A DNA stretch of 64,000 nt from Peristeroidobacter soli (GTDB taxonomy: Bacteria > Pseudomonadota > Gammaproteobacteria > Steroidobacterales > Steroidobacteraceae): positions 434,001 to 498,000 of the forward strand of contig NZ_RYEV01000003.1 in NCBI RefSeq assembly GCF_004138485.1, given 5' to 3'. Both the position numbers and the translations under genes were made by a program. The notes below the pieces were generated by a model. That model had not been told where the DNA came from. It made no database searches and saw only the letters and a program-made list of their open reading frames with translations. Below, piece by piece: positions 1 through 64,000 of this stretch; the stretch's first letter is position 1, and each line of letters begins with the position of its first letter.

Positions 1-545
1 GTGCGACTCAGGCCCGCATTCGCCGGTTCCATACAACCGTCGCCAATCAGGTTGCGACGATTGTAAGTCGGTTGCACGACCCGCAAGCCCAGCTGATATA
101 AGTCCTCGAGCAGCTCGAGGTCGGTCTCGAACGCCACGCCATCCTGCACGCCGTAGATGAGACCGGTGCGTTTGGCTTTCTTGGCTGCTGTGATATCCGC
201 GGCGGTTCGGATGCGGGCAAACGTGTCCGGATGCCGCTCGATGTCGCGATCCACATCGATCAGGCCGCGAACCAGATCCTTGAAGGCTGCGTCCGGAGGC
301 GTCGTGCCGACCGGTCCGAGCGTGATGAGCACTGCGGTCAGGCCGCTGTCGCGCACATCTTTGAGGTGCGCTTCGCTGAGCTTCTCGCCGGGTTGCATGG
401 TGAGGCTGCCCGGCCCACCCAAGCCATCGATGACGATGGCGTCGTTATAGCCCTTCCACGGCGCGGCGTTGGCCCAGCGCAGCGGCAACGTCAGCGCGGC
501 GGCGCCAGTGGCGAGCAGAAGAGAGCGGCGGGACAGCGCGGTCAT
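1..545 (-). CDS. Membrane dipeptidase (peptidase M19) family protein, C-terminus beyond the window
   Basis: Partial gene: the ATG is at 545 and the frame stays open to base 1 (181 codons), so only the N-terminal half is visible. It opens with a Tat-like signal (SRRSLLL followed by an Ala/Leu-rich segment ending near WANA), so export to the periplasm is likely. IVIDGLGGPG near residue 36 and TYNRRNLIGDGCMEP followed by an AGLS-type run near the edge are hallmarks of the M19 renal-dipeptidase fold. Known family members hydrolyse dipeptides with two metals, the first ligands being His-x-Asp in an IDGHND-like motif. Here that motif reads IDGLGG, so both ligands are missing at the expected place. 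The protein may belong to a divergent subgroup or act on other substrates. Family confident, activity uncertain. Confidence 0.8.
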   Translation of the reverse strand, partial: MTALSRRSLLLATGAAALTLPLRWANAAPWKGYNDAIVIDGLGGPGSLTMQPGEKLSEAHLKDVRDSGLTAVLITLGPVGTTPPDAAFKDLVRGLIDVDRDIERHPDTFARIRTAADITAAKKAKRTGLIYGVQDGVAFETDLELLEDLYQLGLRVVQPTYNRRNLIGDGCMEPANAGLSR

Positions 546-584
546 ACACGACTCCTTGTTGTCGACGCGATTTCAGCGCGGCAA

Positions 585-1112
585 TCAGCTCCGTCGCAGG
601 TCGCGACTCATCACCCAATCCGATTGCACTTCGGTGCCGAGCGTAAACGTTTTCGTTCCCACCGTCTCGAACCGGCAGCGCTGGTAGAAGGCGGTCGCAT
701 GCGTGTTCCGATCCCACACGCCGAGCCACAACACTTCCGCGTCCAGTGCAGCGGAGCGGGCGGTGAGCTCGTCCATCAATCGATAAGCCACGCCTTTGCC
801 ATGTTGAGACGAGTCGACGTAAAACCTCAGCAGCTCGATGCCGCGCTTGCCCGGCAGTGACGGGCACGCTTTATCCAGAATCAGCTGAGCGAAGGCGACC
901 GGCCTGCCGTCGATTTCGCCCAGCCAGCTCTCTCGTCCCGCGTCCTGGATCTCCGCGCGTTGAATCGCTTCGCCGAAGGACTTGGAACAATGCGAGTCCA
1001 TGTTCTCCGGCGTGTTGAATTGAGTATAGGTGTCGCGGAATGTTTTCTCGGCCAGCGCCGCCAGCAACCTGGCGTCCTGCTCGGTGGCGCGACGCAAGCG
1101 AAGTGCGGTCAT
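585..1112 (-). CDS. GNAT family N-acetyltransferase
   Basis: The product has 175 residues. The ATG at 1112 lies 2 bases after the stop of the ABC permease gene, so it is probably the third gene of that operon. An open frame continues upstream but it is the shadow of the ATPase and permease genes. The N-terminus LRLRRATEQDARLL, the beta-strand ending in YVDSSQHGKGVAYRLMDEL (acetyl-CoA loop of the Q/R-x-x-G-x-G/A type) and the C-terminal segment NTHATAFYQRCRFETVG are the usual GNAT blocks. It presumably transfers an acyl group from acyl-CoA to an amine. The substrate cannot be read from sequence. Linkage to an exporter suggests a resistance or metabolite-modification role, but this is inference. 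Confidence 0.85.
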   Translation of the reverse strand: MTALRLRRATEQDARLLAALAEKTFRDTYTQFNTPENMDSHCSKSFGEAIQRAEIQDAGRESWLGEIDGRPVAFAQLILDKACPSLPGKRGIELLRFYVDSSQHGKGVAYRLMDELTARSAALDAEVLWLGVWDRNTHATAFYQRCRFETVGTKTFTLGTEVQSDWVMSRDLRRS

Positions 1113-1114
1113 GA

Positions 1115-1876
1115 TCAGGCCTTCAACCGGTAGCCGGTCTTGAAGATCCACCAGATCACCATCAGGCACAGCGTCAGGAACAGGAATGTCATTCCCAGGC
1201 TGACGCCCACCGCGACATCGGACACGCCGTAGAAACTCCAGCGGAAGCCGCTGATCAGGTACACCACCGGATTGAACAGCGCGACCTTCTGCCAGAACTC
1301 CGGCAGCATGCTGATGGAATAGAAACTGCCGCCGAGGAACGCCAGCGGCGTCACCACCATGATGGGCACGATCTGCAGCTTCTCCCAGCCGCTGGCCCAC
1401 AAGCCGATGATGAAGCCGAACAGGCTGAAGGTGAGCGACGTGAGCACCAGGAACGACACCATCCACAGCGGATGCTCGATGCTGAAAGGCACGAACAGCC
1501 GCGCGGTCGCGAGAATCACCAGGCCGAGCATGATGGACTTGGTCGCCGCCGCGCCCACATAGCCGATGACGATTTCCATCCCCGAGATCGGCGCCGACAG
1601 CACTTCGTAAATCGTTCCGGAGTAGCGCGGCATATAAATGCCGAACGAGGCATTGGAAATGCTTTCGGTGAGCACGGACAGCATGATCAGACCGGGCACG
1701 ATGAACGCGCCGTAACTCACGCCTTCGATCTGCGCCATGCGCGAGCCGATCGCGGCACCGAACACGACGAAGTACAGCGAGGTGGAAATCACCGGCGACA
1801 ACAGGCTCTGCACCAGAGTGCGAAACCAGCGGGCCAGTTCGAATCGGTAGATGGCGCTGATGCCGTAAGTGTTCAT
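1115..1876 (-). CDS. ABC-2 type transporter permease, YadH-like
   Basis: The product has 253 residues, the same size class as E. coli YadH. It shows six hydrophobic segments and the ABC2-membrane style text: N-terminal [19 protein letters not shown], a central [15 protein letters not shown] coupling region, and [16 protein letters not shown], which is characteristic of the DrrB/NodJ/YadH permeases. The start codon overlaps the stop of the ATPase gene by four bases (ATGA), so the two are translationally coupled. Together they would form an inner-membrane exporter with two permease and two ATPase subunits. The transported substrate of YadGH-type exporters is not established. The GNAT gene follows directly. 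Confidence 0.9.
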
Positions 1877-2796
1877 CGTTGATGCACCAGGCTGACGAAG
1901 ATTTCTTCCAGCGAGCTCTCGCTGGTGTGCAGGTCCTTGAAGTCGATGCCGTGCTCGCTGAGTTGCCGCAGCAGGCTGGCGATGCCGGTGGCGTCGGCCT
2001 GGGTATCGAACGTATAGATGAGCTGTGTCTTGTCCGGCGACAACTCCAGTTGACGGTTGGCAAGCTGCGCCGGGATCTGTTGCAGCGGGGCCTGCAGATA
2101 CAACGTGAGCTGCTTGCGACCGAGCTTGCGCATCAGCGTGGTCTTTTCCTCGACCAGGATGATCTGGCCCTTGCTGATGACGCCGATGCGATCGGCCATC
2201 TCCTCGGCTTCTTCGATGTAGTGCGTGGTGAGGATGATGGTGACGCCGCTGTCGCGCAGGGAGCGGACCATGTTCCACATGTCACGTCGCAATTCCACGT
2301 CGACGCCCGCGGTGGGCTCGTCGAGAAACAGAATCTGCGGCTCGTGCGACAGCGCCTTCGCGATCATCACGCGACGTTTCATGCCGCCGGACAATGCCAT
2401 GATGATGCTGTCCTTCTTGTCCCACAGCGACAGGTCCTTCAGCACCTTTTCAAGATGCGCGGGATTGGGGGGCTTGCCGAACAGCCCGCGACTGAAATTC
2501 ACCGTCGCCCACACCGTTTCGAACGCGTCGCTGGTGAGCTCCTGCGGCACCAGGCCGATCTTGGAGCGCGCGGCGCGAAATTCCTTGCGGATGTCGTGGC
2601 CGTCGGCGGTGACGCTGCCCGAGGTGGCGTTGACGATGCCGCAGATGATGCTGATCAGCGTGGTCTTGCCGGCGCCGTTGGGTCCCAGCAAGGCAAAGAT
2701 TTCACCGCGGCGGATCTCGAGGTCGACGCCTTTCAGGGCCTGGAAGCCCGAGGCGTAGGTTTTGACCAGGTTTTGGACCGAGATGATGGATTGCAC
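1873..2796 (-). CDS. ABC transporter ATP-binding protein, YadG-like
   Basis: The product has 307 residues, matching the length of YadG (about 308). Start is GTG at 2796, supported by a CGGAG Shine-Dalgarno five bases upstream. Seen in order: Walker A GPNGAGKT near residue 39, Q-loop LVPQE, signature LSGGMKRR, Walker [13 protein letters not shown], and H-loop TTHYIEEAE. The C-terminal 80 residues carry the extension typical of YadG/DrrA-like ATPases and end in [14 protein letters not shown]. It drives the permease encoded immediately downstream. The operon order ATPase-permease-GNAT and the overlaps suggest a single transcript starting in the 2797-2888 gap. Confidence 0.93.
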
Positions 2797-2888
2797 GCGG
2801 GCTCCGATGCTCGACCAGTCTCGAGTGAGGGGCCCGCATTATAGAGAACTCGGCGTGGCCATCGGTGCACGGCGCACTTTCCGCCCTG

Positions 2889-3806
2889 TCACGAATCGGG
2901 TCGGACGACGCGCGAGCGGGCCAGTACCCAGACACCGGCCACCACCAGCACCGTGCCGGCGGCGATCCAGGCCGTAAACGGCTCGCCCAGGACCAGCACG
3001 CTCAGGATGATGGTGGACATCGGGCCGATCATGCCGATCTGCGCGGTGATCCCGGCGCCGATGCGTTCCAACGCCATCATGGTGATGAGCACGGGCACGA
3101 ATGTGCACAACACCGCGTTCAATGCCGACAGCCAGATGACTTCGGGCGCGACGATCATCGCCGACGGCGGTTTCAAGATGAAAAACTGCGCGATACAGAG
3201 AAAACACGCAATCGTGGTGCCCAGCCCGGTCACGCGCATCGCACCCAGCTGGCGCACCAGCTGGCCGCTGTATACCAGATAGATCGCGTAGCTGATGGCG
3301 CTGCCCAGGACCAGCAGCGCGCCGAACGCGATACCCGGGCCGGTGTTCAGGTCGTGAGCGAACACGACCAGCGCGCCGATATAACTTACAGCGAGCGCCA
3401 GCCATTGCCGCCGGCTCACCGGAGTCTTGAACAACAGCTTGCCCGCCAGCAGCACGATGGTGGGATTCAAATACAGGATCAGCCGTTCCAGGTTGGCGCT
3501 GATGTATTGCAATCCCGCGAAATCCAGAAAACTCGCCAGGTAATAGCCACAAAACCCCAATCCGAACAGCGTGCGCCACTGTGGCGCGGTGGGCGCCGGT
3601 TTGTTCCGTCCGGACCACCACGACAGCGCCAGGAACAATGGCAGCGAGAACAACATGCGATACATGATCGTGGTCACTGCGTCCACGCCGTGGCGATAGG
3701 CCAGCTTGATGATGATGGCCTTGCAGGAAAACGCGATGGCACCGGCGCCGGCAAGCAGCACCCCGGTAAGCAATTCACGCCGCGCGGTTGCGGCAGGGGC
3801 ATCCAT
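2889..3806 (-). CDS. EamA/DMT family transporter
   Basis: The product has 305 residues and about ten hydrophobic helices arranged as two EamA repeats (roughly 12-150 and 160-298). The glycine- and proline-rich helices ANLERLILYLNPTIVLLAG and the late block GMIGPMSTIILSVLVLGEPFTAW are typical of drug/metabolite transporters. It acts in the inner membrane, probably as an exporter of small metabolites or amino acids; the substrate is unknown. It lies alone, oriented like the ABC operon and divergent from the arginase-family gene, with only 70 bases between the two start codons. That gap must hold both promoters. Confidence 0.88.
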   Translation of the reverse strand: MDAPAATARRELLTGVLLAGAGAIAFSCKAIIIKLAYRHGVDAVTTIMYRMLFSLPLFLALSWWSGRNKPAPTAPQWRTLFGLGFCGYYLASFLDFAGLQYISANLERLILYLNPTIVLLAGKLLFKTPVSRRQWLALAVSYIGALVVFAHDLNTGPGIAFGALLVLGSAISYAIYLVYSGQLVRQLGAMRVTGLGTTIACFLCIAQFFILKPPSAMIVAPEVIWLSALNAVLCTFVPVLITMMALERIGAGITAQIGMIGPMSTIILSVLVLGEPFTAWIAAGTVLVVAGVWVLARSRVVRPDS

Positions 3807-3876
3807 GGGCTGAGGTACAATCGGGCATGGTCAGAACAACGGCGTTCGACCCGATTCTAACGAGAGGATGATGGTC

Positions 3877-4845
3877 ATGAGCACGCAATTCGCGGGGGGC
3901 GATTCGTCATTGGCGATGGCTAAGGGGAGAACGGTGACACTGATCGGTGCGCCGACAGACACTGGCGCCGCGGACCGTGGCTCGTCGATGGGGCCCGAAG
4001 CACTGCGTGTGGCCGGGCTGCGCGAGGCGCTGGCCGGACGCGGTTTACAAGTCATCGATCGCGGCAATCTCAACGGTCCCGGCAATCCCTGGCAGGAACC
4101 TGTCGATGGCTATCGGCATCTCGCCGAAGTCACGGAGTGGAACCAGCTGGTCCACGATGCGATGTACGGCGCGCTGAAGAACGGCCAGTTGCCGATTCTG
4201 CTCGGCGGCGATCATTGCCTGGGCATCGGTTCGATCAGCGGCGTCGCGCGTTATTGTCGCGAGCATGGCAAGAAACTGCGCGTGTTCTGGCTCGATGCGC
4301 ACGCGGACTTCAACACGCGTGAGCTCTCACCGAGCGGCAACATTCATGGCATGCCGGTGGCGTGCCTGTGCGGCTTCGGTCCATCGCAATTGACCGAGAT
4401 GAGTGGCCACAAACCGGCCATCGACCCGTCATGGATTCGTCAGATCGGCATTCGCAGCGTCGATCCGCCGGAAAAGCGTTTCGTGCACGAGCAGGGTCTG
4501 GAAGTGTTCGACATGCGTTACATCGACGAACACGGCATGCGCCAGACGATGGAACAGGCGCTGCTGGGCCTCGACGACGACACTCATTTGCATGTGAGTT
4601 TCGACGTCGACTTTCTGGATCCGGAAATTGCGCCGGGCGTGCTCACCACCATTCCGGGCGGGCCGTCGTATCGCGAGGCGCAGCTGTGCATGGAAATGAT
4701 CGCCGATACCGGCCGCATGGCGTCGCTGGATGTGATGGAACTGAACCCGGCGCTCGACATTCGTAACAAGACCGCGCTGCTGGCGGTGGATCTGATCGAA
4801 TCGTTGTTCGGCAAGAGCACGCTGATGCGTCGCTCGGTGCCTTGA
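3877..4845 (+). CDS. Arginase/ureohydrolase family protein (probable arginase)
   Basis: The product has 322 residues. Three nearby ATGs are possible (3868, 3871, 3877). The GAGAGG Shine-Dalgarno sits directly against the first and at proper distance only from 3877, so that start is preferred. Metal-binding motifs of the ureohydrolase superfamily are all present: GGDHCLGIGS, WLDAHADFNT and SFDVDFLDPEIAPG, which supply the His and Asp ligands for a dinuclear manganese centre. The early block GAPTDTGAADRGSSMGPEALR is arginase-like rather than agmatinase-like. Expected reaction is arginine to ornithine plus urea in the cytoplasm. No other arginine-catabolism gene is adjacent, and agmatinase or formimidoglutamase activity cannot be excluded. 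Confidence 0.9.
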   Translation: MSTQFAGGDSSLAMAKGRTVTLIGAPTDTGAADRGSSMGPEALRVAGLREALAGRGLQVIDRGNLNGPGNPWQEPVDGYRHLAEVTEWNQLVHDAMYGALKNGQLPILLGGDHCLGIGSISGVARYCREHGKKLRVFWLDAHADFNTRELSPSGNIHGMPVACLCGFGPSQLTEMSGHKPAIDPSWIRQIGIRSVDPPEKRFVHEQGLEVFDMRYIDEHGMRQTMEQALLGLDDDTHLHVSFDVDFLDPEIAPGVLTTIPGGPSYREAQLCMEMIADTGRMASLDVMELNPALDIRNKTALLAVDLIESLFGKSTLMRRSVP

Positions 4846-4867
4846 TCCAGAGCTCACGGGAACCCAC

Positions 4868-5908
4868 ATGAAACAATTGGGCTGGTTGGTGTTGATGGCT
4901 GTCAGCGGCGCCGCCAGCGCCGCGTCGTCGGGCACGTTGCTGGTGCTCAACAAGTCCGACGACACGGTGTCGTTCATCGATCTGGCGGACAACCAGGTCA
5001 AAGCCACTTTGCCGACCGGGGATGGGCCGCATGAAGTCGCCATCTCGAAAGATGGCAAGACCGCCGTGGTCACCAATTACGGCGACAACACCAATCCCGG
5101 CAAAACGTTGACGGTCGTCGATGTGCCCGGCAAGAAAGTAGTGCGAACCATCGACCTCGGCACTTACAGCCGTCCGCACGGCATCGTCTGGCTGCAGGGC
5201 GATGAAGTCGCTGTCACTGTCGAAGCGAGCAAGGCGGTGCTCGTGGTCGGCGTGAACGATGGCAAGGTGAAACATGCCATCGCGACCGATCAGGCCGGTA
5301 CGCACATGGTCGCCGTCAGTTCCAAACATCGGCGCGCATTCACGGCGAACATCGGCTCGGGCTCATCGACGGTGATCGATCTCTCGACTCATCAGCGCGT
5401 CACGGATGTCGTCACGGGCAAAGGTGCTGAGGGCATCGCTGTCGCGCCGGACGGCAGTGAGGTGTGGGTGACGAATCGCGAGGCCAACACGGTGTCCATC
5501 GTCGATCCCGCGACGTTGAAGATCACGGCGACGCTCGAGCCGGGCAAGATGCCGATCCGCGTGAAGTTCACACCGGACGGGACGCGAGCGCTGGTGTCCA
5601 ATGCGGTGTCGGGCGATGTCGCGGTGTTCGATACGGTGACCAAGAAGCAGCTCGCGACGATTCCGATGCAGAAGGAAGGCGAGAAGCTACCCCGGGACGA
5701 TACGAAACGGATGGCGTCTCAGTTCGGCACCGGCCCGGTGCCGGTCGGCATTCTGATGCCGGAGTCGTTGGCGGTGGCGTTCGTGGCCAACACGAACTTT
5801 GACACGGTGACCGTGATCGATCTGAACACGTTGAAGATCGTCGATCGATTGAAGGCCGGTCGCGAGCCGGACGGGTTGGGCTATACGTCGCTGACGATCA
5901 AGAACTAG
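4868..5908 (+). CDS. Periplasmic YVTN/NHL-type beta-propeller protein
   Basis: The product has 346 residues with a Sec signal peptide of about 19 residues ending ASA|ASS, so periplasmic. The mature protein is a chain of seven-bladed propeller repeats: LLVLNKSDDTVSFIDL, VAISKDGKTAVVTNYG, VAPDGSEVWVTNREANTVSIVD, FTPDGTRALVSNAVSGDVAVFD and similar. Such proteins serve as scaffolds or carry sugars or metals, and no catalytic motif is visible. It follows the arginase-family gene by 22 bases in the same direction, so co-transcription is possible, but I see no functional link. Confidence 0.85.
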   Translation: MKQLGWLVLMAVSGAASAASSGTLLVLNKSDDTVSFIDLADNQVKATLPTGDGPHEVAISKDGKTAVVTNYGDNTNPGKTLTVVDVPGKKVVRTIDLGTYSRPHGIVWLQGDEVAVTVEASKAVLVVGVNDGKVKHAIATDQAGTHMVAVSSKHRRAFTANIGSGSSTVIDLSTHQRVTDVVTGKGAEGIAVAPDGSEVWVTNREANTVSIVDPATLKITATLEPGKMPIRVKFTPDGTRALVSNAVSGDVAVFDTVTKKQLATIPMQKEGEKLPRDDTKRMASQFGTGPVPVGILMPESLAVAFVANTNFDTVTVIDLNTLKIVDRLKAGREPDGLGYTSLTIKN

Positions 5909-5978
5909 CCGATCGCTACGTCAAGAGTCGCGACGCTGGAGGCTCAGCGGCTGGAGCGCAGGCGACTTGGCCACTGAG

Positions 5979-6023
5979 GCCACGATTTAGCAATCGGACC
6001 GCCACGATTTAACGAGCCGGACC
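5979..6023. repeat. Two adjacent near-identical 22/23-base direct repeats
   Basis: Copies at 5979-6000 and 6001-6023 both read GCCACGATTTA, then differ slightly, then end CGGACC. They lie in the non-coding gap between two convergent genes and just before a pair of palindromic hairpins. Function unknown; they probably arose by local slippage duplication. Confidence 0.6.
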
Positions 6024-6051
6024 TGGGCCGCTTGGCAAACCGAAGGGGAGA

Positions 6052-6132
6052 GGCGCACCGGCGAAGCCGGGAGCGCCGCTCAGCCGGGAATGAACCAATC
6101 AACAGGCGCACCGGCCGAAGGCCGGTCGCGCC
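6052..6132. repeat. Two REP-like hairpins in a convergent intergenic gap
   Basis: Bases 6052-6077 and 6105-6132 are variants of one palindrome: GGCGCACCGGC-GAA-GCCGG and GGCGCACCGGCC-GAA-GGCCGGTCGCGCC. Both share the outer arm GGCGC/GCGCC and a GAA loop. They are separated by about 27 bases and lie between the stop of the propeller gene (5908) and the stop of the SRAP gene (6140). Possible roles are REP/BIME-type repetitive elements or bidirectional transcription terminators. No T-tract follows either stem, so a repetitive extragenic palindrome is the better fit. Confidence 0.6.
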
Positions 6133-6139
6133 GTTCGGC

Positions 6140-6820
6140 TCAGCCGAACAGCACCGGCTTGATCAACTCCTCATCATCGTATTTGAGTGAGTTGACGCGC
6201 GGGCTCACCGCGTGCGCGACCATCCTGTCTTGCGGATATGTTTTCAGCAGCGATCGAGCTCGCGCCGTCGAGCCCCGCAGCCACGGCTCGTATTCATCTC
6301 TGTGCAGAATCGCCGGCATCCGCTGCGCCGTATTGTGAACGTCGGCCAATAAATCATTGGGCGGCACCGTCACCACCGCGCAGCCGTCAACGACGTCGTC
6401 CTCATCCTTATTGATCGTCCGGTCCCAAATCGCAGCGACGCCGAACACTGAACGATTCACCAGCCGGGCAAAGTACGGCTGCAAATACTGTTGAGGGGTA
6501 AGCTGCCAGCCATAGAACCCGGACAGGGGCAGAATGCAGCGCTGACTTCTCCACCACGCGCCGCTGAACGCCTTGTTCCGATCGAGCTCATCGGCCGACG
6601 CGTGCGTCGTGCAGGCTTTTTTCTCATCGCCTTCCGCCCAGTCGGGCACCAGTCCCCAGCGCATCATCACGCCCTCGCTCTCGCCGTCGTGCAGACGCAC
6701 GATCGGTACGTTGTTGCGGGTGGAAACGTTGAAGCTAGGTTCGAATCGCCACCACGCATGCAGCAAGGGGAACTCGCGTTCCACCGCTGTCTGAGCAGCT
6801 ATGACGAATCGTTCGCACAT
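6140..6820 (-). CDS. SRAP domain protein (YedK/HMCES family) with altered catalytic residues
   Basis: The product has 226 residues, the normal SRAP length. The N-terminus is MCERF, keeping the essential Cys2 that crosslinks to abasic sites in single-stranded DNA, and NVSTRNNVPIVRL, MRWGLVPDWA and VHNTAQRMPAIL follow the family plan including the conserved His. Two family signatures are changed. The asparagine-containing INARxET block reads TTHASADEL, and the catalytic glutamate of the G-W/F-F/Y-E-W motif is Gly (GFYGW). SRAP proteins shield abasic sites during replication. This one may crosslink with altered chemistry or reversal, or may have drifted. It is a single gene, convergent with the propeller gene. 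Confidence 0.85.
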   Translation of the reverse strand: MCERFVIAAQTAVEREFPLLHAWWRFEPSFNVSTRNNVPIVRLHDGESEGVMMRWGLVPDWAEGDEKKACTTHASADELDRNKAFSGAWWRSQRCILPLSGFYGWQLTPQQYLQPYFARLVNRSVFGVAAIWDRTINKDEDDVVDGCAVVTVPPNDLLADVHNTAQRMPAILHRDEYEPWLRGSTARARSLLKTYPQDRMVAHAVSPRVNSLKYDDEELIKPVLFG

Positions 6821-6970
6821 GAGTTTTCGAGCATAAGAGCCATCGGGCGTTGGGAATGTGACGTCGCGCAGATTCCGTTGCGTCCGTAATAGTGTTCAGC
6901 AGCGCCGCGCAATACCGCCGGCGATATTGAAACTGACATGGCGCCGCGCACGAACAGAGCAGCGCTCCGT

Positions 6971-7471
6971 TCAGCCAGGAAGGCGCAGCTCGATGATCTC
7001 GGCGCGCACCGATTCGGCGGTGACATACAACTTCGCCAGCGCGATGGGCAGTCGAAAACGACGCGGCCCGAGGCTGCCGGGGTTGATGAACAACACGCCT
7101 TCGCGTTCTTCCACGACGGGCTTGTGCGAATGACCGCTGATCACCACCGACATGCCCGCGGCCGACGGGCTCAAGTCGATCTGATTCAGGTCGTGCAGCA
7201 CATGAATCTGGTGCCCGCGAATTTCGAGGAACAATGTTTCAGGAATCGCCTCGGCCCACGCGCCCTTGTCGTTGTTGCCGCGAACGGCGTCGACCGGCGC
7301 CAGGGTCTGCAATTTCTCCAGCACGTTCGGTGCGCCGATGTCGCCCGCATGAATGATGCGGTCGACACCGTTCAGGTGCTTCAGCGCTTCGGGGCGCAGC
7401 AGGCCGTGAGTATCGGAGAGCACGCCGATGACGGTTTGCTCGGGCGTGTCGGAAGGGAGCGCGGGTTCCAT
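6971..7471 (-). CDS. YfcE/MJ0936-type metallophosphoesterase
   Basis: The product has 166 residues, the size of the small bacterial phosphodiesterases. All calcineurin-like metal motifs are visible: SDTHG near residue 19, AGDIG near 43, RGNND near 65, and SGHSHKP near 116. The final NPGSLGPRR block is also diagnostic. It is a cytoplasmic, metal-dependent phosphodiesterase. Homologues hydrolyse artificial phosphodiesters, and the physiological substrate is unresolved. The 150-base gap between this gene and the SRAP gene on the same strand has no recognisable feature. Confidence 0.9.
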   Translation of the reverse strand: MEPALPSDTPEQTVIGVLSDTHGLLRPEALKHLNGVDRIIHAGDIGAPNVLEKLQTLAPVDAVRGNNDKGAWAEAIPETLFLEIRGHQIHVLHDLNQIDLSPSAAGMSVVISGHSHKPVVEEREGVLFINPGSLGPRRFRLPIALAKLYVTAESVRAEIIELRLPG

Positions 7472-7551
7472 TGACTGTTCAGCATGAGCGGCGACGGACC
7501 CGCAACTGTAGCGTCGCCGCGCCGACGCCGCTAGCTGAGGAAATTCTCAGA

Positions 7552-9225
7552 TCAGACCAGCGGCGTGTTCTTGGGCACTCGCACCACCACGGTGCCGGCG
7601 ATCTTGTCGTGCCAGGTCTGCCGACCGTTGTCGAACACCATCCAGATGAAGCCCAGGCCGGCCGGGATCAGCGACAGAAAACAACCGAGCGCGCGCACGA
7701 TGGCGGTTTCCCACTCGATGTCCCGGCCGTCGGTGCGTACCACACGCAGATTGCAGACGATGCCGCCGATGGTCGTGCCTTTCAGTTTCCACATCAGCGC
7801 GCCGTAACCGGCGAGCGCGACCAGGAACAGATGACCGGTCGGTTCCAGCCAGTTCACGACGATGGCGACGATCAGCGTGTCGAGGGCCAGCGCGCCCATG
7901 CGAATCCAGAAGCCCGCGCGCGGCAGCGTGTTGAGCTCGATGTTGCTCGGGGTCGCCGGCGGAGGAGAGAGCGGTGGCACGGTGCTGCCATCGCCAGCGA
8001 GGCCAGCCGATTCGATCGTCGCATCGGGCGCAGCGGTCACTGGAGCCGGTGACGCGGCGGCAGCTGCAGCCGCCGATCGCGAACGCTGCGCCAGGAGCAG
8101 CGTGTACACGACGACACCAAAGCCAAGCGCACCGACGATATTCGACACGATGAACCCGATCACCGGCACCGTGTACAGCAGGAGCACGATCAACCCGCCG
8201 ATCAGCGTGGCGACCGCGAGATGACCGAACGCGTCGATGCCCGTGAAGCGAGTGATGCGGCGTCCGATCGCGGCGAGCACGACCGTTTTGCCGAAGACCG
8301 CCGCACAGAACAAGCCCAGCACCAGGAACGGCACCAGCGCCGCGCCGATGACGGTGATCAGCGTGAGGATGATCAGAATCGGCGACAGCAGGACGGCGAG
8401 AATGGTCGCGATGGTCGATTCGCCGGGTCGTTCTTCCAGCGTGTTGACACAACGTTGCACGGTGCCGTCGAACATCACCGCCAGCAGTACATACAAGCCC
8501 AGGAAGCCGAACGCCAGCCACCATGCCCACGTCACGCTCGAATCGAACGCCAGCGGCCGGCCGTAGAGCAAGCAGTTCTCGAACCACGCCCTCAGCCACT
8601 TCATGTCGCCGAAGCTTTTGCCGAACGCGATCTGCTGCTGTCCGCCGTGAACCTTCGAGGCCGGATCGCGGGTGATTGCGCCGCCGACCGAAACCGTTTC
8701 GCCATTGACGATGGCATGCGGGCCGAGCTGCACGTTGCCGAAGATCGCGACCACGTCCTGGCCCACTTCGCTGTCCACATACACATTGCCGAACAACGCC
8801 ACGACGCCTTCGCCGACCGGGCCGGTCGCGGAGGCGTTGCCGCCGATGGCCACGACCGCTTCGCCGACTTCGCCGGCGGAAGTGGCTGAGCCGAATACCG
8901 AGATCACTGCGTCCGCGTATTCACCGGCCACCAGCGATGAGTTGTCGCCGATGTTGACGATGACTCTGTCTTTGCCGCCGTCCATGCGCCGTGCGGCCCG
9001 GTCGGCGGCGCGTTCGGCTGCGCGCTGGGCGCGTTCGATCTCGCGCTCGGCCTTTTCCAGCTCGCGCTGGATGCCGCGCTCCAGATCCTCATTCCGTTCC
9101 ACCTCGACTGGAGGCGACGGCGGGGCTGGGACTTCCTGTGCGACCGCATGTGGAGTACCGCCGAGGCCGGCGAGCACCGCGATCGCGAAAAAACTTTGTA
9201 ACAAACGTCTCATACGAAACACCAC
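7552..9225 (-). CDS. Signal-peptide, polymer-forming and RDD domain membrane protein
   Basis: The product has 557 residues. GTG at 9225 has a GAGGA box just upstream; the ATG at 9213 is an alternative start, and both keep the signal peptide ending AVA|QEV. After it comes a charged, probably coiled-coil stretch (about 40-85) rich in Glu/Arg/Ala. Next is a bactofilin-like right-handed beta region built of repeats such as GEAVVAIGGNASATG and GEGVVALFGNVYVDS (about 95-195). Four or so hydrophobic helices follow, then a low-complexity Ala/Pro linker, and a C-terminal RDD domain from about 430 (RAGFWIRMGALALDTLI through TWHDKIAGTVVV). The first gene of its operon encodes an ECF sigma factor and the second a small membrane protein. 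Role unknown; an envelope stress or surface assembly function is inferred. Confidence 0.75.
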   Translation of the reverse strand: MVFRMRRLLQSFFAIAVLAGLGGTPHAVAQEVPAPPSPPVEVERNEDLERGIQRELEKAEREIERAQRAAERAADRAARRMDGGKDRVIVNIGDNSSLVAGEYADAVISVFGSATSAGEVGEAVVAIGGNASATGPVGEGVVALFGNVYVDSEVGQDVVAIFGNVQLGPHAIVNGETVSVGGAITRDPASKVHGGQQQIAFGKSFGDMKWLRAWFENCLLYGRPLAFDSSVTWAWWLAFGFLGLYVLLAVMFDGTVQRCVNTLEERPGESTIATILAVLLSPILIILTLITVIGAALVPFLVLGLFCAAVFGKTVVLAAIGRRITRFTGIDAFGHLAVATLIGGLIVLLLYTVPVIGFIVSNIVGALGFGVVVYTLLLAQRSRSAAAAAAASPAPVTAAPDATIESAGLAGDGSTVPPLSPPPATPSNIELNTLPRAGFWIRMGALALDTLIVAIVVNWLEPTGHLFLVALAGYGALMWKLKGTTIGGIVCNLRVVRTDGRDIEWETAIVRALGCFLSLIPAGLGFIWMVFDNGRQTWHDKIAGTVVVRVPKNTPLV

Positions 9226-9231
9226 GCGTCC

Positions 9232-9684
9232 TCAGCGGGCCGCATACAACGTCCGGTAGGCAGCGGCGCTGACCCCGAACAACGTTAGATACAGCGCGCC
9301 GAGAATGGCCGCGCCGACATAAACCCAGAACGACGACAGGTCGCGCAGGACCTGGCCAATGGTCATGAACAAGGAAGGAATCCACGCCACATCGGCGAGC
9401 AACGCAGCGCTGCGCGCCCCCGGATGGATCGGATCGATGATCAGCGCCGACGCTTTCAACACCAGCGTGATGAGGCCGGCGGACGCGACGATGAACAGCA
9501 GGCGCGCCGCGACCGGCCAGCCCGAGAAACTGCCTTGCCACCATGGGGCGGCCGCGCGACGCGCGATCTCCGCCATCACTTTGGATTCGAGATCGGCCGG
9601 CGCGCGACGCAGAGGCTGATCGCGCAATGCCTGGTCGATGAAACGCTCGAGCTGCGGTTCGTTCGGATTGAAGGGGGTGTTCAT
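9232..9684 (-). CDS. Small two-helix membrane protein, putative anti-sigma factor
   Basis: The product has 150 residues. ATG at 9684 has GAGG nine bases upstream and the gene overlaps the sigma gene by 13 bases. The first 60 residues are polar and cytoplasmic (ERFIDQALRDQPLRRAPADLESKV), followed by a helix near 65-85 and another near 115-140. No HxxxCxxC zinc anti-sigma motif is present. The gene order (ECF sigma, then a membrane protein with an N-terminal cytoplasmic helical region) suggests a sigma-sequestering anti-sigma factor. DLESKVMAEIARR resembles the short helix found in such proteins, but homology is not certain. Confidence 0.55.
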   Translation of the reverse strand: MNTPFNPNEPQLERFIDQALRDQPLRRAPADLESKVMAEIARRAAAPWWQGSFSGWPVAARLLFIVASAGLITLVLKASALIIDPIHPGARSAALLADVAWIPSLFMTIGQVLRDLSSFWVYVGAAILGALYLTLFGVSAAAYRTLYAAR

Positions 9685-9695
9685 GGTGGCGGCCT

Positions 9696-10268
9696 CTAGA
9701 AACATTCCGCCGTCAGACCGCGGGCGGCGAGGATCTTCGCGAGCGCGCCGCGCGCCCGCATGATGTCGATTTTCACTTTGGGCAACGAAATCTTGAGCTG
9801 CTGTGCAATCTCGTCATAAGACATCTCTTCGAAGTGATACAGCACCAGCGGCAGCCGGCGATGATCGGGCAATTTCTGCAGGGCCTCGGCCACGATGGCC
9901 CGGCGCGTCTCCGCATCCAGATCGATGCCGGCAACCTCGCCCTCGGGCTGCGGAATCTCCATCTCCGCATCGTCGTCATCGGCGCTGCGCATCTCGGAAA
10001 AGAACCGCCAGCGACGGCGATAGCGGGTGGCATGATTCAGAGCCAGGTTGCGGGCCACGGTCTTGAGCCAGCCGCCGGCGGCCGGGCTGGTGCTCAACTG
10101 GGCGAAATTCTCGTAAGCCTTCAGGAACACCTGCTGGGCAATGTCCTCCGCCGGGCCGTCGCGGCCCGTGATCCGCGCGGCGGTGGAATAGACCATGTCC
10201 TGATAGGCACGCATGAAGCTTGCGAAGTCGTCCTGGCGCTCTGGGGTGTCCGGGGGTTGGCTGGCCAC
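9696..10268 (-). CDS. ECF RNA polymerase sigma factor (sigma-70 family)
   Basis: The product has 190 residues from a GTG start. Region 2 is seen as MRAYQDMVYSTAARITGRDGPAEDIAQQVFLKAYENF, with the core-binding DIAQQVF block, and region 2.4 as WLKTVARNLALNHATRYRRR. Region 4 reads LPDHRRLPLVLYHFEEMSYDEIAQQL with a helix-turn-helix ending in KVKIDIMRARGAL. It should direct RNA polymerase to its own operon and others. A plausible autoregulated promoter lies just upstream (10289-10318). The downstream genes encode a candidate anti-sigma and a membrane protein. Confidence 0.92.
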   Translation of the reverse strand: MASQPPDTPERQDDFASFMRAYQDMVYSTAARITGRDGPAEDIAQQVFLKAYENFAQLSTSPAAGGWLKTVARNLALNHATRYRRRWRFFSEMRSADDDDAEMEIPQPEGEVAGIDLDAETRRAIVAEALQKLPDHRRLPLVLYHFEEMSYDEIAQQLKISLPKVKIDIMRARGALAKILAARGLTAECF

Positions 10269-10288
10269 GGTGATGTCGTCGTTTAGCT

Positions 10289-10318
10289 TGAGAACACCGC
10301 GCTGGAGGGGAAGTTACA
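10289..10318 (-). promoter_or_regulatory. Candidate ECF-type promoter of the sigma operon
   Basis: On the minus strand, TGTAACTT (10318-10311) is followed 16 bases later by TTCTCA (10294-10289), close to the RpoE-like pattern of an AACTT -35 and a TCT-containing -10. Transcription would start about 15 bases before the GTG of the sigma gene. This fits autoregulation, but it rests on eye-matching alone. Confidence 0.35.
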
Positions 10319-10528
10319 GCTTTGTTGCCAGGATTCCGGGCCCCGGAACACTAGTCGCTTTACCCTGAAAATGCGACGTAATACGCACACTTACAGGGGC
10401 TGACTTATGGTCAGGGGCAGCTGGGTTGCTTACACTTTCAGCTCGCTTCAGGGCAATGCCGCCCACCAGACCACCCATGGTGTCGCCGACCAAGGCGGGG
10501 CCCGGCTGCAGTTGAGTTTGTTGAGCTG

Positions 10529-11809
10529 ATGACTTCGACGATACGGACCATCCTCATCCTGGGTCCCGCGCTGGCGCTCACCGCCTGCGCCGTGCCCCAA
10601 GTCAGCGAGCCGGAGACCGTGGCGGTTCGCGCGACCTCGCTGAATCCCGCGTATTCGTCCGTCAACGCCCAGGTGCTGAGCGACGCCGGCAAGGTCGATT
10701 ACAGCTTCGCCGCCTCGCTCGACCCCAACGCCACCGCCAATACCCTGACCCGTCTGCAGTCGTCGTATACCCAACAACGGGGCGACGAAAGCCTGCGCGT
10801 CGGCGATTCTGTCAGCAGCGTGGGCATGTGGGGCACTTCGGTCCGCTACGGCGGCATGCAGTTCGGCACCAAATCCGCTACGCGGGATGACGTGATCGAT
10901 TCCAGCAAGCTGGCCAGCAGTGGCATGGCGGTGCTGCCCACCGTCGCCGACGCGCTGTTCGCCTCGGCGGGTCCGGCTGACTCCGGATTGAGCCAGCAGA
11001 GCCTGTCAGTGAATCGTTCCCTGCCTTCGGGCGGGCAGGGCTGGAACCTGGCCGTGCGCGATGCGCTGGGTCACTCCGAATCCGTCTCGGCGCCGATGAT
11101 CGCGCGCACGCGCCTCGTCGAGCGCGGCTGCTCGGACTTCTCGGTGGGCTTCGGCAAAGTGCGCGAGAACTATGCGCTCACCAGCAATTCCTACGGCTCG
11201 ACGTTTGCGAACACGACCGTCACGTGTGGCGCGCCGATGGGCTTCACTGTCGAAGCGCACGGCGAGTATCTGGCCGATGAAGTCGGCGCTCTGGGTTTCG
11301 GTGTCGCGCGTCGTATCGGTTCGGTCGGCACCGCGTCGGTCGCCTTCGCTCAGAGCAACGCGGTGGGTGGCGGCTCGGGCTGGATGTCGAAGGTCGGTTT
11401 CGAGCACACCAACTCGATGTTCAACCTGATGGTCCGCTCACGGTTCCAGAGCCGCGAGTTTCGTGACATCGGCAGCATGTCGTTGAACGATCCTGTCATG
11501 CAGCGTGATCTGGCCAGCGTCGGCGTGAATGTTGCCGAACGTTCGAATTTGTCGGTCGCGTACGCGACTCAAACAACGTGGGCGCGCGAGCGTACCAATC
11601 TCATCGCGGTGAAACAGAGCATGGGCGTGGGGCGCGGCACGATGTCGATGAGCGCCGGTCATTCGCTCGAAGACAACTTCGGTTCGTCGGTGTTTATTTC
11701 TTACAAGCGGCCGTTCGGTGCGCTCAAGCCGATGTTGCGTCCGGCGGTGGACGATCTCGAAGAGCTGAATCTGCAGCTGCCGCAGATTTCTTCCGATCAA
11801 ATCAATTGA
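10529..11809 (+). CDS. Putative lipoprotein with an usher-like outer-membrane beta-barrel segment
   Basis: The product has 426 residues. The N-terminus carries a short signal with lipobox LTAC (Cys20), so the protein should be lipid-anchored, probably at the outer membrane because the +2 residue is Ala. The central and C-terminal parts alternate short beta strands and glycine turns: CSDFSVGFGKVRENYALTS, GFTVEAHGEYLADEVGALG, GTASVAFAQSNAVGGG and GSSVFISYKRPFG. This layout resembles the translocation barrel of fimbrial ushers (PapC/FimD), but it is only half the length and no chaperone or pilin gene is near. It may be a small usher relative or another barrel. The gene stands alone, its stop two bases from that of convergent elaA. 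Confidence 0.5.
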   Translation: MTSTIRTILILGPALALTACAVPQVSEPETVAVRATSLNPAYSSVNAQVLSDAGKVDYSFAASLDPNATANTLTRLQSSYTQQRGDESLRVGDSVSSVGMWGTSVRYGGMQFGTKSATRDDVIDSSKLASSGMAVLPTVADALFASAGPADSGLSQQSLSVNRSLPSGGQGWNLAVRDALGHSESVSAPMIARTRLVERGCSDFSVGFGKVRENYALTSNSYGSTFANTTVTCGAPMGFTVEAHGEYLADEVGALGFGVARRIGSVGTASVAFAQSNAVGGGSGWMSKVGFEHTNSMFNLMVRSRFQSREFRDIGSMSLNDPVMQRDLASVGVNVAERSNLSVAYATQTTWARERTNLIAVKQSMGVGRGTMSMSAGHSLEDNFGSSVFISYKRPFGALKPMLRPAVDDLEELNLQLPQISSDQIN

Positions 11810-11810
11810 T

Positions 11811-12284
11811 TCAAGCTCGCGGGGCGACCGGTCCCGCGGCTCGTAGCATCTCGATGTGCATGATGCCGTCCTCGTCGTACGGCTCCGACGCTTGCACGAA
11901 TCCAAACGATCCATAGAACTTGTGCAAGTGTGCCTGCGCGCCGATGCGTGTCGGCAGGGTCGGATACAGCTCATGGATCTTTTCCAGGCCGCGAGCGACG
12001 AGCTCCCGGCCGACGCCGCCGCCCCGGGCCAGCCTGGTCGTGATGATCCTGCCCAGCGAAGGCTCGTCGGGATAACTCACGCCCGGTGCCAGCAACCGCA
12101 AATACGCCGCGAGCTGAGCGCCCGCCCAGCCGGCCAGGTGCAGCGCCTGCAGATCCTTGTCGTCGATGTCGGGATACGCACACGCCTGCTCGACGATGAA
12201 CACCGCCTGCCTGGCGGCGAAGATCGTGTGAATCTGCAACGGCGAAAGCTCGGCGTAGCGGCGCCACTGCCAATTGATGTCCAT
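11811..12284 (-). CDS. elaA: ElaA-like GNAT N-acetyltransferase
   Basis: The product has 157 residues, the usual ElaA length. Diagnostic text is FAARQAVFIVEQACAYPDIDDKDLQALHL near the N-terminus, followed by the GNAT core LGRIITTRLARGGGVGRELV and the tail HLHKFYGSFGFVQASEPYDEDGIMHIEM. It is a cytoplasmic acetyltransferase of unknown substrate, conserved as a single gene in proteobacteria. Its stop lies two bases from the stop of the convergent usher-like gene. Confidence 0.92.
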   Translation of the reverse strand: MDINWQWRRYAELSPLQIHTIFAARQAVFIVEQACAYPDIDDKDLQALHLAGWAGAQLAAYLRLLAPGVSYPDEPSLGRIITTRLARGGGVGRELVARGLEKIHELYPTLPTRIGAQAHLHKFYGSFGFVQASEPYDEDGIMHIEMLRAAGPVAPRA

Positions 12285-12320
12285 CGCGCACGCGCCTGTA
12301 TGAAGGGGAAGACGGACGCT

Positions 12321-13121
12321 CTAATGCGTCATCGCGTAGAGAATATAGTCGATCGCGTATTTGTAAGCGCGATTCGTATAGAGCAGCGAGTATTCGGGTA
12401 CGTCGGCATGCTCCCAGGCATCGCCGAGGTCCATGTTGAAATTGATGACCACCATCAAGCGGCCGTCATCGTCGTAAATGCCGCGCCAGTGCGGCGTGAA
12501 GCCGTCCTTCTCGTAATTGCGGCCGCTGTACAACGATTGAATGCCGGGGATCTGCACATGTTCGTTGATGTCGTACGCGACGTGGAACACGCCATCGTCG
12601 GGGGGAATGTCGACGATGGCGCGATCGGGAAAAATCTGGTGCATGCCCTGAATGAACGTGGCCCACTCCAGGGTGCCATGAAAATCGTCGACCATCAGGA
12701 AGCCACCGCGTAACAAATATTCGCGCAGCCGCGCGGCCTCTTCGTCGGACAGCATCCAATGGCCGACTTCCACTGCGTAGATCCAGGGATAGTCGAACAG
12801 CGCGTCGTCCATGATGCTGAGGTTCCTGCTCTCCTCGGCGATGTCGATGCGTGTGAGCCGCCGGATGCCGCGGATCAGGTGTTGCTCGGCTTCGGGAAAG
12901 TCGGTCAACCAGCGCTCCCGGCCACCGAACAGGCTGGTGCCGGTGTATTGCAATCGTATGAACTGGAACTCGGGATTCGGCCCGGCCGGACCGTTCGCGG
13001 TGGTGTCCGAGGCCAGCACGGCGAAGGGAATCGCGATGAGCGCGACCAGCCGCCAGGTCACCCGGTCGAGGGCACGCCGAAGCAGGGAGGGCGGCGAACT
13101 GCGGCTCATGCGAGGCACCAT
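12321..13121 (-). CDS. DUF4159 domain protein, exported
   Basis: The product has 266 residues from ATG 13121 (ATG 13109 is also possible). A hydrophobic segment near residues 25-37 (WRLVALIAIPFAVLA) acts as a signal peptide or anchor. The remainder is the DUF4159 domain: FQFIRLQYTGTSLFGGRERWLTDFPEAEQHLIRGIRRLTRI, a LFDYPWIYAVEVGHWMLSDEEAARLREYL segment, and GGFLMVDDFHG. These resemble a glutamine-amidotransferase-like fold in which the central LMVDDFHG replaces a catalytic loop. Such proteins are often part of MoxR-linked or gliding-type gene sets. Here it stands alone. Function unknown. Confidence 0.8.
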   Translation of the reverse strand: MVPRMSRSSPPSLLRRALDRVTWRLVALIAIPFAVLASDTTANGPAGPNPEFQFIRLQYTGTSLFGGRERWLTDFPEAEQHLIRGIRRLTRIDIAEESRNLSIMDDALFDYPWIYAVEVGHWMLSDEEAARLREYLLRGGFLMVDDFHGTLEWATFIQGMHQIFPDRAIVDIPPDDGVFHVAYDINEHVQIPGIQSLYSGRNYEKDGFTPHWRGIYDDDGRLMVVINFNMDLGDAWEHADVPEYSLLYTNRAYKYAIDYILYAMTH

Positions 13122-13297
13122 GGCATCAACTTTCCCCGCTTGCAATGGGGGCCTCCGGCCGGGACTACGGCCTCGGGCGCGACTCCTGCACGTCCATGTG
13201 CCCGCTGCATGCGGACATCCTGTCCAGCAAAATCGCCACATCGGTCTATCTTCAGTATGCTGCGCGCGCCTCGACCCCGAGGCGACAGAGTCTCGCG

Positions 13298-14176
13298 ATG
13301 AGCTGGTTACGAATCACGTTCGGTGCGCTGCTGCTGGCCACGAACAGCCTGATCCATGTACCGCCGCTGCTGGTAGTGGCGGTGGTGAAAGCCATTCTGC
13401 CCCTGCGCCCTATCCGGCGCGCGTGCGACCGGCTGCTCATGGCGATCGCGGCCAGCTGGATCGGCATCAACACCACCCTGATTCGCCGCTTCACCCGCAC
13501 CCGTTTCGTGTTCGACATCGACGCCCGGCTGCGGCCCGACGGCCATTACCTGGTGATGGCGAATCATCAGACCTGGGTCGACATCCCGGTTTTACAGGCC
13601 GCACTGAATCGGCGCGTGCCTTTGCTCCGTTTCTTCCTGAAGAGTCAGCTGTTCTGGGTGCCGCTGCTCGGGCTGGCGTGGTGGGCGCTCGATTTTCCCT
13701 TCATGAAACGCTACTCGCGGCAGCAGCTGGAGAAACGGCCGGAGCTGGCGGGGCGGGATATCGCCGCGACCCGGCGGGCGTGCGCCAAGTTCATGCACAT
13801 TCCGGTGTCGGTGATGAACTTTGTCGAAGGCACCCGCTTCACGCGCGCCAAACATGAACAGCAGGCCTCGCCGTTCACGAATCTGCTCAAGCCCAAGGCG
13901 GGCGGCATCGCCTTCGTACTGGACGCGATGGGGCGCGCGCTGCATTCGATTCTGGATGTGACCATCGTCTATCCCGATGGCCGTCCGACCATGCTCGATC
14001 TGTTCGCGAACCGTGTGCGCGAGGTGCGCGTGAATATTCGCGAGCGGGCGATTCCCGCCGAGCTGCTCGGCGGCGATTATCAAAACGATCCGGCGTTTCG
14101 CGAGCGCGTCCAGAACTGGTTGAACGGCCTGTGGCTGGAAAAGGACCAGCTCATCACGCAGCAGCGCGCCGCGTAA
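13298..14176 (+). CDS. 1-acyl-sn-glycerol-3-phosphate acyltransferase family protein (YihG-like)
   Basis: The product has 292 residues from ATG 13298. Earlier in-frame codons exist, but the hydrophobic N-terminus LRITFGALLLATNSLIHVPPLLVV fits this start. The HX4D acyltransferase motif is NHQTWVD and the second block is FVEGTRFT, both with the catalytic and glycerophosphate-binding residues. The WALDFPFMKRYSRQQLEKRPEL region matches the YihG branch rather than PlsC proper. It is an inner-membrane enzyme expected to acylate lysophosphatidate or a related lysolipid. An inverted-repeat element starts two bases after its stop codon. Confidence 0.88.
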   Translation: MSWLRITFGALLLATNSLIHVPPLLVVAVVKAILPLRPIRRACDRLLMAIAASWIGINTTLIRRFTRTRFVFDIDARLRPDGHYLVMANHQTWVDIPVLQAALNRRVPLLRFFLKSQLFWVPLLGLAWWALDFPFMKRYSRQQLEKRPELAGRDIAATRRACAKFMHIPVSVMNFVEGTRFTRAKHEQQASPFTNLLKPKAGGIAFVLDAMGRALHSILDVTIVYPDGRPTMLDLFANRVREVRVNIRERAIPAELLGGDYQNDPAFRERVQNWLNGLWLEKDQLITQQRAA

Positions 14177-14177
14177 T

Positions 14178-14481
14178 CTAGGGCCTGTTAACACTCATTG
14201 GATGGGCTGCGTTGCGCCTCCAATCGCCTGCAGCAAGGCGCAAAGCGCAGCCCTCGCGTAGCGAGGGCAAGCTTTGTAACGCAGCGGCAGGCCCATGTTT
14301 CATGAGAATCGGGAGGCGCAACCCGTTTAATGAATAAATATCCTTAGATGGGACGAGCTATTGCGGTTCAGGACGTCGTTGCTCCTCCCTTATGTGCAGA
14401 GAGCACACGGCGCTCGTCCCGCCTAGCCCTGAACCGCAATAGCTCGTCGCAGCCCATCCAATGAGTGTTAACAGGCCCTAG
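14178..14481. mobile_element. MITE-like element with 34-base perfect terminal inverted repeats
   Basis: Bases 14178-14211 and 14448-14481 are perfect reverse complements (ends CTAGGGCCTGTTAACACTCA...). Inside are further perfect arms: 14352-14372 with 14428-14448 (21 bases, GACGAGCTATTGCGG...), and an imperfect stem between about 14204-14219 and 14236-14253. The roughly 300-base element has no coding capacity and would fold completely. The outermost CTAG is itself palindromic, so it may be a 4-base target duplication rather than part of the repeat. It fills the gap between two convergent genes and its right CTAG supplies the TAG stop of the UBP zinc-finger gene. Confidence 0.8.
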
Positions 14482-14765
14482 CGCAGGTATTTCAGCACCT
14501 CTCGCGGGATATCCACCGCCTCTTCGTCGACGAAACACCAGGCCCAGCGCTCGTCCGGTTCGTACGACGCCATCACCGGATGTTGAGTGGCGTGAAAGTG
14601 CTTGGTCGCGTGCCGATTGGGTGAGCTGTCGCAACAGCCCACGTGACCGCAGGTCAGGCACAAGCGCAGATGCACCCATCGGCCACCCGACTTCAGGCAC
14701 TCCTCACACCCTTGCGGCGTCTTCGGCGGCAATGGCTTGATGTGGCCGATGTGTTCGCATGACAT
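14478..14765 (-). CDS. UBP-type zinc finger protein
   Basis: The product has 95 residues and consists entirely of a ZnF-UBP domain: CEHIGHIKPL, GCEECLKSGGRWVHLRLCLTCGHVGCCDSS, then NRHATKHFHATQHPVMASYEPDERWAWCF. The ordered Cys and His ligands for zinc are all present. In eukaryotes this fold binds the C-terminal Gly-Gly of ubiquitin. In bacteria small stand-alone versions are common but their ligand is unknown. The stop codon lies inside the terminal CTAG of the adjacent inverted-repeat element. Confidence 0.9.
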   Translation of the reverse strand: MSCEHIGHIKPLPPKTPQGCEECLKSGGRWVHLRLCLTCGHVGCCDSSPNRHATKHFHATQHPVMASYEPDERWAWCFVDEEAVDIPREVLKYLR

Positions 14766-14847
14766 GCAGCGTCTCCCAATGAGTCGCTATTGATACTGCA
14801 CGCCAGCGGACCTGACAACTGCGGCGGAGTACGCGCGTGCTGTTTTG

Positions 14848-15417
14848 TCAGCCGATTCTCCAGATGCCATCGCCGTCACGGCAGGCGCGGCCTTCGGACG
14901 TCTTGCTCTTCTTGCCCGACGTGGCCTGCAACTTGAACTTGCGACAGCTCTTCGAATCGTCGGAGCGCAGCGGCGTGAGCACGTAGTCGACGTGCGTGCG
15001 ATCGTTGATCCAATGCACCGGGCGACCGGGATCGGCCAGTTCGAGTGCGTGGCCGAAGCAGCCACGGTCCGCCTCATCGAGATCTTCGCCGATCTCGCGA
15101 CCGATCAGGCCGCCGAGCACCGCTCCCGCGATGATGGCGACCGTGCGCGCGTCGCCTTCGCCAATCTGCGATCCGATCGCACCGCCGGCCACCGCGCCGA
15201 CGACGGTGCCGATGGTCTTGCGATTGCACGAGCCTTCACGCACGCCGTAGTCACGATCCCATTCGCGGCCCGTGTAGCCGACATAGCGTGAATCGTGTTT
15301 CTTGCGCCAGCCATACGCCTTCGCGTGATCCGGCGGATCGCTCAACGCCGGCGTGGCGGCAAGAACGGACGCGCACAGCAATGCAGCGACAGTTGTCTTG
15401 AGTAATCGATTGCACAT
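14848..15417 (-). CDS. Exported glycine-zipper protein
   Basis: The product has 189 residues from ATG 15417, chosen because it gives a clean signal peptide (MCNRLLKTTVAALL... ending ALS). A glycine zipper pair occupies about residues 70-110: IGTVVGAVAGGAIGSQIG and AIIAGAVLGGLIGREIG, the arrangement of 17 kDa surface antigen and YmgG-like proteins. The C-terminal third has four cysteines and WINDRTHVDYVLTPLR. It is likely an envelope protein, with the zipper inserting in or spanning a membrane. Function unknown. It stands alone on the minus strand. Confidence 0.75.
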   Translation of the reverse strand: MCNRLLKTTVAALLCASVLAATPALSDPPDHAKAYGWRKKHDSRYVGYTGREWDRDYGVREGSCNRKTIGTVVGAVAGGAIGSQIGEGDARTVAIIAGAVLGGLIGREIGEDLDEADRGCFGHALELADPGRPVHWINDRTHVDYVLTPLRSDDSKSCRKFKLQATSGKKSKTSEGRACRDGDGIWRIG

Positions 15418-15549
15418 GGAACGCCCCGGACGCTTGTAGGAGTAGTAGGCCAGGGGCACATGATATCAATCCCGTCCGGCGCAACCATGCTGTCGCCAAA
15501 CGTTGACAAGGCAATCAAAAGTGTGTGATCCGCTTCGCAGTCGCGGCTT

Positions 15550-15597
15550 TTACGGGTTGCGCACTGACTCGGCGAGACGGAAGCCGACGGTGAACCC
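15550..15597 (-). pseudogene. Possible vestige of a formylglycine-generating-enzyme-like C-terminus
   Basis: One minus-strand frame ends GFTVGFRLAESVRNP then TAA, the typical closing strand of FGE-sulfatase (SUMF1-like) domains. Upstream the frame loses any resemblance within a few codons, at a GTCTTCG/CGAAGAC hairpin. Only 15 residues match, so chance is a real alternative. The surrounding gap 15460-15649 holds nothing else recognisable. Confidence 0.22.
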
Positions 15598-15649
15598 TGG
15601 TCTTCGGGGCCGCGAAGACGGAATCGTTCTTCGAGGAATTCGCCGGCAT

Positions 15650-16330
15650 CTAAACGCGCTTCAGTAACCACAAGGGCAGGAGCGCCCGGTCGAAGAAGCC
15701 GAGACGAGCATACAAAGCCCGTGCGCGAGCATTTGTTTCGTTGACATGCAGGAAGGGCACGATGCCGCGCTCGAGTTGTCTCGCGACGAGATGATTGATC
15801 AGGCGCGCGGCGTAACCTCGTCCCGTGAAATCAGGATGAGTGCAGACGGCGCTGATCTCTTCATAGCCGGACACTTTCATGCGCTCGCCGGCCATCGCGG
15901 CGAATTTCCGTTCTTGCCGGATGGCGAAGTACTCCCCCATCTCGGGTGTGCGGCGACGGAAGTAACCCGGGAACACCAGCGCGGTGAGCGCCATCATGTC
16001 GGGCGTGTCGGCGTCGGTGATGGGCGTGATGTCGGTTGAGTCCTCCTGGGGCGTGGGCGCGTCGTCGCGCCAGACCATCTGCACGATGTTGCCGGTGGCG
16101 AGCAGTTCCCAGCCCTTATCGAGCTTGGGCGTGACGCTGACGATGTTGACGATCTCGCCCGGCGAGACCAGATCGGCCAGCGCTTCGGCGGCCGCGGCAG
16201 TGGGCTCGGGCGCAGCGATGAACGGGGCGACTTCGGCCGGGTAGCGTTTGGCGATGGGCCCGCCGATGGCGAAGTGCGCTTGGGCGCTGGCCAGGGCGGA
16301 CCAGATGGGGTTGTTCAGTGCGTCCGACAT
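15650..16330 (-). CDS. GNAT family N-acetyltransferase, two-domain type
   Basis: The product has 226 residues. The N-terminal half (to about 95) is a degenerate GNAT-like region. The C-terminal half has the canonical elements: ITDADTPDMMAL, ISAVCTHPDFTGRGYAARLINHLV with the acetyl-CoA loop, and LHVNETNARARALYARLGFFDR. This resembles FR47-like/GNAT proteins of unknown substrate. It is cytoplasmic and divergent from the ridA-like gene, with about 64 bases between the starts. Confidence 0.85.
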   Translation of the reverse strand: MSDALNNPIWSALASAQAHFAIGGPIAKRYPAEVAPFIAAPEPTAAAAEALADLVSPGEIVNIVSVTPKLDKGWELLATGNIVQMVWRDDAPTPQEDSTDITPITDADTPDMMALTALVFPGYFRRRTPEMGEYFAIRQERKFAAMAGERMKVSGYEEISAVCTHPDFTGRGYAARLINHLVARQLERGIVPFLHVNETNARARALYARLGFFDRALLPLWLLKRV

Positions 16331-16394
16331 GCCACAATTTTATCCGAAGCGCTAAGCTGTTGGGACCACGAACCAGAATACCGGAAGGACACCT

Positions 16395-16874
16395 ATGCTG
16401 ATTCGCAATCGGGTTGGGTTGGGCACGCTCGTCGGCGCGCTGTCGCTGCTGGCCACCGCGAGCAGCGGCGCGGCCGAGAAACCGCAGTTCCTGAATTCAC
16501 CGCGTGCGGTGCAGTTGGACCGGCCGTTTTCGGAAGCGGTGCATGCCGGCGACTTTCTGTTCCTGTCCGGTCAGATCGGCGAAGACCCCGCCACCGCCAA
16601 GCTGCCGCCGGGCGGCATCGAGCCGGAGTCGCGTCAGGTGCTGGCCAATGTGAAGCGCGTGCTCGAAGCAAACGGCGCGACGTTGAGCGACGTGGTGAAG
16701 TGCACGGTGTTCCTGGCGGACATCGGTGAGTGGGCCACGTTCAACAATATTTATCGTGAGGTTTTCAAGAAGCCGTTTCCGGCGCGCAGCGCACTGGGAG
16801 CTAACGGCCTGGCGATGAATGCTCGCGTCGAGCTGGAGTGTGTCGCGTACCTTCCTCAGAAGAGAGGACGCTGA
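16395..16874 (+). CDS. Exported RidA/YjgF/UK114 family protein
   Basis: The product has 159 residues. It starts with a signal peptide of about 26 residues (GTLVGALSLLATASSGAA), so unlike housekeeping RidA it is periplasmic. The mature part has the family pattern: FSEAVHAGDFLFLSGQIGEDP, VLANVKRVLEANGATLSDVVKCTVFL, and PARSALGANGLAMNARVELECVAYLP, keeping the Arg and Glu that bind imine/enamine intermediates in RidA. A deaminase-like activity on a periplasmic metabolite is possible. It is monocistronic, and a palindromic element begins ten bases after the stop. Confidence 0.88.
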   Translation: MLIRNRVGLGTLVGALSLLATASSGAAEKPQFLNSPRAVQLDRPFSEAVHAGDFLFLSGQIGEDPATAKLPPGGIEPESRQVLANVKRVLEANGATLSDVVKCTVFLADIGEWATFNNIYREVFKKPFPARSALGANGLAMNARVELECVAYLPQKRGR

Positions 16875-16883
16875 GTTTGTGTG

Positions 16884-17038
16884 GACCGCGTCGCCGAGGT
16901 GGGTTACCTCCTCCCGGCACCGGGCTCGCCCGTCGCGCATTGCGCTCCGAGGCGCACGTCCATGGTGTGCCCTGATACGAGGACACGTCCCTGTACCTCG
17001 AATCTGCCGGGAGGAGGTAACCCACCTCGGCGACGCGG
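16884..17038. repeat. 34-base perfect inverted repeat enclosing a structured 87-base core
   Basis: Bases 16884-16917 (CCGCGTCGCCGAGGTGGG...) and 17005-17038 are exact reverse complements. The core includes a further hairpin around GGCGCAC and GTGTGCC. The element has no coding capacity and lies between two convergent genes, like the longer one at 14178. It may be a short MITE or repetitive extragenic element. A terminator is less likely because the loop is long and no T-tract follows either arm. Confidence 0.7.
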
Positions 17039-17079
17039 CGGCGATTGAAGGTCGCCGCCGTCGTGAAGAGGCTCAGCTT

Positions 17080-20000
17080 TTATTGTTTCTGCCAGTACAA
17101 CGGCGCCAGCTTGTGCTGGCCGGTGATCTTCTCCGTCAGCGTGCCGCCCTCGTAGATGCGCCCGTTCTGAATCACGTACGAAATATCGTCCGTCACCCGG
17201 ATGTCCTCGAGCGGATTGCCGTCGAGCACCAGCAGATCCGCCAGCTTGCCTGCTTCGATCGATCCCAGATCCTTATCCAGCCCCATGTACTGAGCAGGTT
17301 GGATCGTGGCTGTCTGCAGCGCCTGCATCGGCGACATGCCGCCCATCACGAATCCCCACATTTCCCAGTGCGAGCCCATGCCTTCACGTTGGCCGTGTGC
17401 GCCGATGTGCACGGACACGCCTTGTTCCATCAGCTTCTTGGCGTTCGCTGCTGAGTCGAGGATGGGCTGATAGTCCGTCTTCGGCGCCATCTGCCGGCGC
17501 ACCGACCGTGGCTGCACGATGTGTGGCGGCACGTACTTCGACAGCAACGGGTGCGCCCACACTTCCGACTCTTGATAGAACATGAACTCCGCGCCCGGGC
17601 CGCCGTAAGTTACAACCAGCGTCGGTGTGTAACCCACGCCCGTCTTCGGCCAGTACTGCAGCACGTCGTCATAGAAACGTTGAGGCGGATTGTTGTGCTC
17701 GAGGCCGGTGTTGCCGTCCGCGATGATGGTCATGTCCATCGGGTACAGCGAGCCGCCCTCGGCGACCACCATCATTCCGTTCTCGCGTGCGGCAGTAACA
17801 ACCATTTGTCGTTGCTCGCGACGAGGTTGGTTGTAGTTCTTCACCGAAATCGCGCCTTGCGCTTTCAGGCGTTGAATGTGATGTCGGGCGTCGTCGATGT
17901 TGCCGATGTCCGCGAGGCCTTCGGATCGCGCGCCGTAGACGACGTCGCCGGTCGAGAAAATGCGCGGCGCAGGCACGAGGCCGGCGCGTTGATACTCGGC
18001 AGCGGCGAACACTTCGGTCGCCGCGTTCGACGGATCGTGAACGGTGGTGACGCCCAAGCCCAGGTGCGCGAGCGCCGACCAGTTCTGTTGAGGGATGAGG
18101 TCTTCGACGCCCTGCGGGCCGTGCGCGTGGATATCGATGATTCCGGGCATCACGGTCTTGCCGGCGAGATCCAAACGTTTGGCGTCGGCGGGAATCTGCA
18201 CCGAGCTCGCGGCGCCGACGGCGGCGATGCGGTTGTTGCGAATCACGATGACGCCGTTGTCGATGACTTGGTCGCCGTTCATCGTGATGATGCGTGCGCC
18301 AGTGAGCGCGACGACGCCGGCCGGCTTGTCGGCGGGGCGAGTGCTGCTGAGGTCGGCGATGCGCTGGCCGTAGACCGGCGCGGGTCCGGCGCTGGCGGTT
18401 GCAGTTGCCTTCGGGAACAGCGCGGACATTTCGCCGCGATATAAGGTTGGGCCGAGGGTCCACGTCAGCGTGTCACCATCGGTCCAGTTCAAGTAATCGC
18501 CACCAATCTCCGAAGCACGCATGACGCGCACCGACTTCGTCTTGGGTGACAGATCGAGCGTTCCTCCCGGCGGCATCGGCACGACGTAGACCTGGAAGTT
18601 CTCGCGGAATGCCACGTACTCGCCACTCGGCGAAACCTCGATGCGGCTCGCGTAGTTCGAGCGTGCATGAACGCGACGGTCCTGGCCTTCGGCATCGACG
18701 CTCACCAGTTGATGAGCGGGCTCGGCCTCCTTGGCGGCATCGGCGTCTTCGGTGTAGTAGATGCGATCGGACGAATCGACGAAGTGCGGATTGCGACCTG
18801 TATCCGTGAGCTTCTGCAATTCGCCGCCGGCAGTGGGCACGCGATACAGACCAGGCGCGACCGACCAATTCGGTGATGTGAGATAGCCGCCCGCCGCGCG
18901 CTGCACGACGATGGCGTCGCCTTTCGGGGTGAAGCGCGGTTGATAGTAATGACCGGGCTGTTTCGTCACGACGCGCGACTTGCCGCCGCCGGCGCCGACG
19001 ACGCGGATCTCGCCGAGCGTCGCGTCGGTCCAGCGTACGAAGACCAGGTTCTTGCCGTCGCGAGACCACGAAGGAAACAGTTCGAACGCGTTGTCGCCAT
19101 CGCTCGTCAGTTGGCGGGCGGCGCCGCCGCCGACATCCCGAATCCACAGACGGCCAAAGGATTCATACACGACTCGCTGACCGTTCGGCGACACAGTCGC
19201 GAAGCGGACCATGCGTGCCTGCACCTGATCCGGCGCTACATCGACTTGGAAGCGAGGCGGAGCGATCGAGGCGCGCGTGCCGGTGACGTGGAAGGGAATG
19301 TCGTTCATCGCCAGGGAAGCGACGTCCAGACGTTTGATGGTGCCGCCGGCCCAGAACACCAGCGATTTGCTGTCGGGCGTCCAGTCCATGCGCGGATACA
19401 GACCGTTCACGGCCCAGGTTTCCTGCATGTCGCGGTCGAGATCGGCGTAGACCAGTTTGATTTCGCCGGAGCGCAGGTCTTGCGTGTACAGCGCGGTCTT
19501 CAGCGCTTCGGGCGTGCGAAGGCGGCGAATGAATGCGAGATAACGGCCGTCGGGTGACGGCGTCGGTCGCACGGCGCCGCCTGCGCCGGTGACCGCGGGC
19601 GTGGTTTCGCCACTGGCGAGATCGAGGCGCTTGATCGAGAACACCTCGTCGTTCACGTCCTGCGCGTAGGCGAAGCGATTGCCGGGCGTGGCGTTCTGGG
19701 TGTAGTACAGATATTTGCCGTCGGGCGAGAAGGTCGGCTCGCCGAGCTCTTTCTGATAATCCTCGTTCGGGCGCTTCACCACCTGCACACCGTCGCCACC
19801 GTCGACGTTGTAGATCCAGATTTCGCCAGTGCCGAGCGAACGACGGGTCGTGAAATGTTTGCGGCCGGCCACGTAATGACCGTTGGGATGCCAGGCCGGG
19901 TCGTTCAGCAGACGAAAATCTTCCTGGCTGAGCGGGCGCGGCGCATTGCCATTGCGATCCATCAGCCATAGGTTGTCGCCGCCGGCGCGGTCGGAGGTGA

Positions 20001-20310
20001 ACACGATGCTGTTGCCGTCGGGCGAGTAGCGCGGCTGCATGTCCCACGCCAGGCCCGAGGTGAGCGATTTGGCGTCGCCGCCGGCGATGGGCAGCTCGTA
20101 GATGTCGCCCAACAGATCGAACAGGACGCGGCTGCCATCGGGACTCACGTCCACGCTCATCCAGGTGCCCGTGCGCACATCGATCGGGATTTCCCGGCGC
20201 TCGCCGGGCGGCGAGTTCACGTCCCAGGTTTTCTTGGCTTCCTCCGCGGCATGCGCGGCGGCGGCGAGTGTGGCGAGCAGCGTTCCCAGCAGCAGGCGTG
20301 AACGAGGCAT
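17080..20310 (-). CDS. Periplasmic TolB-like propeller and amidohydrolase fusion protein
   Basis: The product has 1076 residues. The ATG at 20310 has AAAGG six bases upstream; an earlier ATG at 20316 abuts that box. A signal peptide ends AHA|AEE. Residues to about 640 hold many PD40/TolB-like blades (VSPDGSRVLFDLLGDIYELP, YSPDGNSIVFTSDRAGGDNLWLMD, FSPDGKYLYYTQ). From about 660 an amidohydrolase domain follows: ARIITMNGDQVIDNGVIVIRNNRI, IIDIHAHGP with the HxH metal pair, then LAHLGLGVTTVHDPS and LGSIEAGKLADLLVLDGNPLEDI. It probably hydrolyses a cyclic amide or peptide-like substrate in the periplasm. The gene is monocistronic and divergent from purT. Confidence 0.9.
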   Translation of the reverse strand: MPRSRLLLGTLLATLAAAAHAAEEAKKTWDVNSPPGERREIPIDVRTGTWMSVDVSPDGSRVLFDLLGDIYELPIAGGDAKSLTSGLAWDMQPRYSPDGNSIVFTSDRAGGDNLWLMDRNGNAPRPLSQEDFRLLNDPAWHPNGHYVAGRKHFTTRRSLGTGEIWIYNVDGGDGVQVVKRPNEDYQKELGEPTFSPDGKYLYYTQNATPGNRFAYAQDVNDEVFSIKRLDLASGETTPAVTGAGGAVRPTPSPDGRYLAFIRRLRTPEALKTALYTQDLRSGEIKLVYADLDRDMQETWAVNGLYPRMDWTPDSKSLVFWAGGTIKRLDVASLAMNDIPFHVTGTRASIAPPRFQVDVAPDQVQARMVRFATVSPNGQRVVYESFGRLWIRDVGGGAARQLTSDGDNAFELFPSWSRDGKNLVFVRWTDATLGEIRVVGAGGGKSRVVTKQPGHYYQPRFTPKGDAIVVQRAAGGYLTSPNWSVAPGLYRVPTAGGELQKLTDTGRNPHFVDSSDRIYYTEDADAAKEAEPAHQLVSVDAEGQDRRVHARSNYASRIEVSPSGEYVAFRENFQVYVVPMPPGGTLDLSPKTKSVRVMRASEIGGDYLNWTDGDTLTWTLGPTLYRGEMSALFPKATATASAGPAPVYGQRIADLSSTRPADKPAGVVALTGARIITMNGDQVIDNGVIVIRNNRIAAVGAASSVQIPADAKRLDLAGKTVMPGIIDIHAHGPQGVEDLIPQQNWSALAHLGLGVTTVHDPSNAATEVFAAAEYQRAGLVPAPRIFSTGDVVYGARSEGLADIGNIDDARHHIQRLKAQGAISVKNYNQPRREQRQMVVTAARENGMMVVAEGGSLYPMDMTIIADGNTGLEHNNPPQRFYDDVLQYWPKTGVGYTPTLVVTYGGPGAEFMFYQESEVWAHPLLSKYVPPHIVQPRSVRRQMAPKTDYQPILDSAANAKKLMEQGVSVHIGAHGQREGMGSHWEMWGFVMGGMSPMQALQTATIQPAQYMGLDKDLGSIEAGKLADLLVLDGNPLEDIRVTDDISYVIQNGRIYEGGTLTEKITGQHKLAPLYWQKQ

Positions 20311-20448
20311 GATCATCCTTTCGCTGACGAAAGGAACGAAGACTAATGAGCCGCGCTGCAGGCCGCAACGTCGTTTAACAGCGCGCTGTTGTATGCAATG
20401 GGAATCGGCCCGATACTTCGCAGCCTGATCCTGCGTTGAGCAATTACC

Positions 20449-21639
20449 GTGACTACTCTAGGCACTCCGCTTTCGTCTTCCGCCACTCGCGTCATGATGC
20501 TCGGCTCGGGCGAGTTGGGTAAGGAAGTCGTGATCGAGTTGCAGCGTTATGGCTGCGAAGTCATCGCGGTGGATCGCTATCCCAACGCACCGGCCATGCA
20601 GGTGGCGCATCGCTCGCACGTCATCAACATGCTGGATCCGGTCGCGCTTCGACGGCTCGTCGAGCTCGAGCGGCCGCATCTCATCGTGCCGGAGATCGAG
20701 GCGATCGCCACACCGGCGCTGATCGAGCTGGAGAAAGAAGGATTCACTGTCGTACCCACCGCGCGCGCGGCTCGACTCACGATGGATCGCGAAGGCATCC
20801 GGCGTCTGGCGGCGGAACAGCTGAAGATCCGCACGTCGCCGTATCGCTTCGCCGATACGGAACAGGAATACCTGCAGGCGGTGCGTGACATCGGCATGCC
20901 GTGCGTGGTGAAGCCGGTGATGAGCTCGTCCGGTAAAGGTCAGAGCACGGTGCGCACCGAGGCGGACATTGCGCACGCCTGGAAATATTCGCAGCAGGGC
21001 GGGCGCACCGGCGCGGGGCGCATCATCGTCGAGGGTTTCATCAAATTCGATTTCGAGATCACGCTGCTGACGGTCCGCCACAATGGCCAGACCAGCTTCT
21101 GTGCGCCCATCGGTCATTTGCAGATCGACGGCGACTATCGCGAGTCGTGGCAGCCCCAGCCCATGAGCGACGCGGCGTTGCAGGAGTCGCAGCGGATCGC
21201 GCATGCCGTGACCGAGAATCTCGGCGGCAACGGTATCTTCGGCGTCGAGCTGTTCGTCGCGGGCGATGTGATTTATTTCAGCGAAGTGTCGCCGCGTCCG
21301 CATGACACCGGACTGGTGACTCTGATCTCGCAGGATCTGTCCGAGTTCGCGCTGCATGCCCGCGCGATTCTTGGATTGCCGATTCCGGCCATCCGGCAGC
21401 ATGGGCCCGCGGCGTCGTGCGCGCTGCTGGTGGAAGGCGAGTCGAAGAACGTCCGCTTCGAAAATGTCGACCGCGCCCTTACGCAGCCGGACACGGCGGT
21501 GCGGTTGTTTGGCAAACCGGAAGTGCATGGCCAGCGTCGCATGGGTGTGTCACTTGCGTTGGGTGCGAGCATCGACGAAGCACGAGCGAAGGCGCGCGCC
21601 ATGACACAGGCGCTACTGGAAGGCGTGCGGCTTTCTTGA
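20449..21639 (+). CDS. purT: Formate-dependent phosphoribosylglycinamide formyltransferase
   Basis: The product has 396 residues, the PurT standard, from GTG 20449. The N-terminal domain begins [31 protein letters not shown], followed by the ATP-grasp core with [58 protein letters not shown] and VRLFGKPEV. It makes formyl-GAR from formate, ATP and GAR in purine biosynthesis. The gene is monocistronic, and its last 27 bases overlap the 3' end of the convergent ecsC-like gene. Confidence 0.96.
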
Positions 21640-22374
21640 CGCGTCGGGCAGCGCTGGCCGTTCGAACCAGCGCATCCGGTACGCGTTCATCGCGGTGACG
21701 CCGAGTTTCCTGAGCAGGCTGTTGTTCACGATCACACCGACGGGGGCGCCGATCACGGGTAACAGCTGCGCCAGCTTCGCCAGATCGATGTAGTCGCGAT
21801 ACTCCTGCTGAAACTTGCGCCAGTCGAACTCGTCGATCGAGCCCGGCAGCGTCGCAGTTTGCTCCTGCCAGTGCTGCATCTTCCGATACACGTCGGCACG
21901 ATGCGCATCGCTGGAGAAGGCGAGTTGGAAGATGTGGAGCAGATACAGCCGCTCGCGATAGTCCTCTCCGGAGAAGCCGTACAGCGCGGCGATCTCGAAC
22001 AGCAACTTCAACTTGATGCTGAGAAGGAGAGGAAAGTCCGCCAGCCCCATCAGAAATCCGCCGGCACCGGTGATGCCTCCTTCGATGGCCGCCGTTTTTC
22101 GATACCGACCCACCGTCGCTCGCACCCGGCTCTCGCGATCTTCCAGACTGCCTTCGAGCAGTGGTGCCGACGCAATGAAGTTCGAGCCGCCGAGCACAGC
22201 ACGTGTCATTTGTTTGATGACGGCGGTGACGCTGGCGTGCACTTTCTCCGGGATATAGCTGTTGATCTTGCGCTGAACGCCGCTCGTCGCGCGATTCCAT
22301 AAGCCGGGCGCGCGCTGCATCTCGTATTGCCAGCGGCGCAGCTCCTCCAGAGCCTGGGTGTCGTACGCGGTCAT
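21613..22374 (-). CDS. EcsC family protein
   Basis: The product has 253 residues from ATG 22374. EcsC-domain features are [23 protein letters not shown] near the start, then [35 protein letters not shown] with a glycine-rich amphipathic region, and [31 protein letters not shown] at the end. EcsC proteins are membrane-associated and of unknown biochemical activity. The 3' end overlaps purT by 27 bases in the opposite direction, so transcription of the two could interfere. Confidence 0.88.
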
Positions 22375-22444
22375 TGGTTGACGATGCCGCGTTTGTTTCT
22401 GCCGTGCAAGCAACGCGCGCGAGGGCGTGTCAATGAACGCGTGT

Positions 22445-22475
22445 CAAAAGGAATCGGCGCCGCGAGCGGCGCCGA
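22445..22475 (-). terminator. Rho-independent terminator after the GalM-like gene
   Basis: A perfect 10-base stem TCGGCGCCGC / GCGGCGCCGA with a two-base loop (22454-22475) is followed on the minus strand by TTCCTTTTG. It lies 50 bases after the stop of the aldose epimerase gene and before the ecsC-like start. Confidence 0.65.
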
Positions 22476-22524
22476 CAGAGGTCAAGACAGGTAAGGACTC
22501 CGCGGTGCGGAGGCGAATTCGCGG

Positions 22525-23718
22525 TCAACGCACGCTGAAGCTATAGACCGTTTTGCTGTTGTATTCCTCGCCCGGACGCAGCACCGTGCTGGGAAACGTC
22601 GGCTGATTCGGCGAATCGGGGAAGTGCTGAGTCTCCAGTGCGAAGCCGCTGTGCTTGCCGTACGGCTTGCCGGATTTGGCGGCCAGGCTGTCGTCCAGGA
22701 AATTGCCGCTGTAGAACTGCATGCCGGGCTCGGTGGTGTGCACTTCCATCACGCGTCGCGTGGTGGGTTCGGACACTCGAGCCGCCAGTGTCAGGCCCGG
22801 CTGCTGCCGTTTCTTCAGCACGAAGTTGTGGTCGATGCCCTTGCCGAACTTGATCTGCTCGTTATCGACATTGACCCGATCGCCCAGCTTCACCCGGTTG
22901 CGGAAGTCGAACGGCGTGTCGGTCACGGACTCGATCTTGCCGGTGGGGATGAGCAGTTTATTGACCGGCGTATATTCGTTCGCAAAGATCGTGAACTCGT
23001 GACCGAGCACGTCGCCGTTGCCGTCGCCGGCGAGATTGAAGTAAGCGTGCTGTGTGAGATTCACCACGGTCGGCTTGTCGGTGGTCGCGTGATAGTCGAA
23101 TGACAGCTCGTTCTGGTCCGTGAGCGTATAAGTCACGCGCGTCTGCAAGTTGCCCGGGAAGCCTTCTTCGCCGTCCTTGCTGGTGTAGGTGAAGATCACG
23201 CCCACCGCATCTTCCTTTTCGAACGGCTCGGCCTGCCACACCACTTTGTCGAAGCCTTTCAGGCCGCCGTGCAGGGTGTTCGGGCCGTCGTTCTTCGGCA
23301 GCTTGTAGGTCTGGCCGTCGAGCTTGAACTGAGCTTTGCCGATGCGGTTGCCGTAGCGGCCGATGATCGCGCCGAAGTACGGCGGGTTCTTCACGTAGTC
23401 GTCGAATGTTTTCAAACCGAGCGTCACATCGGTGGTCTTGCCGGTGCCATCGGGAACCAGCAGCGCGGTGATGATGCCGCCGTAGTTGCTGGCGCGCACT
23501 TCCATGCCGTTCGCATTCACCATCGTAAACAAATCAACCGCGGTGCCGTCGGGCAGCGTGCCGAAGGCGGCCTTGCTGATGGTGTTCTTGGATTTTTCCT
23601 GAGGCGTCGGCGGAGCTTTGGGCGGTGCCGGCGGTGGCTTGCTGCAACCGATGAGTGCGGTTGCCAGCAGCACACAGGCCAACCAACGGAACGTGGACGA
23701 CGAGAACTCATTCTTCAT
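22525..23718 (-). CDS. Galactose mutarotase (aldose 1-epimerase), lipoprotein form
   Basis: The product has 397 residues. The signal sequence ends in lipobox LIGC (Cys25), with a proline-rich linker PPPAPPKAPPTPQEKSK behind it, so the enzyme should be anchored facing the periplasm. The epimerase fold is clear: ASNYGGIITALLVPD, GRYGNRIGKAQF, TLHGGLKGFDKVVW, LTQHAYFNLAGDG with the catalytic His, TPFDFRNR, GIDHNF, and SGFALETQHFPDSPNQPTFPS with the catalytic Glu. It interconverts alpha and beta anomers of aldoses. The EF-hand gene is upstream on the same strand with a 150-base gap. Confidence 0.93.
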   Translation of the reverse strand: MKNEFSSSTFRWLACVLLATALIGCSKPPPAPPKAPPTPQEKSKNTISKAAFGTLPDGTAVDLFTMVNANGMEVRASNYGGIITALLVPDGTGKTTDVTLGLKTFDDYVKNPPYFGAIIGRYGNRIGKAQFKLDGQTYKLPKNDGPNTLHGGLKGFDKVVWQAEPFEKEDAVGVIFTYTSKDGEEGFPGNLQTRVTYTLTDQNELSFDYHATTDKPTVVNLTQHAYFNLAGDGNGDVLGHEFTIFANEYTPVNKLLIPTGKIESVTDTPFDFRNRVKLGDRVNVDNEQIKFGKGIDHNFVLKKRQQPGLTLAARVSEPTTRRVMEVHTTEPGMQFYSGNFLDDSLAAKSGKPYGKHSGFALETQHFPDSPNQPTFPSTVLRPGEEYNSKTVYSFSVR

Positions 23719-23835
23719 GTGTTATCCCCCGACGTTGACGACGAAATACTATCGGACCCGTGCAGGCCTGACAGGACAAGGGGGAGACATTGCCGGGCGA
23801 CCCAGGGCGAACGCATCCTTGTCCGGCCAGTCGGA

Positions 23836-23855
23836 CGCGGGCCGCGCGGCCCGCG
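23836..23855. repeat. GC-only palindrome between EF-hand and GalM-like genes
   Basis: CGCGGGCCGCGCGGCCCGCG is a perfect palindrome 14 bases after the EF-hand stop (minus-strand sense). It may act as a weak terminator, but no T-run follows it. Confidence 0.4.
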
Positions 23856-23868
23856 CCTCTAATTCAAA

Positions 23869-24099
23869 TTATTGGTACTTCGCAAACTCTGCGCGCGTCA
23901 GCTCACCGTCCTTGTTGGTGTCCAGGCTCTTGAACGCGACGAACAGTGCGTCGTGGTTCGAGGCCTCGCTGAGGCTGATCTTGCCGTCGCCGTTTTTATC
24001 CAGCGACTCAAAAGTGGGCTTGGTATCCGCTGCCCAGGCGCCAGTGGCAGCCAGGGCGGCCAGCAGCGCCGGCACGGACAGGCGAGAGAATCGGGTCAT
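23869..24099 (-). CDS. Small exported EF-hand protein
   Basis: The product has 76 residues. A signal peptide (about 23 residues ending WAA) is followed by two EF-hand loops, DKNGDGKISLSE and DTNKDGELTRAE, each with the acidic calcium ligands at positions 1, 3, 5 and 12. The mature protein is therefore little more than a calcium-binding pair in the periplasm. Its partner is unknown. A second protein of the same type is encoded at 61122-61403. Confidence 0.88.
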   Translation of the reverse strand: MTRFSRLSVPALLAALAATGAWAADTKPTFESLDKNGDGKISLSEASNHDALFVAFKSLDTNKDGELTRAEFAKYQ

Positions 24100-24341
24100 G
24101 ATGCTTCCTTCCTAACCTACGGTCTCTAGTGAATGGCGCCGGCACGGCAAGGTTCCGGGGCCCAGTGCTGGGCAGGATGCCCGAATGCCGTGGGCGCAGG
24201 GACGCGCTAGAACGGCCCCCCGGCGCATCTTACTCCTGCCCCCGGCGGGGGCGAACCTCCGGAGGTCTGGCCAGTTGTGTTAGGGCAGCAGCCTCTCATA
24301 ATAGGCACTGTTAAATGGAGTACGGCCGAGGAGCTGTCCGG

Positions 24342-25799
24342 ATGGCCGAGGCCGTCACTATCACCAACCGCGAGCATATCGAGGCGCGCGTCCTGGGCGA
24401 GCAGGTCGCGCTCATGTGCCGTCTCACCACGTCGCCACTGACCGCCAGCGTGGTCATCGGCGCCATGATGGTCTGGCTGACCATGGAGGATTATGGTTGG
24501 GGGCCGGCCCTGACTTGGTACGCGGTGCTGTTGTTGGTGTTGCTGTTACGTTGGCGGATCGCCGCGACATATCTGCGCCGGCCGCGTGGCCTGGCCGAAA
24601 CCCATCGGTGGCGTCGGGCGATGCTGGCGGGCGCGGTCCTGGGCGGCGCCTCCTGGTCGGTCGCCGGCTCGTTTCTTCTGCCGCACGATCCGACTCGAGA
24701 GATCGTGATGTCCGTGTTCTTCATCGGCTGTACCGCGGCGGGCATGGGGTCGCAGGCGCCGGTGCGCAAGGCCTATGCCTGTCTGTTGATTCCGTTCCTG
24801 TTGCCCTACATCGTCAAGCAGTTGTTGCTGGGTGGGGATCGCGTGGCCGTGGCGCTGGCGTTCATGGTGTACATCCCCGTGGTGCTGGTGATCGCCCGGC
24901 GCCAGACCGATTCCATCGAGCGTCAGATCCGTCTGGCCATCGAGAATGAATCGCTCGCCGAACAACTGCGCCAGGAGCGCGATCGCGCCAATCAGGCCAA
25001 CCACGAGCTGGAAGAGCAACTCCTGGAACAGAAGCGTTCGACCCAACGGATCCGCGAGCTCAACATCGAGCTGGAACGTCAGGCGCACGAGCTGCGCACC
25101 GCGAACAACGATCTGGAGGGATTCTCCTATTCAGTCTCGCACGACCTGCGCGCGCCGTTGCGGGCCATCGACGGGTTCTCGCAATTGGTCATGGATGACA
25201 AGGCCAAGAACATCGGTGCCGACACGCGCCATCATCTGCAACGCATCCGTGCGAACGTCACGCACATGGCGTCGCTCATCGACGATCTGCTCGAGTTCGC
25301 GCGCTGTGGCCGTCAGTCGTTGGACTTCAGTCGACTCGATATGGCGATGCTCGCAAGTCATGCGGCCGAGCAGGCGCGCAGTACCCGGTTGAACGCAGCG
25401 GTGATGCCGACCATCGAGATCGGCGAGTTGCCGGCGGCGCGCGGCGACGAAGGTCTGATTCGCCAGGTGTGGGTGAATCTGCTCGACAACGCCGTGAAGT
25501 ACACGAGCAAAGTCGAGAGTCCGCACATCGTGGTCAGCGGGCGCGAGGAAGGCGAGCGCCTGGTTTATGAGATTCGCGACAATGGCGTCGGCTTCGACAG
25601 TGCCTTCAGCTCGAACTTGTTTGGTGTGTTCCGCCGGCTGCATGGCGCGCGCGAATATCCAGGCTCGGGCGTGGGTCTCGCCATCGTGCAACGGATCGTG
25701 ACTCGTCACGGCGGCGATGTTGCGGCGACGGCCGAGCCCAACAAAGGCGCCACGTTCAGTTTTTCATTGCCCAAGCCGGTGCTGCGGGCGGTCGGGTGA
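24342..25799 (+). CDS. Membrane sensor histidine kinase, orphan
   Basis: The product has 485 residues. ATG 24342 has GAGGAG eight bases upstream and is preferred to 24315. About six hydrophobic helices form the N-terminal 190 residues, followed by a Gln/Glu-rich coiled coil (about 205-260). The kinase core is SYSVSHDLRAPLRAIDGFSQ with the phospho-accepting His, NLLDNAVKYT (N box), DNGVGFD (G1) and GSGVGLAIVQRI (G2). The His-box type is that of phytochrome-like kinases. No response regulator is adjacent; slyX follows. The signal is unknown. Confidence 0.9.
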   Translation: MAEAVTITNREHIEARVLGEQVALMCRLTTSPLTASVVIGAMMVWLTMEDYGWGPALTWYAVLLLVLLLRWRIAATYLRRPRGLAETHRWRRAMLAGAVLGGASWSVAGSFLLPHDPTREIVMSVFFIGCTAAGMGSQAPVRKAYACLLIPFLLPYIVKQLLLGGDRVAVALAFMVYIPVVLVIARRQTDSIERQIRLAIENESLAEQLRQERDRANQANHELEEQLLEQKRSTQRIRELNIELERQAHELRTANNDLEGFSYSVSHDLRAPLRAIDGFSQLVMDDKAKNIGADTRHHLQRIRANVTHMASLIDDLLEFARCGRQSLDFSRLDMAMLASHAAEQARSTRLNAAVMPTIEIGELPAARGDEGLIRQVWVNLLDNAVKYTSKVESPHIVVSGREEGERLVYEIRDNGVGFDSAFSSNLFGVFRRLHGAREYPGSGVGLAIVQRIVTRHGGDVAATAEPNKGATFSFSLPKPVLRAVG

Positions 25800-25813
25800 G
25801 CGGGGTTGATGTC

Positions 25814-26020
25814 ATGAATGTCGAATTCATCGAGCGGATCGAGTTGAAGATCGCTTATCTGGAACGCGCCAACAACGATCTGAGCGAAGTCGTGTATCGC
25901 CAGCAGCAGGAGATCGACGCCCTGCGCGCCCGGCTGGCTGCGTTGAACGGCAAGATCGAGGCCGCGGCGACCGAGCACACGGTGTACACGCTGGAGCAGG
26001 AAAAGCCGCCTCACTATTGA
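25814..26020 (+). CDS. slyX: SlyX family protein
   Basis: The product has 68 residues from ATG 25814 (a GTG at 25796 overlapping the kinase stop is an alternative). FIERIELKIAYLERANNDLSEVVYRQQQEIDALRARLAAL is a continuous heptad coiled coil, and the C-terminus ends KPPHY, as SlyX proteins do. It is small and cytoplasmic, and its function is unresolved. It lies just after the kinase, possibly translationally coupled. Confidence 0.9.
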   Translation: MNVEFIERIELKIAYLERANNDLSEVVYRQQQEIDALRARLAALNGKIEAAATEHTVYTLEQEKPPHY

Positions 26021-26089
26021 CCCGACAAGGGTCTGCAACCTTTATAAGGTGCCTTGCAGTGTCCGCCGTCCCGGTTGACACTGTGGTCC

Positions 26090-27670
26090 ATGATCAAAGA
26101 AATCCTGAGAGTTGCCTGCATGGGTGTTTGGTTGGCTGGCGCGTCGGCCGCGTCGGCTCAGGAAGCCGTGCCCACGCCGGCGGATGTGTATGGTGAGCTG
26201 TTCAAGGCTGTGCAACTCGATGCGGTGTTCCCGGACAGCAAGTCGTTCACCGACGCCTTGCCGAACCGGCCGCCCGAACAGATCCTGAGCGAATATCGAC
26301 AGCTCAAGGGCCAGCCCGGCTTCGACCTGAAGAAGTTCGTGGCCGCGCGCTTCTCGCCGCCGCCCAATGTCGCCTCCGATTTCCATACCGTCGCCGGGCA
26401 GGACGTGCGGCAACACATCGACGCGCTGTGGAAAGTGCTCGAGCGCAAGCCCGAGGACCAGCGCGAGTACACCTCGCGCATAGCGCTGCCCCATCGCTAC
26501 ATCGTGCCGGGCGGGCGCTTCAACGAGATCTATTACTGGGACTCGTACTTCACCATGCAGGGCCTGGAAGCAAGCGGCCGGCACGATCTGACCCTGGACA
26601 TGATCGCCAACTTCGGCTGGCTGATCGATCGATACGGCCACATTCCCAACGGCAATCGCAGTTATTTCCTGAGCCGCTCGCAGCCGCCGTTCTTCGCCGC
26701 CATGATCGAGCTGGCGGCGGATCAGGAAGGCGAGTCGATCTATAAAAAATATCTGCCGCAACTGACGCGCGAATATCAGTTCTGGATGGACGGCGCCGCG
26801 GCGCTCGAGCCGGGCACGGCGCATCGACGCGTCGTGAAGCTGGCCGATGGCACAGTGTTGAATCGTTATTACGACGATCGCAATGTGCCGCGCGAGGAAG
26901 CGTACAAAGAGGACGTCGCGACGGCGAAGCTCGCCGGTCCGGGCTCACCGGAGATCTATAGGAATCTGCGTGCGGCCGCGGAGAGCGGCTGGGATTTCAG
27001 CTCGCGCTGGTTCGCGGGCAAGACGCTGGCAACCATTCACACCATCGATCTGATTCCGCCCGATCTGAACAGCCTGCTGTATCAGCTGGAGCTGACCATC
27101 GCCAAGGGTTGCGAAGTGACCGCCGACCCGGCCTGCGCCGCGGACATGAAAGCCAAGGCGGCGATGCGCCAGGCCGCGATGACCAGGTATTTGTGGAATG
27201 CCAAGGCGGGCGCATTCACCGACTACGACTGGCGCGCGAAGAAGCTGAGCTCGCAGGTGACGGCGGCGACGGTGTATCCGCTGTACTTCAAGCTGGCGAG
27301 CAAAGAGCAGGGCAAGGCGGTGGCGACCACGGTTCGCACCAGCTTGCTGAAACCGCACGGCCTGGCGACCACGACCCTGGCGACCGGCGAACAATGGGAC
27401 GACCCGAATGGCTGGGCGCCGTTGCAGTGGCTGGCGATCAAAGGGTTGAAGAATTACGGCGAGGAGCAGCTCGCCCAGACCCTGGCGCAGCGCTGGGTCG
27501 GCAAGAACCTGCAGGTGTTCAAGGCCACCGGCAAGCTGGTCGAGAAGTACGACGTGGTCAGCGACAAGGCCGGCGGTGGCGGCGAATACCCGCTGCAGGA
27601 TGGCTTCGGCTGGACCAACGGCGTGCTTCGCAAGCTGCTGGCGATGTACCCGAACCTGGCCGGGCAATAA
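26090..27670 (+). CDS. treA: Periplasmic trehalase
   Basis: The product has 526 residues from ATG 26090, with a signal peptide ending SAQ|EAV. GH37 signatures are both present: PGGRFNEIYYWDSYFTMQGL near 145, and QWDDPNGWAPLQW near 440. The catalytic acid in the SRWF...ATIHTIDLIPPDLNS region and the terminal GGGGEYPLQDGFGWTNGV block also match TreA. It cleaves trehalose to two glucoses outside the inner membrane, usable as an osmolyte or carbon source. The gene is monocistronic, and no trehalose transporter is near. Confidence 0.95.
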   Translation: MIKEILRVACMGVWLAGASAASAQEAVPTPADVYGELFKAVQLDAVFPDSKSFTDALPNRPPEQILSEYRQLKGQPGFDLKKFVAARFSPPPNVASDFHTVAGQDVRQHIDALWKVLERKPEDQREYTSRIALPHRYIVPGGRFNEIYYWDSYFTMQGLEASGRHDLTLDMIANFGWLIDRYGHIPNGNRSYFLSRSQPPFFAAMIELAADQEGESIYKKYLPQLTREYQFWMDGAAALEPGTAHRRVVKLADGTVLNRYYDDRNVPREEAYKEDVATAKLAGPGSPEIYRNLRAAAESGWDFSSRWFAGKTLATIHTIDLIPPDLNSLLYQLELTIAKGCEVTADPACAADMKAKAAMRQAAMTRYLWNAKAGAFTDYDWRAKKLSSQVTAATVYPLYFKLASKEQGKAVATTVRTSLLKPHGLATTTLATGEQWDDPNGWAPLQWLAIKGLKNYGEEQLAQTLAQRWVGKNLQVFKATGKLVEKYDVVSDKAGGGGEYPLQDGFGWTNGVLRKLLAMYPNLAGQ

Positions 27671-27784
27671 GCGCAAGAGGCGGGGCTGCTGCCTCGTTCC
27701 GAGCATAAGATTTATCGCATGGGCATGCTATTTCGGCAGGTCGGTGGCGGCGTACCTTGTCGCCATCGAAACAAGGAGCCAACC

Positions 27785-28504
27785 ATGCAGAACATCCGAC
27801 GCAGTAACGAACGGGGCTATGCCGATCACGGCTGGCTGAAGTCGTTCCACACGTTCTCCTTTGCCGACTACTACGACCCGCGACACGTCGAATTCGGCGC
27901 GCTGCGCGTGATCAACGAGGATCGCGTCGCCGCCGGCGCGGGCTTCGGCACGCACGGGCATCGGGACATGGAGATCATCAGCTACGTGCTCGACGGCGAG
28001 CTGGCGCATAAGGACTCGATGGGCACGGGCGAGACCATTCGCCCCGGCGACGTCCAGCGCATGAGCGCGGGGCGGGGCGTGACGCACAGTGAGTTCAACC
28101 CGTCGAGCGAGAAGCCGGTGCATTTCCTGCAGATCTGGATTCAGCCGAATCAGCGGGGTGTGCAGCCGAGCTATGAGCAGAAGCACTTTCCGGCCGAGGA
28201 CAAGCGCGGCAAGTTGCGGCTGATTGCCTCGCCGGACGGTGCGAACGGATCGGTCAGCATTCACCAGGATGCGAAGGTGTACGCCGGCCTGTTCGACGGT
28301 GAGGAGCAGTTTGAGTTGCCGATCGCGGCCGATCGTCAGGTGTATCTGCACGTGGCGCGTGGCACGGTGACGGCGAATGGCAACGTGCTCAATGCCGGCG
28401 ACGCGCTGTCGCTGACGGACACGGCGGCGTTGTCGCTGACCAATGGTCACAGCGCCGAGGTGATAGTGTTCGATCTGCAGCGTGTTCCTGGAGTGCGGCA
28501 GTGA
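27785..28504 (+). CDS. Pirin family protein (YhhW-like)
   Basis: The product has 239 residues. ATG 27785 has AAGGAG seven bases upstream. The bicupin begins NIRRSNERGYADHGWLKSFHTFSFADYYDP, the YhhW signature. The metal ligands are visible as FGTHGHRDMEII (two His), GRGVTHSEFN (His, then Glu). YhhW-type pirins have quercetin 2,3-dioxygenase activity in vitro, and the physiological substrate is unclear. The stop overlaps the GTG of the next pirin gene by four bases, so the two are probably coupled. Confidence 0.93.
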   Translation: MQNIRRSNERGYADHGWLKSFHTFSFADYYDPRHVEFGALRVINEDRVAAGAGFGTHGHRDMEIISYVLDGELAHKDSMGTGETIRPGDVQRMSAGRGVTHSEFNPSSEKPVHFLQIWIQPNQRGVQPSYEQKHFPAEDKRGKLRLIASPDGANGSVSIHQDAKVYAGLFDGEEQFELPIAADRQVYLHVARGTVTANGNVLNAGDALSLTDTAALSLTNGHSAEVIVFDLQRVPGVRQ

Positions 28505-29400
28505 CCATCGATCTGGTAATTCCTTCCCGACGCAAGGACCTGGGCGGCTTCGAAGTCGGCCGGGTCCTGCCCTGGACGCAGCGGCGCATGGTCGGACCGT
28601 TCATCTTTTTCGACCACATGGGGCCGGTGAATTTTCCGCCCCAGGTGCCGCGCAAGACCGATGTGAGGCCGCATCCTCACATCGGCCTGTCCACCATCAC
28701 TTATCTGTACGATGGCGAGATCGTGCATCGGGACAGCGTGGGCTTTCATCAGACCATCCGGCCCGGTGAAGTGAACTGGATGACGGCCGGTCGCGGCATC
28801 AGTCATTCGGAGCGCTTCGACAGCATTCGCGAAACGGGTGGCGCGTTACACGGCATTCAAGCGTGGGTGGCGTTGCCGGAAGCGGTGGAGGAGACGTCGC
28901 CGAGTTTCGTGCACTTCGACGCGGCTCAGCTGCCGTCGCATGCGGAGCAGGGCTTGAGCGTCAAGGTCATCGCGGGATCGGCGTATGGCATGACGAGTCC
29001 GGTGCAGACGCATTCACCGTTGTTCTACGTGCATCTCGAGCTGGATGCGGGGCGCACGACGGATGTGTGTGGTGGCTACAGCGAGCGCGCGGTGTATATC
29101 GCGAAGGGTTCGGTTCGCATCGCAGGTGAGCGATATGAGACCGGTCAGATGGCCGTGCTGTCGCCCGGTGCGATGCCTTCGATCACGGCGATCGAGCCGT
29201 CGATTGTGATGTTGCTCGGCGGCGAAGCGATCGGTCCACGCAATATCTGGTGGAACTTCGTGTCCTCCAGCAAGGAGCGGATCGAGCAGGCGAAGGCGGA
29301 TTGGAAGGCCGGGCGGATTCAGTTGCCGGTGGACGACGACAAGGAATTCATCCCGCTGCCGGAGGATCCTCCGCCACCAAAGCCGGAGCCGATGTCGTAA
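28501..29400 (+). CDS. Pirin family protein, second copy
   Basis: The product has 299 residues from GTG 28501, overlapping the previous pirin stop (GTGA). The cupin motifs are RPHPHIGLSTITYLYDGE, GRGISHSER and IQAWVALP, with the conserved metal ligands. The C-terminal pirin half ends NIWWNFVSSSKERIEQAKADW. It is longer than YhhW and closer to the typical bacterial pirin. The two genes form a pirin pair operon. The last 53 bases overlap the 3' end of the convergent histidine kinase gene. Confidence 0.92.
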   Translation: MTIDLVIPSRRKDLGGFEVGRVLPWTQRRMVGPFIFFDHMGPVNFPPQVPRKTDVRPHPHIGLSTITYLYDGEIVHRDSVGFHQTIRPGEVNWMTAGRGISHSERFDSIRETGGALHGIQAWVALPEAVEETSPSFVHFDAAQLPSHAEQGLSVKVIAGSAYGMTSPVQTHSPLFYVHLELDAGRTTDVCGGYSERAVYIAKGSVRIAGERYETGQMAVLSPGAMPSITAIEPSIVMLLGGEAIGPRNIWWNFVSSSKERIEQAKADWKAGRIQLPVDDDKEFIPLPEDPPPPKPEPMS

Positions 29401-30757
29401 CCGCGGGCCTGGCACTGAGCGGCGACGTTACTGTCGCCGCTTCGAATCGTATTCTCGCGATCAATCCCGAGCCGTCGACGCGGTTCATCAACTCCAGCCC
29501 GCAGCGATTCCGATCCGCCGCGTTCTTGGCGATGGCCAGTCCGAGCCCGCTGCCTTCAGTCTCGGCGCCTTCGATGCGGAAGAAACGATCGAACACTCGC
29601 GGCAGCAGCTCCGCTGGAATGCCGGTGCCGTTGTCGGCGATCTCCACCGTTACGACGCCCGTGTCCCGATGTAAGGTCACATCGACGATGCCGCCCGGTG
29701 GCGTGTAGCGCAGGGCGTTATCCAGCAGGTTGTGAATGAGACTGCGCAGCTCGTCTTCATTTGCGTGCACGGTCGCATCGAGATCCGCCGCGTAGCCGAG
29801 ATCGATCTTGCGCTTGTCCGCCAGCGCCATGAAATCCGCGATGCTCGACTTCAGCATGCCATCCAGCTGAATCGCGACCGGCGGATCGGTGGGGCGCGGC
29901 GATTCCTGTCGTGCCAGTCGCAACAGCTGTTCGACCAGTCGCTTGGTTCGCGCCAGCCCGCCTTCCAGCTGACTGAGCTGTTCGGCCGATGCTTCATCCG
30001 GCATGCGTGATTTCAGATTTTCCAGCTGCAGGCTCATCGCCGTGATCGGTGTGCGCAGTTCGTGCGCGGCGTCTTGCACGAAGCGTCGCTGTGCCATGAA
30101 CGCAGTCCGCAAGCGGGCCAGCAGAGTATTGACCGCCATCACCAGCGGCTTGATCTCACAAGGCGCATGCTCCACCGGCAGCTCGGTCAAACGGTGTTCA
30201 TCCTGCTGGGCCGCCGCGCGAGAAATCAATTCGAGCCGGCGCACCGCGGGCCGCATGCCGAACCAGAGGAAACAGCCCGAGATCGGAATCATCAGCAGCA
30301 CCGGCAGCGCCACCTGGAACGCCTGCGATTTCACCAGGTGACGTCGAAACTGCAGGCTCTGCGCGCTCTGCACGGTGCGGTCGGGGGACTGCAGGGTGTA
30401 AACACGCCAGCGCGAATCACCGATCGTCACATCGTGGAAGCCCTGCGCAGTCTGACGTTGCAGATCGAGCTCGGGCCAGGAGGTGGCGACCAGTCGATTC
30501 GATCGATCCCAGATCTGGACGAACATGTCGCCCTTCTCGACCACATTGTGACGCGACAATGGCCGCAACGCCGGCGCCGACCCGGACGCGCCGGCGTGCG
30601 AGTCGGCGAACAGGCGCAGCTGATTGTCCATGAAGAAGCTGACCATGTTGCCATACACATGGTAGGTGACCGTCGCCGCCACGATGGCCGCCACCACATA
30701 CAGCGGCAGCAGCCAGGTCATCAGTTGTTTGCGGAGCGAATCCTTTTCCGTTTTCAT
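29348..30757 (-). CDS. Two-component sensor histidine kinase, QseC/TctE-like
   Basis: The product has 469 residues. The first transmembrane helix is near 12-32 and the second near 148-168, enclosing a periplasmic sensor of about 115 residues. A HAMP-like linker follows (MRPAVRRLELISRAAAQQDEHRL), then DAAHELRTPITAMSLQLENL with the phospho-accepting His, NLLDNALRYTPPGG, DNGTGIP and GSGLGLAI. Its ATG overlaps the stop of the response regulator gene (ATGA), so they are a cognate pair. The C-terminal tail of about 30 residues beyond the kinase fold is encoded where the gene overlaps the convergent pirin gene. Signal unknown. Confidence 0.93.
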   Translation of the reverse strand: MKTEKDSLRKQLMTWLLPLYVVAAIVAATVTYHVYGNMVSFFMDNQLRLFADSHAGASGSAPALRPLSRHNVVEKGDMFVQIWDRSNRLVATSWPELDLQRQTAQGFHDVTIGDSRWRVYTLQSPDRTVQSAQSLQFRRHLVKSQAFQVALPVLLMIPISGCFLWFGMRPAVRRLELISRAAAQQDEHRLTELPVEHAPCEIKPLVMAVNTLLARLRTAFMAQRRFVQDAAHELRTPITAMSLQLENLKSRMPDEASAEQLSQLEGGLARTKRLVEQLLRLARQESPRPTDPPVAIQLDGMLKSSIADFMALADKRKIDLGYAADLDATVHANEDELRSLIHNLLDNALRYTPPGGIVDVTLHRDTGVVTVEIADNGTGIPAELLPRVFDRFFRIEGAETEGSGLGLAIAKNAADRNRCGLELMNRVDGSGLIARIRFEAATVTSPLSARPAVTTSAPALVAEDPPAAG

Positions 30758-31419
30758 GTCGCGTCCTTGCTGACGCGCCAGCCGAGGCCGCGCACGTTGC
30801 GGATCACATCGGCGCCGAGCTTGCGTCGTACGCCGTGAATCAAGACTTCGACGGCATTGCTGCTCACTTCTTCGCCCCAGCCATACAAACGTTCCTCCAG
30901 CTGAGTGCGCGACAGGATGGCGCCGGGCCGTTCGAGCAGCGCATGCATGAGGCGGAATTCCTTGGCGGACAGCAGGATGGAGCTGCCGCCGTGAGTGAGC
31001 TCGCGACTGGAAAGATCCAGTTGAGTCTCCGCCGTGCCAATCGTGGATTGCGCGTGTCCGCCGACGCGGCGGACGATGGCTCGCATGCGCGCCAGCAGCT
31101 CGCGCATTTCAAAAGGCTTGATCAGATAATCGTCCGCGCCGACATCCAGTCCTTCGACACGCTCGTCGACGCCGTCGCGTGCGGTCAGCACCAGCATGGG
31201 CGTGCGATCGCCGTCCTGTCGCGCGCGTCGCAGGACTTCGAGGCCGGAGCGGCGGGGCAATCCCAGATCCAGCAGTACGGCCGCATAGCCGCCCTGGGAC
31301 AGCGCGTCCTGGGCGAGCAGGCCGTCCTTGACCCAATCGACGGTCAGCCCATTCTCGGTCAGCGCCTGTCTCAGGCTCTGACCGATCATGTTGTCGTCTT
31401 CAACCAGCAGGATGCGCAT
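30754..31419 (-). CDS. OmpR-family response regulator, QseB/TctD-like
   Basis: The product has 221 residues from ATG 31419. Receiver motifs are MRILLVEDDNMIG, VLLDLGLP with the phosphorylatable Asp, LTARD and KPF. The OmpR-type winged helix begins at about 128 and ends in VEVLIHGVRRKLGADVIRNVRGLGWRVSK. It is a DNA-binding transcription activator or repressor controlled by the following kinase. The start sits two bases from a perfect palindrome, with no clear Shine-Dalgarno between, suggesting special control of translation or autoregulation. Confidence 0.93.
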   Translation of the reverse strand: MRILLVEDDNMIGQSLRQALTENGLTVDWVKDGLLAQDALSQGGYAAVLLDLGLPRRSGLEVLRRARQDGDRTPMLVLTARDGVDERVEGLDVGADDYLIKPFEMRELLARMRAIVRRVGGHAQSTIGTAETQLDLSSRELTHGGSSILLSAKEFRLMHALLERPGAILSRTQLEERLYGWGEEVSSNAVEVLIHGVRRKLGADVIRNVRGLGWRVSKDAT

Positions 31420-31421
31420 GC

Positions 31422-31449
31422 GCCGCACGTTCGTGGACGAACGTGCGGC
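31422..31449. promoter_or_regulatory. Perfect 13+13 base inverted repeat upstream of the response regulator
   Basis: GCCGCACGTTCGT and ACGAACGTGCGGC flank a two-base loop, directly before the regulator's ATG at 31419. As DNA it could be an operator. As RNA it is a very stable hairpin occluding the ribosome-binding region. It also separates the regulator from azoR (stop at 31468, same strand) and could work as a terminator for azoR, though no T-run follows on the minus strand. Confidence 0.6.
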
Positions 31450-31467
31450 TGTCAAGATGCGCCTGGG

Positions 31468-32076
31468 TTACGCAGCCCGCGGCAGCAGCTCGCCGATCGC
31501 GTCGTGAGCCTTGCTCAAGCTCTTTTCGCGAGACTCATCGCCCAGGCTGAGGCCTTCGGCGAAGATGAAGCTCACATCGGTGATGCCGATGAAGCCGAGG
31601 AACTGCTTCAGGTACGGCGTCTGTGTATCGGCCGCGTCGGCGTAGAAACCGCCGCGAGTGATGAACACGTACGCCTTCTTGCCCTTGAGCAATCCTTCCG
31701 GGCCGGTGGCGGTGTAACGGAACGTCACGCCAGCGCGGGCGATGTGATCGAAGTACGCACGCAGCGTCGACGGGACGCTGAAGTTGTACATCGGCACCGC
31801 GAACACGATGGTGTCGGCGTTCTTGATCTCCTCGATCAGCGCGTCCGAGTACTCACTCACCGCGCGCTGTTCGTCCGTGCGAGCGTCGGGCTGCGACAGG
31901 AACGCCTGGAAGCGCTCGGCCGTCAGGTGCGGCACCGGCTCGCTCGCGAGGTCGCGCGTGATCACGCGGCCATTGGGATGGTTGGCCTGCCAGTCGGCGA
32001 CGAAGCGCTGGGCAAGGCGGGAAGACTGACCGTTGGCGCCGGCCAGGCTGGCATTGATCTGTAGCAAAGTGCTCAT
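31468..32076 (-). CDS. azoR: FMN-dependent NADH-azoreductase
   Basis: The product has 202 residues, the AzoR length. Motifs: LLQINASLAGANGQSSRLAQRF, the FMN-binding PMYNFSVPSTLRAYFDHIARAGVTFRYT, and ITRGGFYADAADTQTPYLKQFLGFIGITDVSFIFAEGL. It is a cytoplasmic flavodoxin-fold quinone/azo reductase dimer, implicated in resistance to thiol-reactive quinones. It is divergent from a LysR regulator across an AT-rich gap, the classic arrangement for LysR control of the adjacent gene. Confidence 0.95.
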   Translation of the reverse strand: MSTLLQINASLAGANGQSSRLAQRFVADWQANHPNGRVITRDLASEPVPHLTAERFQAFLSQPDARTDEQRAVSEYSDALIEEIKNADTIVFAVPMYNFSVPSTLRAYFDHIARAGVTFRYTATGPEGLLKGKKAYVFITRGGFYADAADTQTPYLKQFLGFIGITDVSFIFAEGLSLGDESREKSLSKAHDAIGELLPRAA

Positions 32077-32180
32077 GTGACCTCCGAATCCGCTTTGTTT
32101 TCAGTGGTCGCTATTTAAGTATTGAATGGATAGATAAAAAAGCTCAATATTTTGAGGTTATTAATCGACTGGTTAGATAG
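32077..32180. promoter_or_regulatory. Divergent AT-rich promoter region with candidate LysR box
   Basis: This 104-base gap is much richer in A/T than its surroundings. It contains the dyad CTCAA-TATT-TTGAG (32143-32156), of T-N11-A LysR-box form, and an ATTTAAGTATTGAAT-like stretch at about 32113-32127. The azoR and LysR genes diverge from it, so both promoters and the regulator's operator are expected here. Confidence 0.5.
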
Positions 32181-33113
32181 ATGTCTACAAAATCTTTGTC
32201 AGTCATGCGCTTGCCACACATCAGCATAGAGCAATGGCGCTGTCTGATCGCCGTCGTGGAGGCGGGCGGGTATGCCCGGGCGGCGGAGGTGCTGCATAAG
32301 AGTCAGTCGTCCGTGACCTACGCCGTGCAGAAGCTCGAATCGACCCTGCAGGTGAAGGCATTCGAGATCCAGGGCCGCAAAGCCAGGCTCACCCCGACCG
32401 GCGAGATGTTGTATCGGCGCGCGCGGTTGCTCCTCGAAGATGCCGATGCCATCGAACGCGCGGCGAGCCGGGTGTCGGCCGGCTGGGAAGCGGAGATCTC
32501 CATCGCGGTCGAAATCCTGTTTCCCACCTGGCTGATGTTTCAATGTCTGGACCGGTTCGGCCAGGAGAGCCCGCAGACGCGCATCGAATGGTTCGAGACC
32601 GTGCTCGACGGCACGCCCGAAGCATTGCGCACCGGCAAGGCCGATCTCGCGATCACTGGCATCGTGCCTCCGGGGCTGCCGGCGGAGCACTTGACCACCG
32701 TGCGTGTCATGCCGGTCGCGAATCCGGATCACGAGCTGCACCGGCTCGGACGGCCGCTGGAATACCGGGATCTGAGGAAACATCGTCACATCATCGTGCG
32801 TGACACCAGCGCCACGCGCGACAAGAAGGCATTGACGCTCGATGTCGCGCGTCGCTGGACCGTGAGCAACATGGCCACATCGATCGGTGCGGTGTCGCGT
32901 GGCTACGGGTTCTCGTGGCTGGCCGAAGAAAAGATTCGCACCGAGCTGCGCAACGGCGAGCTGAAGGAGCTGCCGATGCGCGACATGAATCAACGCAGCC
33001 AGCCGCTGTACCTGGCCTTTGCGGATCGCGCCGGTGCCGGGCCGGGCACGTTGCGCCTGGCGGAGATCATCAAGGAGGAGGTGCGGAAGGCGGGCATAAG
33101 CACATCGACATGA
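32181..33113 (+). CDS. LysR-type transcriptional regulator, probable azoR regulator
   Basis: The product has 310 residues. The winged helix-turn-helix is at about 14-73 (HISIEQWRCLIAVVEAGGYARAAEVLHKSQSSVTYAVQKLE), followed by the linker helix and a periplasmic-binding-like effector domain (EISIAVEILFPTW onwards). ATG 32181 is used; ATG 32205 is a possible alternative. The divergent azoR suggests control of the azoreductase by a quinone or electrophile, as in other LysR/azoR pairs. This is inference from context. Confidence 0.92.
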   Translation: MSTKSLSVMRLPHISIEQWRCLIAVVEAGGYARAAEVLHKSQSSVTYAVQKLESTLQVKAFEIQGRKARLTPTGEMLYRRARLLLEDADAIERAASRVSAGWEAEISIAVEILFPTWLMFQCLDRFGQESPQTRIEWFETVLDGTPEALRTGKADLAITGIVPPGLPAEHLTTVRVMPVANPDHELHRLGRPLEYRDLRKHRHIIVRDTSATRDKKALTLDVARRWTVSNMATSIGAVSRGYGFSWLAEEKIRTELRNGELKELPMRDMNQRSQPLYLAFADRAGAGPGTLRLAEIIKEEVRKAGISTST

Positions 33114-33181
33114 CAGAGTGATGATTTCCGGCGGCCCATTCGTAAAGCAGGAAGTAGGGGGGAGTCTGGCCGGAGGTCGTC

Positions 33182-33982
33182 TTGAAGAAGTCCTGGGTTG
33201 CTTGGGTCTGCGCCGTGCTGCCGGGGAGCGCCGCCATGGCGCAGTCCATCGTTCAGCAAGCCGCGCCGCTGGCGCACGACATAACCGTGCGCTCCATGTT
33301 CGAGCAGGCGGATTGGGTCGTGAAGTCGGTGATGCTGATCCTGACGCTGGCCTCGGTCGCCACGTTGAGTATCTGGATTGCCAAGATGCGTGAGCTGCTG
33401 GCGAGTCGCCGCTCGCTGGCCGACTCGATCCGGGCGCTCACCGCCAGTGCCAGTATCGAAGCGCTCGCCGGGCTGCCCGATCACGGCGTCGGCAGCATGG
33501 TCGAACACGCCCGCCACGAGGCGTCCCGCTACCCGCATCCATTGCGTCTACAACACAGCGAAGGCATCAAGGAACGAGCCGCCGCGCTCATTCAGGGCGT
33601 GCAGGCCGCCGAGCTCAGGCGATTGTCGCGGGGCGTGAGCATTCTTGGCAGCATCGGTGCCGCGGCCCCTTTCATCGGGCTGTTCGGCACCGTGTGGGGA
33701 ATCATGAACAGCTTCATCGGCATCGCCAAAGCGCAGACGACCAATCTCGCGGTGGTCGCGCCCGGCATTGCCGAGGCATTGCTGGCCACTGCGTGCGGAC
33801 TGGTGGCGGCGATTCCAGCGGTGCTCGCCTACAACGCGATCGCTCGCGCCATCGCGGGCGAGCGCGTGCGAATGAACGACGCGGCGACCCGGGTCATGTG
33901 TCTGCTCGGGCGCGACCTGGAGCTCGGGGCATCGAGTGAGCATGCGCTGGTCGTGGAGGCGCGCCGTGGCGTTCAAGCTTGA
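33182..33982 (+). CDS. exbB: ExbB/TolQ/MotA proton-channel protein
   Basis: The product has 266 residues from TTG 33182, which has GGAGG five bases upstream. A cleavable-looking leader (SAAMAQS) and a periplasmic stretch precede the first helix MILTLASVATLSIWIA. The conserved MotA/TolQ/ExbB block follows: LGSIGAAAPFIGLFGTVWGIMNSFIGI and GIAEALLATACGLVAAIPAVLAYN, containing the channel threonine and glutamate residues. With ExbD and TonB (next two genes) it converts proton flow into energy for outer-membrane receptors. It opens an overlapping five-gene block, apparently dedicated to the receptor encoded downstream. Confidence 0.93.
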   Translation: MKKSWVAWVCAVLPGSAAMAQSIVQQAAPLAHDITVRSMFEQADWVVKSVMLILTLASVATLSIWIAKMRELLASRRSLADSIRALTASASIEALAGLPDHGVGSMVEHARHEASRYPHPLRLQHSEGIKERAAALIQGVQAAELRRLSRGVSILGSIGAAAPFIGLFGTVWGIMNSFIGIAKAQTTNLAVVAPGIAEALLATACGLVAAIPAVLAYNAIARAIAGERVRMNDAATRVMCLLGRDLELGASSEHALVVEARRGVQA

Positions 33983-34391
33983 TCCCGGCGAAGGCGAGGA
34001 TCTCACCGGCCTGCACGAGATCAACGTCACGCCATTCATCGATGTGATGCTGGTGCTGTTGATCATTTTCATGGTGGCGGCGCCGCTGGCCACCGTGAAC
34101 GTGCCACTGGATCTGCCGGTGTCGAGCGCGCAGGCAAAGCCCGAAGAGCAGGATCCCGTCATCGTCAGCGTGCAAGCCGATTTGCGGATCTCCATCGGCG
34201 AGCGGGAGATTGCTCGGGACATGCTGCCGCAGGCGTTGCAGCGGGCGCTGGGCGACGACATGGAGAGCAGAATTTTTCTGCGCGCCGACAAGGGAGTTTC
34301 GTATGGCGACCTGATGGGTGTGATGGACGACCTGCGGACCGCGGGCTTCGCCAGGATCGCACTCGTCACCCTCGATAAATCCGGCACCTGA
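33966..34391 (+). CDS. exbD: ExbD/TolR biopolymer transport protein
   Basis: The product has 141 residues. GTG 33966 is chosen because GGAGG lies six bases upstream and it gives the normal ExbD N-terminus; it overlaps exbB by 17 bases. The single helix carries the essential Asp: HEINVTPFIDVMLVLLIIFMVAAP. The periplasmic domain has DPVIVSVQADLRISIGER and FLRADKGVSYGDLMGVMDDLRTAGF. It works with ExbB as the proton-driven stator complex for TonB. Confidence 0.93.
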   Translation: MAFKLDPGEGEDLTGLHEINVTPFIDVMLVLLIIFMVAAPLATVNVPLDLPVSSAQAKPEEQDPVIVSVQADLRISIGEREIARDMLPQALQRALGDDMESRIFLRADKGVSYGDLMGVMDDLRTAGFARIALVTLDKSGT

Positions 34392-34400
34392 GAAGCGAGT

Positions 34401-35171
34401 ATGTCGCACAGCTACACTGCCAGGCGCGATGTCACCCGATGGGGCAGCAGCATACTGATCGCGGTTTTCGTGCATGCCGCCGCTGCCGCCGCTCTCATTC
34501 TGGATTTCGGTTTCGGCGCGGCCGAGCCCGTCGCGATGCCAATGGCGGCGATGACGGTGGAGCTCGCCGTGCTGCCCACAGCGCCGGAGCCGCGAGTCAC
34601 CGAAGTGCCGCCCGGACCGCAGCAGGTGGAGAGCGAGGCCAGGCCGCGTCCCAAAGAAAAGCCGCCGACCTTTGAGCCGCCGCCAGAAACCGAACGGCCA
34701 CCGCCGGATGCGCTGGCCGCCAAACTCGACGTGCCGGTGGAACCCGAGCAACTCACCGCCGCGGACCAGACCACTGACGTTCCGACCAACCTCGCGCAGG
34801 AACAGGATGCTCTCAAGGCGCCGCAGACCGGCGTATCGCATGAGCCGACAGTGAACGTCGTGCAGACGTGGGAGAGCTCGTTGCTCACTCACCTGGAACG
34901 TTTCAAGCGTTATCCGGGCGCGGCGCAGAAGCGGCGTCAGGAGGACACGATCTATCTGCGCTTCACCATGGATCGCCGCGGCGAGGTGATCGATTGGAAG
35001 ATCGAGCGTAGCGCCGGGCATGCGCTGCTCGATGCGGAAGTCGGGCGCTTGATCCGCCGCGCCTCGCCGCTGCCACCGCCGCCGCAGGAGGTGGCGGGCA
35101 ATACTGTCGAGATGCTGGTGCCAGTCGAGTTCTTCCTGTCCAAGCGCTTCGTGCAGGTGACCAGTCCATGA
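34401..35171 (+). CDS. tonB: TonB energy transducer
   Basis: The product has 256 residues. The N-terminal membrane anchor spans about 16-34. A proline/glutamate-rich periplasmic spacer follows (EVPPGPQQVESEARPRPKEKPP and similar, about 60-125). The TonB C-terminal domain is TWESSLLTHLERFKRYPGAAQKRRQEDTIYLRF through RASPLPPPPQEV, with the YP motif that contacts receptors. It transmits energy from ExbBD to TonB-dependent receptors; the likely client is the receptor at 37005. The start is ten bases after exbD, and the stop overlaps the sigma gene (ATGA). Confidence 0.93.
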   Translation: MSHSYTARRDVTRWGSSILIAVFVHAAAAAALILDFGFGAAEPVAMPMAAMTVELAVLPTAPEPRVTEVPPGPQQVESEARPRPKEKPPTFEPPPETERPPPDALAAKLDVPVEPEQLTAADQTTDVPTNLAQEQDALKAPQTGVSHEPTVNVVQTWESSLLTHLERFKRYPGAAQKRRQEDTIYLRFTMDRRGEVIDWKIERSAGHALLDAEVGRLIRRASPLPPPPQEVAGNTVEMLVPVEFFLSKRFVQVTSP

Positions 35172-35740
35172 GATGGTTCAAGCCCCGACTGCTCGCGCCT
35201 TCCTGCGTCGAGCCCGATGCCGGCCAGGGGGAAGCGGCCGCCATTACCCAGGAGGAGCTGGCGCGCATCTTCGTGCAGATCCGGCCGAGCCTGGAGCGCG
35301 TCATCGAGCGCAAGACCGGCAATCATCAGGTCGCGCAGGATCTGGCGCAGGAGATGTTCTTTCGTCTGCAGCGCGTGGCGCACTCGTTGTCGAAAGAGGA
35401 AGAGGCGCGGCGCTATCTGATGCGCATGGCGACCAACGCGGCCATCGATCACCTGCGCGTCGAAGGCAATCGGCTGCAGCTGCTGGCCGGCGCCATCGTG
35501 CTGTTCGACGGCCACGTCGTCGATCCGGAGACCCAGGCGCTGATGCAGGAGCGGTTCCAGTCCATCGACTCGGCGCTGTCGGATCTGCCGCCGAGGTGTC
35601 GCGACGTGCTGTATCTGAGCCGCATCGAAGGACTCACGCACACCGAGATCGCCGACAAGCTCGGCGTGTCGCGCAGTCTGGTGGAAAAATATGCGGTGCG
35701 CGCGTTCCTGCATTGCAAGCGCAAGCTGGCCCAGGGCTGA
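35168..35740 (+). CDS. FecI-like ECF sigma factor
   Basis: The product has 190 residues. Region 2: IFVQIRPSLERVIERKTGNHQVAQDLAQEMFFRL and MRMATNAAIDHLRVEG. Region 4: DLPPRCRDVLYLSRIEGLTHTEIADKLGVSRSLVEKYAVRAFLHCKRKL, the FecI signature. It is co-translated with tonB (ATGA overlap) and followed by fecR, so it should be released when the receptor binds substrate and then transcribe the receptor gene. This is the trans-envelope signalling arrangement of FecI-FecR-FecA. Confidence 0.93.
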   Translation: MRWFKPRLLAPSCVEPDAGQGEAAAITQEELARIFVQIRPSLERVIERKTGNHQVAQDLAQEMFFRLQRVAHSLSKEEEARRYLMRMATNAAIDHLRVEGNRLQLLAGAIVLFDGHVVDPETQALMQERFQSIDSALSDLPPRCRDVLYLSRIEGLTHTEIADKLGVSRSLVEKYAVRAFLHCKRKLAQG

Positions 35741-35767
35741 GTGGCGATCGAGTTACGGGAAATGAGT

Positions 35768-36811
35768 ATGAAAACGGAACCGGACCGGATCGTTGTAGAG
35801 AACGACGCAATGAGTGAGCTGGAATTCATGGAACGGGATGACCCAATCGAGGAGGGGCCGGAGGAGCAGGCGGCCGCGTGGCTGATGCGGCTCACGTCCG
35901 GTGAGGCCGCGCCGGAGCTGGTCGCATCGTTCGAGCGCTGGCGCGACGAGAACGAAGACAATGCCCGCGCACTCGCGCAGGCGCGCACGTTCTGGCTGCA
36001 GCTGGAACGACCGCTGCAGGACCGTTATGCGCCGAGGCTGGCCAGCCAGCGTTGCAATCATTCGCTGCGCAGGAAACAAAGGCGTCAGGTGCGGGTGAAG
36101 CTGCTGGCCGCCGCGATCCTGGCGTTTTGCATGCTCGGCGTCGGTCGCGAGTGGTGGCACAACTGGCGGTTCGATCAAGTGTCGGCGACCGGCGCGCAGC
36201 GCACGCTCGCCTTGGCCGATGGCAGCACCATGTGGCTGAACACGGACTCCGCCGCCAATGTCGAGATGACTGCTCGGGAGCGGCACGTGAAGCTCGCGCG
36301 CGGCGAAGCGTTCTTCGACGTCAAGCGCGATGAGGCGCGGCCTTTCATCATCGATGCGGGAATGGGCAAGGTGCGTGTGCTCGGCACTGCCTTCGCCGTC
36401 CGTAACGATGGCGCCGGTGTGTTGGTGACTGTCGCGCGCGGTAAAGTGAAAGTCAGCGGCGAGGCCGGCAGCTCGGTCGACATCACTAAAGATCAGCGGG
36501 TGCGAGTGAGTCCGGACGGCTCGGTTGGAAACATCCAGATGGTGAACGCCGAGCACGCGACGGCGTGGCGCACCGGCTATCTGGTGTTCGAGAATGCCAC
36601 GCTCGCCGAGATACTGGCCGAAATAGAACGCTACGACGCCCGCATCATCGTCGCCAACGATGCGCGGCTGAGCGAGGTGCGCGTCAACGCCATCGTCGAT
36701 GTGGCGCGCATCGATGAATGGTTCGACAATGTCGAGCGCAAGTTCCCATTGAAGATCGGTCGCTTCGGTCCGCTGGTGTGGATCAGCGATGCGCCGGCGC
36801 ATGCATCCTGA
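35768..36811 (+). CDS. FecR-like anti-sigma/signal transducer
   Basis: The product has 347 residues from ATG 35768, seven bases after GGGAA; GTG 35741 and ATG 35762 are alternatives. The N-terminal DUF4880 sigma-binding segment is AAAWLMRLTSGEAAPELVASFERWRDENEDN. A single membrane helix lies near 115-130 (AAAILAFCMLGVG). The periplasmic FecR domain has TLALADGSTMWLNTDS, VKLARGEAFFDV and VLGTAFAVR, and a C-terminal STN-like DUF4974 domain is present. It senses the receptor's N-terminal domain and controls the preceding sigma factor. Confidence 0.92.
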   Translation: MKTEPDRIVVENDAMSELEFMERDDPIEEGPEEQAAAWLMRLTSGEAAPELVASFERWRDENEDNARALAQARTFWLQLERPLQDRYAPRLASQRCNHSLRRKQRRQVRVKLLAAAILAFCMLGVGREWWHNWRFDQVSATGAQRTLALADGSTMWLNTDSAANVEMTARERHVKLARGEAFFDVKRDEARPFIIDAGMGKVRVLGTAFAVRNDGAGVLVTVARGKVKVSGEAGSSVDITKDQRVRVSPDGSVGNIQMVNAEHATAWRTGYLVFENATLAEILAEIERYDARIIVANDARLSEVRVNAIVDVARIDEWFDNVERKFPLKIGRFGPLVWISDAPAHAS

Positions 36812-36849
36812 TGCGCGACTGAACGGGCAGGGAGCCGTTGATTCAGCAA

Positions 36850-36878
36850 GGGCCTGGCGCATGCGCCGGGCCTTTTTT
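36850..36878 (+). terminator. Rho-independent terminator after fecR
   Basis: The hairpin GGCCTGGCGC-AT-GCGCCGGGCC is followed by TTTTTT. It separates the exbBD-tonB-sigma-fecR transcript from the receptor gene, which must therefore have its own promoter in 36879-37004. Confidence 0.8.
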
Positions 36879-37004
36879 GTTTCCGTATTATTTCACCGTG
36901 TGCTGATGATCGCGACCGGCAAGGTCGTTAACGCCTGGAAAGCAGCGCGCGATGCGCTGCCCGGGCGCCATGAGGCGGATCATCAAACAAACATGGGGAC
37001 GATC

Positions 37005-39764
37005 ATGTCGAGAGAGTTTCTTGGGCCGCTCGCCAGCGTGCCGCGCGCGATTCGGATTGCGATGCTCGCGGCGGGCATGGCGACGCTTGCAGTGTCGAAC
37101 GTTCATGCGCAGGAGAACCGCGAGCAGCAGGTGGTGACGCGTGAATATAACGTTCCCGCCGGGCCGCTCGGCACCGCGTTGCTGGCTTTCGGACAGCAAG
37201 CGGGCATTCAGTTCACCGTGGACATCACCGTCACCAAGGGCAAGCGCACCGCCGGCATCCGAGGCAGCATGAACGCGGAGCAGGCGTTGGGTGCGCTGCT
37301 CGGAGGCACGGGGCTCACCTATCGCTTCACCGGGCCGCGCACGGTGGAAATAGAAACATTGCCGGTCACCGGCGACACGCGCATGTTGGGGCCGGTGCGC
37401 ATCGAAGGCGCGGAGTCCGGCCGCGCGCTGGCGGGAATCAACGGCAGCAGCGACGCCACTGCGACCGAGAACAGCGGCAGCTACACGCCGGAAGCGACGG
37501 CGCTGGTGAGCAAGACGGCAACGGCGCTGAAGGATACTCCGCAAAGCGTGAGCGTGATGACGCGTCAGCGCCTCGACGATCAGAACCTCACCGATTTTCG
37601 CTCGGTGATGGAACAGCTGCCGGGCATCACCGTGCGCCAGGGCGCCAACAATCTTTCCAACGATTTCTATTCGCGCGGGTTCGAGGTCAGAACCTATCGC
37701 GTCGATGGCGGCGCGCCGGCGTCGACCGCTTATTTCTACCAGCCCAACTTCGACATGGCGATGTACGACCACGTCGAGCTGCTGCGCGGCTCGGACGGCA
37801 TGTATTCAGGCTACGGCGAGCCCGGTGGCATCGTGAACCTGGTGCGCAAGCGGCCGCTGGATCACAACCAGGCGCTCCTCGATCTGCAGGTCGGCAGCTG
37901 GAACGACAGGCGCGTCTCGCTCGATGTGACCGGTCCGATTCCGTCGCTCGACGGCGTGCGCGGCCGCCTGGTCGCGGTTCATCAGGAGCAGGACTTCTTC
38001 TACGACGTGGCCGACGTCGACAACTCCATGGTGTATGGCGTGCTCGAAACGAACGTGACGGACGAACTGGTCCTGCGCGGCGGCTTTCAGATCGCCAATC
38101 GCGACGCCACGCCCTGGCAAGCGGGACTGCCGCGCTATCAGACCGGCCCGAGCCTGCCGTTGTCGCGCGAAACCTGCCTGTGTTTCGACGACAGCTACGA
38201 GGAGCTGAAGACTCAGGAATTGTTTCTGGCCGGTGAGTATCAGTTCGCACCGAGCTGGCAGCTCAAGTTAAATTTGATGACCCAGAAACAGAAGCAACGC
38301 ATCTGGTACGGCGAAGGCAGCGGCGCGCTGAATCCCAATACCAATCGCGGCTGGCGTATGTACGGCTGGTATGGCGCCGAGCGCGAACCGTACAACCACG
38401 GTGTGGACCTGCTGGTCAGCGGCGAGTTCTCGCTGTTCGGCATTCCGCAGAAGCTCGCGGTCGGCGCCAACTATCAGGAAACGCAGGTCGAGTCGTTGAC
38501 CTTTGTCGCGAACACCACCGGCTTGCAGGCCTACGACGGCTTCGTGCCGGGCTACCCCGCCGGCGATCCCGCCAACTACGAGGCCGACATCCTCAACTTC
38601 GATCGCAACGCCTATCTGCGTCAGCCGCTCGGTGCGCAGAAGCGCGACTACTACGATCAGGGTTTCAACACTCATACGGCGTACGCCAACTGGAGCGGTG
38701 AGTTTTTCGGGCGGCTGCATCTGAATCTCGGACTTCGTTACAGCTACTACAAGTACAACGAGACCTCGCGTGGCTTCTGCAGCAGCTTCCGGGACAGCAT
38801 GTGCAATCTGTTCGGCGATTTGCCGGATGGCACTTTCGGCGTGATCGCCCGGGTTCCGATCGGCGCGCCGACCGGAGATTTCTACAAGCGTATCAACAAT
38901 GCCGACGAGACATTCTCCTTGCCGCCGACGTGGTCGCTGGTGTACGACCTGGCCGACAACTGGACGGCCTACGGCAGCTATGCCGACATCTATCGCAGCC
39001 AGGCGAACAATCTCGACGTGAATCACAACCCGCTGCCGCCGGTGACGGGCTTCACGGCGGAATTCGGCACGCGCTATGTCGGTCGCGATGGCCGTCTCAA
39101 CGCTTCGCTCGCGGGATATTACACAGTGCAGGAAGACATGGCGGCGCTGTTGTACAACGACATCGAATTCAACGAGTCCATGCGCTGGAACGTCTCGTGC
39201 TGTTACTACGTGGGTGAGGAGCAGAAGGCGACCAGCTACGGCCTGGACGCCGAGGTGACCGGCGAGATCTGGACCGGCGTGCAGATCGCGGCCGGCTATA
39301 CGCTCAATCGCAATAAGTTCGAGTGGAACACGCCGGACTTTCAGTCGCGAGAACCGCTCAGAACGTATGCGCCGGAACATCATCTGAAGCTGTGGGCCTC
39401 ATGGGATGTGCGCAGGCAGTTTCCCCGCCTGGATGGGTTGCGGGTCGGCGCCGGCGTCAACTACCAGAGCGCCAGCTACAACAGCGGCTCGGTGTGCACC
39501 CAGTATGTCGTGAGCGGTGTCGATCCGCTGACCAATCAGCCGGTCGTCGACTGCGACAACTTCGCGCCCTTCGCATTCACCCAGGGCGGCTATGCCGTCA
39601 GCTCGGCGATGGCCTCCTATCGGCTGGACAACACCTGGACCTTGTCGCTCAACGTGAACAATCTGTTCGACAAGACCTATTTCGTGCGTACCGGCAGCGT
39701 CGACAACGACAACTGGTACGGCGAGCCCCGCAGCTTCTCGCTGGGTCTGCGCGGCAAGTTCTGA
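37005..39764 (+). CDS. TonB-dependent receptor with N-terminal STN signalling domain
   Basis: The product has 919 residues from ATG 37005, with GGGGA five bases upstream; the frame is open upstream but those codons are non-coding. The signal peptide ends VHA|QEN. An STN (secretin/TonB N-terminal) domain occupies about 46-115 (FGQQAGIQFTVD). The plug begins near 165 with TALKDTPQSVSVMTRQRLDDQ and SRGFEVRTYRVDGG. The 22-strand barrel ends in GLRGKF with a terminal Phe. It resembles the FpvA/FhuE siderophore-receptor branch. The STN domain fits the upstream FecI/FecR pair. Several cysteines (CLC, GFC...SMC, SCC, VC...VDC) lie in predicted surface loops. The substrate is unknown; it may not be a siderophore given the peptidase neighbours. 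Confidence 0.93.
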   Translation: MSREFLGPLASVPRAIRIAMLAAGMATLAVSNVHAQENREQQVVTREYNVPAGPLGTALLAFGQQAGIQFTVDITVTKGKRTAGIRGSMNAEQALGALLGGTGLTYRFTGPRTVEIETLPVTGDTRMLGPVRIEGAESGRALAGINGSSDATATENSGSYTPEATALVSKTATALKDTPQSVSVMTRQRLDDQNLTDFRSVMEQLPGITVRQGANNLSNDFYSRGFEVRTYRVDGGAPASTAYFYQPNFDMAMYDHVELLRGSDGMYSGYGEPGGIVNLVRKRPLDHNQALLDLQVGSWNDRRVSLDVTGPIPSLDGVRGRLVAVHQEQDFFYDVADVDNSMVYGVLETNVTDELVLRGGFQIANRDATPWQAGLPRYQTGPSLPLSRETCLCFDDSYEELKTQELFLAGEYQFAPSWQLKLNLMTQKQKQRIWYGEGSGALNPNTNRGWRMYGWYGAEREPYNHGVDLLVSGEFSLFGIPQKLAVGANYQETQVESLTFVANTTGLQAYDGFVPGYPAGDPANYEADILNFDRNAYLRQPLGAQKRDYYDQGFNTHTAYANWSGEFFGRLHLNLGLRYSYYKYNETSRGFCSSFRDSMCNLFGDLPDGTFGVIARVPIGAPTGDFYKRINNADETFSLPPTWSLVYDLADNWTAYGSYADIYRSQANNLDVNHNPLPPVTGFTAEFGTRYVGRDGRLNASLAGYYTVQEDMAALLYNDIEFNESMRWNVSCCYYVGEEQKATSYGLDAEVTGEIWTGVQIAAGYTLNRNKFEWNTPDFQSREPLRTYAPEHHLKLWASWDVRRQFPRLDGLRVGAGVNYQSASYNSGSVCTQYVVSGVDPLTNQPVVDCDNFAPFAFTQGGYAVSSAMASYRLDNTWTLSLNVNNLFDKTYFVRTGSVDNDNWYGEPRSFSLGLRGKF

Positions 39765-39776
39765 TCGCGACCCGAG

Positions 39777-39808
39777 GCGCCGCTTCCTCCGGGGAGCGGC
39801 GCTTTTTT
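39777..39808 (+). terminator. Rho-independent terminator after the receptor gene
   Basis: GCGCCGCT and AGCGGCGC form a perfect 8-base stem around a 10-base loop, followed by TTTTTT. It separates the receptor transcript from the AAA+ array, which begins 76 bases later. Confidence 0.85.
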
Positions 39809-39883
39809 CATGGGCACTGCTGAATCGGGCCGCTCAGATCGTTATCGGGTTGAGACCACCGCTCTCTCATTCCCAACCTGGTC

Positions 39884-41386
39884 ATGCCGAACGAAGCAAG
39901 GATCCTCGCGTCCGTGGACGAAACAATTTGCCTGTCGCCCTCGCAAGCTGAAGCGCTGGCGCAGATCGAGCGCTGTATCGGCAAGACCACCGTGGTCACC
40001 TTGAACGGCAAGCCCGATTGCGGCCGGACGACGCTGGCGCAGGCGCTCGCTGCCCGTGGCAACCGCAAGCTGCTCGACAGCGTCGCCATTGCGCTCGCAA
40101 TCCGCGCCGACGAGCCGGCCCGCGCCGACGAATCCATCGGCGTCATCATTCGCGAAGCCGTTCTGCGCTACGACGTCGTCATTCTCGATGACGCCAGCGC
40201 TTATCTCGCCATGTCGACACCCAGGATGCGCGGTCATCTGTTCTGGGAGGTCGTGCTGCCCGAGATCATCGAGCTGGCCGAGCAGCGTGGCGTGACACTG
40301 GTCATCATCGGCGAGCCGCAAGAGACGTGGCTGTCCAAAGCGGTGACCTACGGTGGCCGCGCGATTGCGGTGGCCTTGCCCGAGCTCACCGAGGCTGACT
40401 ATCGTCACATCGCGAGCACCGTGCTGGGTCCGCACGGCTGCGCACAGCTCGATTTCGAATCCATCCAGCGCCGCATGGCCGGCCTCACCGCGACTCAGAT
40501 CGTGGTCGCGTGTCGCGATCTGTTGCGGCAGAAACAAGTGAGCACGCAGGGCTTCGTGGCGGCCGTCGAGCGCTGGTTCGATCGGCAGGCCATCGATCTG
40601 AGCGAAGTGGAACAGATTTCCTTCGACGAACTGCCGGGCCTGCAAACGCTCGCGGCGTCGTTGGAGCGCAATGTGATTCTGCCGCTGGAACGCACCGACC
40701 TGGCGTTGCGCTTCGGACTCACCGCCAAGCGCGGCGTGCTGTTGTACGGACCGCCGGGCACTGGCAAGACCAGCATCGGCCGCGCGTTGGCCAAGCGGTT
40801 GCAAGGCCGCTTCTTCATGGTCGATGGCAGCGTGATCAGCGAGCCGCCGTCCGCGTTCTTCGGCCGGCTCGATGCCATCGTGCGTTCGGCGATCGCCGCT
40901 TCGCCTGCGGTGCTGTTCATCGATGACGCCGATCTGTTGTTCGAGCTGGAGCACATCGCCGGTCTGCAGCGCTATCTGCTGACCATCCTCGACGGCCTGG
41001 AGAGCGATTCGGCTTCGCGGGTGTGCGTGATCCTGGCGGTGATGGACGTGCGCAAAGTGCCGGACGCCATCATTCGCTCCGGCCGGGTCGAGCTGTGGCT
41101 GGAAACCAAGGCGCCGGAAGAAGGCTACGCGGCGGACATCATGCAGGTGCATGCGGACAAGGCAGGCTTTCGCGCGACGCGTACCGAGCTCGAAATCGTC
41201 GCCGCCAAGGCCGCGGGCTTCACGCCGGCGGATCTGCGGCGTGTGGTCAACGAAGCGAAGCTGCTGCAAGTGACCGATCAGGTCGACGGCGCGCCCGCAC
41301 GCATGAACTTCGACTATCTCAACGACGCTGCCGCCGCCGTGCTCGAAGCACGCGCGCAAATGCAGCTGGCCGTTGCTTCCCTGTAA
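39884..41386 (+). CDS. AAA+ ATPase 1 of 6
   Basis: The product has 500 residues, predicted soluble and cytoplasmic (no signal or helix). The N-terminal domain has a P-loop-like NGKPDCGRTT (42-50) in which the Walker A lysine is Arg48, and Walker B VVILDD (102-103). The linker EVEQISFDELPG leads to the C-terminal AAA domain: Walker A GPPGTGKTS (289-297, Lys295), pore-loop region SEPPSAFF, Walker B LFIDDAD (Asp348 where Glu is usual), sensor 1 region LAVMDVRKVP with Met instead of Asn, arginine fingers IIRSGRVELW, sensor 2 FTPADLRR. No clear Shine-Dalgarno precedes ATG 39884. First gene after the receptor terminator. Function unknown; see the array entry and findings. Confidence 0.9.
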   Translation: MPNEARILASVDETICLSPSQAEALAQIERCIGKTTVVTLNGKPDCGRTTLAQALAARGNRKLLDSVAIALAIRADEPARADESIGVIIREAVLRYDVVILDDASAYLAMSTPRMRGHLFWEVVLPEIIELAEQRGVTLVIIGEPQETWLSKAVTYGGRAIAVALPELTEADYRHIASTVLGPHGCAQLDFESIQRRMAGLTATQIVVACRDLLRQKQVSTQGFVAAVERWFDRQAIDLSEVEQISFDELPGLQTLAASLERNVILPLERTDLALRFGLTAKRGVLLYGPPGTGKTSIGRALAKRLQGRFFMVDGSVISEPPSAFFGRLDAIVRSAIAASPAVLFIDDADLLFELEHIAGLQRYLLTILDGLESDSASRVCVILAVMDVRKVPDAIIRSGRVELWLETKAPEEGYAADIMQVHADKAGFRATRTELEIVAAKAAGFTPADLRRVVNEAKLLQVTDQVDGAPARMNFDYLNDAAAAVLEARAQMQLAVASL

Positions 41387-41396
41387 GGAACATTTC

Positions 41397-42953
41397 GTGT
41401 TGAGCAAACGCAATCCGGACGCGCCGGCGCTCGCCGCATCGTCCTTCATCGTCCTGCCTCAGGAGCGCGTCGAGCTGACGCCGGCGCAGCGAGTGGCGTA
41501 TCGGCAGGTGACAACGGCGCTGCAGATCGGACCGCTCGCGGTGATTTCGGGCGAGGCCGGCTCGGGCAAGCGAACGGTGCTGGCGCAGCTGGCCCGCGAT
41601 CTCGGCGCCCGGCTGATCGGCGCGGACGAGTTGCAGCGTCACCTCATGGTCCGCGACGAGAACACGCGCGACATCGCGACCTTCGAGTATCTCGAGCGAG
41701 CGGTCGTGGCCAACGAAGTCACTTGTCTGTGGTGGGACGACACGCATCTGGAGATCGGCGCGCTCAGCAATCACATGCAGCCGGAGATCCACGGCGTGTT
41801 GGTGAAGTCATTGTTCCGTACGCTGCAGCGGGCCGGTCACAAGCTGATCGTCGCCGGCCCGCCCAAGAAATCGTATGCCCCGAGCATGTTGCATACCGGT
41901 TATGCGATCGGCGAGGAGATTCCGAGCTTCGCGGCCGAGGACTATCGGGTCGCGCTCACCAACATGATCGGCGAGACGCGCGTCGGCAACATCGATTGCG
42001 ACGCCATGTTTCGGCATGCGCCGCTGCTCAACATGCACGATCTGAAAGTCATTGCGCGGGCGTTGCTGATGGCCGAGCGCGATGGCGACAGGATCGGCAC
42101 CGCGTCGGTCCTGCGGGTGATCGACGCCGTCGTGCGCGAGGGCAACGTCAATCTCAAGGAAGTCGAGGATGTGACCTTCGATCTGCTGCCCGGCGCCGAG
42201 CACATTCGCGATGCGCTGGAGAAACTGGTGGTGCGTCCGATCGAGCTCGCCTCCAGCATGCCCGGCGGTGTGAAGCCCAAACGCGGCGTGTTGCTGTACG
42301 GACCGCCGGGCACGGGCAAGACCAGTATCGGCCGCGCGCTCGCGAATCGCATGGGTGGGCGCTTCTTTCTGATCGACGGTTCGATGCTGACCGAGCCGCC
42401 CGGTGCGTTCTTCGAGAAGTTCCTGACGGTGGTCCACGACGCCATGCGCGAGGGGCCGTCGGTGCTGTTCATCGACGATGCCGACGTGCTGTTCGAGATC
42501 GTGCACATCTCCGGCCTGACCCGGTATCTGCTGACGCTGCTCGACGGCTTGGAGAGCGAATCGTCACGCAATGTTTGTGTGGTGTTGACGGCGATGGATC
42601 CTCGCAAGGTGCCCGAAGCCATCCTGCGCTCCGGTCGCATCGAGCTGTGGCTCGAAGCCCGGAGGCCGATGGCGGAGACCCGAGCTCGCATGATCCAGCG
42701 CTGGCTGCACGGCGCGATGCCGCGCGAACACGACGTCGATCTGCCGAAGCTGGGCGAGTTGACGAGCGGGTTCATCGCGGCCGACCTGCGTCGCATCGTG
42801 ATGGACGCGCAATGTCTGTACGGAATGGATCTGCACCGTCGCGCAGTGCCGCAGGCGGCTCAGCATTACTTGGAGCGAGCCATTGTCACGCTGAAGCAGG
42901 CGAGAAATCGGATGGCGGAAGTGCTCGGCAAGCCGGAGATGCGAATCCCATGA
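41397..42953 (+). CDS. AAA+ ATPase 2 of 6
   Basis: The product has 518 residues from GTG 41397, chosen for the AGGA box eight bases upstream, ten bases after the first ATPase gene. The N-terminal P-loop is GEAGSGKRT (52-60), with Lys58 kept but the following Ser/Thr replaced by Arg59; Walker B-like CLWWDD. EVEDVTFDLLPGAEHI bridges to the C-terminal AAA domain with Walker A GPPGTGKTS (302-310, Lys308), TEPPGAFF, VLFIDDADVLF, LTAMDPRKVP, ILRSGRIELW and FIAADLRRIV. The N-terminal EDYR motif after the central strands is shared with four of the siblings. Its stop overlaps the next start (ATGA), so translation is coupled. Confidence 0.9.
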   Translation: MLSKRNPDAPALAASSFIVLPQERVELTPAQRVAYRQVTTALQIGPLAVISGEAGSGKRTVLAQLARDLGARLIGADELQRHLMVRDENTRDIATFEYLERAVVANEVTCLWWDDTHLEIGALSNHMQPEIHGVLVKSLFRTLQRAGHKLIVAGPPKKSYAPSMLHTGYAIGEEIPSFAAEDYRVALTNMIGETRVGNIDCDAMFRHAPLLNMHDLKVIARALLMAERDGDRIGTASVLRVIDAVVREGNVNLKEVEDVTFDLLPGAEHIRDALEKLVVRPIELASSMPGGVKPKRGVLLYGPPGTGKTSIGRALANRMGGRFFLIDGSMLTEPPGAFFEKFLTVVHDAMREGPSVLFIDDADVLFEIVHISGLTRYLLTLLDGLESESSRNVCVVLTAMDPRKVPEAILRSGRIELWLEARRPMAETRARMIQRWLHGAMPREHDVDLPKLGELTSGFIAADLRRIVMDAQCLYGMDLHRRAVPQAAQHYLERAIVTLKQARNRMAEVLGKPEMRIP

Positions 42954-44449
42954 AACCTGCAAACGCAACGACCCTGCTGCCGTTTCAGCTCGATGCAACC
43001 GACAAGGTCTGTGCCGCGCTGGGATATTCCACGCGCGTCGCCCTCATCGGTCAGATTGGCGATGGCAAGAGCCGGGTGGCGGCCGAGGTCGCGCAGCGCT
43101 ATCGCAGCCGCATCGTCACCGCCGAGGAATTTCTGGAGCTGGATCGCAGCTATCGGCGCAACCAGCAGAGCGGCGGTTCGTTCGATATGCAGGAACTGCT
43201 GAAGGACGCGATCCGACACTGCGATGTGCTGGTCATCGACGACTACGACACGCTGCATATGCATGCCGGCTTCGCCTTGCGTCGAACGTTCCTGAAACGG
43301 TTCGTGCAGGAATGCGATCGTCTCGGCAAACGCCTGCTCACGGTGCATCGTGCGCCGGTCCCGTTCCTGTTCGAATCGCAGGAAGACGCGTGGCGTCGCA
43401 TGCGCCACGACCTGAGATATGAAGGCCTGGCGGAGGTGGTGGTGCTCGAAGAGAAGCGTGCGCCCGACTTGCAGGCGTTCGCGCGCTCGCGCGTGAGCGA
43501 GGGCGTCGAGCAGATCGACTTCGCATTGATCGAGAACGAGGCGCCCAGGATCACGCTGGCGGAATTCGGCACCGCGCTGGCCGAATTCACGCGCGCCGGC
43601 AAGCCCGGGACCAGTGGTTTGATCGAGGCGATTCGCGCCAGCAACGGCGGCGGCAACGTCAGGGAGACCGAGGTTGAGAAGATCGGCTTCGAGCAATTGC
43701 CAGGCGCCGAGTCGTTGCTCGAACAGCTCGAGACCCACGTGGTGATTCCGCTCGAAGAGCATGCGCTGGCGGCGAGGCTCGGACTCAAGGCCAAGCGGGG
43801 TGTGCTGCTGTATGGACCGCCGGGCACCGGCAAGACATCGGTGGGTCGTGCGCTCGCGCATCGCATGAAAGGCAAGTTCTTCATGATCGATGGGTCGGTG
43901 ATCACCGAGCCGCCGTCGTTCTTTTTCTTTCAGGTGCAGCGGGTGGTGACGCTCGCCAAGGAGAACGCGCCGGCGGTGATCTTCATCGACGACGCGGATC
44001 TGCTGTTCAGCGTTCATCACGTCGCCGGCCTGCTGCGTTATCTGTTGTCGCTGCTGGACGGGGTGGAGAGTCAGAGCGCGGGGCGGGTCTGCATCATGAT
44101 GACGGCGATGGATCCGGCGAAGCTGCCGCCGGCGCTGATCCGCTCCGGGCGCGTCGAGCTGTGGCTGGAGACACGCACGCCCGATCGTGAGACCCGGGTT
44201 CGGATGATGCAGCGGTGGCTCGCTGGCAACGACCTGCACGATGCAAACGGTCTGGACGCAGCTGCCGAGATTTCCGAAGGCTTCACGCCCGCGGACCTCC
44301 GGCGTCTGGTCGAAGATGCGAAGTTGACCAGCGCGGCCCGACGCAAGCGAGGCGAGCACGATGCCACGATCGCAAGCTCCCTGGCCGTGGCGGCGGAAGA
44401 GATCAAACGCATGCGCCAAGAGATGTCGGCTACCTGGGCACAACATTGA
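42950..44449 (+). CDS. AAA+ ATPase 3 of 6
   Basis: The product has 499 residues from ATG 42950, overlapping the previous stop; a long open frame further upstream is a shadow of gene 2. The N-terminal P-loop GQIGDGKSR (34-42) is fully canonical (Lys40, Ser41), with Walker B VLVIDDYD. This copy lacks the EDYR motif of the others. EVEKIGFEQLPGAESL leads to the C-terminal AAA: GPPGTGKTS (289-297, Lys295), TEPPSFFFF, VIFIDDADLLF, MTAMDPAKLP, LIRSGRVELW, FTPADLRRLV. It has the intact ATP site in both domains, so it is one of the likely two-site ATPases of the set. Confidence 0.9.
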   Translation: MKPANATTLLPFQLDATDKVCAALGYSTRVALIGQIGDGKSRVAAEVAQRYRSRIVTAEEFLELDRSYRRNQQSGGSFDMQELLKDAIRHCDVLVIDDYDTLHMHAGFALRRTFLKRFVQECDRLGKRLLTVHRAPVPFLFESQEDAWRRMRHDLRYEGLAEVVVLEEKRAPDLQAFARSRVSEGVEQIDFALIENEAPRITLAEFGTALAEFTRAGKPGTSGLIEAIRASNGGGNVRETEVEKIGFEQLPGAESLLEQLETHVVIPLEEHALAARLGLKAKRGVLLYGPPGTGKTSVGRALAHRMKGKFFMIDGSVITEPPSFFFFQVQRVVTLAKENAPAVIFIDDADLLFSVHHVAGLLRYLLSLLDGVESQSAGRVCIMMTAMDPAKLPPALIRSGRVELWLETRTPDRETRVRMMQRWLAGNDLHDANGLDAAAEISEGFTPADLRRLVEDAKLTSAARRKRGEHDATIASSLAVAAEEIKRMRQEMSATWAQH

Positions 44450-44469
44450 AGCTCCACGGAACAAGCAAT

Positions 44470-45978
44470 ATGAATCCGATTCCTACGCGAGTTCAGACCG
44501 CCGCGGTCGACGCGGCGCTGCTGCGACTCCAGAAGCCAGGCGTGGTGGCCATTGTTTCCGAGCCCGGGCTGGGACGAACCACGGTGCTGCGGGAAATCGC
44601 GTCACGTCTCGGCGCGCGCTTCGTCGGGCTGGATGAAATCCTGCGCGTCGTGTCGGGCGTGCTTCCGGAGCGGGCGGACTTCGCGGTCCACCGGCTTCTG
44701 GAAGACGCGCTGCGAACCGGTGATGGCATCGCCATCGACGATTTCAGCAATCTCATGCACAACGGTGGCGGCGGCTTTCCCGTGCTCGGCACGCGTGCAA
44801 TGTACTTCCAGCGGTTTCTGATACCCGCGCTGTGGAAGCAGGCGCGTGCCGCGGGCAAGCGAGTCATTTTGTCTGGCGCGGTGCCTACCGATCGTCGCGG
44901 CCTGTCCGATCACTCGGTCGACCGGCTCTACGGAGTCGCGGACGCAGAGGTGGTCACGCTGGCCGCGATGGAAGCGGAGGATTATCGACGCATTCTCGGC
45001 AACTGGATGCAGGCGACGCAGGTTGATGCGATCGACGTCGAGCGCATTCACAGTGCCGCGCCGTACATGACGTGCTATCAGCTGAGAGATATCGCGCGTG
45101 CCTGTAACGCGTCGGGCACTTCGCGCCCGACTACCGAAACGGTTCTCGAACAGGTGCAGCGGGTCGGCGTTCGCTCCAACACCAGAACGCAGGAGGTCGA
45201 GGCGCTGCGCTTCGACGATCTGCCTGGCGCCGAGCACATCACTTCCAAGCTCGAAACGCACGTGCTCATGCCGCTGGAAGCCGACGAGGCGCTCGGGCTC
45301 CGGCCGAAGCGCGGCGTGCTTCTATATGGTCCGCCCGGCACGGGCAAGACCAGTATCGGTCGCGCGCTCGCGCATCGAATGAAAGGCAAGTTCTTTCTGC
45401 TCGACGGCTCATTCGTGACCGACTGGCCGGGATTTTTCTTCGCCCGCGTCGAGCATCTGATTCGTGAGGCGCAGGCCAACGCGCCCTCGGTGGTGTTCAT
45501 CGACGACGCCGACGTGCTGTTCACCATTCCGCACATCGCGGGACTGCCGCGATTGCTGCTGACACTGCTCGACGGCATCGAGGGTGACCGCGCGAACAAG
45601 GTGTGCGTGATGATGACGGCGATGGACCCGAGAAAGATTCCGGATGCGGTGCTGAGGTCCGGTCGCGTCGAGCTGTGGCTTGGAACGCGCACGCCCGATG
45701 CGGATGCGCGCGCCAGGATCATTCGTAAATGGATGCCGGCGACTTTGCCGAAGCTCGACCGTGCCGACTATGCACACCTGAGTGCGATCACGCAGGGATG
45801 CACGCCGGCGGATCTGCGCCGGCTCGCCGAAGATGCGCGCTCGATCCATGCCTTCGACACGGTGAAAGCGCATCCGCTCCAGTCCGCGCAGGACTATTAC
45901 GAGCGCGCCGTGCAGATCAACCTGGAGTCGCGCCGGCTGATGCAGGACGCGAAGCTCGAACTGGCCACGGCCGTTTGA
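44470..45978 (+). CDS. AAA+ ATPase 4 of 6
   Basis: The product has 502 residues from ATG 44470. The N-terminal P-loop is degenerate: SEPGLGRTT (30-38), with Ser for the first Gly and Arg36 for the Walker A lysine; Walker B GIAIDDFS. EDYRRILGNW follows. EVEALRFDDLPGAEHI leads to the C-terminal AAA: GPPGTGKTS (287-295, Lys293), VVFIDDADVLF, MTAMDPRKIP, VLRSGRVELW, CTPADLRRLA. The pore-loop region reads TDWPGFFF rather than the EPPxxFF of the other five, the only departure in that element. The stop is eight bases before gene 5. Confidence 0.9.
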   Translation: MNPIPTRVQTAAVDAALLRLQKPGVVAIVSEPGLGRTTVLREIASRLGARFVGLDEILRVVSGVLPERADFAVHRLLEDALRTGDGIAIDDFSNLMHNGGGGFPVLGTRAMYFQRFLIPALWKQARAAGKRVILSGAVPTDRRGLSDHSVDRLYGVADAEVVTLAAMEAEDYRRILGNWMQATQVDAIDVERIHSAAPYMTCYQLRDIARACNASGTSRPTTETVLEQVQRVGVRSNTRTQEVEALRFDDLPGAEHITSKLETHVLMPLEADEALGLRPKRGVLLYGPPGTGKTSIGRALAHRMKGKFFLLDGSFVTDWPGFFFARVEHLIREAQANAPSVVFIDDADVLFTIPHIAGLPRLLLTLLDGIEGDRANKVCVMMTAMDPRKIPDAVLRSGRVELWLGTRTPDADARARIIRKWMPATLPKLDRADYAHLSAITQGCTPADLRRLAEDARSIHAFDTVKAHPLQSAQDYYERAVQINLESRRLMQDAKLELATAV

Positions 45979-45986
45979 GGAACTTT

Positions 45987-47453
45987 ATGCAGCTCACTCA
46001 AAACCAACACGACTTTCTGGGCGACGTGCGCAAGGCACTCGCGACTTCTTCCATCGTCGCGCTGGCCGGCTCGGACGGCATGGGCAAGACGACGCTGTGC
46101 CAGGCGCTGTGCGATGAGGACGGGGCGGCCATTGTGCGGCTCGGCGATCTGACAGACGCGGTCTGCGGCGCCGATCCCGGCCGGATCGATGAGATCGCGA
46201 TGGCCGTGATCGTCGAGCAGCTCGAGGCCGGGCGCACCCTGATCATCGACGACTTCGAATACATGATGGCGATCCGTACCCACGAACGGCGCGATCTCAT
46301 GTCGAGCACCATCTTGCCGAGCATCTATGCCGCGGCGGATCGCGTCGGCTCGCGACTGGTGCTGGTGGGCAGCGGCTCCATCGACAAGCACTGGCTCAGG
46401 CAGAAAGATATCTATCGTCCGCATGTGGTGATGATGCATGTGCCGGGCTTCACCTCCGAGGACTATCGATCTATCGCGAGCGGCAGCGTCGAGGGTGCCC
46501 GCTTCGACGGCGTGGATTTCAAAGTGGTCCACCGCGCTTCGCCCATGCTCAACGGCTATCAGATCGCCGCGGCGGCAAAACTCGCGGCAGCCGACGGTGG
46601 CGAGATCACGACCGAGAGTTTCCTTGGCGTGATCGCTGCCTGGATCACTCAGAGCAACGTCGATGCCGGCAAGGTCGAGCCGATTCGTTTCGACTCGCTG
46701 CCTGGGTCCGAGCACATCGCGCAGACGCTGGAGATGTTCGTCGTCCTGCCGTACGAGGATCTCGAGCGTGCCGAGCGGCTGAGATTGAAAGCCAAGCGCG
46801 GCGTGCTGCTCTATGGCCCACCGGGCTCGGGCAAGACCAGTATCGGTCGCGCGCTCGCGCATCGGATGAAGGGCAAGTTCTTCATGATCGACGGCAGCAT
46901 CGTGAGCGAGCCACCGACCAAGTTCTTCGAAGCGGTGCAGGCCATCGTCGCCGAAGCCAAGGCGAACGCGCCTTCGGTGCTGTTCATCGACGATGCCGAC
47001 GTGCTGTTCGGTATCGAGCACATCGCCGGGCTGTCACGGTATCTGCTGTCGGTGCTCGACGGCGTGGAAAGCGAGTCGGCCAGCAAGGTGTGTCTGATGA
47101 TGACCGCGATGGATCCGAATCGGGTGCCGGAACCGTTGCTGCGTTCGGGGCGCGTCGAGCTCTGGCTCGGCACGCGGCTGCCGGATCAGGAGACCCGCGA
47201 GCGCATGTACCGTCGCTATCTCGCTGAAGGCTTCGACGATGTGGCGAGTTTCGATGTGCACGCCATCGCGCGGAACAGCGAGGGTTTCACACCGGCCGAT
47301 GTGAGAAGGGCGGTCAACGACGCCAAGCTCGAGTATGCGAGTCAGCTGGTCGCGCAGATGGATGCGACTCCGTCCACTCACCATGTGATCAATGCCATCG
47401 AACGCATCCGTACGATGCGACAACTGATGACCGAGCAAGGACTGGCTGCCTGA
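45987..47453 (+). CDS. AAA+ ATPase 5 of 6
   Basis: The product has 488 residues, the shortest of the set. ATG 45987 follows AGGAA. The N-terminal P-loop GSDGMGKTT (28-36, Lys34) is canonical, and Walker B is LIIDDFE. EDYRSIASGS follows. KVEPIRFDSLPGSEHI leads to the C-terminal AAA: GPPGSGKTS (277-285, Lys283), SEPPTKFF, VLFIDDADVLF, MTAMDPNRVP, LLRSGRVELW and FTPADVRRAV. As in the siblings, Asp replaces the catalytic Walker B glutamate and Met occupies the sensor 1 position. With copy 3 it has canonical Walker A motifs in both domains. Confidence 0.9.
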   Translation: MQLTQNQHDFLGDVRKALATSSIVALAGSDGMGKTTLCQALCDEDGAAIVRLGDLTDAVCGADPGRIDEIAMAVIVEQLEAGRTLIIDDFEYMMAIRTHERRDLMSSTILPSIYAAADRVGSRLVLVGSGSIDKHWLRQKDIYRPHVVMMHVPGFTSEDYRSIASGSVEGARFDGVDFKVVHRASPMLNGYQIAAAAKLAAADGGEITTESFLGVIAAWITQSNVDAGKVEPIRFDSLPGSEHIAQTLEMFVVLPYEDLERAERLRLKAKRGVLLYGPPGSGKTSIGRALAHRMKGKFFMIDGSIVSEPPTKFFEAVQAIVAEAKANAPSVLFIDDADVLFGIEHIAGLSRYLLSVLDGVESESASKVCLMMTAMDPNRVPEPLLRSGRVELWLGTRLPDQETRERMYRRYLAEGFDDVASFDVHAIARNSEGFTPADVRRAVNDAKLEYASQLVAQMDATPSTHHVINAIERIRTMRQLMTEQGLAA

Positions 47454-47472
47454 GCGTGGCCGGATCAAACCT

Positions 47473-49077
47473 ATGTTGAACATGTTGAAAGTCACGAACG
47501 CTCCGGCCGCCGACCCGGCACTCACACCGTCGCAGCGGACGGCGGTCGAGAATGCCAAGAAGCTGCTGGCCGCGGCGCCTGCGATCGTCATTCGCTCGCC
47601 CGGTGGCGTGGGGTGCTCCACCGTCATGCGCAGTATCGCCCGGGCCTTTGGCGGCAGAGTGGTGACGTTGAGCGACGCGCTCGCCTGGTCGCAGAGCCGG
47701 GGGGTGATACGGACCGACGAGGCAATACAACGCTGCGTCGAATATCACATCGGCCATTATCCGCTGGTGGCCATCGACAACTTCGAATCGATCTTTCATC
47801 CGGGCGGGCGAGGAACCCGCGAAGTGCCAGGCATTCGCTCGATCCTGCTGCGCAGTCTGTATCAAGCCGCTCGCGCGCGTGGAACGAAGCTCGTCATCGG
47901 CGGCAAATCCGCGAACGTTTATGGCAACCGCCTGGAAGACCTGGCCAACTGCCCCGAGGCGCTGATCCTCAAGGTCGATGAGCTCACCGCCGAAGACTAC
48001 CGTACGGTCCTCGCCAACTTGTTGGGCGAGCGCGCGACCTCGAGCGTCGATTTCAAAGTCGTGCATCGATCGGTGCCGGGCCTGTCGGGACATCAGTTGC
48101 GCATACTGTGCAACTTCCTGGCGGCCGTGCCGGCGCCGAGCACCGATGACGTGTTGCGCGTGATCGAACAACATCTGATCAAAGGCAATGTGCGTCTCGG
48201 CGAAGTCGAGCAGCTGTCGTTCGATGAGTTGCCCGGCACGGGCGACATCGCGGCCAGCCTGGAGAGTCAGGTGGTGTTGCCGATCCTGAATGCCGAGCTG
48301 AGCGAGCGTCTGCAACTGCGGGCCAAGCGCGGCGTGCTGCTCTATGGCCCGCCCGGTACCGGCAAGACCAGCATCGGGCGCGCGCTCGCGCATCGCATGC
48401 GTGGCCGGTTCTTCATGATCGACGGTACGTTCGTTACCGAGCCGCCCAATGCGTTCTTCAGCAAGGTGCGCAACGTGGTCGAGCGGGCAATCGAGGGTTC
48501 GCCGTCGGTGCTGTTCATCGACGACGCCGATGTGTTGTTCAACATCGAGCACATTGCGGGCCTGGCCCGTTATCTGCTCACGCTGCTCGACGGCCTGGAG
48601 ACCGAGTCGACTTCGAAAGTCTGCGTGATGATGACGGCGATGGACCCGCGCAAGGTGCCGAGTGCCCTGTTGCGCTCGGGCCGCGTCGAACTCTGGTTGC
48701 AAACAAAGCTGCCGGACGAGGCGGCGCGCGCGGGCATTCTGCGACGGTGGGTTGGCGATGCGTTTGCCGAGATCGGTGCGCCAGACTTTGCCAGGATCGC
48801 CGCTGTTACCCAGAGCTATACACCGGCGGATCTGCGTCGCGTGGTCGGAGATGCGAAATTGCTCTGCGCCGCCGATGTTGCCGCAAGCCAGCCGCTGGAG
48901 AGCGCGACGACTTATCTCGAACGCGCTGTCGAAGATCTGAGCGCGGCACGTTGGCGCATGGCCGATCTGCGTTCGGACGAGAACATTCGCATCGGCGGTC
49001 AGCCGAAAGGCAAGTACGCGCTGGGCGTGGGCGGGCTGTCCGAGATCGGCGTGGGCTGCAAGATGAACGGTTGGTGA
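47473..49077 (+). CDS. AAA+ ATPase 6 of 6, with C-terminal extension
   Basis: The product has 534 residues from ATG 47473 (ATG 47482 also possible). Its N-terminal ATP site is the most degenerate: SPGGVGCST, with Cys48 in place of the lysine, and Walker B VAIDNF with Asn replacing the second acidic residue. LTAEDYRTVL follows. EVEQLSFDELPGTGDI leads to the C-terminal AAA: GPPGTGKTS (292-300, Lys298), TEPPNAFF, VLFIDDADVLF, MTAMDPRKVP, LLRSGRVELW and YTPADLRRVV. Beyond the helix where the siblings end there is an extra glycine-rich tail of about 28 residues ending GCKMNGW. It is the last ATPase gene, 80 bases before the lipoprotein gene. Confidence 0.9.
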   Translation: MLNMLKVTNAPAADPALTPSQRTAVENAKKLLAAAPAIVIRSPGGVGCSTVMRSIARAFGGRVVTLSDALAWSQSRGVIRTDEAIQRCVEYHIGHYPLVAIDNFESIFHPGGRGTREVPGIRSILLRSLYQAARARGTKLVIGGKSANVYGNRLEDLANCPEALILKVDELTAEDYRTVLANLLGERATSSVDFKVVHRSVPGLSGHQLRILCNFLAAVPAPSTDDVLRVIEQHLIKGNVRLGEVEQLSFDELPGTGDIAASLESQVVLPILNAELSERLQLRAKRGVLLYGPPGTGKTSIGRALAHRMRGRFFMIDGTFVTEPPNAFFSKVRNVVERAIEGSPSVLFIDDADVLFNIEHIAGLARYLLTLLDGLETESTSKVCVMMTAMDPRKVPSALLRSGRVELWLQTKLPDEAARAGILRRWVGDAFAEIGAPDFARIAAVTQSYTPADLRRVVGDAKLLCAADVAASQPLESATTYLERAVEDLSAARWRMADLRSDENIRIGGQPKGKYALGVGGLSEIGVGCKMNGW

Positions 49078-49157
49078 CGTATCGAGACGCGCGATGATGA
49101 ATCGCGCGTCGCCGTTCGTTGAAGCGGGTGTGTATTCCACCATGGAACTGCCCGGGC

Positions 49158-49784
49158 ATGGTTTTCTGGATCCGCTTTCGATTGCTGGCCGCCGCATGCC
49201 TGATGCTGGCCGCTTGCGACATGAACCCCGATCCGAAGTTCGCCGAAAAGCGGGCGGCGGCCGACAGCGCCAACCTCGGCGATCGTTATGCGCTGCTCGA
49301 TCACGCCCCCGACACCGGTCTTTACGGCTGGTGGCCGGCGGACGAGGCACCGGCGCGCGCGGCTGCTGAAGCGGTCTCTCAGGCGCAGCGATATGCCGTC
49401 CTGCTCGGAACATTGAAGGAGCAGGAGCAATCGCTGCCTCCGCAACCCTCGCTCGCCGGATGCTCGCAGCGCTTTCAGGAAGTGGTGGACTACGCGTCCG
49501 GCAACGGCGACCGGCAATCCGCATCGGCGCCGCACGCGCTCGTCGAGAAACTGTTGCGCTGTCGAGAGGCCGCCATCGCCATCGAAGATCCGGACAGCGA
49601 CGAGCTCGCGTCCTATCTGGGCGGGGTCCGCAAGTTCGCATCGACCGGCACGATCATCGTCGGCATGCGCTGCCTCAATGGACCGGATCGCGAGCGCTGT
49701 CTCGAGCATTGGAGCCGCGGCGCCAGGTTGTTGGGGAAGGACAAGGAAGGCTTCCGCCTCACTCTGGACAAGCTGCGCGGCTGA
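49158..49784 (+). CDS. Lipoprotein of unknown function with four cysteines in the mature part
   Basis: The product has 208 residues from ATG 49158. The signal is FRLLAAACLMLAAC with lipobox LAAC (Cys20). Asp at +2 would, under the E. coli Lol rule, retain it at the inner membrane. The mature protein is helical and soluble, with cysteines in AGCSQRF, LLRCREA, GMRCLNG and RERCLEHW that could form two disulfides. I recognise no domain. It starts 80 bases after the last ATPase gene and ends 12 bases before the ABC transporter gene, so it may be a periplasm-facing partner of the transporter. Function unknown. Confidence 0.75.
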   Translation: MVFWIRFRLLAAACLMLAACDMNPDPKFAEKRAAADSANLGDRYALLDHAPDTGLYGWWPADEAPARAAAEAVSQAQRYAVLLGTLKEQEQSLPPQPSLAGCSQRFQEVVDYASGNGDRQSASAPHALVEKLLRCREAAIAIEDPDSDELASYLGGVRKFASTGTIIVGMRCLNGPDRERCLEHWSRGARLLGKDKEGFRLTLDKLRG

Positions 49785-49796
49785 CGGAACCCCACC

Positions 49797-51596
49797 ATGA
49801 TTCATATCGATCCGCGCGACTATCGCCTGGACTGGCGGCTCATGCGCCGCATCTGGCGCCTGGCCGCGCCTTACTGGCGGCTGCGCGCTCACTGGAAATC
49901 CTGGGTGCTGATCTGCTTCGGCATTCTGATCGGCCCGGCGTGGGCGTACTTCAACTATCGGCTGGCGCAGATCGGCGCGGAGCAGGCCAACGTCCTGGTC
50001 AACCGCGACGCGGCCGCCTGGCACGCCATCTTCTGGCTGCTGTTCTTCCTCGGGCTCGGGCGCTGGGCGTACGACCTGGTGCTGGGCCTGTTGAACAAGC
50101 TGCTGGAGATGCACTGGTATCGCTGGATGACCGAATGGATGGTGCAGCGATATCTCACCAGCAAGACTTACTACGACATTGCGATCAAGGACGACATCGA
50201 CAATCCGGACGAGCGCATTCAGGACAACGTCGCGCCGTTCGTGAGCGCCATCCTGGGCTTTCCGTTGATGGTGCTGAATACCGTGCTGGGCATGGCGACC
50301 AACGCCGTGCTGTTGATCCAGGTCAGCTCGGCGATGACCGCGTTCGTGGTCGGCTATTCGGTCGTGTCGCTGGTGCTGCAGACGGCGATCTACTGGCCGC
50401 TGATCCGTAAGAACTTCGACGCGGTGGCCGCCAACGCGGACTTCCGTTTCGGGCTGCTGCGGGTCCGGGACAACGCCGAGACCATCGCGTTCTTTCGCGG
50501 CGAGGGCATGGAACGGCGCCAGGTGTCGGGTCGGCTGGGGCGTGTGATCGGCAGCCAGATGAACATTTATTACTACACGCTCAAGACCGGCGTGATCACC
50601 AAGGCCTTCGAAGAGGTGTGGACGCTGGCACCGCTGGTGTTCATCTATCCGTTGTACTTCGCCGGCAAGATGGAGTTCGGCACCATCGCGCTGGCCACCA
50701 TGGCGGCCATGCAGCTGCGAGGCGCCATCGGCATGCTCAATCAATACATCCCTTATGTGGCCGGCGTCGCGCCCCGCGTGGTCCGTCTGGCGCAGATCGC
50801 CGAGCGATTCGACCTGCTGGAGCAACACGCCAGGGACAGCAATGCGAACATTTCCATCGAGCGCGGCGACCGCATCGAGCTGCATGGGGTGAGCTTCATG
50901 ACTCCGGGCGGCGAGCAGCAGTTGGCGCAGAATGTTTCCGTGCAGGTGTTGCCCGGCGACAGCTTGATCATCATCGGCCAGACGGGCGTGGGGAAGAGCT
51001 CGATGCTCCGTTCGATGGCGGGGCTTTGGACGCGCGGCAGCGGCTCGATGATGATGCCGGCCGAGGACGACATCATGTTCGTGCCGCAGAAGCCGTACAT
51101 GATGCTGGGCACGTTACGCGACCAGCTGCTCTATCCGCGCGGGCAGGCGACGTTGAGTGAAGAAGAGATCCAGCGCGTGCTGGAGCGAGTGTGTCTGCCG
51201 GATCTGCTCGCCAAGGTGGGCGGGCTCGACGCGGAGTGCGACTGGAGCAAGGTGTTGTCGCTCGGCGAGCAGCAGCGCGTGTCGTTCGCACGCATTCTGA
51301 TTTCGAAGCCTCGCTATGTGTTTCTCGACGAGTCCACCAGTGCCGTCGACATTCCCACCGAATCGCGCCTGTATCGAACGCTGATGGAGGAGGGCGTCAC
51401 GTTCGTGAGCGTGGGCCACCGTGAAACCATCCTGCGTTTCCATCGTCGTGCGCTACGACTACTGGTCGGCGGCGGCTGGGAGATCGTGGCGTCCTCGTCC
51501 ATCGAGGAAACGCCGGTGGCGCCGCTCGGCAGCGATTGGGTCTCGGACGCGGTGCCGAGGGTACTGCTTGATGTTCCCACGCCAGTCGTTCGTTAG
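49797..51596 (+). CDS. YddA/SbmA-BacA-type ABC transporter, fused permease and ATPase
   Basis: The product has 599 residues. The membrane domain of about six helices (35-330) is of the SbmA/BacA-like ABC_membrane_2 type: NPDERIQDNVAPFVS, PLIRKNFDAVAANADFRFGLLRVRDNAETIAFFRGEG. The ATPase part has Walker A GQTGVGKSS (394-402), the variant signature LSLGEQQRVSFARIL (about 487) used by YddA and ABCD proteins, Walker B YVFLDEST and VGHR. Relatives import peptides and peptide antibiotics (SbmA, BacA) or sit with a TonB receptor and M16 protease (YddA, FusD). It is the probable inner-membrane step for whatever the upstream receptor takes up. Confidence 0.93.
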   Translation: MIHIDPRDYRLDWRLMRRIWRLAAPYWRLRAHWKSWVLICFGILIGPAWAYFNYRLAQIGAEQANVLVNRDAAAWHAIFWLLFFLGLGRWAYDLVLGLLNKLLEMHWYRWMTEWMVQRYLTSKTYYDIAIKDDIDNPDERIQDNVAPFVSAILGFPLMVLNTVLGMATNAVLLIQVSSAMTAFVVGYSVVSLVLQTAIYWPLIRKNFDAVAANADFRFGLLRVRDNAETIAFFRGEGMERRQVSGRLGRVIGSQMNIYYYTLKTGVITKAFEEVWTLAPLVFIYPLYFAGKMEFGTIALATMAAMQLRGAIGMLNQYIPYVAGVAPRVVRLAQIAERFDLLEQHARDSNANISIERGDRIELHGVSFMTPGGEQQLAQNVSVQVLPGDSLIIIGQTGVGKSSMLRSMAGLWTRGSGSMMMPAEDDIMFVPQKPYMMLGTLRDQLLYPRGQATLSEEEIQRVLERVCLPDLLAKVGGLDAECDWSKVLSLGEQQRVSFARILISKPRYVFLDESTSAVDIPTESRLYRTLMEEGVTFVSVGHRETILRFHRRALRLLVGGGWEIVASSSIEETPVAPLGSDWVSDAVPRVLLDVPTPVVR

Positions 51597-51634
51597 TGAA
51601 CGTCCGAGCACTCACGAAGAGACCGATTCATCCA

Positions 51635-53413
51635 ATGACCACGCCGACCCGTACCCCGCTTGTCACTCCCTGGGCTGACCAGGTCGATCGCAATTCGCCG
51701 CTGCCCGAGTATCCGCGACCGCAGCTGGTGCGCGAGCGCTGGACCAATCTCAACGGCGTGTGGGACTACGCGATCGCACCTCGCGAGCAGGCAGCGCCGG
51801 AGCAATGGCAAGGCGAGATCGTGGTGCCCTTTCCCGTCGAATCGCATCTCTCCGGCGTGGGCCAGTCGCCGGGCCCGGGCGGCAAGCTTTGGTACAAGCG
51901 CAAGTTCGCGAAGCCGAAGTTGCACGCGGGCGAGCGCGTGCTGCTGCATTTCGGCGCCGTCGATTGGCAAGCCACGGTCTCCGTCAACGGCCATGCACTC
52001 GGCGTGCACGAAGGCGGTCACGATCCGTTCTCGTTCGATATCACCAACGTGCTGCGCGAAGGCGAGGAACAGGAGTTGATGGTCGCGGTATGGGATCCGA
52101 CCGATGCGGGCGCTCAGCCGCGAGGCAAGCAGAGCCTGCATCCGCAGGCGATCTGGTACCTGCCGGTCACTGGCATCTGGCAGACGGTGTGGCTCGAAGT
52201 CGTGCCGGCCGCTTACATTCATGGCCTGCAACTCACGCCGGAGTTCGATCGCAGCTCAGTGCGCGTGGCGGTGAACCTGCGCGGGCCGCGGGCTGACGCC
52301 AGCTTGAATGTGCGCATTCTCGCCGAAGGTCAGCTGGTCGCCGAACAGACCCTCACCGAGTTCGATTCGCTGATCGATTTCTGCAAGGCTACCGAGATCC
52401 GCATTCCGGCGCCGCGCCACTGGTCGCCGGACTCGCCGTTTCTTTACGACGTCGAGCTCACTTACCGCTCGGCGGGTCAGGAAGACAAGGTGCGCAGCTA
52501 CTTCGGCATCCGCAAAGTGGAAGTGCGCAAAGCGGCCGACGGCTTCGAGCGGATTTTTCTGAACAACGAGCCGCTGTTCCTGTACGGCCCGCTCGATCAG
52601 GGCTGGTGGCCCGACGGTCTCTACACCGCGCCGACCGACGAGGCACTGCGCTGGGACATCGAGATCACCAAGGCCATGGGCTTCAACATGACCCGCAAGC
52701 ACATCAAGGTCGAGCCGGCGCGCTGGTATTACCACTGCGATCGCATCGGCCTGGTCGTGTGGCAGGACATGCCGTCGTCCTTGCGCAGTGGCGATCCCGG
52801 CCATGTGCCGCCGCGGCTGCAACCGCTTGACGGCGTGTTTACTGCCGAGGACGACGCGCAATTCCGTGCCGAGCTGCGCGCGATGATCGATGCGCTCCGA
52901 CACTTTCCATGCATCACGTCCTGGGTCACGTTCAACGAATGCTGGGGTCAGCATTCGACCAATAACATTCTCGCCTGGGTGAGAAGTCTCGATACGACGC
53001 GCATGGTGAACGGTCCGAGCGGCTGGAACGATCTTGGCTATGGCGACACCATCGACAAGCACGACTATCCGGGCCCGGGCATGTGGCCGCCGCAGCCGGG
53101 TCGTGCTTCGGTGCTCGGGGAATTCGGCGGCCTGGGTCTGCCGGTGCCGGGACATCTGTGGCAGGAGCAGGCCAACTGGGGGTATCGCGATTCGGACAAG
53201 GCCGAGGATCTGGTCGTGCATTACGACTCGATGCTTCGCCATCTGCGTCCGCTGATTCATCGCGGGCTCGCGGCGGCGGTGTACACGCAGCTGACCGACG
53301 TCGAAGGCGAGGTCAACGGCATGATCACTTACGATCGCAAGGTGCTGAAGATCACCGCCGAAAAACTCGCGGAGCTGCACTTGCCGCTCACCACGTCGAT
53401 CCGTCGGGATTGA
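51635..53413 (+). CDS. Glycoside hydrolase family 2 protein, cytoplasmic
   Basis: The product has 592 residues from ATG 51635. The sugar-binding jelly-roll is at about 30-180 (NLNGVWDYAI, HFGAVDWQATVSVNGHALGVHEGGHDPFSFDIT), an immunoglobulin-like domain at about 190-290, and the TIM barrel from 290. The acid/base Glu435 is in FNECWGQHST and the nucleophile Glu496 in LGEFGGLG. No signal peptide is seen, so it acts in the cytoplasm. Family members are beta-galactosidases, beta-glucuronidases or beta-mannosidases; specificity cannot be read. Its stop lies three bases before the M16 gene, suggesting that the imported substrate may carry sugar, though this is inference. Confidence 0.9.
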   Translation: MTTPTRTPLVTPWADQVDRNSPLPEYPRPQLVRERWTNLNGVWDYAIAPREQAAPEQWQGEIVVPFPVESHLSGVGQSPGPGGKLWYKRKFAKPKLHAGERVLLHFGAVDWQATVSVNGHALGVHEGGHDPFSFDITNVLREGEEQELMVAVWDPTDAGAQPRGKQSLHPQAIWYLPVTGIWQTVWLEVVPAAYIHGLQLTPEFDRSSVRVAVNLRGPRADASLNVRILAEGQLVAEQTLTEFDSLIDFCKATEIRIPAPRHWSPDSPFLYDVELTYRSAGQEDKVRSYFGIRKVEVRKAADGFERIFLNNEPLFLYGPLDQGWWPDGLYTAPTDEALRWDIEITKAMGFNMTRKHIKVEPARWYYHCDRIGLVVWQDMPSSLRSGDPGHVPPRLQPLDGVFTAEDDAQFRAELRAMIDALRHFPCITSWVTFNECWGQHSTNNILAWVRSLDTTRMVNGPSGWNDLGYGDTIDKHDYPGPGMWPPQPGRASVLGEFGGLGLPVPGHLWQEQANWGYRDSDKAEDLVVHYDSMLRHLRPLIHRGLAAAVYTQLTDVEGEVNGMITYDRKVLKITAEKLAELHLPLTTSIRRD

Positions 53414-53416
53414 CCC

Positions 53417-56080
53417 ATGAGCACGTTGCTGGAGAAGCTGAATATTCCGTTCGAGCGTTTCACGCTCGACAACGGCCTGGTCGTGATCGTGCACGAGGAC
53501 CGCAAGGCGCCGGTCGTGGCCGTGAATCTCTGGTATCGGGTCGGCGCCAAGGACGAGCCCGAGGGCATGACGGGCTTCGCGCATTTGTTCGAGCACTTGA
53601 TGTGCGGTGGAAGCAAACATCTGCCGGGCTCCATCCTGACCCAGATGAGCCGCATCGGCGCGACCGAGGTCAATGCCACGACCGGTTACGATCGCACCAA
53701 CTACTTCGAGACGGTGCCCACCGGCGCGCTGGACTTCGCGTTGTTCGCCGAGTCCGATCGCATGGGGCATTTCCTGATCAGCGAAGACACGCTCGAGCTG
53801 CAGCGAGGCGTGGTGCTCAACGAGAAGCGACAGCGTGAAGGGCAGCCGTACGGGCTGGTGGGCGAGCGTCTCTATCATGCCAGTTACCCGGCGGGGCATC
53901 CCTATGCTCACACGGTGATCGGCTCGGAACGGGACATTCAGAGCGCGACGCTCGAAAACGTCAGAAACTGGTTCCGAACGTACTACGGGCCGTCGAACGC
54001 GGTGCTGGCGCTGGTGGGCGATATCGACGTCGCCACGGCGCGCGAGAAAGTGCAGAAATACTTCGGCGATATTCCGCCGGGCCCGCCGTTGCCACGCCCG
54101 GGCGCGTGGGCTGCGAAACGACGCGGCACCAAACGCGAGACACTCGAGGATCGCGTGCCGGCGACGCTGGTTCAGATCTCCTGGAACATCGCCGAGTCCG
54201 GGCAGGGAGATGAGATTCTCATCGATCTGGCGGCGCGCATTCTCGGCAGCGGGCGCGGATCGCGTCTGCATAACGAGTTGGTGCTGCGTAGAGGACTTGC
54301 CACCGAAGCGGTATGTCACGTCGCGCACGGCCTGATCGGCGGCATGCTGCTGATCAGTCTGGTCCTGCGCGATGGCGTGGATCCGAAGGAAGCGGAGCAG
54401 GCGGCGATGAGCGTCGTCCAGGAATTCATCGGGTCCGGTCCGTCCGAGCTCGAGTTGAAACGCACGGTGACCAAAGGCGAGACCGATCTGGTCCGTCGTC
54501 TCGCGACGGTGGGTGTGGTCGCCGACTTGCTCGCATCGAACGAGGTGTATCACCGCGATCCCGGTTACTACAGGATCGAGATGGCGCGTGCGGCGTCGGC
54601 GAGTGCGCGAGACGTTCAAGACGCCTGCGCGCGCTGGCTCGACGACGGTGCATATACTTTGACGGTCGAGCCGTACCGGTCTCGTGCCGCCGTCATCGAG
54701 CAGCCAGTGGATCGATCGGTGCCGCCCGCGGTGGACACGGCCATGCGGCTGCAACTGCCGAAGCTGCAGGAAGCGACGCTGTCGAACGGTGTTCGCGTGC
54801 TGCTCGCCGAACGCCACGAGCTGCCGATGGTGGAGTGCAAACTGCTGATCAAGGGCGGCGGCTTGTTGGAACCGTCCGACTCGCCGGGGCTCGCGAAGGC
54901 AGCGATGACGATGATGGGCAACGGTTCCGGTGCTTTCTCCGGCGCCGAGTTCACCGAGCAATGCGAGCAGATCGGCATGGCGGTCGGTGCGGGTTGCAGT
55001 CACGACTATGCGAATGCCGGCATGTCCGCGCTGAGCGGCCGCATCGACGAGTCCATGTCTCTGTTCGCCGATTTCGTGCTTCGTCCGCGCATGGCGCAGG
55101 ATGATCTGACCCGCGTCAAACACGAGCTCATTCAGGGCATCGCGCAGCGCTTGTCGAGTCCGGACGCATGCGTGGGATTGATGATGCCCGAGCTCATGTA
55201 TGGAGCCGGTCATCCGTATGCGAGGCGCGAGTTGCCCGCCGACATCGAGAAGATCGCGCGCGAGGACGTCGTGCGCATGCATGCGAGTCTGTTCGATCCG
55301 TCCGATGCGATCTTCATCGTCGTCGGCGACACCACGTTGGCGCAGATGCTGCCGCTGCTGGAAGCGAAATTCGGTTCGTGGCAGTCCAGTCGGACTGAGA
55401 TGGCGCGTCAGTCATCGATGGTTCGCGGCTCAGTGCCGGGCACCGTTCACGTCATCGACTATCCGGGCGTGCCGCAGTCGACGATCGCCGCCGTCCTGCG
55501 CGCGCCAGCTTTCGACGTCCTGAGCGAGAATGCGCGAGCCGCCGTCAACTTCGTCGTGGGCGGCAATTTCTCTTCCCGCGTCAACATGAATCTGCGGGAA
55601 GAGAAACATTGGACCTACGGCGTCGGCAGCGGCTTCCGGGATTTCTCCGACGAGCGGCTGTTCGTGCTGCAAACCTCGGTACAGAAGGATCGGACGCTCG
55701 CCAGCGTCGCGGAGATCCTGCGCGAGCTGCGTGAGTTGACGGGTGAACGCCTGCTGCAATCCGATGAGCTCGAGGCGATGCGTAGTGCTTCGGTGTTGAG
55801 CGCTCCCGCCATGTTGCAAACGATGGGCGGGCTGTTGCAGGCCATCGAAGTGATGATTACGCGCGGACTGCCGATGAACTACTGGGAAGGTTATATCGAA
55901 AGTCTGCAGGCGATGACGCTCGAGGCCGTCCGCCGCGAGGCAAATCAGCTGATCCGTGTCGATGACATCGTCTGGATCGTGGCCGGCGATCTATCCTCGC
56001 TGGGCGATTTGCCGTCCGCGATTCGCGCGCTCGGGCTGACCGGGCCCGCCGTCATCGAGCCGTGGACCCGGCGTACATGA
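53417..56080 (+). CDS. M16 family zinc metallopeptidase (PqqL/FusC-like), no export signal
   Basis: The product has 887 residues: a tandem of two M16 halves, the first active and the second inactive. The inverted zinc motif HLFEH is at 56-60, with the third ligand Glu136 in VVLNEK. Homologous but motif-free halves continue from about 450 (ATLSNGVRVLLAERHELPMVECKLLIKGGG) to the end, including HWTYGVGSGFR. M16 enzymes of this size (PqqL, FusC, insulinase-like) cut polypeptides inside a closed chamber. The usual signal peptide of periplasmic members is absent: the N-terminus MSTLLEKLNIPFERFTLDNG is already the mature fold. It is therefore expected to act in the cytoplasm. The stop overlaps the oligopeptidase gene (ATGA). 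Confidence 0.94.
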   Translation: MSTLLEKLNIPFERFTLDNGLVVIVHEDRKAPVVAVNLWYRVGAKDEPEGMTGFAHLFEHLMCGGSKHLPGSILTQMSRIGATEVNATTGYDRTNYFETVPTGALDFALFAESDRMGHFLISEDTLELQRGVVLNEKRQREGQPYGLVGERLYHASYPAGHPYAHTVIGSERDIQSATLENVRNWFRTYYGPSNAVLALVGDIDVATAREKVQKYFGDIPPGPPLPRPGAWAAKRRGTKRETLEDRVPATLVQISWNIAESGQGDEILIDLAARILGSGRGSRLHNELVLRRGLATEAVCHVAHGLIGGMLLISLVLRDGVDPKEAEQAAMSVVQEFIGSGPSELELKRTVTKGETDLVRRLATVGVVADLLASNEVYHRDPGYYRIEMARAASASARDVQDACARWLDDGAYTLTVEPYRSRAAVIEQPVDRSVPPAVDTAMRLQLPKLQEATLSNGVRVLLAERHELPMVECKLLIKGGGLLEPSDSPGLAKAAMTMMGNGSGAFSGAEFTEQCEQIGMAVGAGCSHDYANAGMSALSGRIDESMSLFADFVLRPRMAQDDLTRVKHELIQGIAQRLSSPDACVGLMMPELMYGAGHPYARRELPADIEKIAREDVVRMHASLFDPSDAIFIVVGDTTLAQMLPLLEAKFGSWQSSRTEMARQSSMVRGSVPGTVHVIDYPGVPQSTIAAVLRAPAFDVLSENARAAVNFVVGGNFSSRVNMNLREEKHWTYGVGSGFRDFSDERLFVLQTSVQKDRTLASVAEILRELRELTGERLLQSDELEAMRSASVLSAPAMLQTMGGLLQAIEVMITRGLPMNYWEGYIESLQAMTLEAVRREANQLIRVDDIVWIVAGDLSSLGDLPSAIRALGLTGPAVIEPWTRRT

Positions 56081-58113
56081 AAGGTCCGTTGAGCGACCTG
56101 ACCGGTTTGCCACGCTTCGATGAGATCCAGTCCGCTCACGTTGTCCCCGCGATGGATGAGCTGCTGGCCCAGGCTGAAGCAGCGGTGCGCGTTGCGGAGA
56201 CCGTGACGCCCGTGACTTGGGAACGCTTCATCGTTCCGATGGAGGACGCGCTGGAGAAAGTGGCGCGCGCCTGGAGTCAGGTGGCTCATCTGGAAGCGGT
56301 GGTCACCACGCCGGCATTGCGAGAGGCGTTCAATGCGCAGCTCCCGAGAGTCGCGCGCTTGTGGAGCGCATTGGATCAAAACCCCGCGCTGTACGAGCAA
56401 TATCGAACGCTGGCGGCGAGTGCGGACGCGGCTGATTACGGCGAGGCGCGGCTCAAAGTACTCGCAAACGCGCTGCGCGATTTTCGTCTCGGCGGTGCGG
56501 AGTTGCCGCCGGCACAGAAGGCAAGATTCGCGGCGATCAAGGAGGAGCTTGCGCAGCTGGCGGCGAAGTTCTCCCAGAACGTACTCGATGCCACGGATGC
56601 ATTCGCACTGTACATCGATGACGAATCACAACTGTCCGGTCTGCCGGCCGATGTGATCGCGGCGTGTCGTGTGGCCGCCGAGAAGGCGGGACGCACGGGT
56701 TTCAAGCTGGGCCTGCACATGCCGGTCTATTTGCCGGTGCAGTCATATGCTCACGACCGCTCGCTGCGTCAGGCGCTGTATCACGCGAATGCCGTGCGGG
56801 CTTCGGAACTTGGGGACAACCCTGCGCTGGACAACTCATCGCTGATCGATCGAATTTTGACTTTGCGCGCCGAGCTGGCGTCGCTGCTCGGCTTCAGTGA
56901 TTACGCCGCCTGCTCGTTGGCGACCAAGATGGCCGCCACGCCCGATGAGGTGCTCACATTCTTGCGCGACCTCGCAGGACGCGCCCGGCCGCATGCGGTA
57001 CGCGATCGCTCCGAGCTGGACAGATTCGCGCTGGAGCATCTGCAGCTCGATACGCTCGAAGCCTGGGATCTGGCGTATGTCAGCGAGCGGCTCAAACAGG
57101 CGCGTTATCACTTCTCGGCCGAGGAGGTGAAGCAATACTTCACGGAGCCGGCGGTGCTGCAAGGATTGTTCGCCGTCATCCAGGATTTGTATGGACTGAC
57201 GGTCGAGCCGGACAGCGCGCCGGTGTGGCATCCGGATGTGCGCTTCTACCGGTTGATCGATGGCGCGGGGCGTCTGCTCGGGCAGTTCTATCTCGATCTC
57301 TACGCGCGCGAGGGTAAGCGTGGCGGCGCGTGGATGGATGATTGCCGCAATCGCCGGGAAACGGTGTCGGGCACGCAGACGCCGGTGGTGCATCTGGTCT
57401 GCAATTTCGGCGCGCCGGTGAATGGCCGGCCGGCCACTTTCAGTCACGCCGAGGTCCTCACGTTATTTCATGAAATGGGTCATGGCCTGCATCAGCTGCT
57501 CACCGAAGTGAATGAGCTGGCGGTGGCCGGTATCAATGGCGTCGAATGGGATGCCGTCGAGTTGCCCAGTCAGTTCATGGAGAACTTTTGTTGGGAGTGG
57601 CCGCGCGTTCGCGCCATGAGTGCGCACGTCGACACGGGTGAGCCGTTGCCGCGCGAGCTGTTCGAAAAGATGCTGGCGGCGAAAAACTATCAGAGCGGCA
57701 TGGCGACTGTGCGTCAGCTGGAATTCGCACTGTTCGACATGTTGCTTCATCGCCGTGCCGGCGGCGGCGCGCCTGCGGTGCTGGAGTTGCTGGATCAGGT
57801 GCGGGAAGAAGTCGCGGTGAATTTCCCGCCACGGTTCCATCGATTCCCTCATCAGTTCAGCCACATCTTCGCCGGCGGCTACGCCGCGGGCTACTACAGT
57901 TACAAATGGGCTGAAGTACTCAGTGCCGACGCCTATGCCGCCTTCGAGGAAGCCTCGGATCAGATCGCTGCAACCGGCGCCCGCTTCCGACGCGAGATTC
58001 TGGCGCGCGGCGGCAGTCGTCGGGCGGCGGAGAGTTTCCGTGCGTTTCGCGGCCGGCCGCCGAGCATCGATGCGCTGCTACGGCATTCGGGGATGAGCGG
58101 CGGCCAGGATTAG
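56077..58113 (+). CDS. prlC: Oligopeptidase A (M3 family metallopeptidase)
   Basis: The product has 678 residues, almost exactly the OpdA/PrlC length. The zinc site HEMGH is at 465-469 (LTLFHEMGHGLHQLL), with the third ligand in GVEWDAVELPSQFMENF. The C-terminal block is FPHQFSHIFAGGYAAGYYSYKWAEVLSADAYAAFEE. It is cytoplasmic, cutting short peptides and signal peptides of 8-20 residues. It starts inside the M16 stop codon, so the two peptidases are translationally coupled and would work in series: M16 shortens polypeptides, M3 finishes the fragments. Confidence 0.95.
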   Translation: MKGPLSDLTGLPRFDEIQSAHVVPAMDELLAQAEAAVRVAETVTPVTWERFIVPMEDALEKVARAWSQVAHLEAVVTTPALREAFNAQLPRVARLWSALDQNPALYEQYRTLAASADAADYGEARLKVLANALRDFRLGGAELPPAQKARFAAIKEELAQLAAKFSQNVLDATDAFALYIDDESQLSGLPADVIAACRVAAEKAGRTGFKLGLHMPVYLPVQSYAHDRSLRQALYHANAVRASELGDNPALDNSSLIDRILTLRAELASLLGFSDYAACSLATKMAATPDEVLTFLRDLAGRARPHAVRDRSELDRFALEHLQLDTLEAWDLAYVSERLKQARYHFSAEEVKQYFTEPAVLQGLFAVIQDLYGLTVEPDSAPVWHPDVRFYRLIDGAGRLLGQFYLDLYAREGKRGGAWMDDCRNRRETVSGTQTPVVHLVCNFGAPVNGRPATFSHAEVLTLFHEMGHGLHQLLTEVNELAVAGINGVEWDAVELPSQFMENFCWEWPRVRAMSAHVDTGEPLPRELFEKMLAAKNYQSGMATVRQLEFALFDMLLHRRAGGGAPAVLELLDQVREEVAVNFPPRFHRFPHQFSHIFAGGYAAGYYSYKWAEVLSADAYAAFEEASDQIAATGARFRREILARGGSRRAAESFRAFRGRPPSIDALLRHSGMSGGQD

Positions 58114-58171
58114 AGTGGCCGTCCCCGTGTTCGGGCTTGCTCCGGCGCGCCGCTGGGCTAGCATCGAAACA

Positions 58172-58543
58172 GTGAAGAAACTGTTTTCCATGTTTCCCTC
58201 GGGTCCGCCAGGCGTGGCATTGCTACTGCTGCGTCTGTGCCTGGGCGGGCTGCTGTTCGTCGATCAGGCGGGGCGAATCGCCTGGCCGATGCCGGTGTGG
58301 CTCGCGGTTGGCAGCGTGCTCGCGGCGGCTGCGGTCGCCGTGGGCTTTCTGACGCCCTTCTTTGCGTTGGTGTGCGGCGTGCTCGAGCTCGCCGCGTTGG
58401 CCGGGATGGCTGAGCTCGGCGCACCTTGGGAAGTTCTCAATCTGATACTCGCGATCATCACGGCACTGCTCGGCCCCGGGGCTTACTCGATCGATGCATG
58501 GATGTTCGGCCGGCGCGTGGTCGTCATGCCGCCCAGGCGTTAG
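58172..58543 (+). CDS. Small DoxX-like integral membrane protein
   Basis: The product has 123 residues from GTG 58172, with GTG 58115 and ATG 58190 as alternatives; no good Shine-Dalgarno decides. Four hydrophobic helices (GVALLLLRLCLGGLLF, VWLAVGSVLAAAAVAVGFLTPFFALVCGVLELAAL, LNLILAIITALLG) and the sequence GPGAYSIDAWMFGRR match the DoxX/DoxD layout. Function unknown. It follows the M3 peptidase by 58 bases on the same strand and may be the last gene of the cluster, or separate. Confidence 0.7.
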   Translation: MKKLFSMFPSGPPGVALLLLRLCLGGLLFVDQAGRIAWPMPVWLAVGSVLAAAAVAVGFLTPFFALVCGVLELAALAGMAELGAPWEVLNLILAIITALLGPGAYSIDAWMFGRRVVVMPPRR

Positions 58544-58813
58544 CCGCTGCATGCCGACCTTAGTCACCGACAGCTTTGCGATCAGTAGTGCGGCAAGGGT
58601 TTGCCGCCGGCGCGGCAAGGGAATTCCTCGAATGTGGGAAGGCTCCGCAGTAAGCGGCGCTTGCAAGTCGGCCTTAGGGGGGCATTCAGGGTCGGTCTTA
58701 TCCACGATTTTCATGATCTAACGATAACTACTCCAACCGGTGAGTAAACCCGATCAGCGACGGGCATTTGGGTGCTCGAGGGGCCACCGGACTAATAAAG
58801 AACTGGAGAGGTC

Positions 58814-59134
58814 ATGAGTCAGTTGGATGAGAAGAAGTCGGACCGGAAGTCCGGCCGCGCAGTGTTCGACGAGGGTCGCACAGTGTGGGAGTGGCAGACC
58901 GCCACGGGTGTATTCGAACGTCACGTCACCGAAGAGCAGCTCGCTCGCCTCGAGCACGCGGGCCTGCAACTGGCGGAGCCCGGCTTCGAAGGCCGCGCGA
59001 TCTACGGCGAAACGGGCAGCCAGACCGCGTACAACACTCGCAAACAAGTCTTCGTGGGCCGTCCCGCGCCGGTTCGGGCAACCGCCACCGGTTCGTTCCG
59101 TCAGTTCTTTCGTCGCTGGTTGCCGTCGAGCTGA
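58814..59134 (+). CDS. Conserved-looking small protein, unknown function
   Basis: The product has 106 residues, basic, without signal or membrane segment; GAGAGGT precedes ATG 58814. Central text RAVFDEGRTVWEWQTATGVFERHVTEEQLARLEHAGLQL looks like a short folded domain, and the tail is Arg-rich (FRQFFRRWL). I do not recognise a family. The preceding 270 bases (58544-58813) contain no gene I can support. The last 34 bases overlap the convergent DUF1801 gene. Confidence 0.6.
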   Translation: MSQLDEKKSDRKSGRAVFDEGRTVWEWQTATGVFERHVTEEQLARLEHAGLQLAEPGFEGRAIYGETGSQTAYNTRKQVFVGRPAPVRATATGSFRQFFRRWLPSS

Positions 59135-59547
59135 GCTTTCAGGTGATGGGTCAGCGCGCGGGCCAGGCACATTGCGACCGCGTCCTTCGGGATGGGGTCG
59201 TCGATGGCGAAGATCAGCGCGCGATTGCCGTCGAATGCGAAGTCGTCGGGAAACAGGGTGCGGAAAGTTTCGACCAGGTCGGTCTGGCAGTGGAAGTACA
59301 GCGCGTAATGGTCGGGCGCTTTTTGTTTCCAGTCCATGCGCACGGTGCTGCCGCTCTTGTTCTTTGTGACATACGCCGGCTCGCCCCATTTGAGGGTCTC
59401 TTCGATCTCACCGACGCCGGCGGTTGCCGCCGCGGTTTGGAATAGCAGCTCCCTCAAGGCGAGCAGCTTCGGTCGCGCGTGTTTTGGATACGCGTCGAAC
59501 TTGGCTTTTACCGCGGGATCACGGAATGGCGTCATGCGGTGGCTCAT
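59101..59547 (-). CDS. DUF1801 domain protein
   Basis: The product has 148 residues from ATG 59547 (ATG 59535 also possible). DUF1801/YdhG-like text: VKAKFDAYPKHARPKLLALRELL, ETLKWGEPAYVTKNKSGSTVRMDWK, and FAFDGNRALIFAIDDPIPKDAVAMCLARALTHHL. The fold resembles the N-terminal domain of frataxin/Activator-like small proteins; function unknown. The start overlaps a 51-codon frame on the same strand, and the stop overlaps the small convergent gene. Confidence 0.85.
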   Translation of the reverse strand: MSHRMTPFRDPAVKAKFDAYPKHARPKLLALRELLFQTAAATAGVGEIEETLKWGEPAYVTKNKSGSTVRMDWKQKAPDHYALYFHCQTDLVETFRTLFPDDFAFDGNRALIFAIDDPIPKDAVAMCLARALTHHLKAQLDGNQRRKN

Positions 59548-59674
59548 CGATAGAGGGTCTGTAGTCACGGGTGATGTCGGGCGACACGCCGATGTGATCT
59601 TCGTTATCCCAGAGGAAACGATAGTAAGCGATGCCGGCTAGCTCCAGGACCTGGGATGGGATAGGGTCAGTCAT
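59519..59674 (-). CDS. Possible 51-residue protein upstream of and overlapping the DUF1801 gene
   Basis: The frame opens at ATG 59674 and stops at 59519, overlapping the DUF1801 start by 29 bases in another frame. The text QVLELAGIAYYRFLWDNEDHIG has an ordinary globular look. No Shine-Dalgarno precedes it and no family is recognised. It could be a real leader gene or chance. Confidence 0.3.
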   Translation of the reverse strand: MTDPIPSQVLELAGIAYYRFLWDNEDHIGVSPDITRDYRPSIDEPPHDAIP

Positions 59675-59709
59675 GGCCAGGGAACGATAGCGGAGATCGG
59701 CAGGATTTT

Positions 59710-60120
59710 ATGTGGCGGGCCTTGCTTGTCCTCGCCTTGCTGAGCGTGCCGCCGCCGGTTGCGGCGTTGGAATTTACCTGTCTGCAATACGGCCCCATCG
59801 ATATCGCCGGCACGATCGTGCGACAGACGCACGCGGGGCCGCCGGATTACGAGAGTGTGACGAAGGGAGACGAGCCGAGGACCGTCTGGGTTCTGCAGCT
59901 GGACGAGCGGATCTGCGTCGAGGCCAACAGGAGCTATCCGCGCGAGCCGCTGCAGCTCGAGATCGAACTGGCGCTGACGCCGGAGCAGTACCGGCAATAT
60001 CGCGCCCTGCTCGGGCAGAAGGTCCGGGTGAGCGGGGAGCTCAGGCACGGCGGGGCCAACTACCAGAAGCGCCTGGTCATCGTGCCCGGCGAGATTGAAA
60101 AGACCCGGCGGACGCCCTAA
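59710..60120 (+). CDS. Periplasmic DUF4431-like protein
   Basis: The product has 136 residues. CAGGA lies five bases before ATG 59710. The signal peptide ends VAA|LEF. DUF4431-type text: IAGTIVRQTHAGPPDYESVTKGDEPRTVWVLQLDERICVEA and LGQKVRVSGELRHGGANYQKRLVI, a small beta-rich (OB-like) domain with two cysteines. Function unknown; likely soluble in the periplasm. It precedes the DedA-rhodanese gene by 73 bases. Confidence 0.75.
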   Translation: MWRALLVLALLSVPPPVAALEFTCLQYGPIDIAGTIVRQTHAGPPDYESVTKGDEPRTVWVLQLDERICVEANRSYPREPLQLEIELALTPEQYRQYRALLGQKVRVSGELRHGGANYQKRLVIVPGEIEKTRRTP

Positions 60121-60193
60121 GTCCGGCAGAATAAGCGCACGCCGATGCCAATTCCCCGACCGCGCCGGGGGCACAATTCGCGGGTGAGGTTGG

Positions 60194-61135
60194 ATGGACA
60201 CGCTGCTGCACATCATCGAGAGCTACGGCCTGTGGGTCGTGTTCTTTTGCGTGCTGCTGGATCAGGGCGGTCTGCCGTTTCCCTCGTATGCGCCGATGAT
60301 CGTGACTGCCGCGCTCGCCACCGACAAACACGAATCGTTGCTGCCGGTGTTGCTGGTCGCGACGCTGGCGGCACTGATCGCCGATCTCGCGTGGTTCGCG
60401 GGCGGGCGGCGTTGGGGCAGGCAGCTGTTGCGGCTGATGTGTCGCGTGTCGTTGTCGCCGGATTCGTGCGTGGGCATGACCCGGAACATCTATGCGAAGT
60501 GGGGCGCGCCGTCGTTGATTCTCGCCAAATACATTCCGGGCTTTGCCGCCGTGTCGACCACGCTGGCGGGCGAGTCGGGCACCAGCGTGCGCCGCTTCAT
60601 CATTTACGACGGCATCGGTGCCGCGCTGTGGGCCGCCGGGGCGATCGCGTTGGGCGCGATGTTTCATGAGGCCGTCGAGGCACTGCTGGATCAGCTCGAG
60701 CAGCTCGGTCACTTCGCGCTGCTGTTGTTGATCGTCGCGGTGGTGTTGTTCGTGCTGTTCAAGTGGTGGCAGCGCCAGCGATTCACGGCGCAGATCCGCA
60801 TGTCGCGCATTTCCGTCGACGAGTTGCTGTCGTTGCTCGACTCAGGCTCGGCGACGGTGATTCTGGATGTGCGCAGTCCCGAGCGGCGCGCGGCGTCCGG
60901 CTGGATTCCGGGCAGCATCAGTGTTCGCGACCTTTCCGAGCTGCAAATGAAGCCCGGCGAGGAAGTCATCGTTTACTGCGATTGCCCGAACGACGCCTCG
61001 GCGGCGGTCGTGGCGCGGAAGCTTCGGGAGCTGGGTTTCAAGCGGGTCCGGCCTTTGGCCGGAGGCATCGAAGCGTGGCAGGCGCACGGGCGGCCGGTGG
61101 ACCGCCACGTGACCGATACGGCTACTGCCGCGTGA
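60194..61135 (+). CDS. DedA family membrane protein fused to a rhodanese domain
   Basis: The product has 313 residues. The DedA part (1-200) has GLPFPSYAPMIVTAALA, the ILAKYIPGFAAVSTTLAG block with the conserved Arg-free GPR-like loop, and a hydrophobic helix near 170-195. A cytoplasmic rhodanese domain follows: SRISVDELLSLLDSGSATVILDVRSPERRAASGWIPGS and VIVYCDCPNDASAAVVARKLRELGFKRVRPLAGGIEAWQ, with the active-site Cys in the VYC loop. DedA proteins translocate lipids or couple to the proton gradient. The attached sulfurtransferase suggests redox or sulfur sensing. The 3' end overlaps the convergent EF-hand gene by 14 bases. Confidence 0.9.
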   Translation: MDTLLHIIESYGLWVVFFCVLLDQGGLPFPSYAPMIVTAALATDKHESLLPVLLVATLAALIADLAWFAGGRRWGRQLLRLMCRVSLSPDSCVGMTRNIYAKWGAPSLILAKYIPGFAAVSTTLAGESGTSVRRFIIYDGIGAALWAAGAIALGAMFHEAVEALLDQLEQLGHFALLLLIVAVVLFVLFKWWQRQRFTAQIRMSRISVDELLSLLDSGSATVILDVRSPERRAASGWIPGSISVRDLSELQMKPGEEVIVYCDCPNDASAAVVARKLRELGFKRVRPLAGGIEAWQAHGRPVDRHVTDTATAA

Positions 61136-61403
61136 GCTTGCCGACAGTGACGCGATCTTTGTCGCGGGCGGCGTTGAATTCGGCCATGGAGACGAAGCCG
61201 TCGCCATCGGTGTCGAGCTCGGCGAACGTGTCCGACAGCCAGCGATCGAAGCCGGCTTCGGAGCGGCTCAGGCGGTGGTCGCCGTTGCGATCCAGCGTCG
61301 CGAACGCCGGCGCGGTCGCGATTTTCTTCTGGTCGTCGGCGGACGCACCGGTGGCGGTGAGCAGGCATGCGCTGCCGGCGACCGCGAATAAAAGCTTCTG
61401 CAT
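61122..61403 (-). CDS. Small exported EF-hand protein
   Basis: The product has 93 residues from ATG 61403 (61418 possible). The signal peptide ends ASA|DDQ. Two EF-hand loops are DRNGDHRLSRSE and DTDGDGFVSMAE. The first has His and Arg where calcium-coordinating and backbone-contact residues usually lie, so it may bind weakly. It is similar in kind to the protein at 23869. Predicted periplasmic calcium binder; partner unknown. Confidence 0.85.
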   Translation of the reverse strand: MQKLLFAVAGSACLLTATGASADDQKKIATAPAFATLDRNGDHRLSRSEAGFDRWLSDTFAELDTDGDGFVSMAEFNAARDKDRVTVGKLTRQ

Positions 61404-61575
61404 CACAAGGTTTCTCATAGGCGGGTATTGCAAATCAGTCGCTCTGAATACTCCCTGAATGTTTCAGACGTCATCGATCGTCCACATAGAGGCTCGCTGT
61501 TGGAGCAAGGCGCGGCGACCGGGTACGATTCTGAACAAGTTCAGTCCCAGCTCGAATTTCGTGAGGAGAATCGGT

Positions 61576-62088
61576 ATGGCCAAAGAAAGTTCCAAGAAAA
61601 ACGGTGGTAAGGGCGGCGAGGTCGCCATCGATATCGGTATCGGCGGCAAGGATCGCGAAAAAATTGCCCATGGCCTGTCCAAGGTCCTGGCGGATACCTA
61701 CTCGCTGTATCTGAAAACTCACAACTTCCATTGGAACGTCGAGGGTCCGATGTTCAACACCCTGCACCTGATGTTCATGGAGCAGTACACCGAGCTGTGG
61801 AACGCGCTGGATGCCGTCGCCGAGCGCATTCGTTCGCTGGGCTACCCGGCGCCGGGCACATATAGCGAGTTCGCGCGCCTGACTTCCATCGAGGAAACCG
61901 AAGGCGTGCCGGAAGCCATGGAGATGGTACGACTGCTGGTGGCGGGTCACGAAGCTGTCGCTCGTACCGCACGCTCGACTTTCCCGGCAGCGGAGAAGGG
62001 TGGGGACGAGTCCACCGCGGATCTGCTGACCCAGCGTCTGCAGGTTCACGAAAAGACGGCGTGGATGCTGCGCAGTCTGTTGAAGTGA
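61576..62088 (+). CDS. dps: Dps family DNA-binding ferritin-like protein
   Basis: The product has 170 residues. GAGGAG lies eight bases before ATG 61576. A lysine-rich N-terminal tail ([14 protein letters not shown]) that can bind DNA precedes the four-helix bundle. The ferroxidase ligands are in [19 protein letters not shown], and [19 protein letters not shown]. It forms a dodecamer storing iron and protecting DNA from hydrogen peroxide. It is monocistronic; no OxyR or Fur box was identified by eye. Confidence 0.94.
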
Positions 62089-62118
62089 TTTGAATCGAAG
62101 CCGCGCACCCGCTGCCCG

Positions 62119-62481
62119 TCAGCGGGTGCCGCTGCCCAGGAGCGCGTCGACCGCGGTCTGGGCGTCGTCATCCAGTTCCTGGAAACGCAGCGAAATCCGG
62201 AATCCGTCCATTCCCACACAGGTACAGCAGACCACATTGGTCCGCGCCTGCAACCGCACCGGATTGCCACTCACAAAGGCATCCACCCGCACCAGCGCGG
62301 TCTCGCCTTCCCTCAGGGTGCGATCCATGAGCAGCCCCACGCCGCTGCTGGAGATCTGAATCGCCTTGGCGCTCAGGACGGTGCTGTGGCCCAGGCGCAC
62401 GCTGGCCGGCCAGCGCATGACCTTGACGCGGGTGGCCCCGGCGTCGGACGCGGGCCCATGCGAGCTGAAAAAAGACTCCAT
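62119..62481 (-). CDS. PilZ-domain-like protein
   Basis: The product has 120 residues from ATG 62481. RVKVMRWPASVRLGHS could supply the arginines of the RxxxR c-di-GMP motif, and IQISSSGVGLLMD matches the (D/N)xSxxG motif with Ser or Ile in place of the first acidic residue. The remaining strands (VRVDAFVSGNPVRLQARTNVVCC, FRISLRFQELDDDAQTAVDALL) fit the PilZ beta-barrel. It may bind c-di-GMP. It is a single gene divergent from the TetR gene. Confidence 0.65.
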   Translation of the reverse strand: MESFFSSHGPASDAGATRVKVMRWPASVRLGHSTVLSAKAIQISSSGVGLLMDRTLREGETALVRVDAFVSGNPVRLQARTNVVCCTCVGMDGFRISLRFQELDDDAQTAVDALLGSGTR

Positions 62482-62670
62482 GTCGGCCGTGTTGTTGGTT
62501 GCGGAAATCCGGTAGTGGCTTACTTCACCGGCGGTTCGGGGGAAATCGTAGCCTATCGGTGCGGAGAACGGCCCCCGCACCGGTCGGTGGTGCGCGAAAT
62601 TGTGAACCGGCTCTCGTACGGGTCGTGAGGTGAATCGTGGGCGGGCGGGGTGAACCCGGGCGGCGGCGCG

Positions 62671-62701
62671 GGTTACTATGGGTTACTGCCGGTTTACTGC
62701 C
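62671..62701. promoter_or_regulatory. Three 10-base direct repeats before the double TetR gene
   Basis: GGTTACTATG, GGTTACTGCC and GGTTTACTGC follow each other in exact 10-base register immediately before ATG 62702. One helical turn spacing suits cooperative binding. They may be an operator for autoregulation by the two-headed regulator, or a slippage product. Confidence 0.45.
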
Positions 62702-63985
62702 ATGACTTCGAATTCCAAAGACAGCGCCGCCCAGCCCACCGCCGAGGCCTCCTCCTTGGGGGCGGGTGTCGTCAATCGTCACGAGCGGGTGCTCGATGAG
62801 GCCGCTCGCCAGTTGAATCAGAAGGGCGTGCTGCTCACTTCGCTGGCCGAAATCGCCGCGAAACTGGGCGTCACCCGGGGGGCGATGTACCACTACGTCG
62901 CCGATCGCGAAGACCTGGTGTTCCAGTGTTATCGCCGGGCGGCCGAGATCATCGCGCGCCACTTGCGCGAGGCCGAGCGCGTCGGCGGCACTTCGGCGGA
63001 CGTCCTGGTCGATTTCATCGGCCGCATGCTCGATCCGGCGGAGCCCGAGATCGCCGCGCGTGCCGAAATCGCGATGATGAATCAGACCCAGCGCGACACC
63101 ATCCAGGGGTTGTATGACGGGTTGACCGCCCGCCTCGCGCACCTGCTGGAGACCGGGCATCGCGAAGGCGTGCTCCGAGCCTGCGATATCGAGGTCAATG
63201 CGCGAGTCATTCTCAGCCTGGTGACCTGGGCGCCGCTGGCGCGACCCTGGGCGCATGCGGTCGGGCCGATGGGCGCGGAACGATTGCGGTCCGCGGTGAT
63301 GGCAACCGTGCTCGAAGGCTTCTCGACCACTGCGAACCTGCCGGCTTACCAGCCGCTGGATCTTTCCAAGCTTGCGCCTCAAGTCGTCAGCGCATTCGAT
63401 CGGGACGCCGCGCTCGAAGCCAAGCGGGAAGCCTTGTTGCGAGCGGCGTCGCGTGCCTTCAATCGCAAGGGCATCGATGCCACGTCGCTGGAAGAGATTG
63501 CCGCCCAGCTCGGCACGACCAAGCGCACCTTCCATCATCACATCGGCAGCAAGCAGGAAGTGGTGTCGGCGTGCTACGAGCGCGCGTTCCGGATCTTTCT
63601 ATTCATCAAGGATCGCATGCTCGAATATTCGGGCACGCGCATGGAGGCGCTGTCGGCATCGATGGACGCGCTGGCCCGTGCGTATCCCAATGAAGACCTG
63701 AACCCGCTGTCGCCGCTGGTCGGCCACGGCGCGTTGTCGCCGGAGGGTCAGGCAAAGTTCGCGGTGCGCTCCGATCAGCTGGGCGACGCGTATCACGAGC
63801 TGATCCGTCAAGGCATGCGCGAGTCCAGTATCAAGGACGTGGACGTGCATGCGCGGGCGCTGATGCTGCCCGGCCTGCTCAGCTGGCTGGTCAAGGACGA
63901 CGTCCCTACCGATCCGACACAACAGCAACACATCGCCCGCGAGATCGCCAATCTGGTGGCCGTGGGCCTCAGAGTCCGTTCATGA
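62702..63985 (+). CDS. TetR family regulator with two fused TetR units
   Basis: The product has 427 residues from ATG 62702 (ATG 62678 possible). Unit 1 has the helix-turn-helix in LNQKGVLLTSLAEIAAKLGVTRGAMYHYVADREDLVFQCY (about 42-80). Unit 2 repeats it in FNRKGIDATSLEEIAAQLGTTKRTFHHHIGSKQEVVSACY (about 248-288). Each is followed by its own ligand-binding helices. Most TetR proteins are about 200 residues, so this is a tandem fusion that could act as an internal pseudo-dimer. The stop overlaps the next start (ATGA), so it is co-translated with the gene at the edge. Confidence 0.9.
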   Translation: MTSNSKDSAAQPTAEASSLGAGVVNRHERVLDEAARQLNQKGVLLTSLAEIAAKLGVTRGAMYHYVADREDLVFQCYRRAAEIIARHLREAERVGGTSADVLVDFIGRMLDPAEPEIAARAEIAMMNQTQRDTIQGLYDGLTARLAHLLETGHREGVLRACDIEVNARVILSLVTWAPLARPWAHAVGPMGAERLRSAVMATVLEGFSTTANLPAYQPLDLSKLAPQVVSAFDRDAALEAKREALLRAASRAFNRKGIDATSLEEIAAQLGTTKRTFHHHIGSKQEVVSACYERAFRIFLFIKDRMLEYSGTRMEALSASMDALARAYPNEDLNPLSPLVGHGALSPEGQAKFAVRSDQLGDAYHELIRQGMRESSIKDVDVHARALMLPGLLSWLVKDDVPTDPTQQQHIAREIANLVAVGLRVRS

Positions 63986-64000
63986 AAATCATCTATAGCG
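63982..64000 (+). CDS. Start of a gene running off the right edge
   Basis: ATG 63982 overlaps the TetR stop (ATGA), and only MKIIYS can be read. Translational coupling makes it the likely co-regulated partner of the regulator. Identity unknown. Confidence 0.5.

Follow-up and report, generated by a model that had tools for sequence, protein, structure and literature searches.

RESULTS

Six diverged AAA+ genes beside genes for TonB-type uptake

The stretch of DNA analyzed here, called the window, comprises 64,000 nucleotides of Peristeroidobacter soli (contig NZ_RYEV01000003.1, positions 434,001 to 498,000). Six AAA+ genes, A1 to A6, lie in it among genes of a TonB-type uptake system (Table 1). 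A preliminary description had seen six adjacent, co-directional, related genes with no gene between them, and this is confirmed by six + strand open reading frames at 39884-49077. The frames are complete and packed like an operon, with a spacing, in order, of 10 bases, a 4-base overlap, 20, 8 and 19 bases. Pairwise identity among the six proteins is 34-44% (38-44% for A6 versus the other five). A1 matches A2-A6 with E 2e-80 to 3e-102 at 37-40% identity, or 34-38% over the full alignment, and these alignments indicate that the likeness is not due to chance. In the rest of the same genome the best match to A1 scores 64 bits (28%, second half) versus 272-344 bits for the five paralogues; therefore, we count six members of the family in this genome.

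Table 1. Genes of the AAA+ array and its surroundings in the window
Feature	Coordinates	Strand	Remarks
ExbB	33182..33982	+	
ExbD-like	33936..34391	+	52% identical to ExbD-like genes of L055 and L078
TonB	34401..35171	+	
ECF sigma factor	35168..35740	+	
FecR-type anti-sigma factor	35741..36811	+	
TonB-dependent receptor	36789..39764	+	STN, plug, barrel; over NCBIfam cut-off TonB-siderophor (TIGR01783)
A1, D1-D2 AAA+ protein	39884..41386	+	500 aa; D1 Walker A Lys to Arg
A2, D1-D2 AAA+ protein	41397..42953	+	518 aa; GTG start, alternative TTG at 41400
A3, D1-D2 AAA+ protein	42950..44449	+	499 aa; start overlaps A2 stop
A4, D1-D2 AAA+ protein	44470..45978	+	502 aa; D1 Walker A Lys to Arg
A5, D1-D2 AAA+ protein	45987..47453	+	488 aa; D1 Walker A and B both standard
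A6, D1-D2 AAA+ protein	47473..49077	+	534 aa; D1 Walker A Lys to Cys
Orphan	49119..49784	+	lipoprotein-like N-terminus (by eye); no Pfam match
ABC transporter, ABC_membrane_2 type (YddA-like)	49797..51596	+	
GH2 glycoside hydrolase	51596..53413	+	not conserved in related loci
M16 peptidase	53417..56080	+	HLFEH motif; no evident signal peptide
M3 peptidase, oligopeptidase A-like	56062..58113	+	

A predicted D1-D2 fold with a variable D1 and a conserved D2

Each protein had been described as a P-loop domain, a VExxxFDxLPG bridge and a classical AAA domain. The last part stands, as the second half of all six proteins matches Pfam AAA (E 1.8e-24 to 2e-31). The bridge is literal in five of the six, with VEKIGFEQLPG in A3, and the first domain goes beyond a P-loop: in an AlphaFold2 model of A6 (mean pLDDT 85.9), a D1 core is followed by a helical lid. 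The model of A1 is weaker (pLDDT 74) and has its elements in the same order. Foldseek aligned nearly the whole chain of the A6 model to D1-D2 of p97/Cdc48, with alignments of 517-591 columns among the 50 matches listed; by model and Foldseek together, the chain carries two AAA+ domains as p97/Cdc48 does. The D1 profile alone retrieves VCP-like ATPase (E 1.5e-9) and Rix7 (E 1.6e-9), and the profile match to a Cdc48-like chain (E 2.5e-85) is carried mainly by D2.

A1-A6 thus resemble p97/Cdc48 and the archaeal VCP-like ATPase in their D1-D2 tandem AAA+ chain. Unlike p97/Cdc48, they have no N domain, their D1 is degenerate, and D2 has a Walker B of DD rather than DE and no sensor-1 Asn. Its sensor 1 reads TAM or similar in the aligned rows, so that neither the Walker B Glu nor the sensor-1 Asn of p97/Cdc48 is found in D2. 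All six score below the 802.65 cut-off of the CDC48 family model TIGR01243 (82.6-111.2 bits), and a Pfam scan of A1-A6 found no protease or membrane domain.

The catalytic D2 residues checked, G295, G297, K298, T299, D350, D351, R401, G403 and R404 (A6 numbering), are identical in 20 of 20 array proteins, and D350 and D351 are invariant in all 40 family rows. D1 is the variable domain, with a mean identity among window paralogues of 22% versus 53% for D2. Since D2 is constant at these residues while D1 varies, no copy appears to be decaying in its motor domain. In single-copy proteins, too, D1 changes faster than D2 (ratio 1.6-1.9, versus 1.65 in the window and 3.1 in L053, the other six-gene array), which means that the window shows no extra drive on D1. 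Non-standard D1 Walker motifs occur in 4 of 23 single-copy rows versus 8 of 18 array rows, a contrast with a one-sided Fisher p of 0.06 on rows that are not independent. The D1 comparison left out the second gene of L068. The D1 counts and the trees below left out L068_1, L077 and L080, which are cut by contig ends, and the near copies L073 and L075 were dropped from the set labelled A3.

The neighborhood is that of a TonB-dependent uptake system

Among ten loci, the window and nine proteobacterial ones, a TonB-dependent receptor adjoins the AAA genes in all ten, a YddA-type ABC transporter is present in eight and an M16 peptidase without evident signal peptide in seven; L053 has no ABC transporter or M16 peptidase within the stretch examined. 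In 21 loci from other phyla the same search found nothing matching the receptor or the M16 peptidase of the window. The receptors of the window and of L056 score above the TIGR01783 cut-off, and a receptor of this siderophore class does not imply a protein substrate. In none of the eight M16 proteins of the seven loci was a signal sequence evident, whether by eye or by hydropathy, and each chain opens with the M16 domain or close to it. Hydropathy by itself failed to set the YddB control apart; a cytosolic location of the M16 peptidase would rest on its N-terminus. A second uptake set in the same genome has neither an AAA array nor a full receptor, and array and receptor are in that sense present or absent together there. 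The orphan at 49119 has a 24% identical counterpart in this second locus.

Protease-associated import systems of the Fus and ydd-pqqL type combine a TonB receptor, an inner-membrane transporter and an M16 peptidase in one cluster, according to PMC6793856. The window also clusters a TonB receptor, an ABC transporter and an M16 peptidase; its ABC transporter is 24.5% identical to E. coli YddA over 493 aa (E 2e-41) and its M16 peptidase 27% identical to PqqL over 219 aa (E 3e-17). The receptor is of a different kind: it has no match to YddB (best E 7.1) and matches FauA, FhuE and TonB-siderophor models instead. Also, PqqL is periplasmic whereas the window M16 peptidase has no evident signal peptide, and the words AAA and ATPase are absent from the main text of PMC6793856 whereas the window cluster holds AAA+ genes.

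A rare family with one, two or six copies

The whole-genome copy count took in 27 of the 31 relatives' loci (L074, L075, L077 and L081 were left out). Twenty-two of these genomes carry one copy, four carry two and one, a Sphingomonas MAG, carries six. The expectation of a consistent number of six thus failed in 26 of the 27. Only two arrays exceed two copies, the window and L053, and each of them holds exactly six, and none of the loci surveyed has 3, 4, 5 or more than 6. No orthologue was found in 39 close relatives, 13 of them of the same genus, where the matches cover D2 only, reach at most 75 bits and read as FtsH-like. Within the class (369 genomes), 11 genomes matched at E 1e-30 or better, namely ten with D2-only matches (106-111 bits) and the window's own. 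Family-level searches returned 1 of 347 (G407), 2 of 233 (G405), 1 of 200 (G408) and 1 of 149 (G411) and a genus-level search 1 of 298 (G410), in every case the seed genomes themselves; these class, family and genus searches scored the best 4-10 candidates per genome, and single misses are possible. On plasmids, 501 records match at 1e-5, two of them with at least 80% coverage (25-28% identity); of 75 matching phage records none has at least 80% coverage, and the best of 80 viral-contig loci kept has E 8e-14, over D2. By these searches, the family is a rare bacterial D1-D2 AAA+ protein of sporadic distribution.

Two further candidates were rejected. For a mobile island, the GC content stays even throughout the window, at 0.61-0.65, and no tRNA is present, so no island boundary is seen. 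For a defence system, PADLOC gave A1-A6 generic matches, the best of them to IetA (E 2.5e-15, D2 half), with no specific full-length match to IetA or other anti-phage AAA+ systems. The literature searched, with partial coverage, yielded no paper on such a gene array.

Arrays share no set of six clades

Six separate orthologue clades, predicted for a ring of six fixed positions, were not seen in the full trees, in AU tests or in a D1-only tree. The best-supported relations in the six-gene arrays are within an array (L053 genes 1 and 5, and 2 and 6); in the window, A3 and A5 grouped in one tree, a grouping that another did not resolve. A clade of all six window genes was not rejected (p-AU 0.34), and a single clade of its own for each array is compatible with the trees. 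A two-gene operon in Rudaea and Rhodanobacter consists of 1:1 orthologues, both clades at 100/100. In the tree its gene 1 and gene 2 lineages are sisters (98/93), and the pair therefore need not be an ancestral odd/even pair.

The odd/even partition ranks first of 10 splits for D1 and for D2, in the window and in L053. This split was noticed post hoc, after inspection of a tree. It is weak in the window (column bootstrap 72%), and in L053 the signal is driven by the two known close pairs, 1/5 and 2/6; parity does not transfer, as odd/even in the window does not match odd/even in L053. The pattern looks like the outcome of tripling a two-gene unit, weakly so in the window. Genes 1 and 5 of L053 are 96% identical in D2 and 34% in D1, and their 92% identical DNA block extends over the start of the next gene; the sequences point to recent duplication or conversion in L053.

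A C-terminal tail on few copies

A6 alone among the six carries a C-terminal tail, KYALGVGGLSEIGVGCKMNGW. The tail pattern, KY...GW, usually with Cys, is present in four of five single-copy proteobacterial proteins and absent from most paralogues. It sits on the last gene in four of five multi-gene proteobacterial loci, with counts of 1 of 6 in the window, 1 of 2 in L051, 1 of 2 in L052, 2 of 6 in L053 and 0 of 2 in L078. In five tail sequences a leader-like G-V/I-G-G precedes a short end that contains Cys, and the tails of L054-L057 are short and mutually dissimilar. L058 and L078 have no tail, yet have receptor and ABC transporter (L078 also M16), and by a regex scan their AAA genes have no separate tail-like gene next to them.

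DISCUSSION

The fold prediction, the family, the copy numbers, the gene neighborhood and the tail distribution are directly supported here. A1-A6 are lineage-specific diverged copies with a p97/Cdc48-like build that lacks the N domain. Our preferred reading, about as likely as not, is that they are subunits of a cytosolic remodelling ring that serves TonB uptake and that they probably co-assemble. Proteobacterial members would serve the TonB-dependent uptake system; the proteins would be cytosolic and form two stacked rings, a degenerate D1 and an ATP-hydrolysing D2; and the ring may remodel or unfold a polypeptide associated with the ligand being transported, alongside an M16 peptidase that would be cytosolic too and, for the window, the M3 oligopeptidase. 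The least certain steps are that copies in multi-gene loci would co-assemble into mixed rings, that one or few subunits per mixed ring would carry the tail, which may dock a partner, and that six-gene arrays may have arisen by threefold repetition of a two-gene odd/even unit. Such tripling would favor an alternating ring over six unique fixed positions. The most specific version, a several-gene p97-type double ring in which an alternating unit was tripled in two lineages and one tail subunit docks, for example, M16, coupling TonB uptake to cytosolic ATP-driven processing, is tentative and on balance unlikely.

The array was at first proposed to encode a fixed heterohexamer with six unique positions. 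That both larger arrays stop at exactly six speaks for it, but there are only two such arrays, one or two copies prevail elsewhere, and the trees lack the six orthologous clades; the fixed form fails on copy number and clades, and we consider it improbable. Co-assembly in general survives, kept alive by the intact D2 residues in all six, the operon-like packing, the single tail and the Rudaea/Rhodanobacter pair; the recurrent TonB-type surroundings and the odd/even partition, post hoc and weak in the window, also hint at a mixed ring. Alternatively, each copy may form its own homohexamer, a repertoire under one promoter with a constant D2 motor and a D1 varied for different partners or ligands. 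The far greater variability of D1 fits this, as do genes 1 and 5 of L053, which look as if motors had been copied behind different D1s, and the 22 single-gene genomes, in which a lone gene must act alone or with an unrelated partner. That D1 outpaces D2 in single-copy proteins as well argues against it for the window, as does the absence from five of six window copies of a tail that most single-copy proteobacterial members have; such a repertoire is unlikely.

The tail itself could be a peptide precursor carried on an AAA+ protein, to be cleaved, secreted through the ABC transporter and then detected or imported via the siderophore-type receptor. Its leader-like motif and Cys-containing end, the receptors over the TIGR01783 cut-off, the adjoining FecI/FecR-type genes and NCBIfam NF040705, by name a sigma factor with a fused methanobactin precursor domain, are in keeping with this. 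However, the tailless L058 and L078 retain AAA, receptor and ABC genes, no known peptide-modifying enzyme family was found among the genes scanned, and the L054-L057 tails are unlike one another, so that we regard a precursor as quite improbable. Simple amplification, with a number of no functional meaning, would suit the sporadic distribution, the copy numbers of 1, 2 and 6 and the recent event in L053. The window copies are diverged, though, all open and intact at every D2 residue checked, which suggests long-lasting selection on each of them and leaves amplification very improbable indeed.

Mcm2-7 and Rpt1-6 each have an invariant complement of six orthologous clades. The family described here is like them in that several paralogous AAA+ genes can occur in one genome; unlike them, it has 1, 2 or 6 copies, and its clades are not common to the arrays. 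The earlier statement that nothing comparable is known from bacteria was too strong: a review (PMC9020784) reports heterocomplexes of cyanobacterial FtsH homologues, a precedent, with organellar FtsH, for mixed paralogue AAA+ rings in bacteria. FtsH is a membrane protease, whereas A1-A6 showed neither a protease nor a membrane domain.

If the copies mix, the family would provide one and the same double ring in natural one-, two- and six-gene forms, and the transition from homo- to hetero-oligomeric AAA+ rings would become traceable and directly testable in bacteria. TonB-dependent uptake, usually described as ending with inner-membrane transport, would in that case gain an ATP-driven cytosolic machine.

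The six-gene array and the fold of its products

The six co-directional AAA+ genes of the window (A1-A6) are separated by gaps of 8 to 20 bases or overlap by 4 bases, and encode products of 488-534 aa with mutual identities of 34-44%. Pfam AAA matches in the whole P. soli genome number 49 at E 0.001 or better. When that genome was searched with A1, the sixth-best match scored 272 bits and the seventh 64 bits, and no protein besides the six was found at close similarity. The array is real: coordinates, identities and the own-genome search bear out the preliminary description of six adjacent paralogues, save that A3 departs from the stated bridge motif by a single letter.

The predicted model of A6, made with 40 aligned relatives as input (mean pLDDT 85.9, pTM 0.75), was aligned by Foldseek to p97/Cdc48 D1-D2 over nearly the entire chain. 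A profile of the first AAA+ domain (D1) alone matched VCP-like ATPase and Rix7 with E values near 1e-9, and its top match was midasin, with only 40 positions covered. For the majority of D1s Pfam gives no clear assignment; the most frequent families match 9 of 24, and the D1 of A6 matches none. At the D1 Walker A lysine position, the 42 rows reaching it have Lys in 23 cases, Arg in 13 and other residues in 6. In the second domain (D2), residues K298, T299, D350, D351 and R404 are invariant in 40/40 family members. Classical AAA proteins have a DE Walker B, an Asn at sensor-1 and an aromatic pore-loop motif. In the family alignment, the D2 Walker B is DD, the sensor-1 residue is other than Asn, and no aromatic pore-loop motif of the usual kind is visible in D2; these traits are family-wide and not specific to the array.

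Elsewhere in the P. soli genome, a single 2161-codon frame has six tandem Pfam AAA matches. Visual inspection showed a signal-like and a transmembrane-like stretch; domain 3 resembles domain 5, and domain 4 resembles domain 6. This protein may form a ring of six domains in one chain, like dynein or midasin. The frame was matched in 3 of 79 genomes, its own included; the relatives are 92-95% pieces on two contigs of one genome (G008) and a 66% piece in another (G014).

Coordinates of the features discussed
Feature	Location	Coordinates
AAA+ array A1-A6	window (+)	39884-49077
Orphan gene	window	49119-49784
Copied block, first copy	L053 (Sphingomonas MAG)	2604-3763
Copied block, second copy	L053	8923-10084
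LuxR-type regulator	L051 (Rudaea)	7019-8122
LuxR-type regulator	L055	11208-12347
LuxR-type regulator	L203 (P. soli)	10619-11803
Thioredoxin-domain protein	L051	11576-12949
Thioredoxin-domain protein	L052 (Rhodanobacter)	8808-10118
2161-codon frame	L112 (G000:C1, P. soli)	3780-10262
Second uptake gene set	G000:C3 (L203, L204, P. soli)	733219-751999

Distribution and gene neighbourhood of the family

A single scan of 84,980 species genomes yielded 31 loci, 30 with an HMM-confirmed member. Of these, 25 have a single gene, four have two (L051, L052, L078 and L068, where one of the copies is cut) and L053 has six. When 27 of the genomes behind these loci were searched whole, 22 had a single copy, 4 had two and 1 had six. 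The family is uncommon and is missing from nearly all genomes in the sampled groups. Its loci lie in Proteobacteria, Acidobacteriota, Bacteroidota, Verrucomicrobiota, Planctomycetota and one Abditibacteriales MAG. This wide and patchy spread suggests transfer.

Neighbourhoods were compared across ten loci, that of the window and nine whose names place them in Proteobacteria. All ten include a TonB-dependent receptor (the L058 match is weak, 21% over half of the query); a full-length ABC transporter of the type of E. coli YddA occurs in 8/10, an M16 peptidase in 7/10, FecR in 4/10, and an ECF sigma factor and ExbB-ExbD-TonB in 3/10 each. NCBIfam models assigned three receptors to FauA/FhuE/siderophore types, two of them above the TIGR01783 cut-off. 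Searches of 21 other-phylum loci, 8 of them on contigs below 9 kb, gave no match to the window M16 or receptor, the latter being the only receptor type used as query; ABC matches there were partial (L072, L073). This link of the family to a TonB uptake cluster seems not to have been described in the portion of the literature searched. The E. coli M16 peptidase PqqL is periplasmic (PMC6793856); unlike PqqL, eight M16 proteins from seven of the cluster loci have no evident signal peptide. The window also encodes an oligopeptidase A-like M3 peptidase.

LuxR-type regulators recur next to the uptake clusters, and both Rudaea and Rhodanobacter encode a thioredoxin-domain protein (called by Pfam in L051 and by likeness of the protein start in L052) between their AAA pair and M16 gene. 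The orphan downstream of the array has a lipoprotein-like start, no Pfam match and, at the cut-off used, no match in other related loci; its 24% identical counterpart adjoins M16 and ABC genes in a second P. soli locus. That locus, at about 733-752 kb of C3, contains ExbB/D, TonB, sigma, FecR, M16 (44% identical to that of the window), the orphan and ABC (70%), with a Na/Pi transporter in place of the window's receptor and AAA array. It has neither a receptor barrel nor a member of the AAA family; downstream there are only a frame with STN alone and a single unrelated AAA gene. The ABC transporter had no match at 1e-90 among 59 relatives.

Composition of the putative ring

A tree of 42 proteins places the genes of the window and of L053 in a single clade with eight other proteobacterial proteins (100/100). 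Each gene of the Rudaea pair groups with the gene of the same number in Rhodanobacter (each 100/100), and the four form a clade (98/93). L053 genes 1+5 (100/100) and 2+6 (100/99) pair with each other, as do A3+A5 (97/87; not resolved in a smaller tree), and no window gene pairs one-to-one with an L053 gene. Monophyly was not rejected by AU tests, whether imposed on the window's six genes (p 0.34), on those of L053 (p 0.36) or on all twelve (p 0.66). Judging from this pairing pattern and these tests, the six orthologous clades expected of a fixed heterohexamer are absent, within the limits set by long branches. The earlier proposal of a fixed six-gene heterohexameric ring fails its own tests, with no six clades and copies numbering 1, 2 or 6 across 27 genomes.

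Mean identity between window paralogues is 22% in D1 and 53% in D2. With a D1/D2 ratio of differences of 1.65, the window paralogues resemble single-copy proteins (1.62 and 1.90); the L053 ratio is 3.09 because D2 was copied. There, genes 1 and 5 are 34% identical in D1 and 96% in D2, and a 1164-base DNA block spanning D2 and the beginning of the following gene occurs twice at 92% identity, which at the sequence level is recent copying or conversion within the array. Non-standard D1 motifs occur in 8/18 array rows versus 4/23 single-copy rows (one-sided p 0.06, rows not independent).

A mixed ring is possible, and we think it slightly more likely than separate rings. Among the ten possible three-plus-three splits of six genes, odd/even is the best for D1 and D2 alike, two rankings that are not independent, in both the window and L053, and ranks first in 72% and 99%, respectively, of 300 column-bootstrap resamples. 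The pattern was spotted only after the D1 tree grouped A1, A3 and A5 with weak support, the L053 result is mostly decided by two close pairs, and parity does not agree consistently between the arrays. Measured against the two-gene operons, odd D1s of both arrays are slightly nearer gene 1 and even D1s slightly nearer gene 2; in D2 the even genes of the window depart from this pattern. There is a hint here that six may be three times two.

Nine proteins carry a C-terminal tail that has KY, RY or SY, a Cys (in 8/9) and GW or GY as its last residues. They are encoded by the last gene in the window array (1/6), in L051 and in L052 (1/2 each), by the second and sixth genes in L053, and by four single-copy genes (L054-L057). 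The tail is missing from L058, both L078 proteins and all other-phylum members, and several tail-less copies end with the very segment to which the tail is joined elsewhere (e.g. DDKLRIG). Residues 516-534 of A6, its tail, are disordered in the predicted model (pLDDT <50). A bolder alternative is that the tail is a peptide precursor; we read it as a putative docking tail, of which each mixed ring would carry one.
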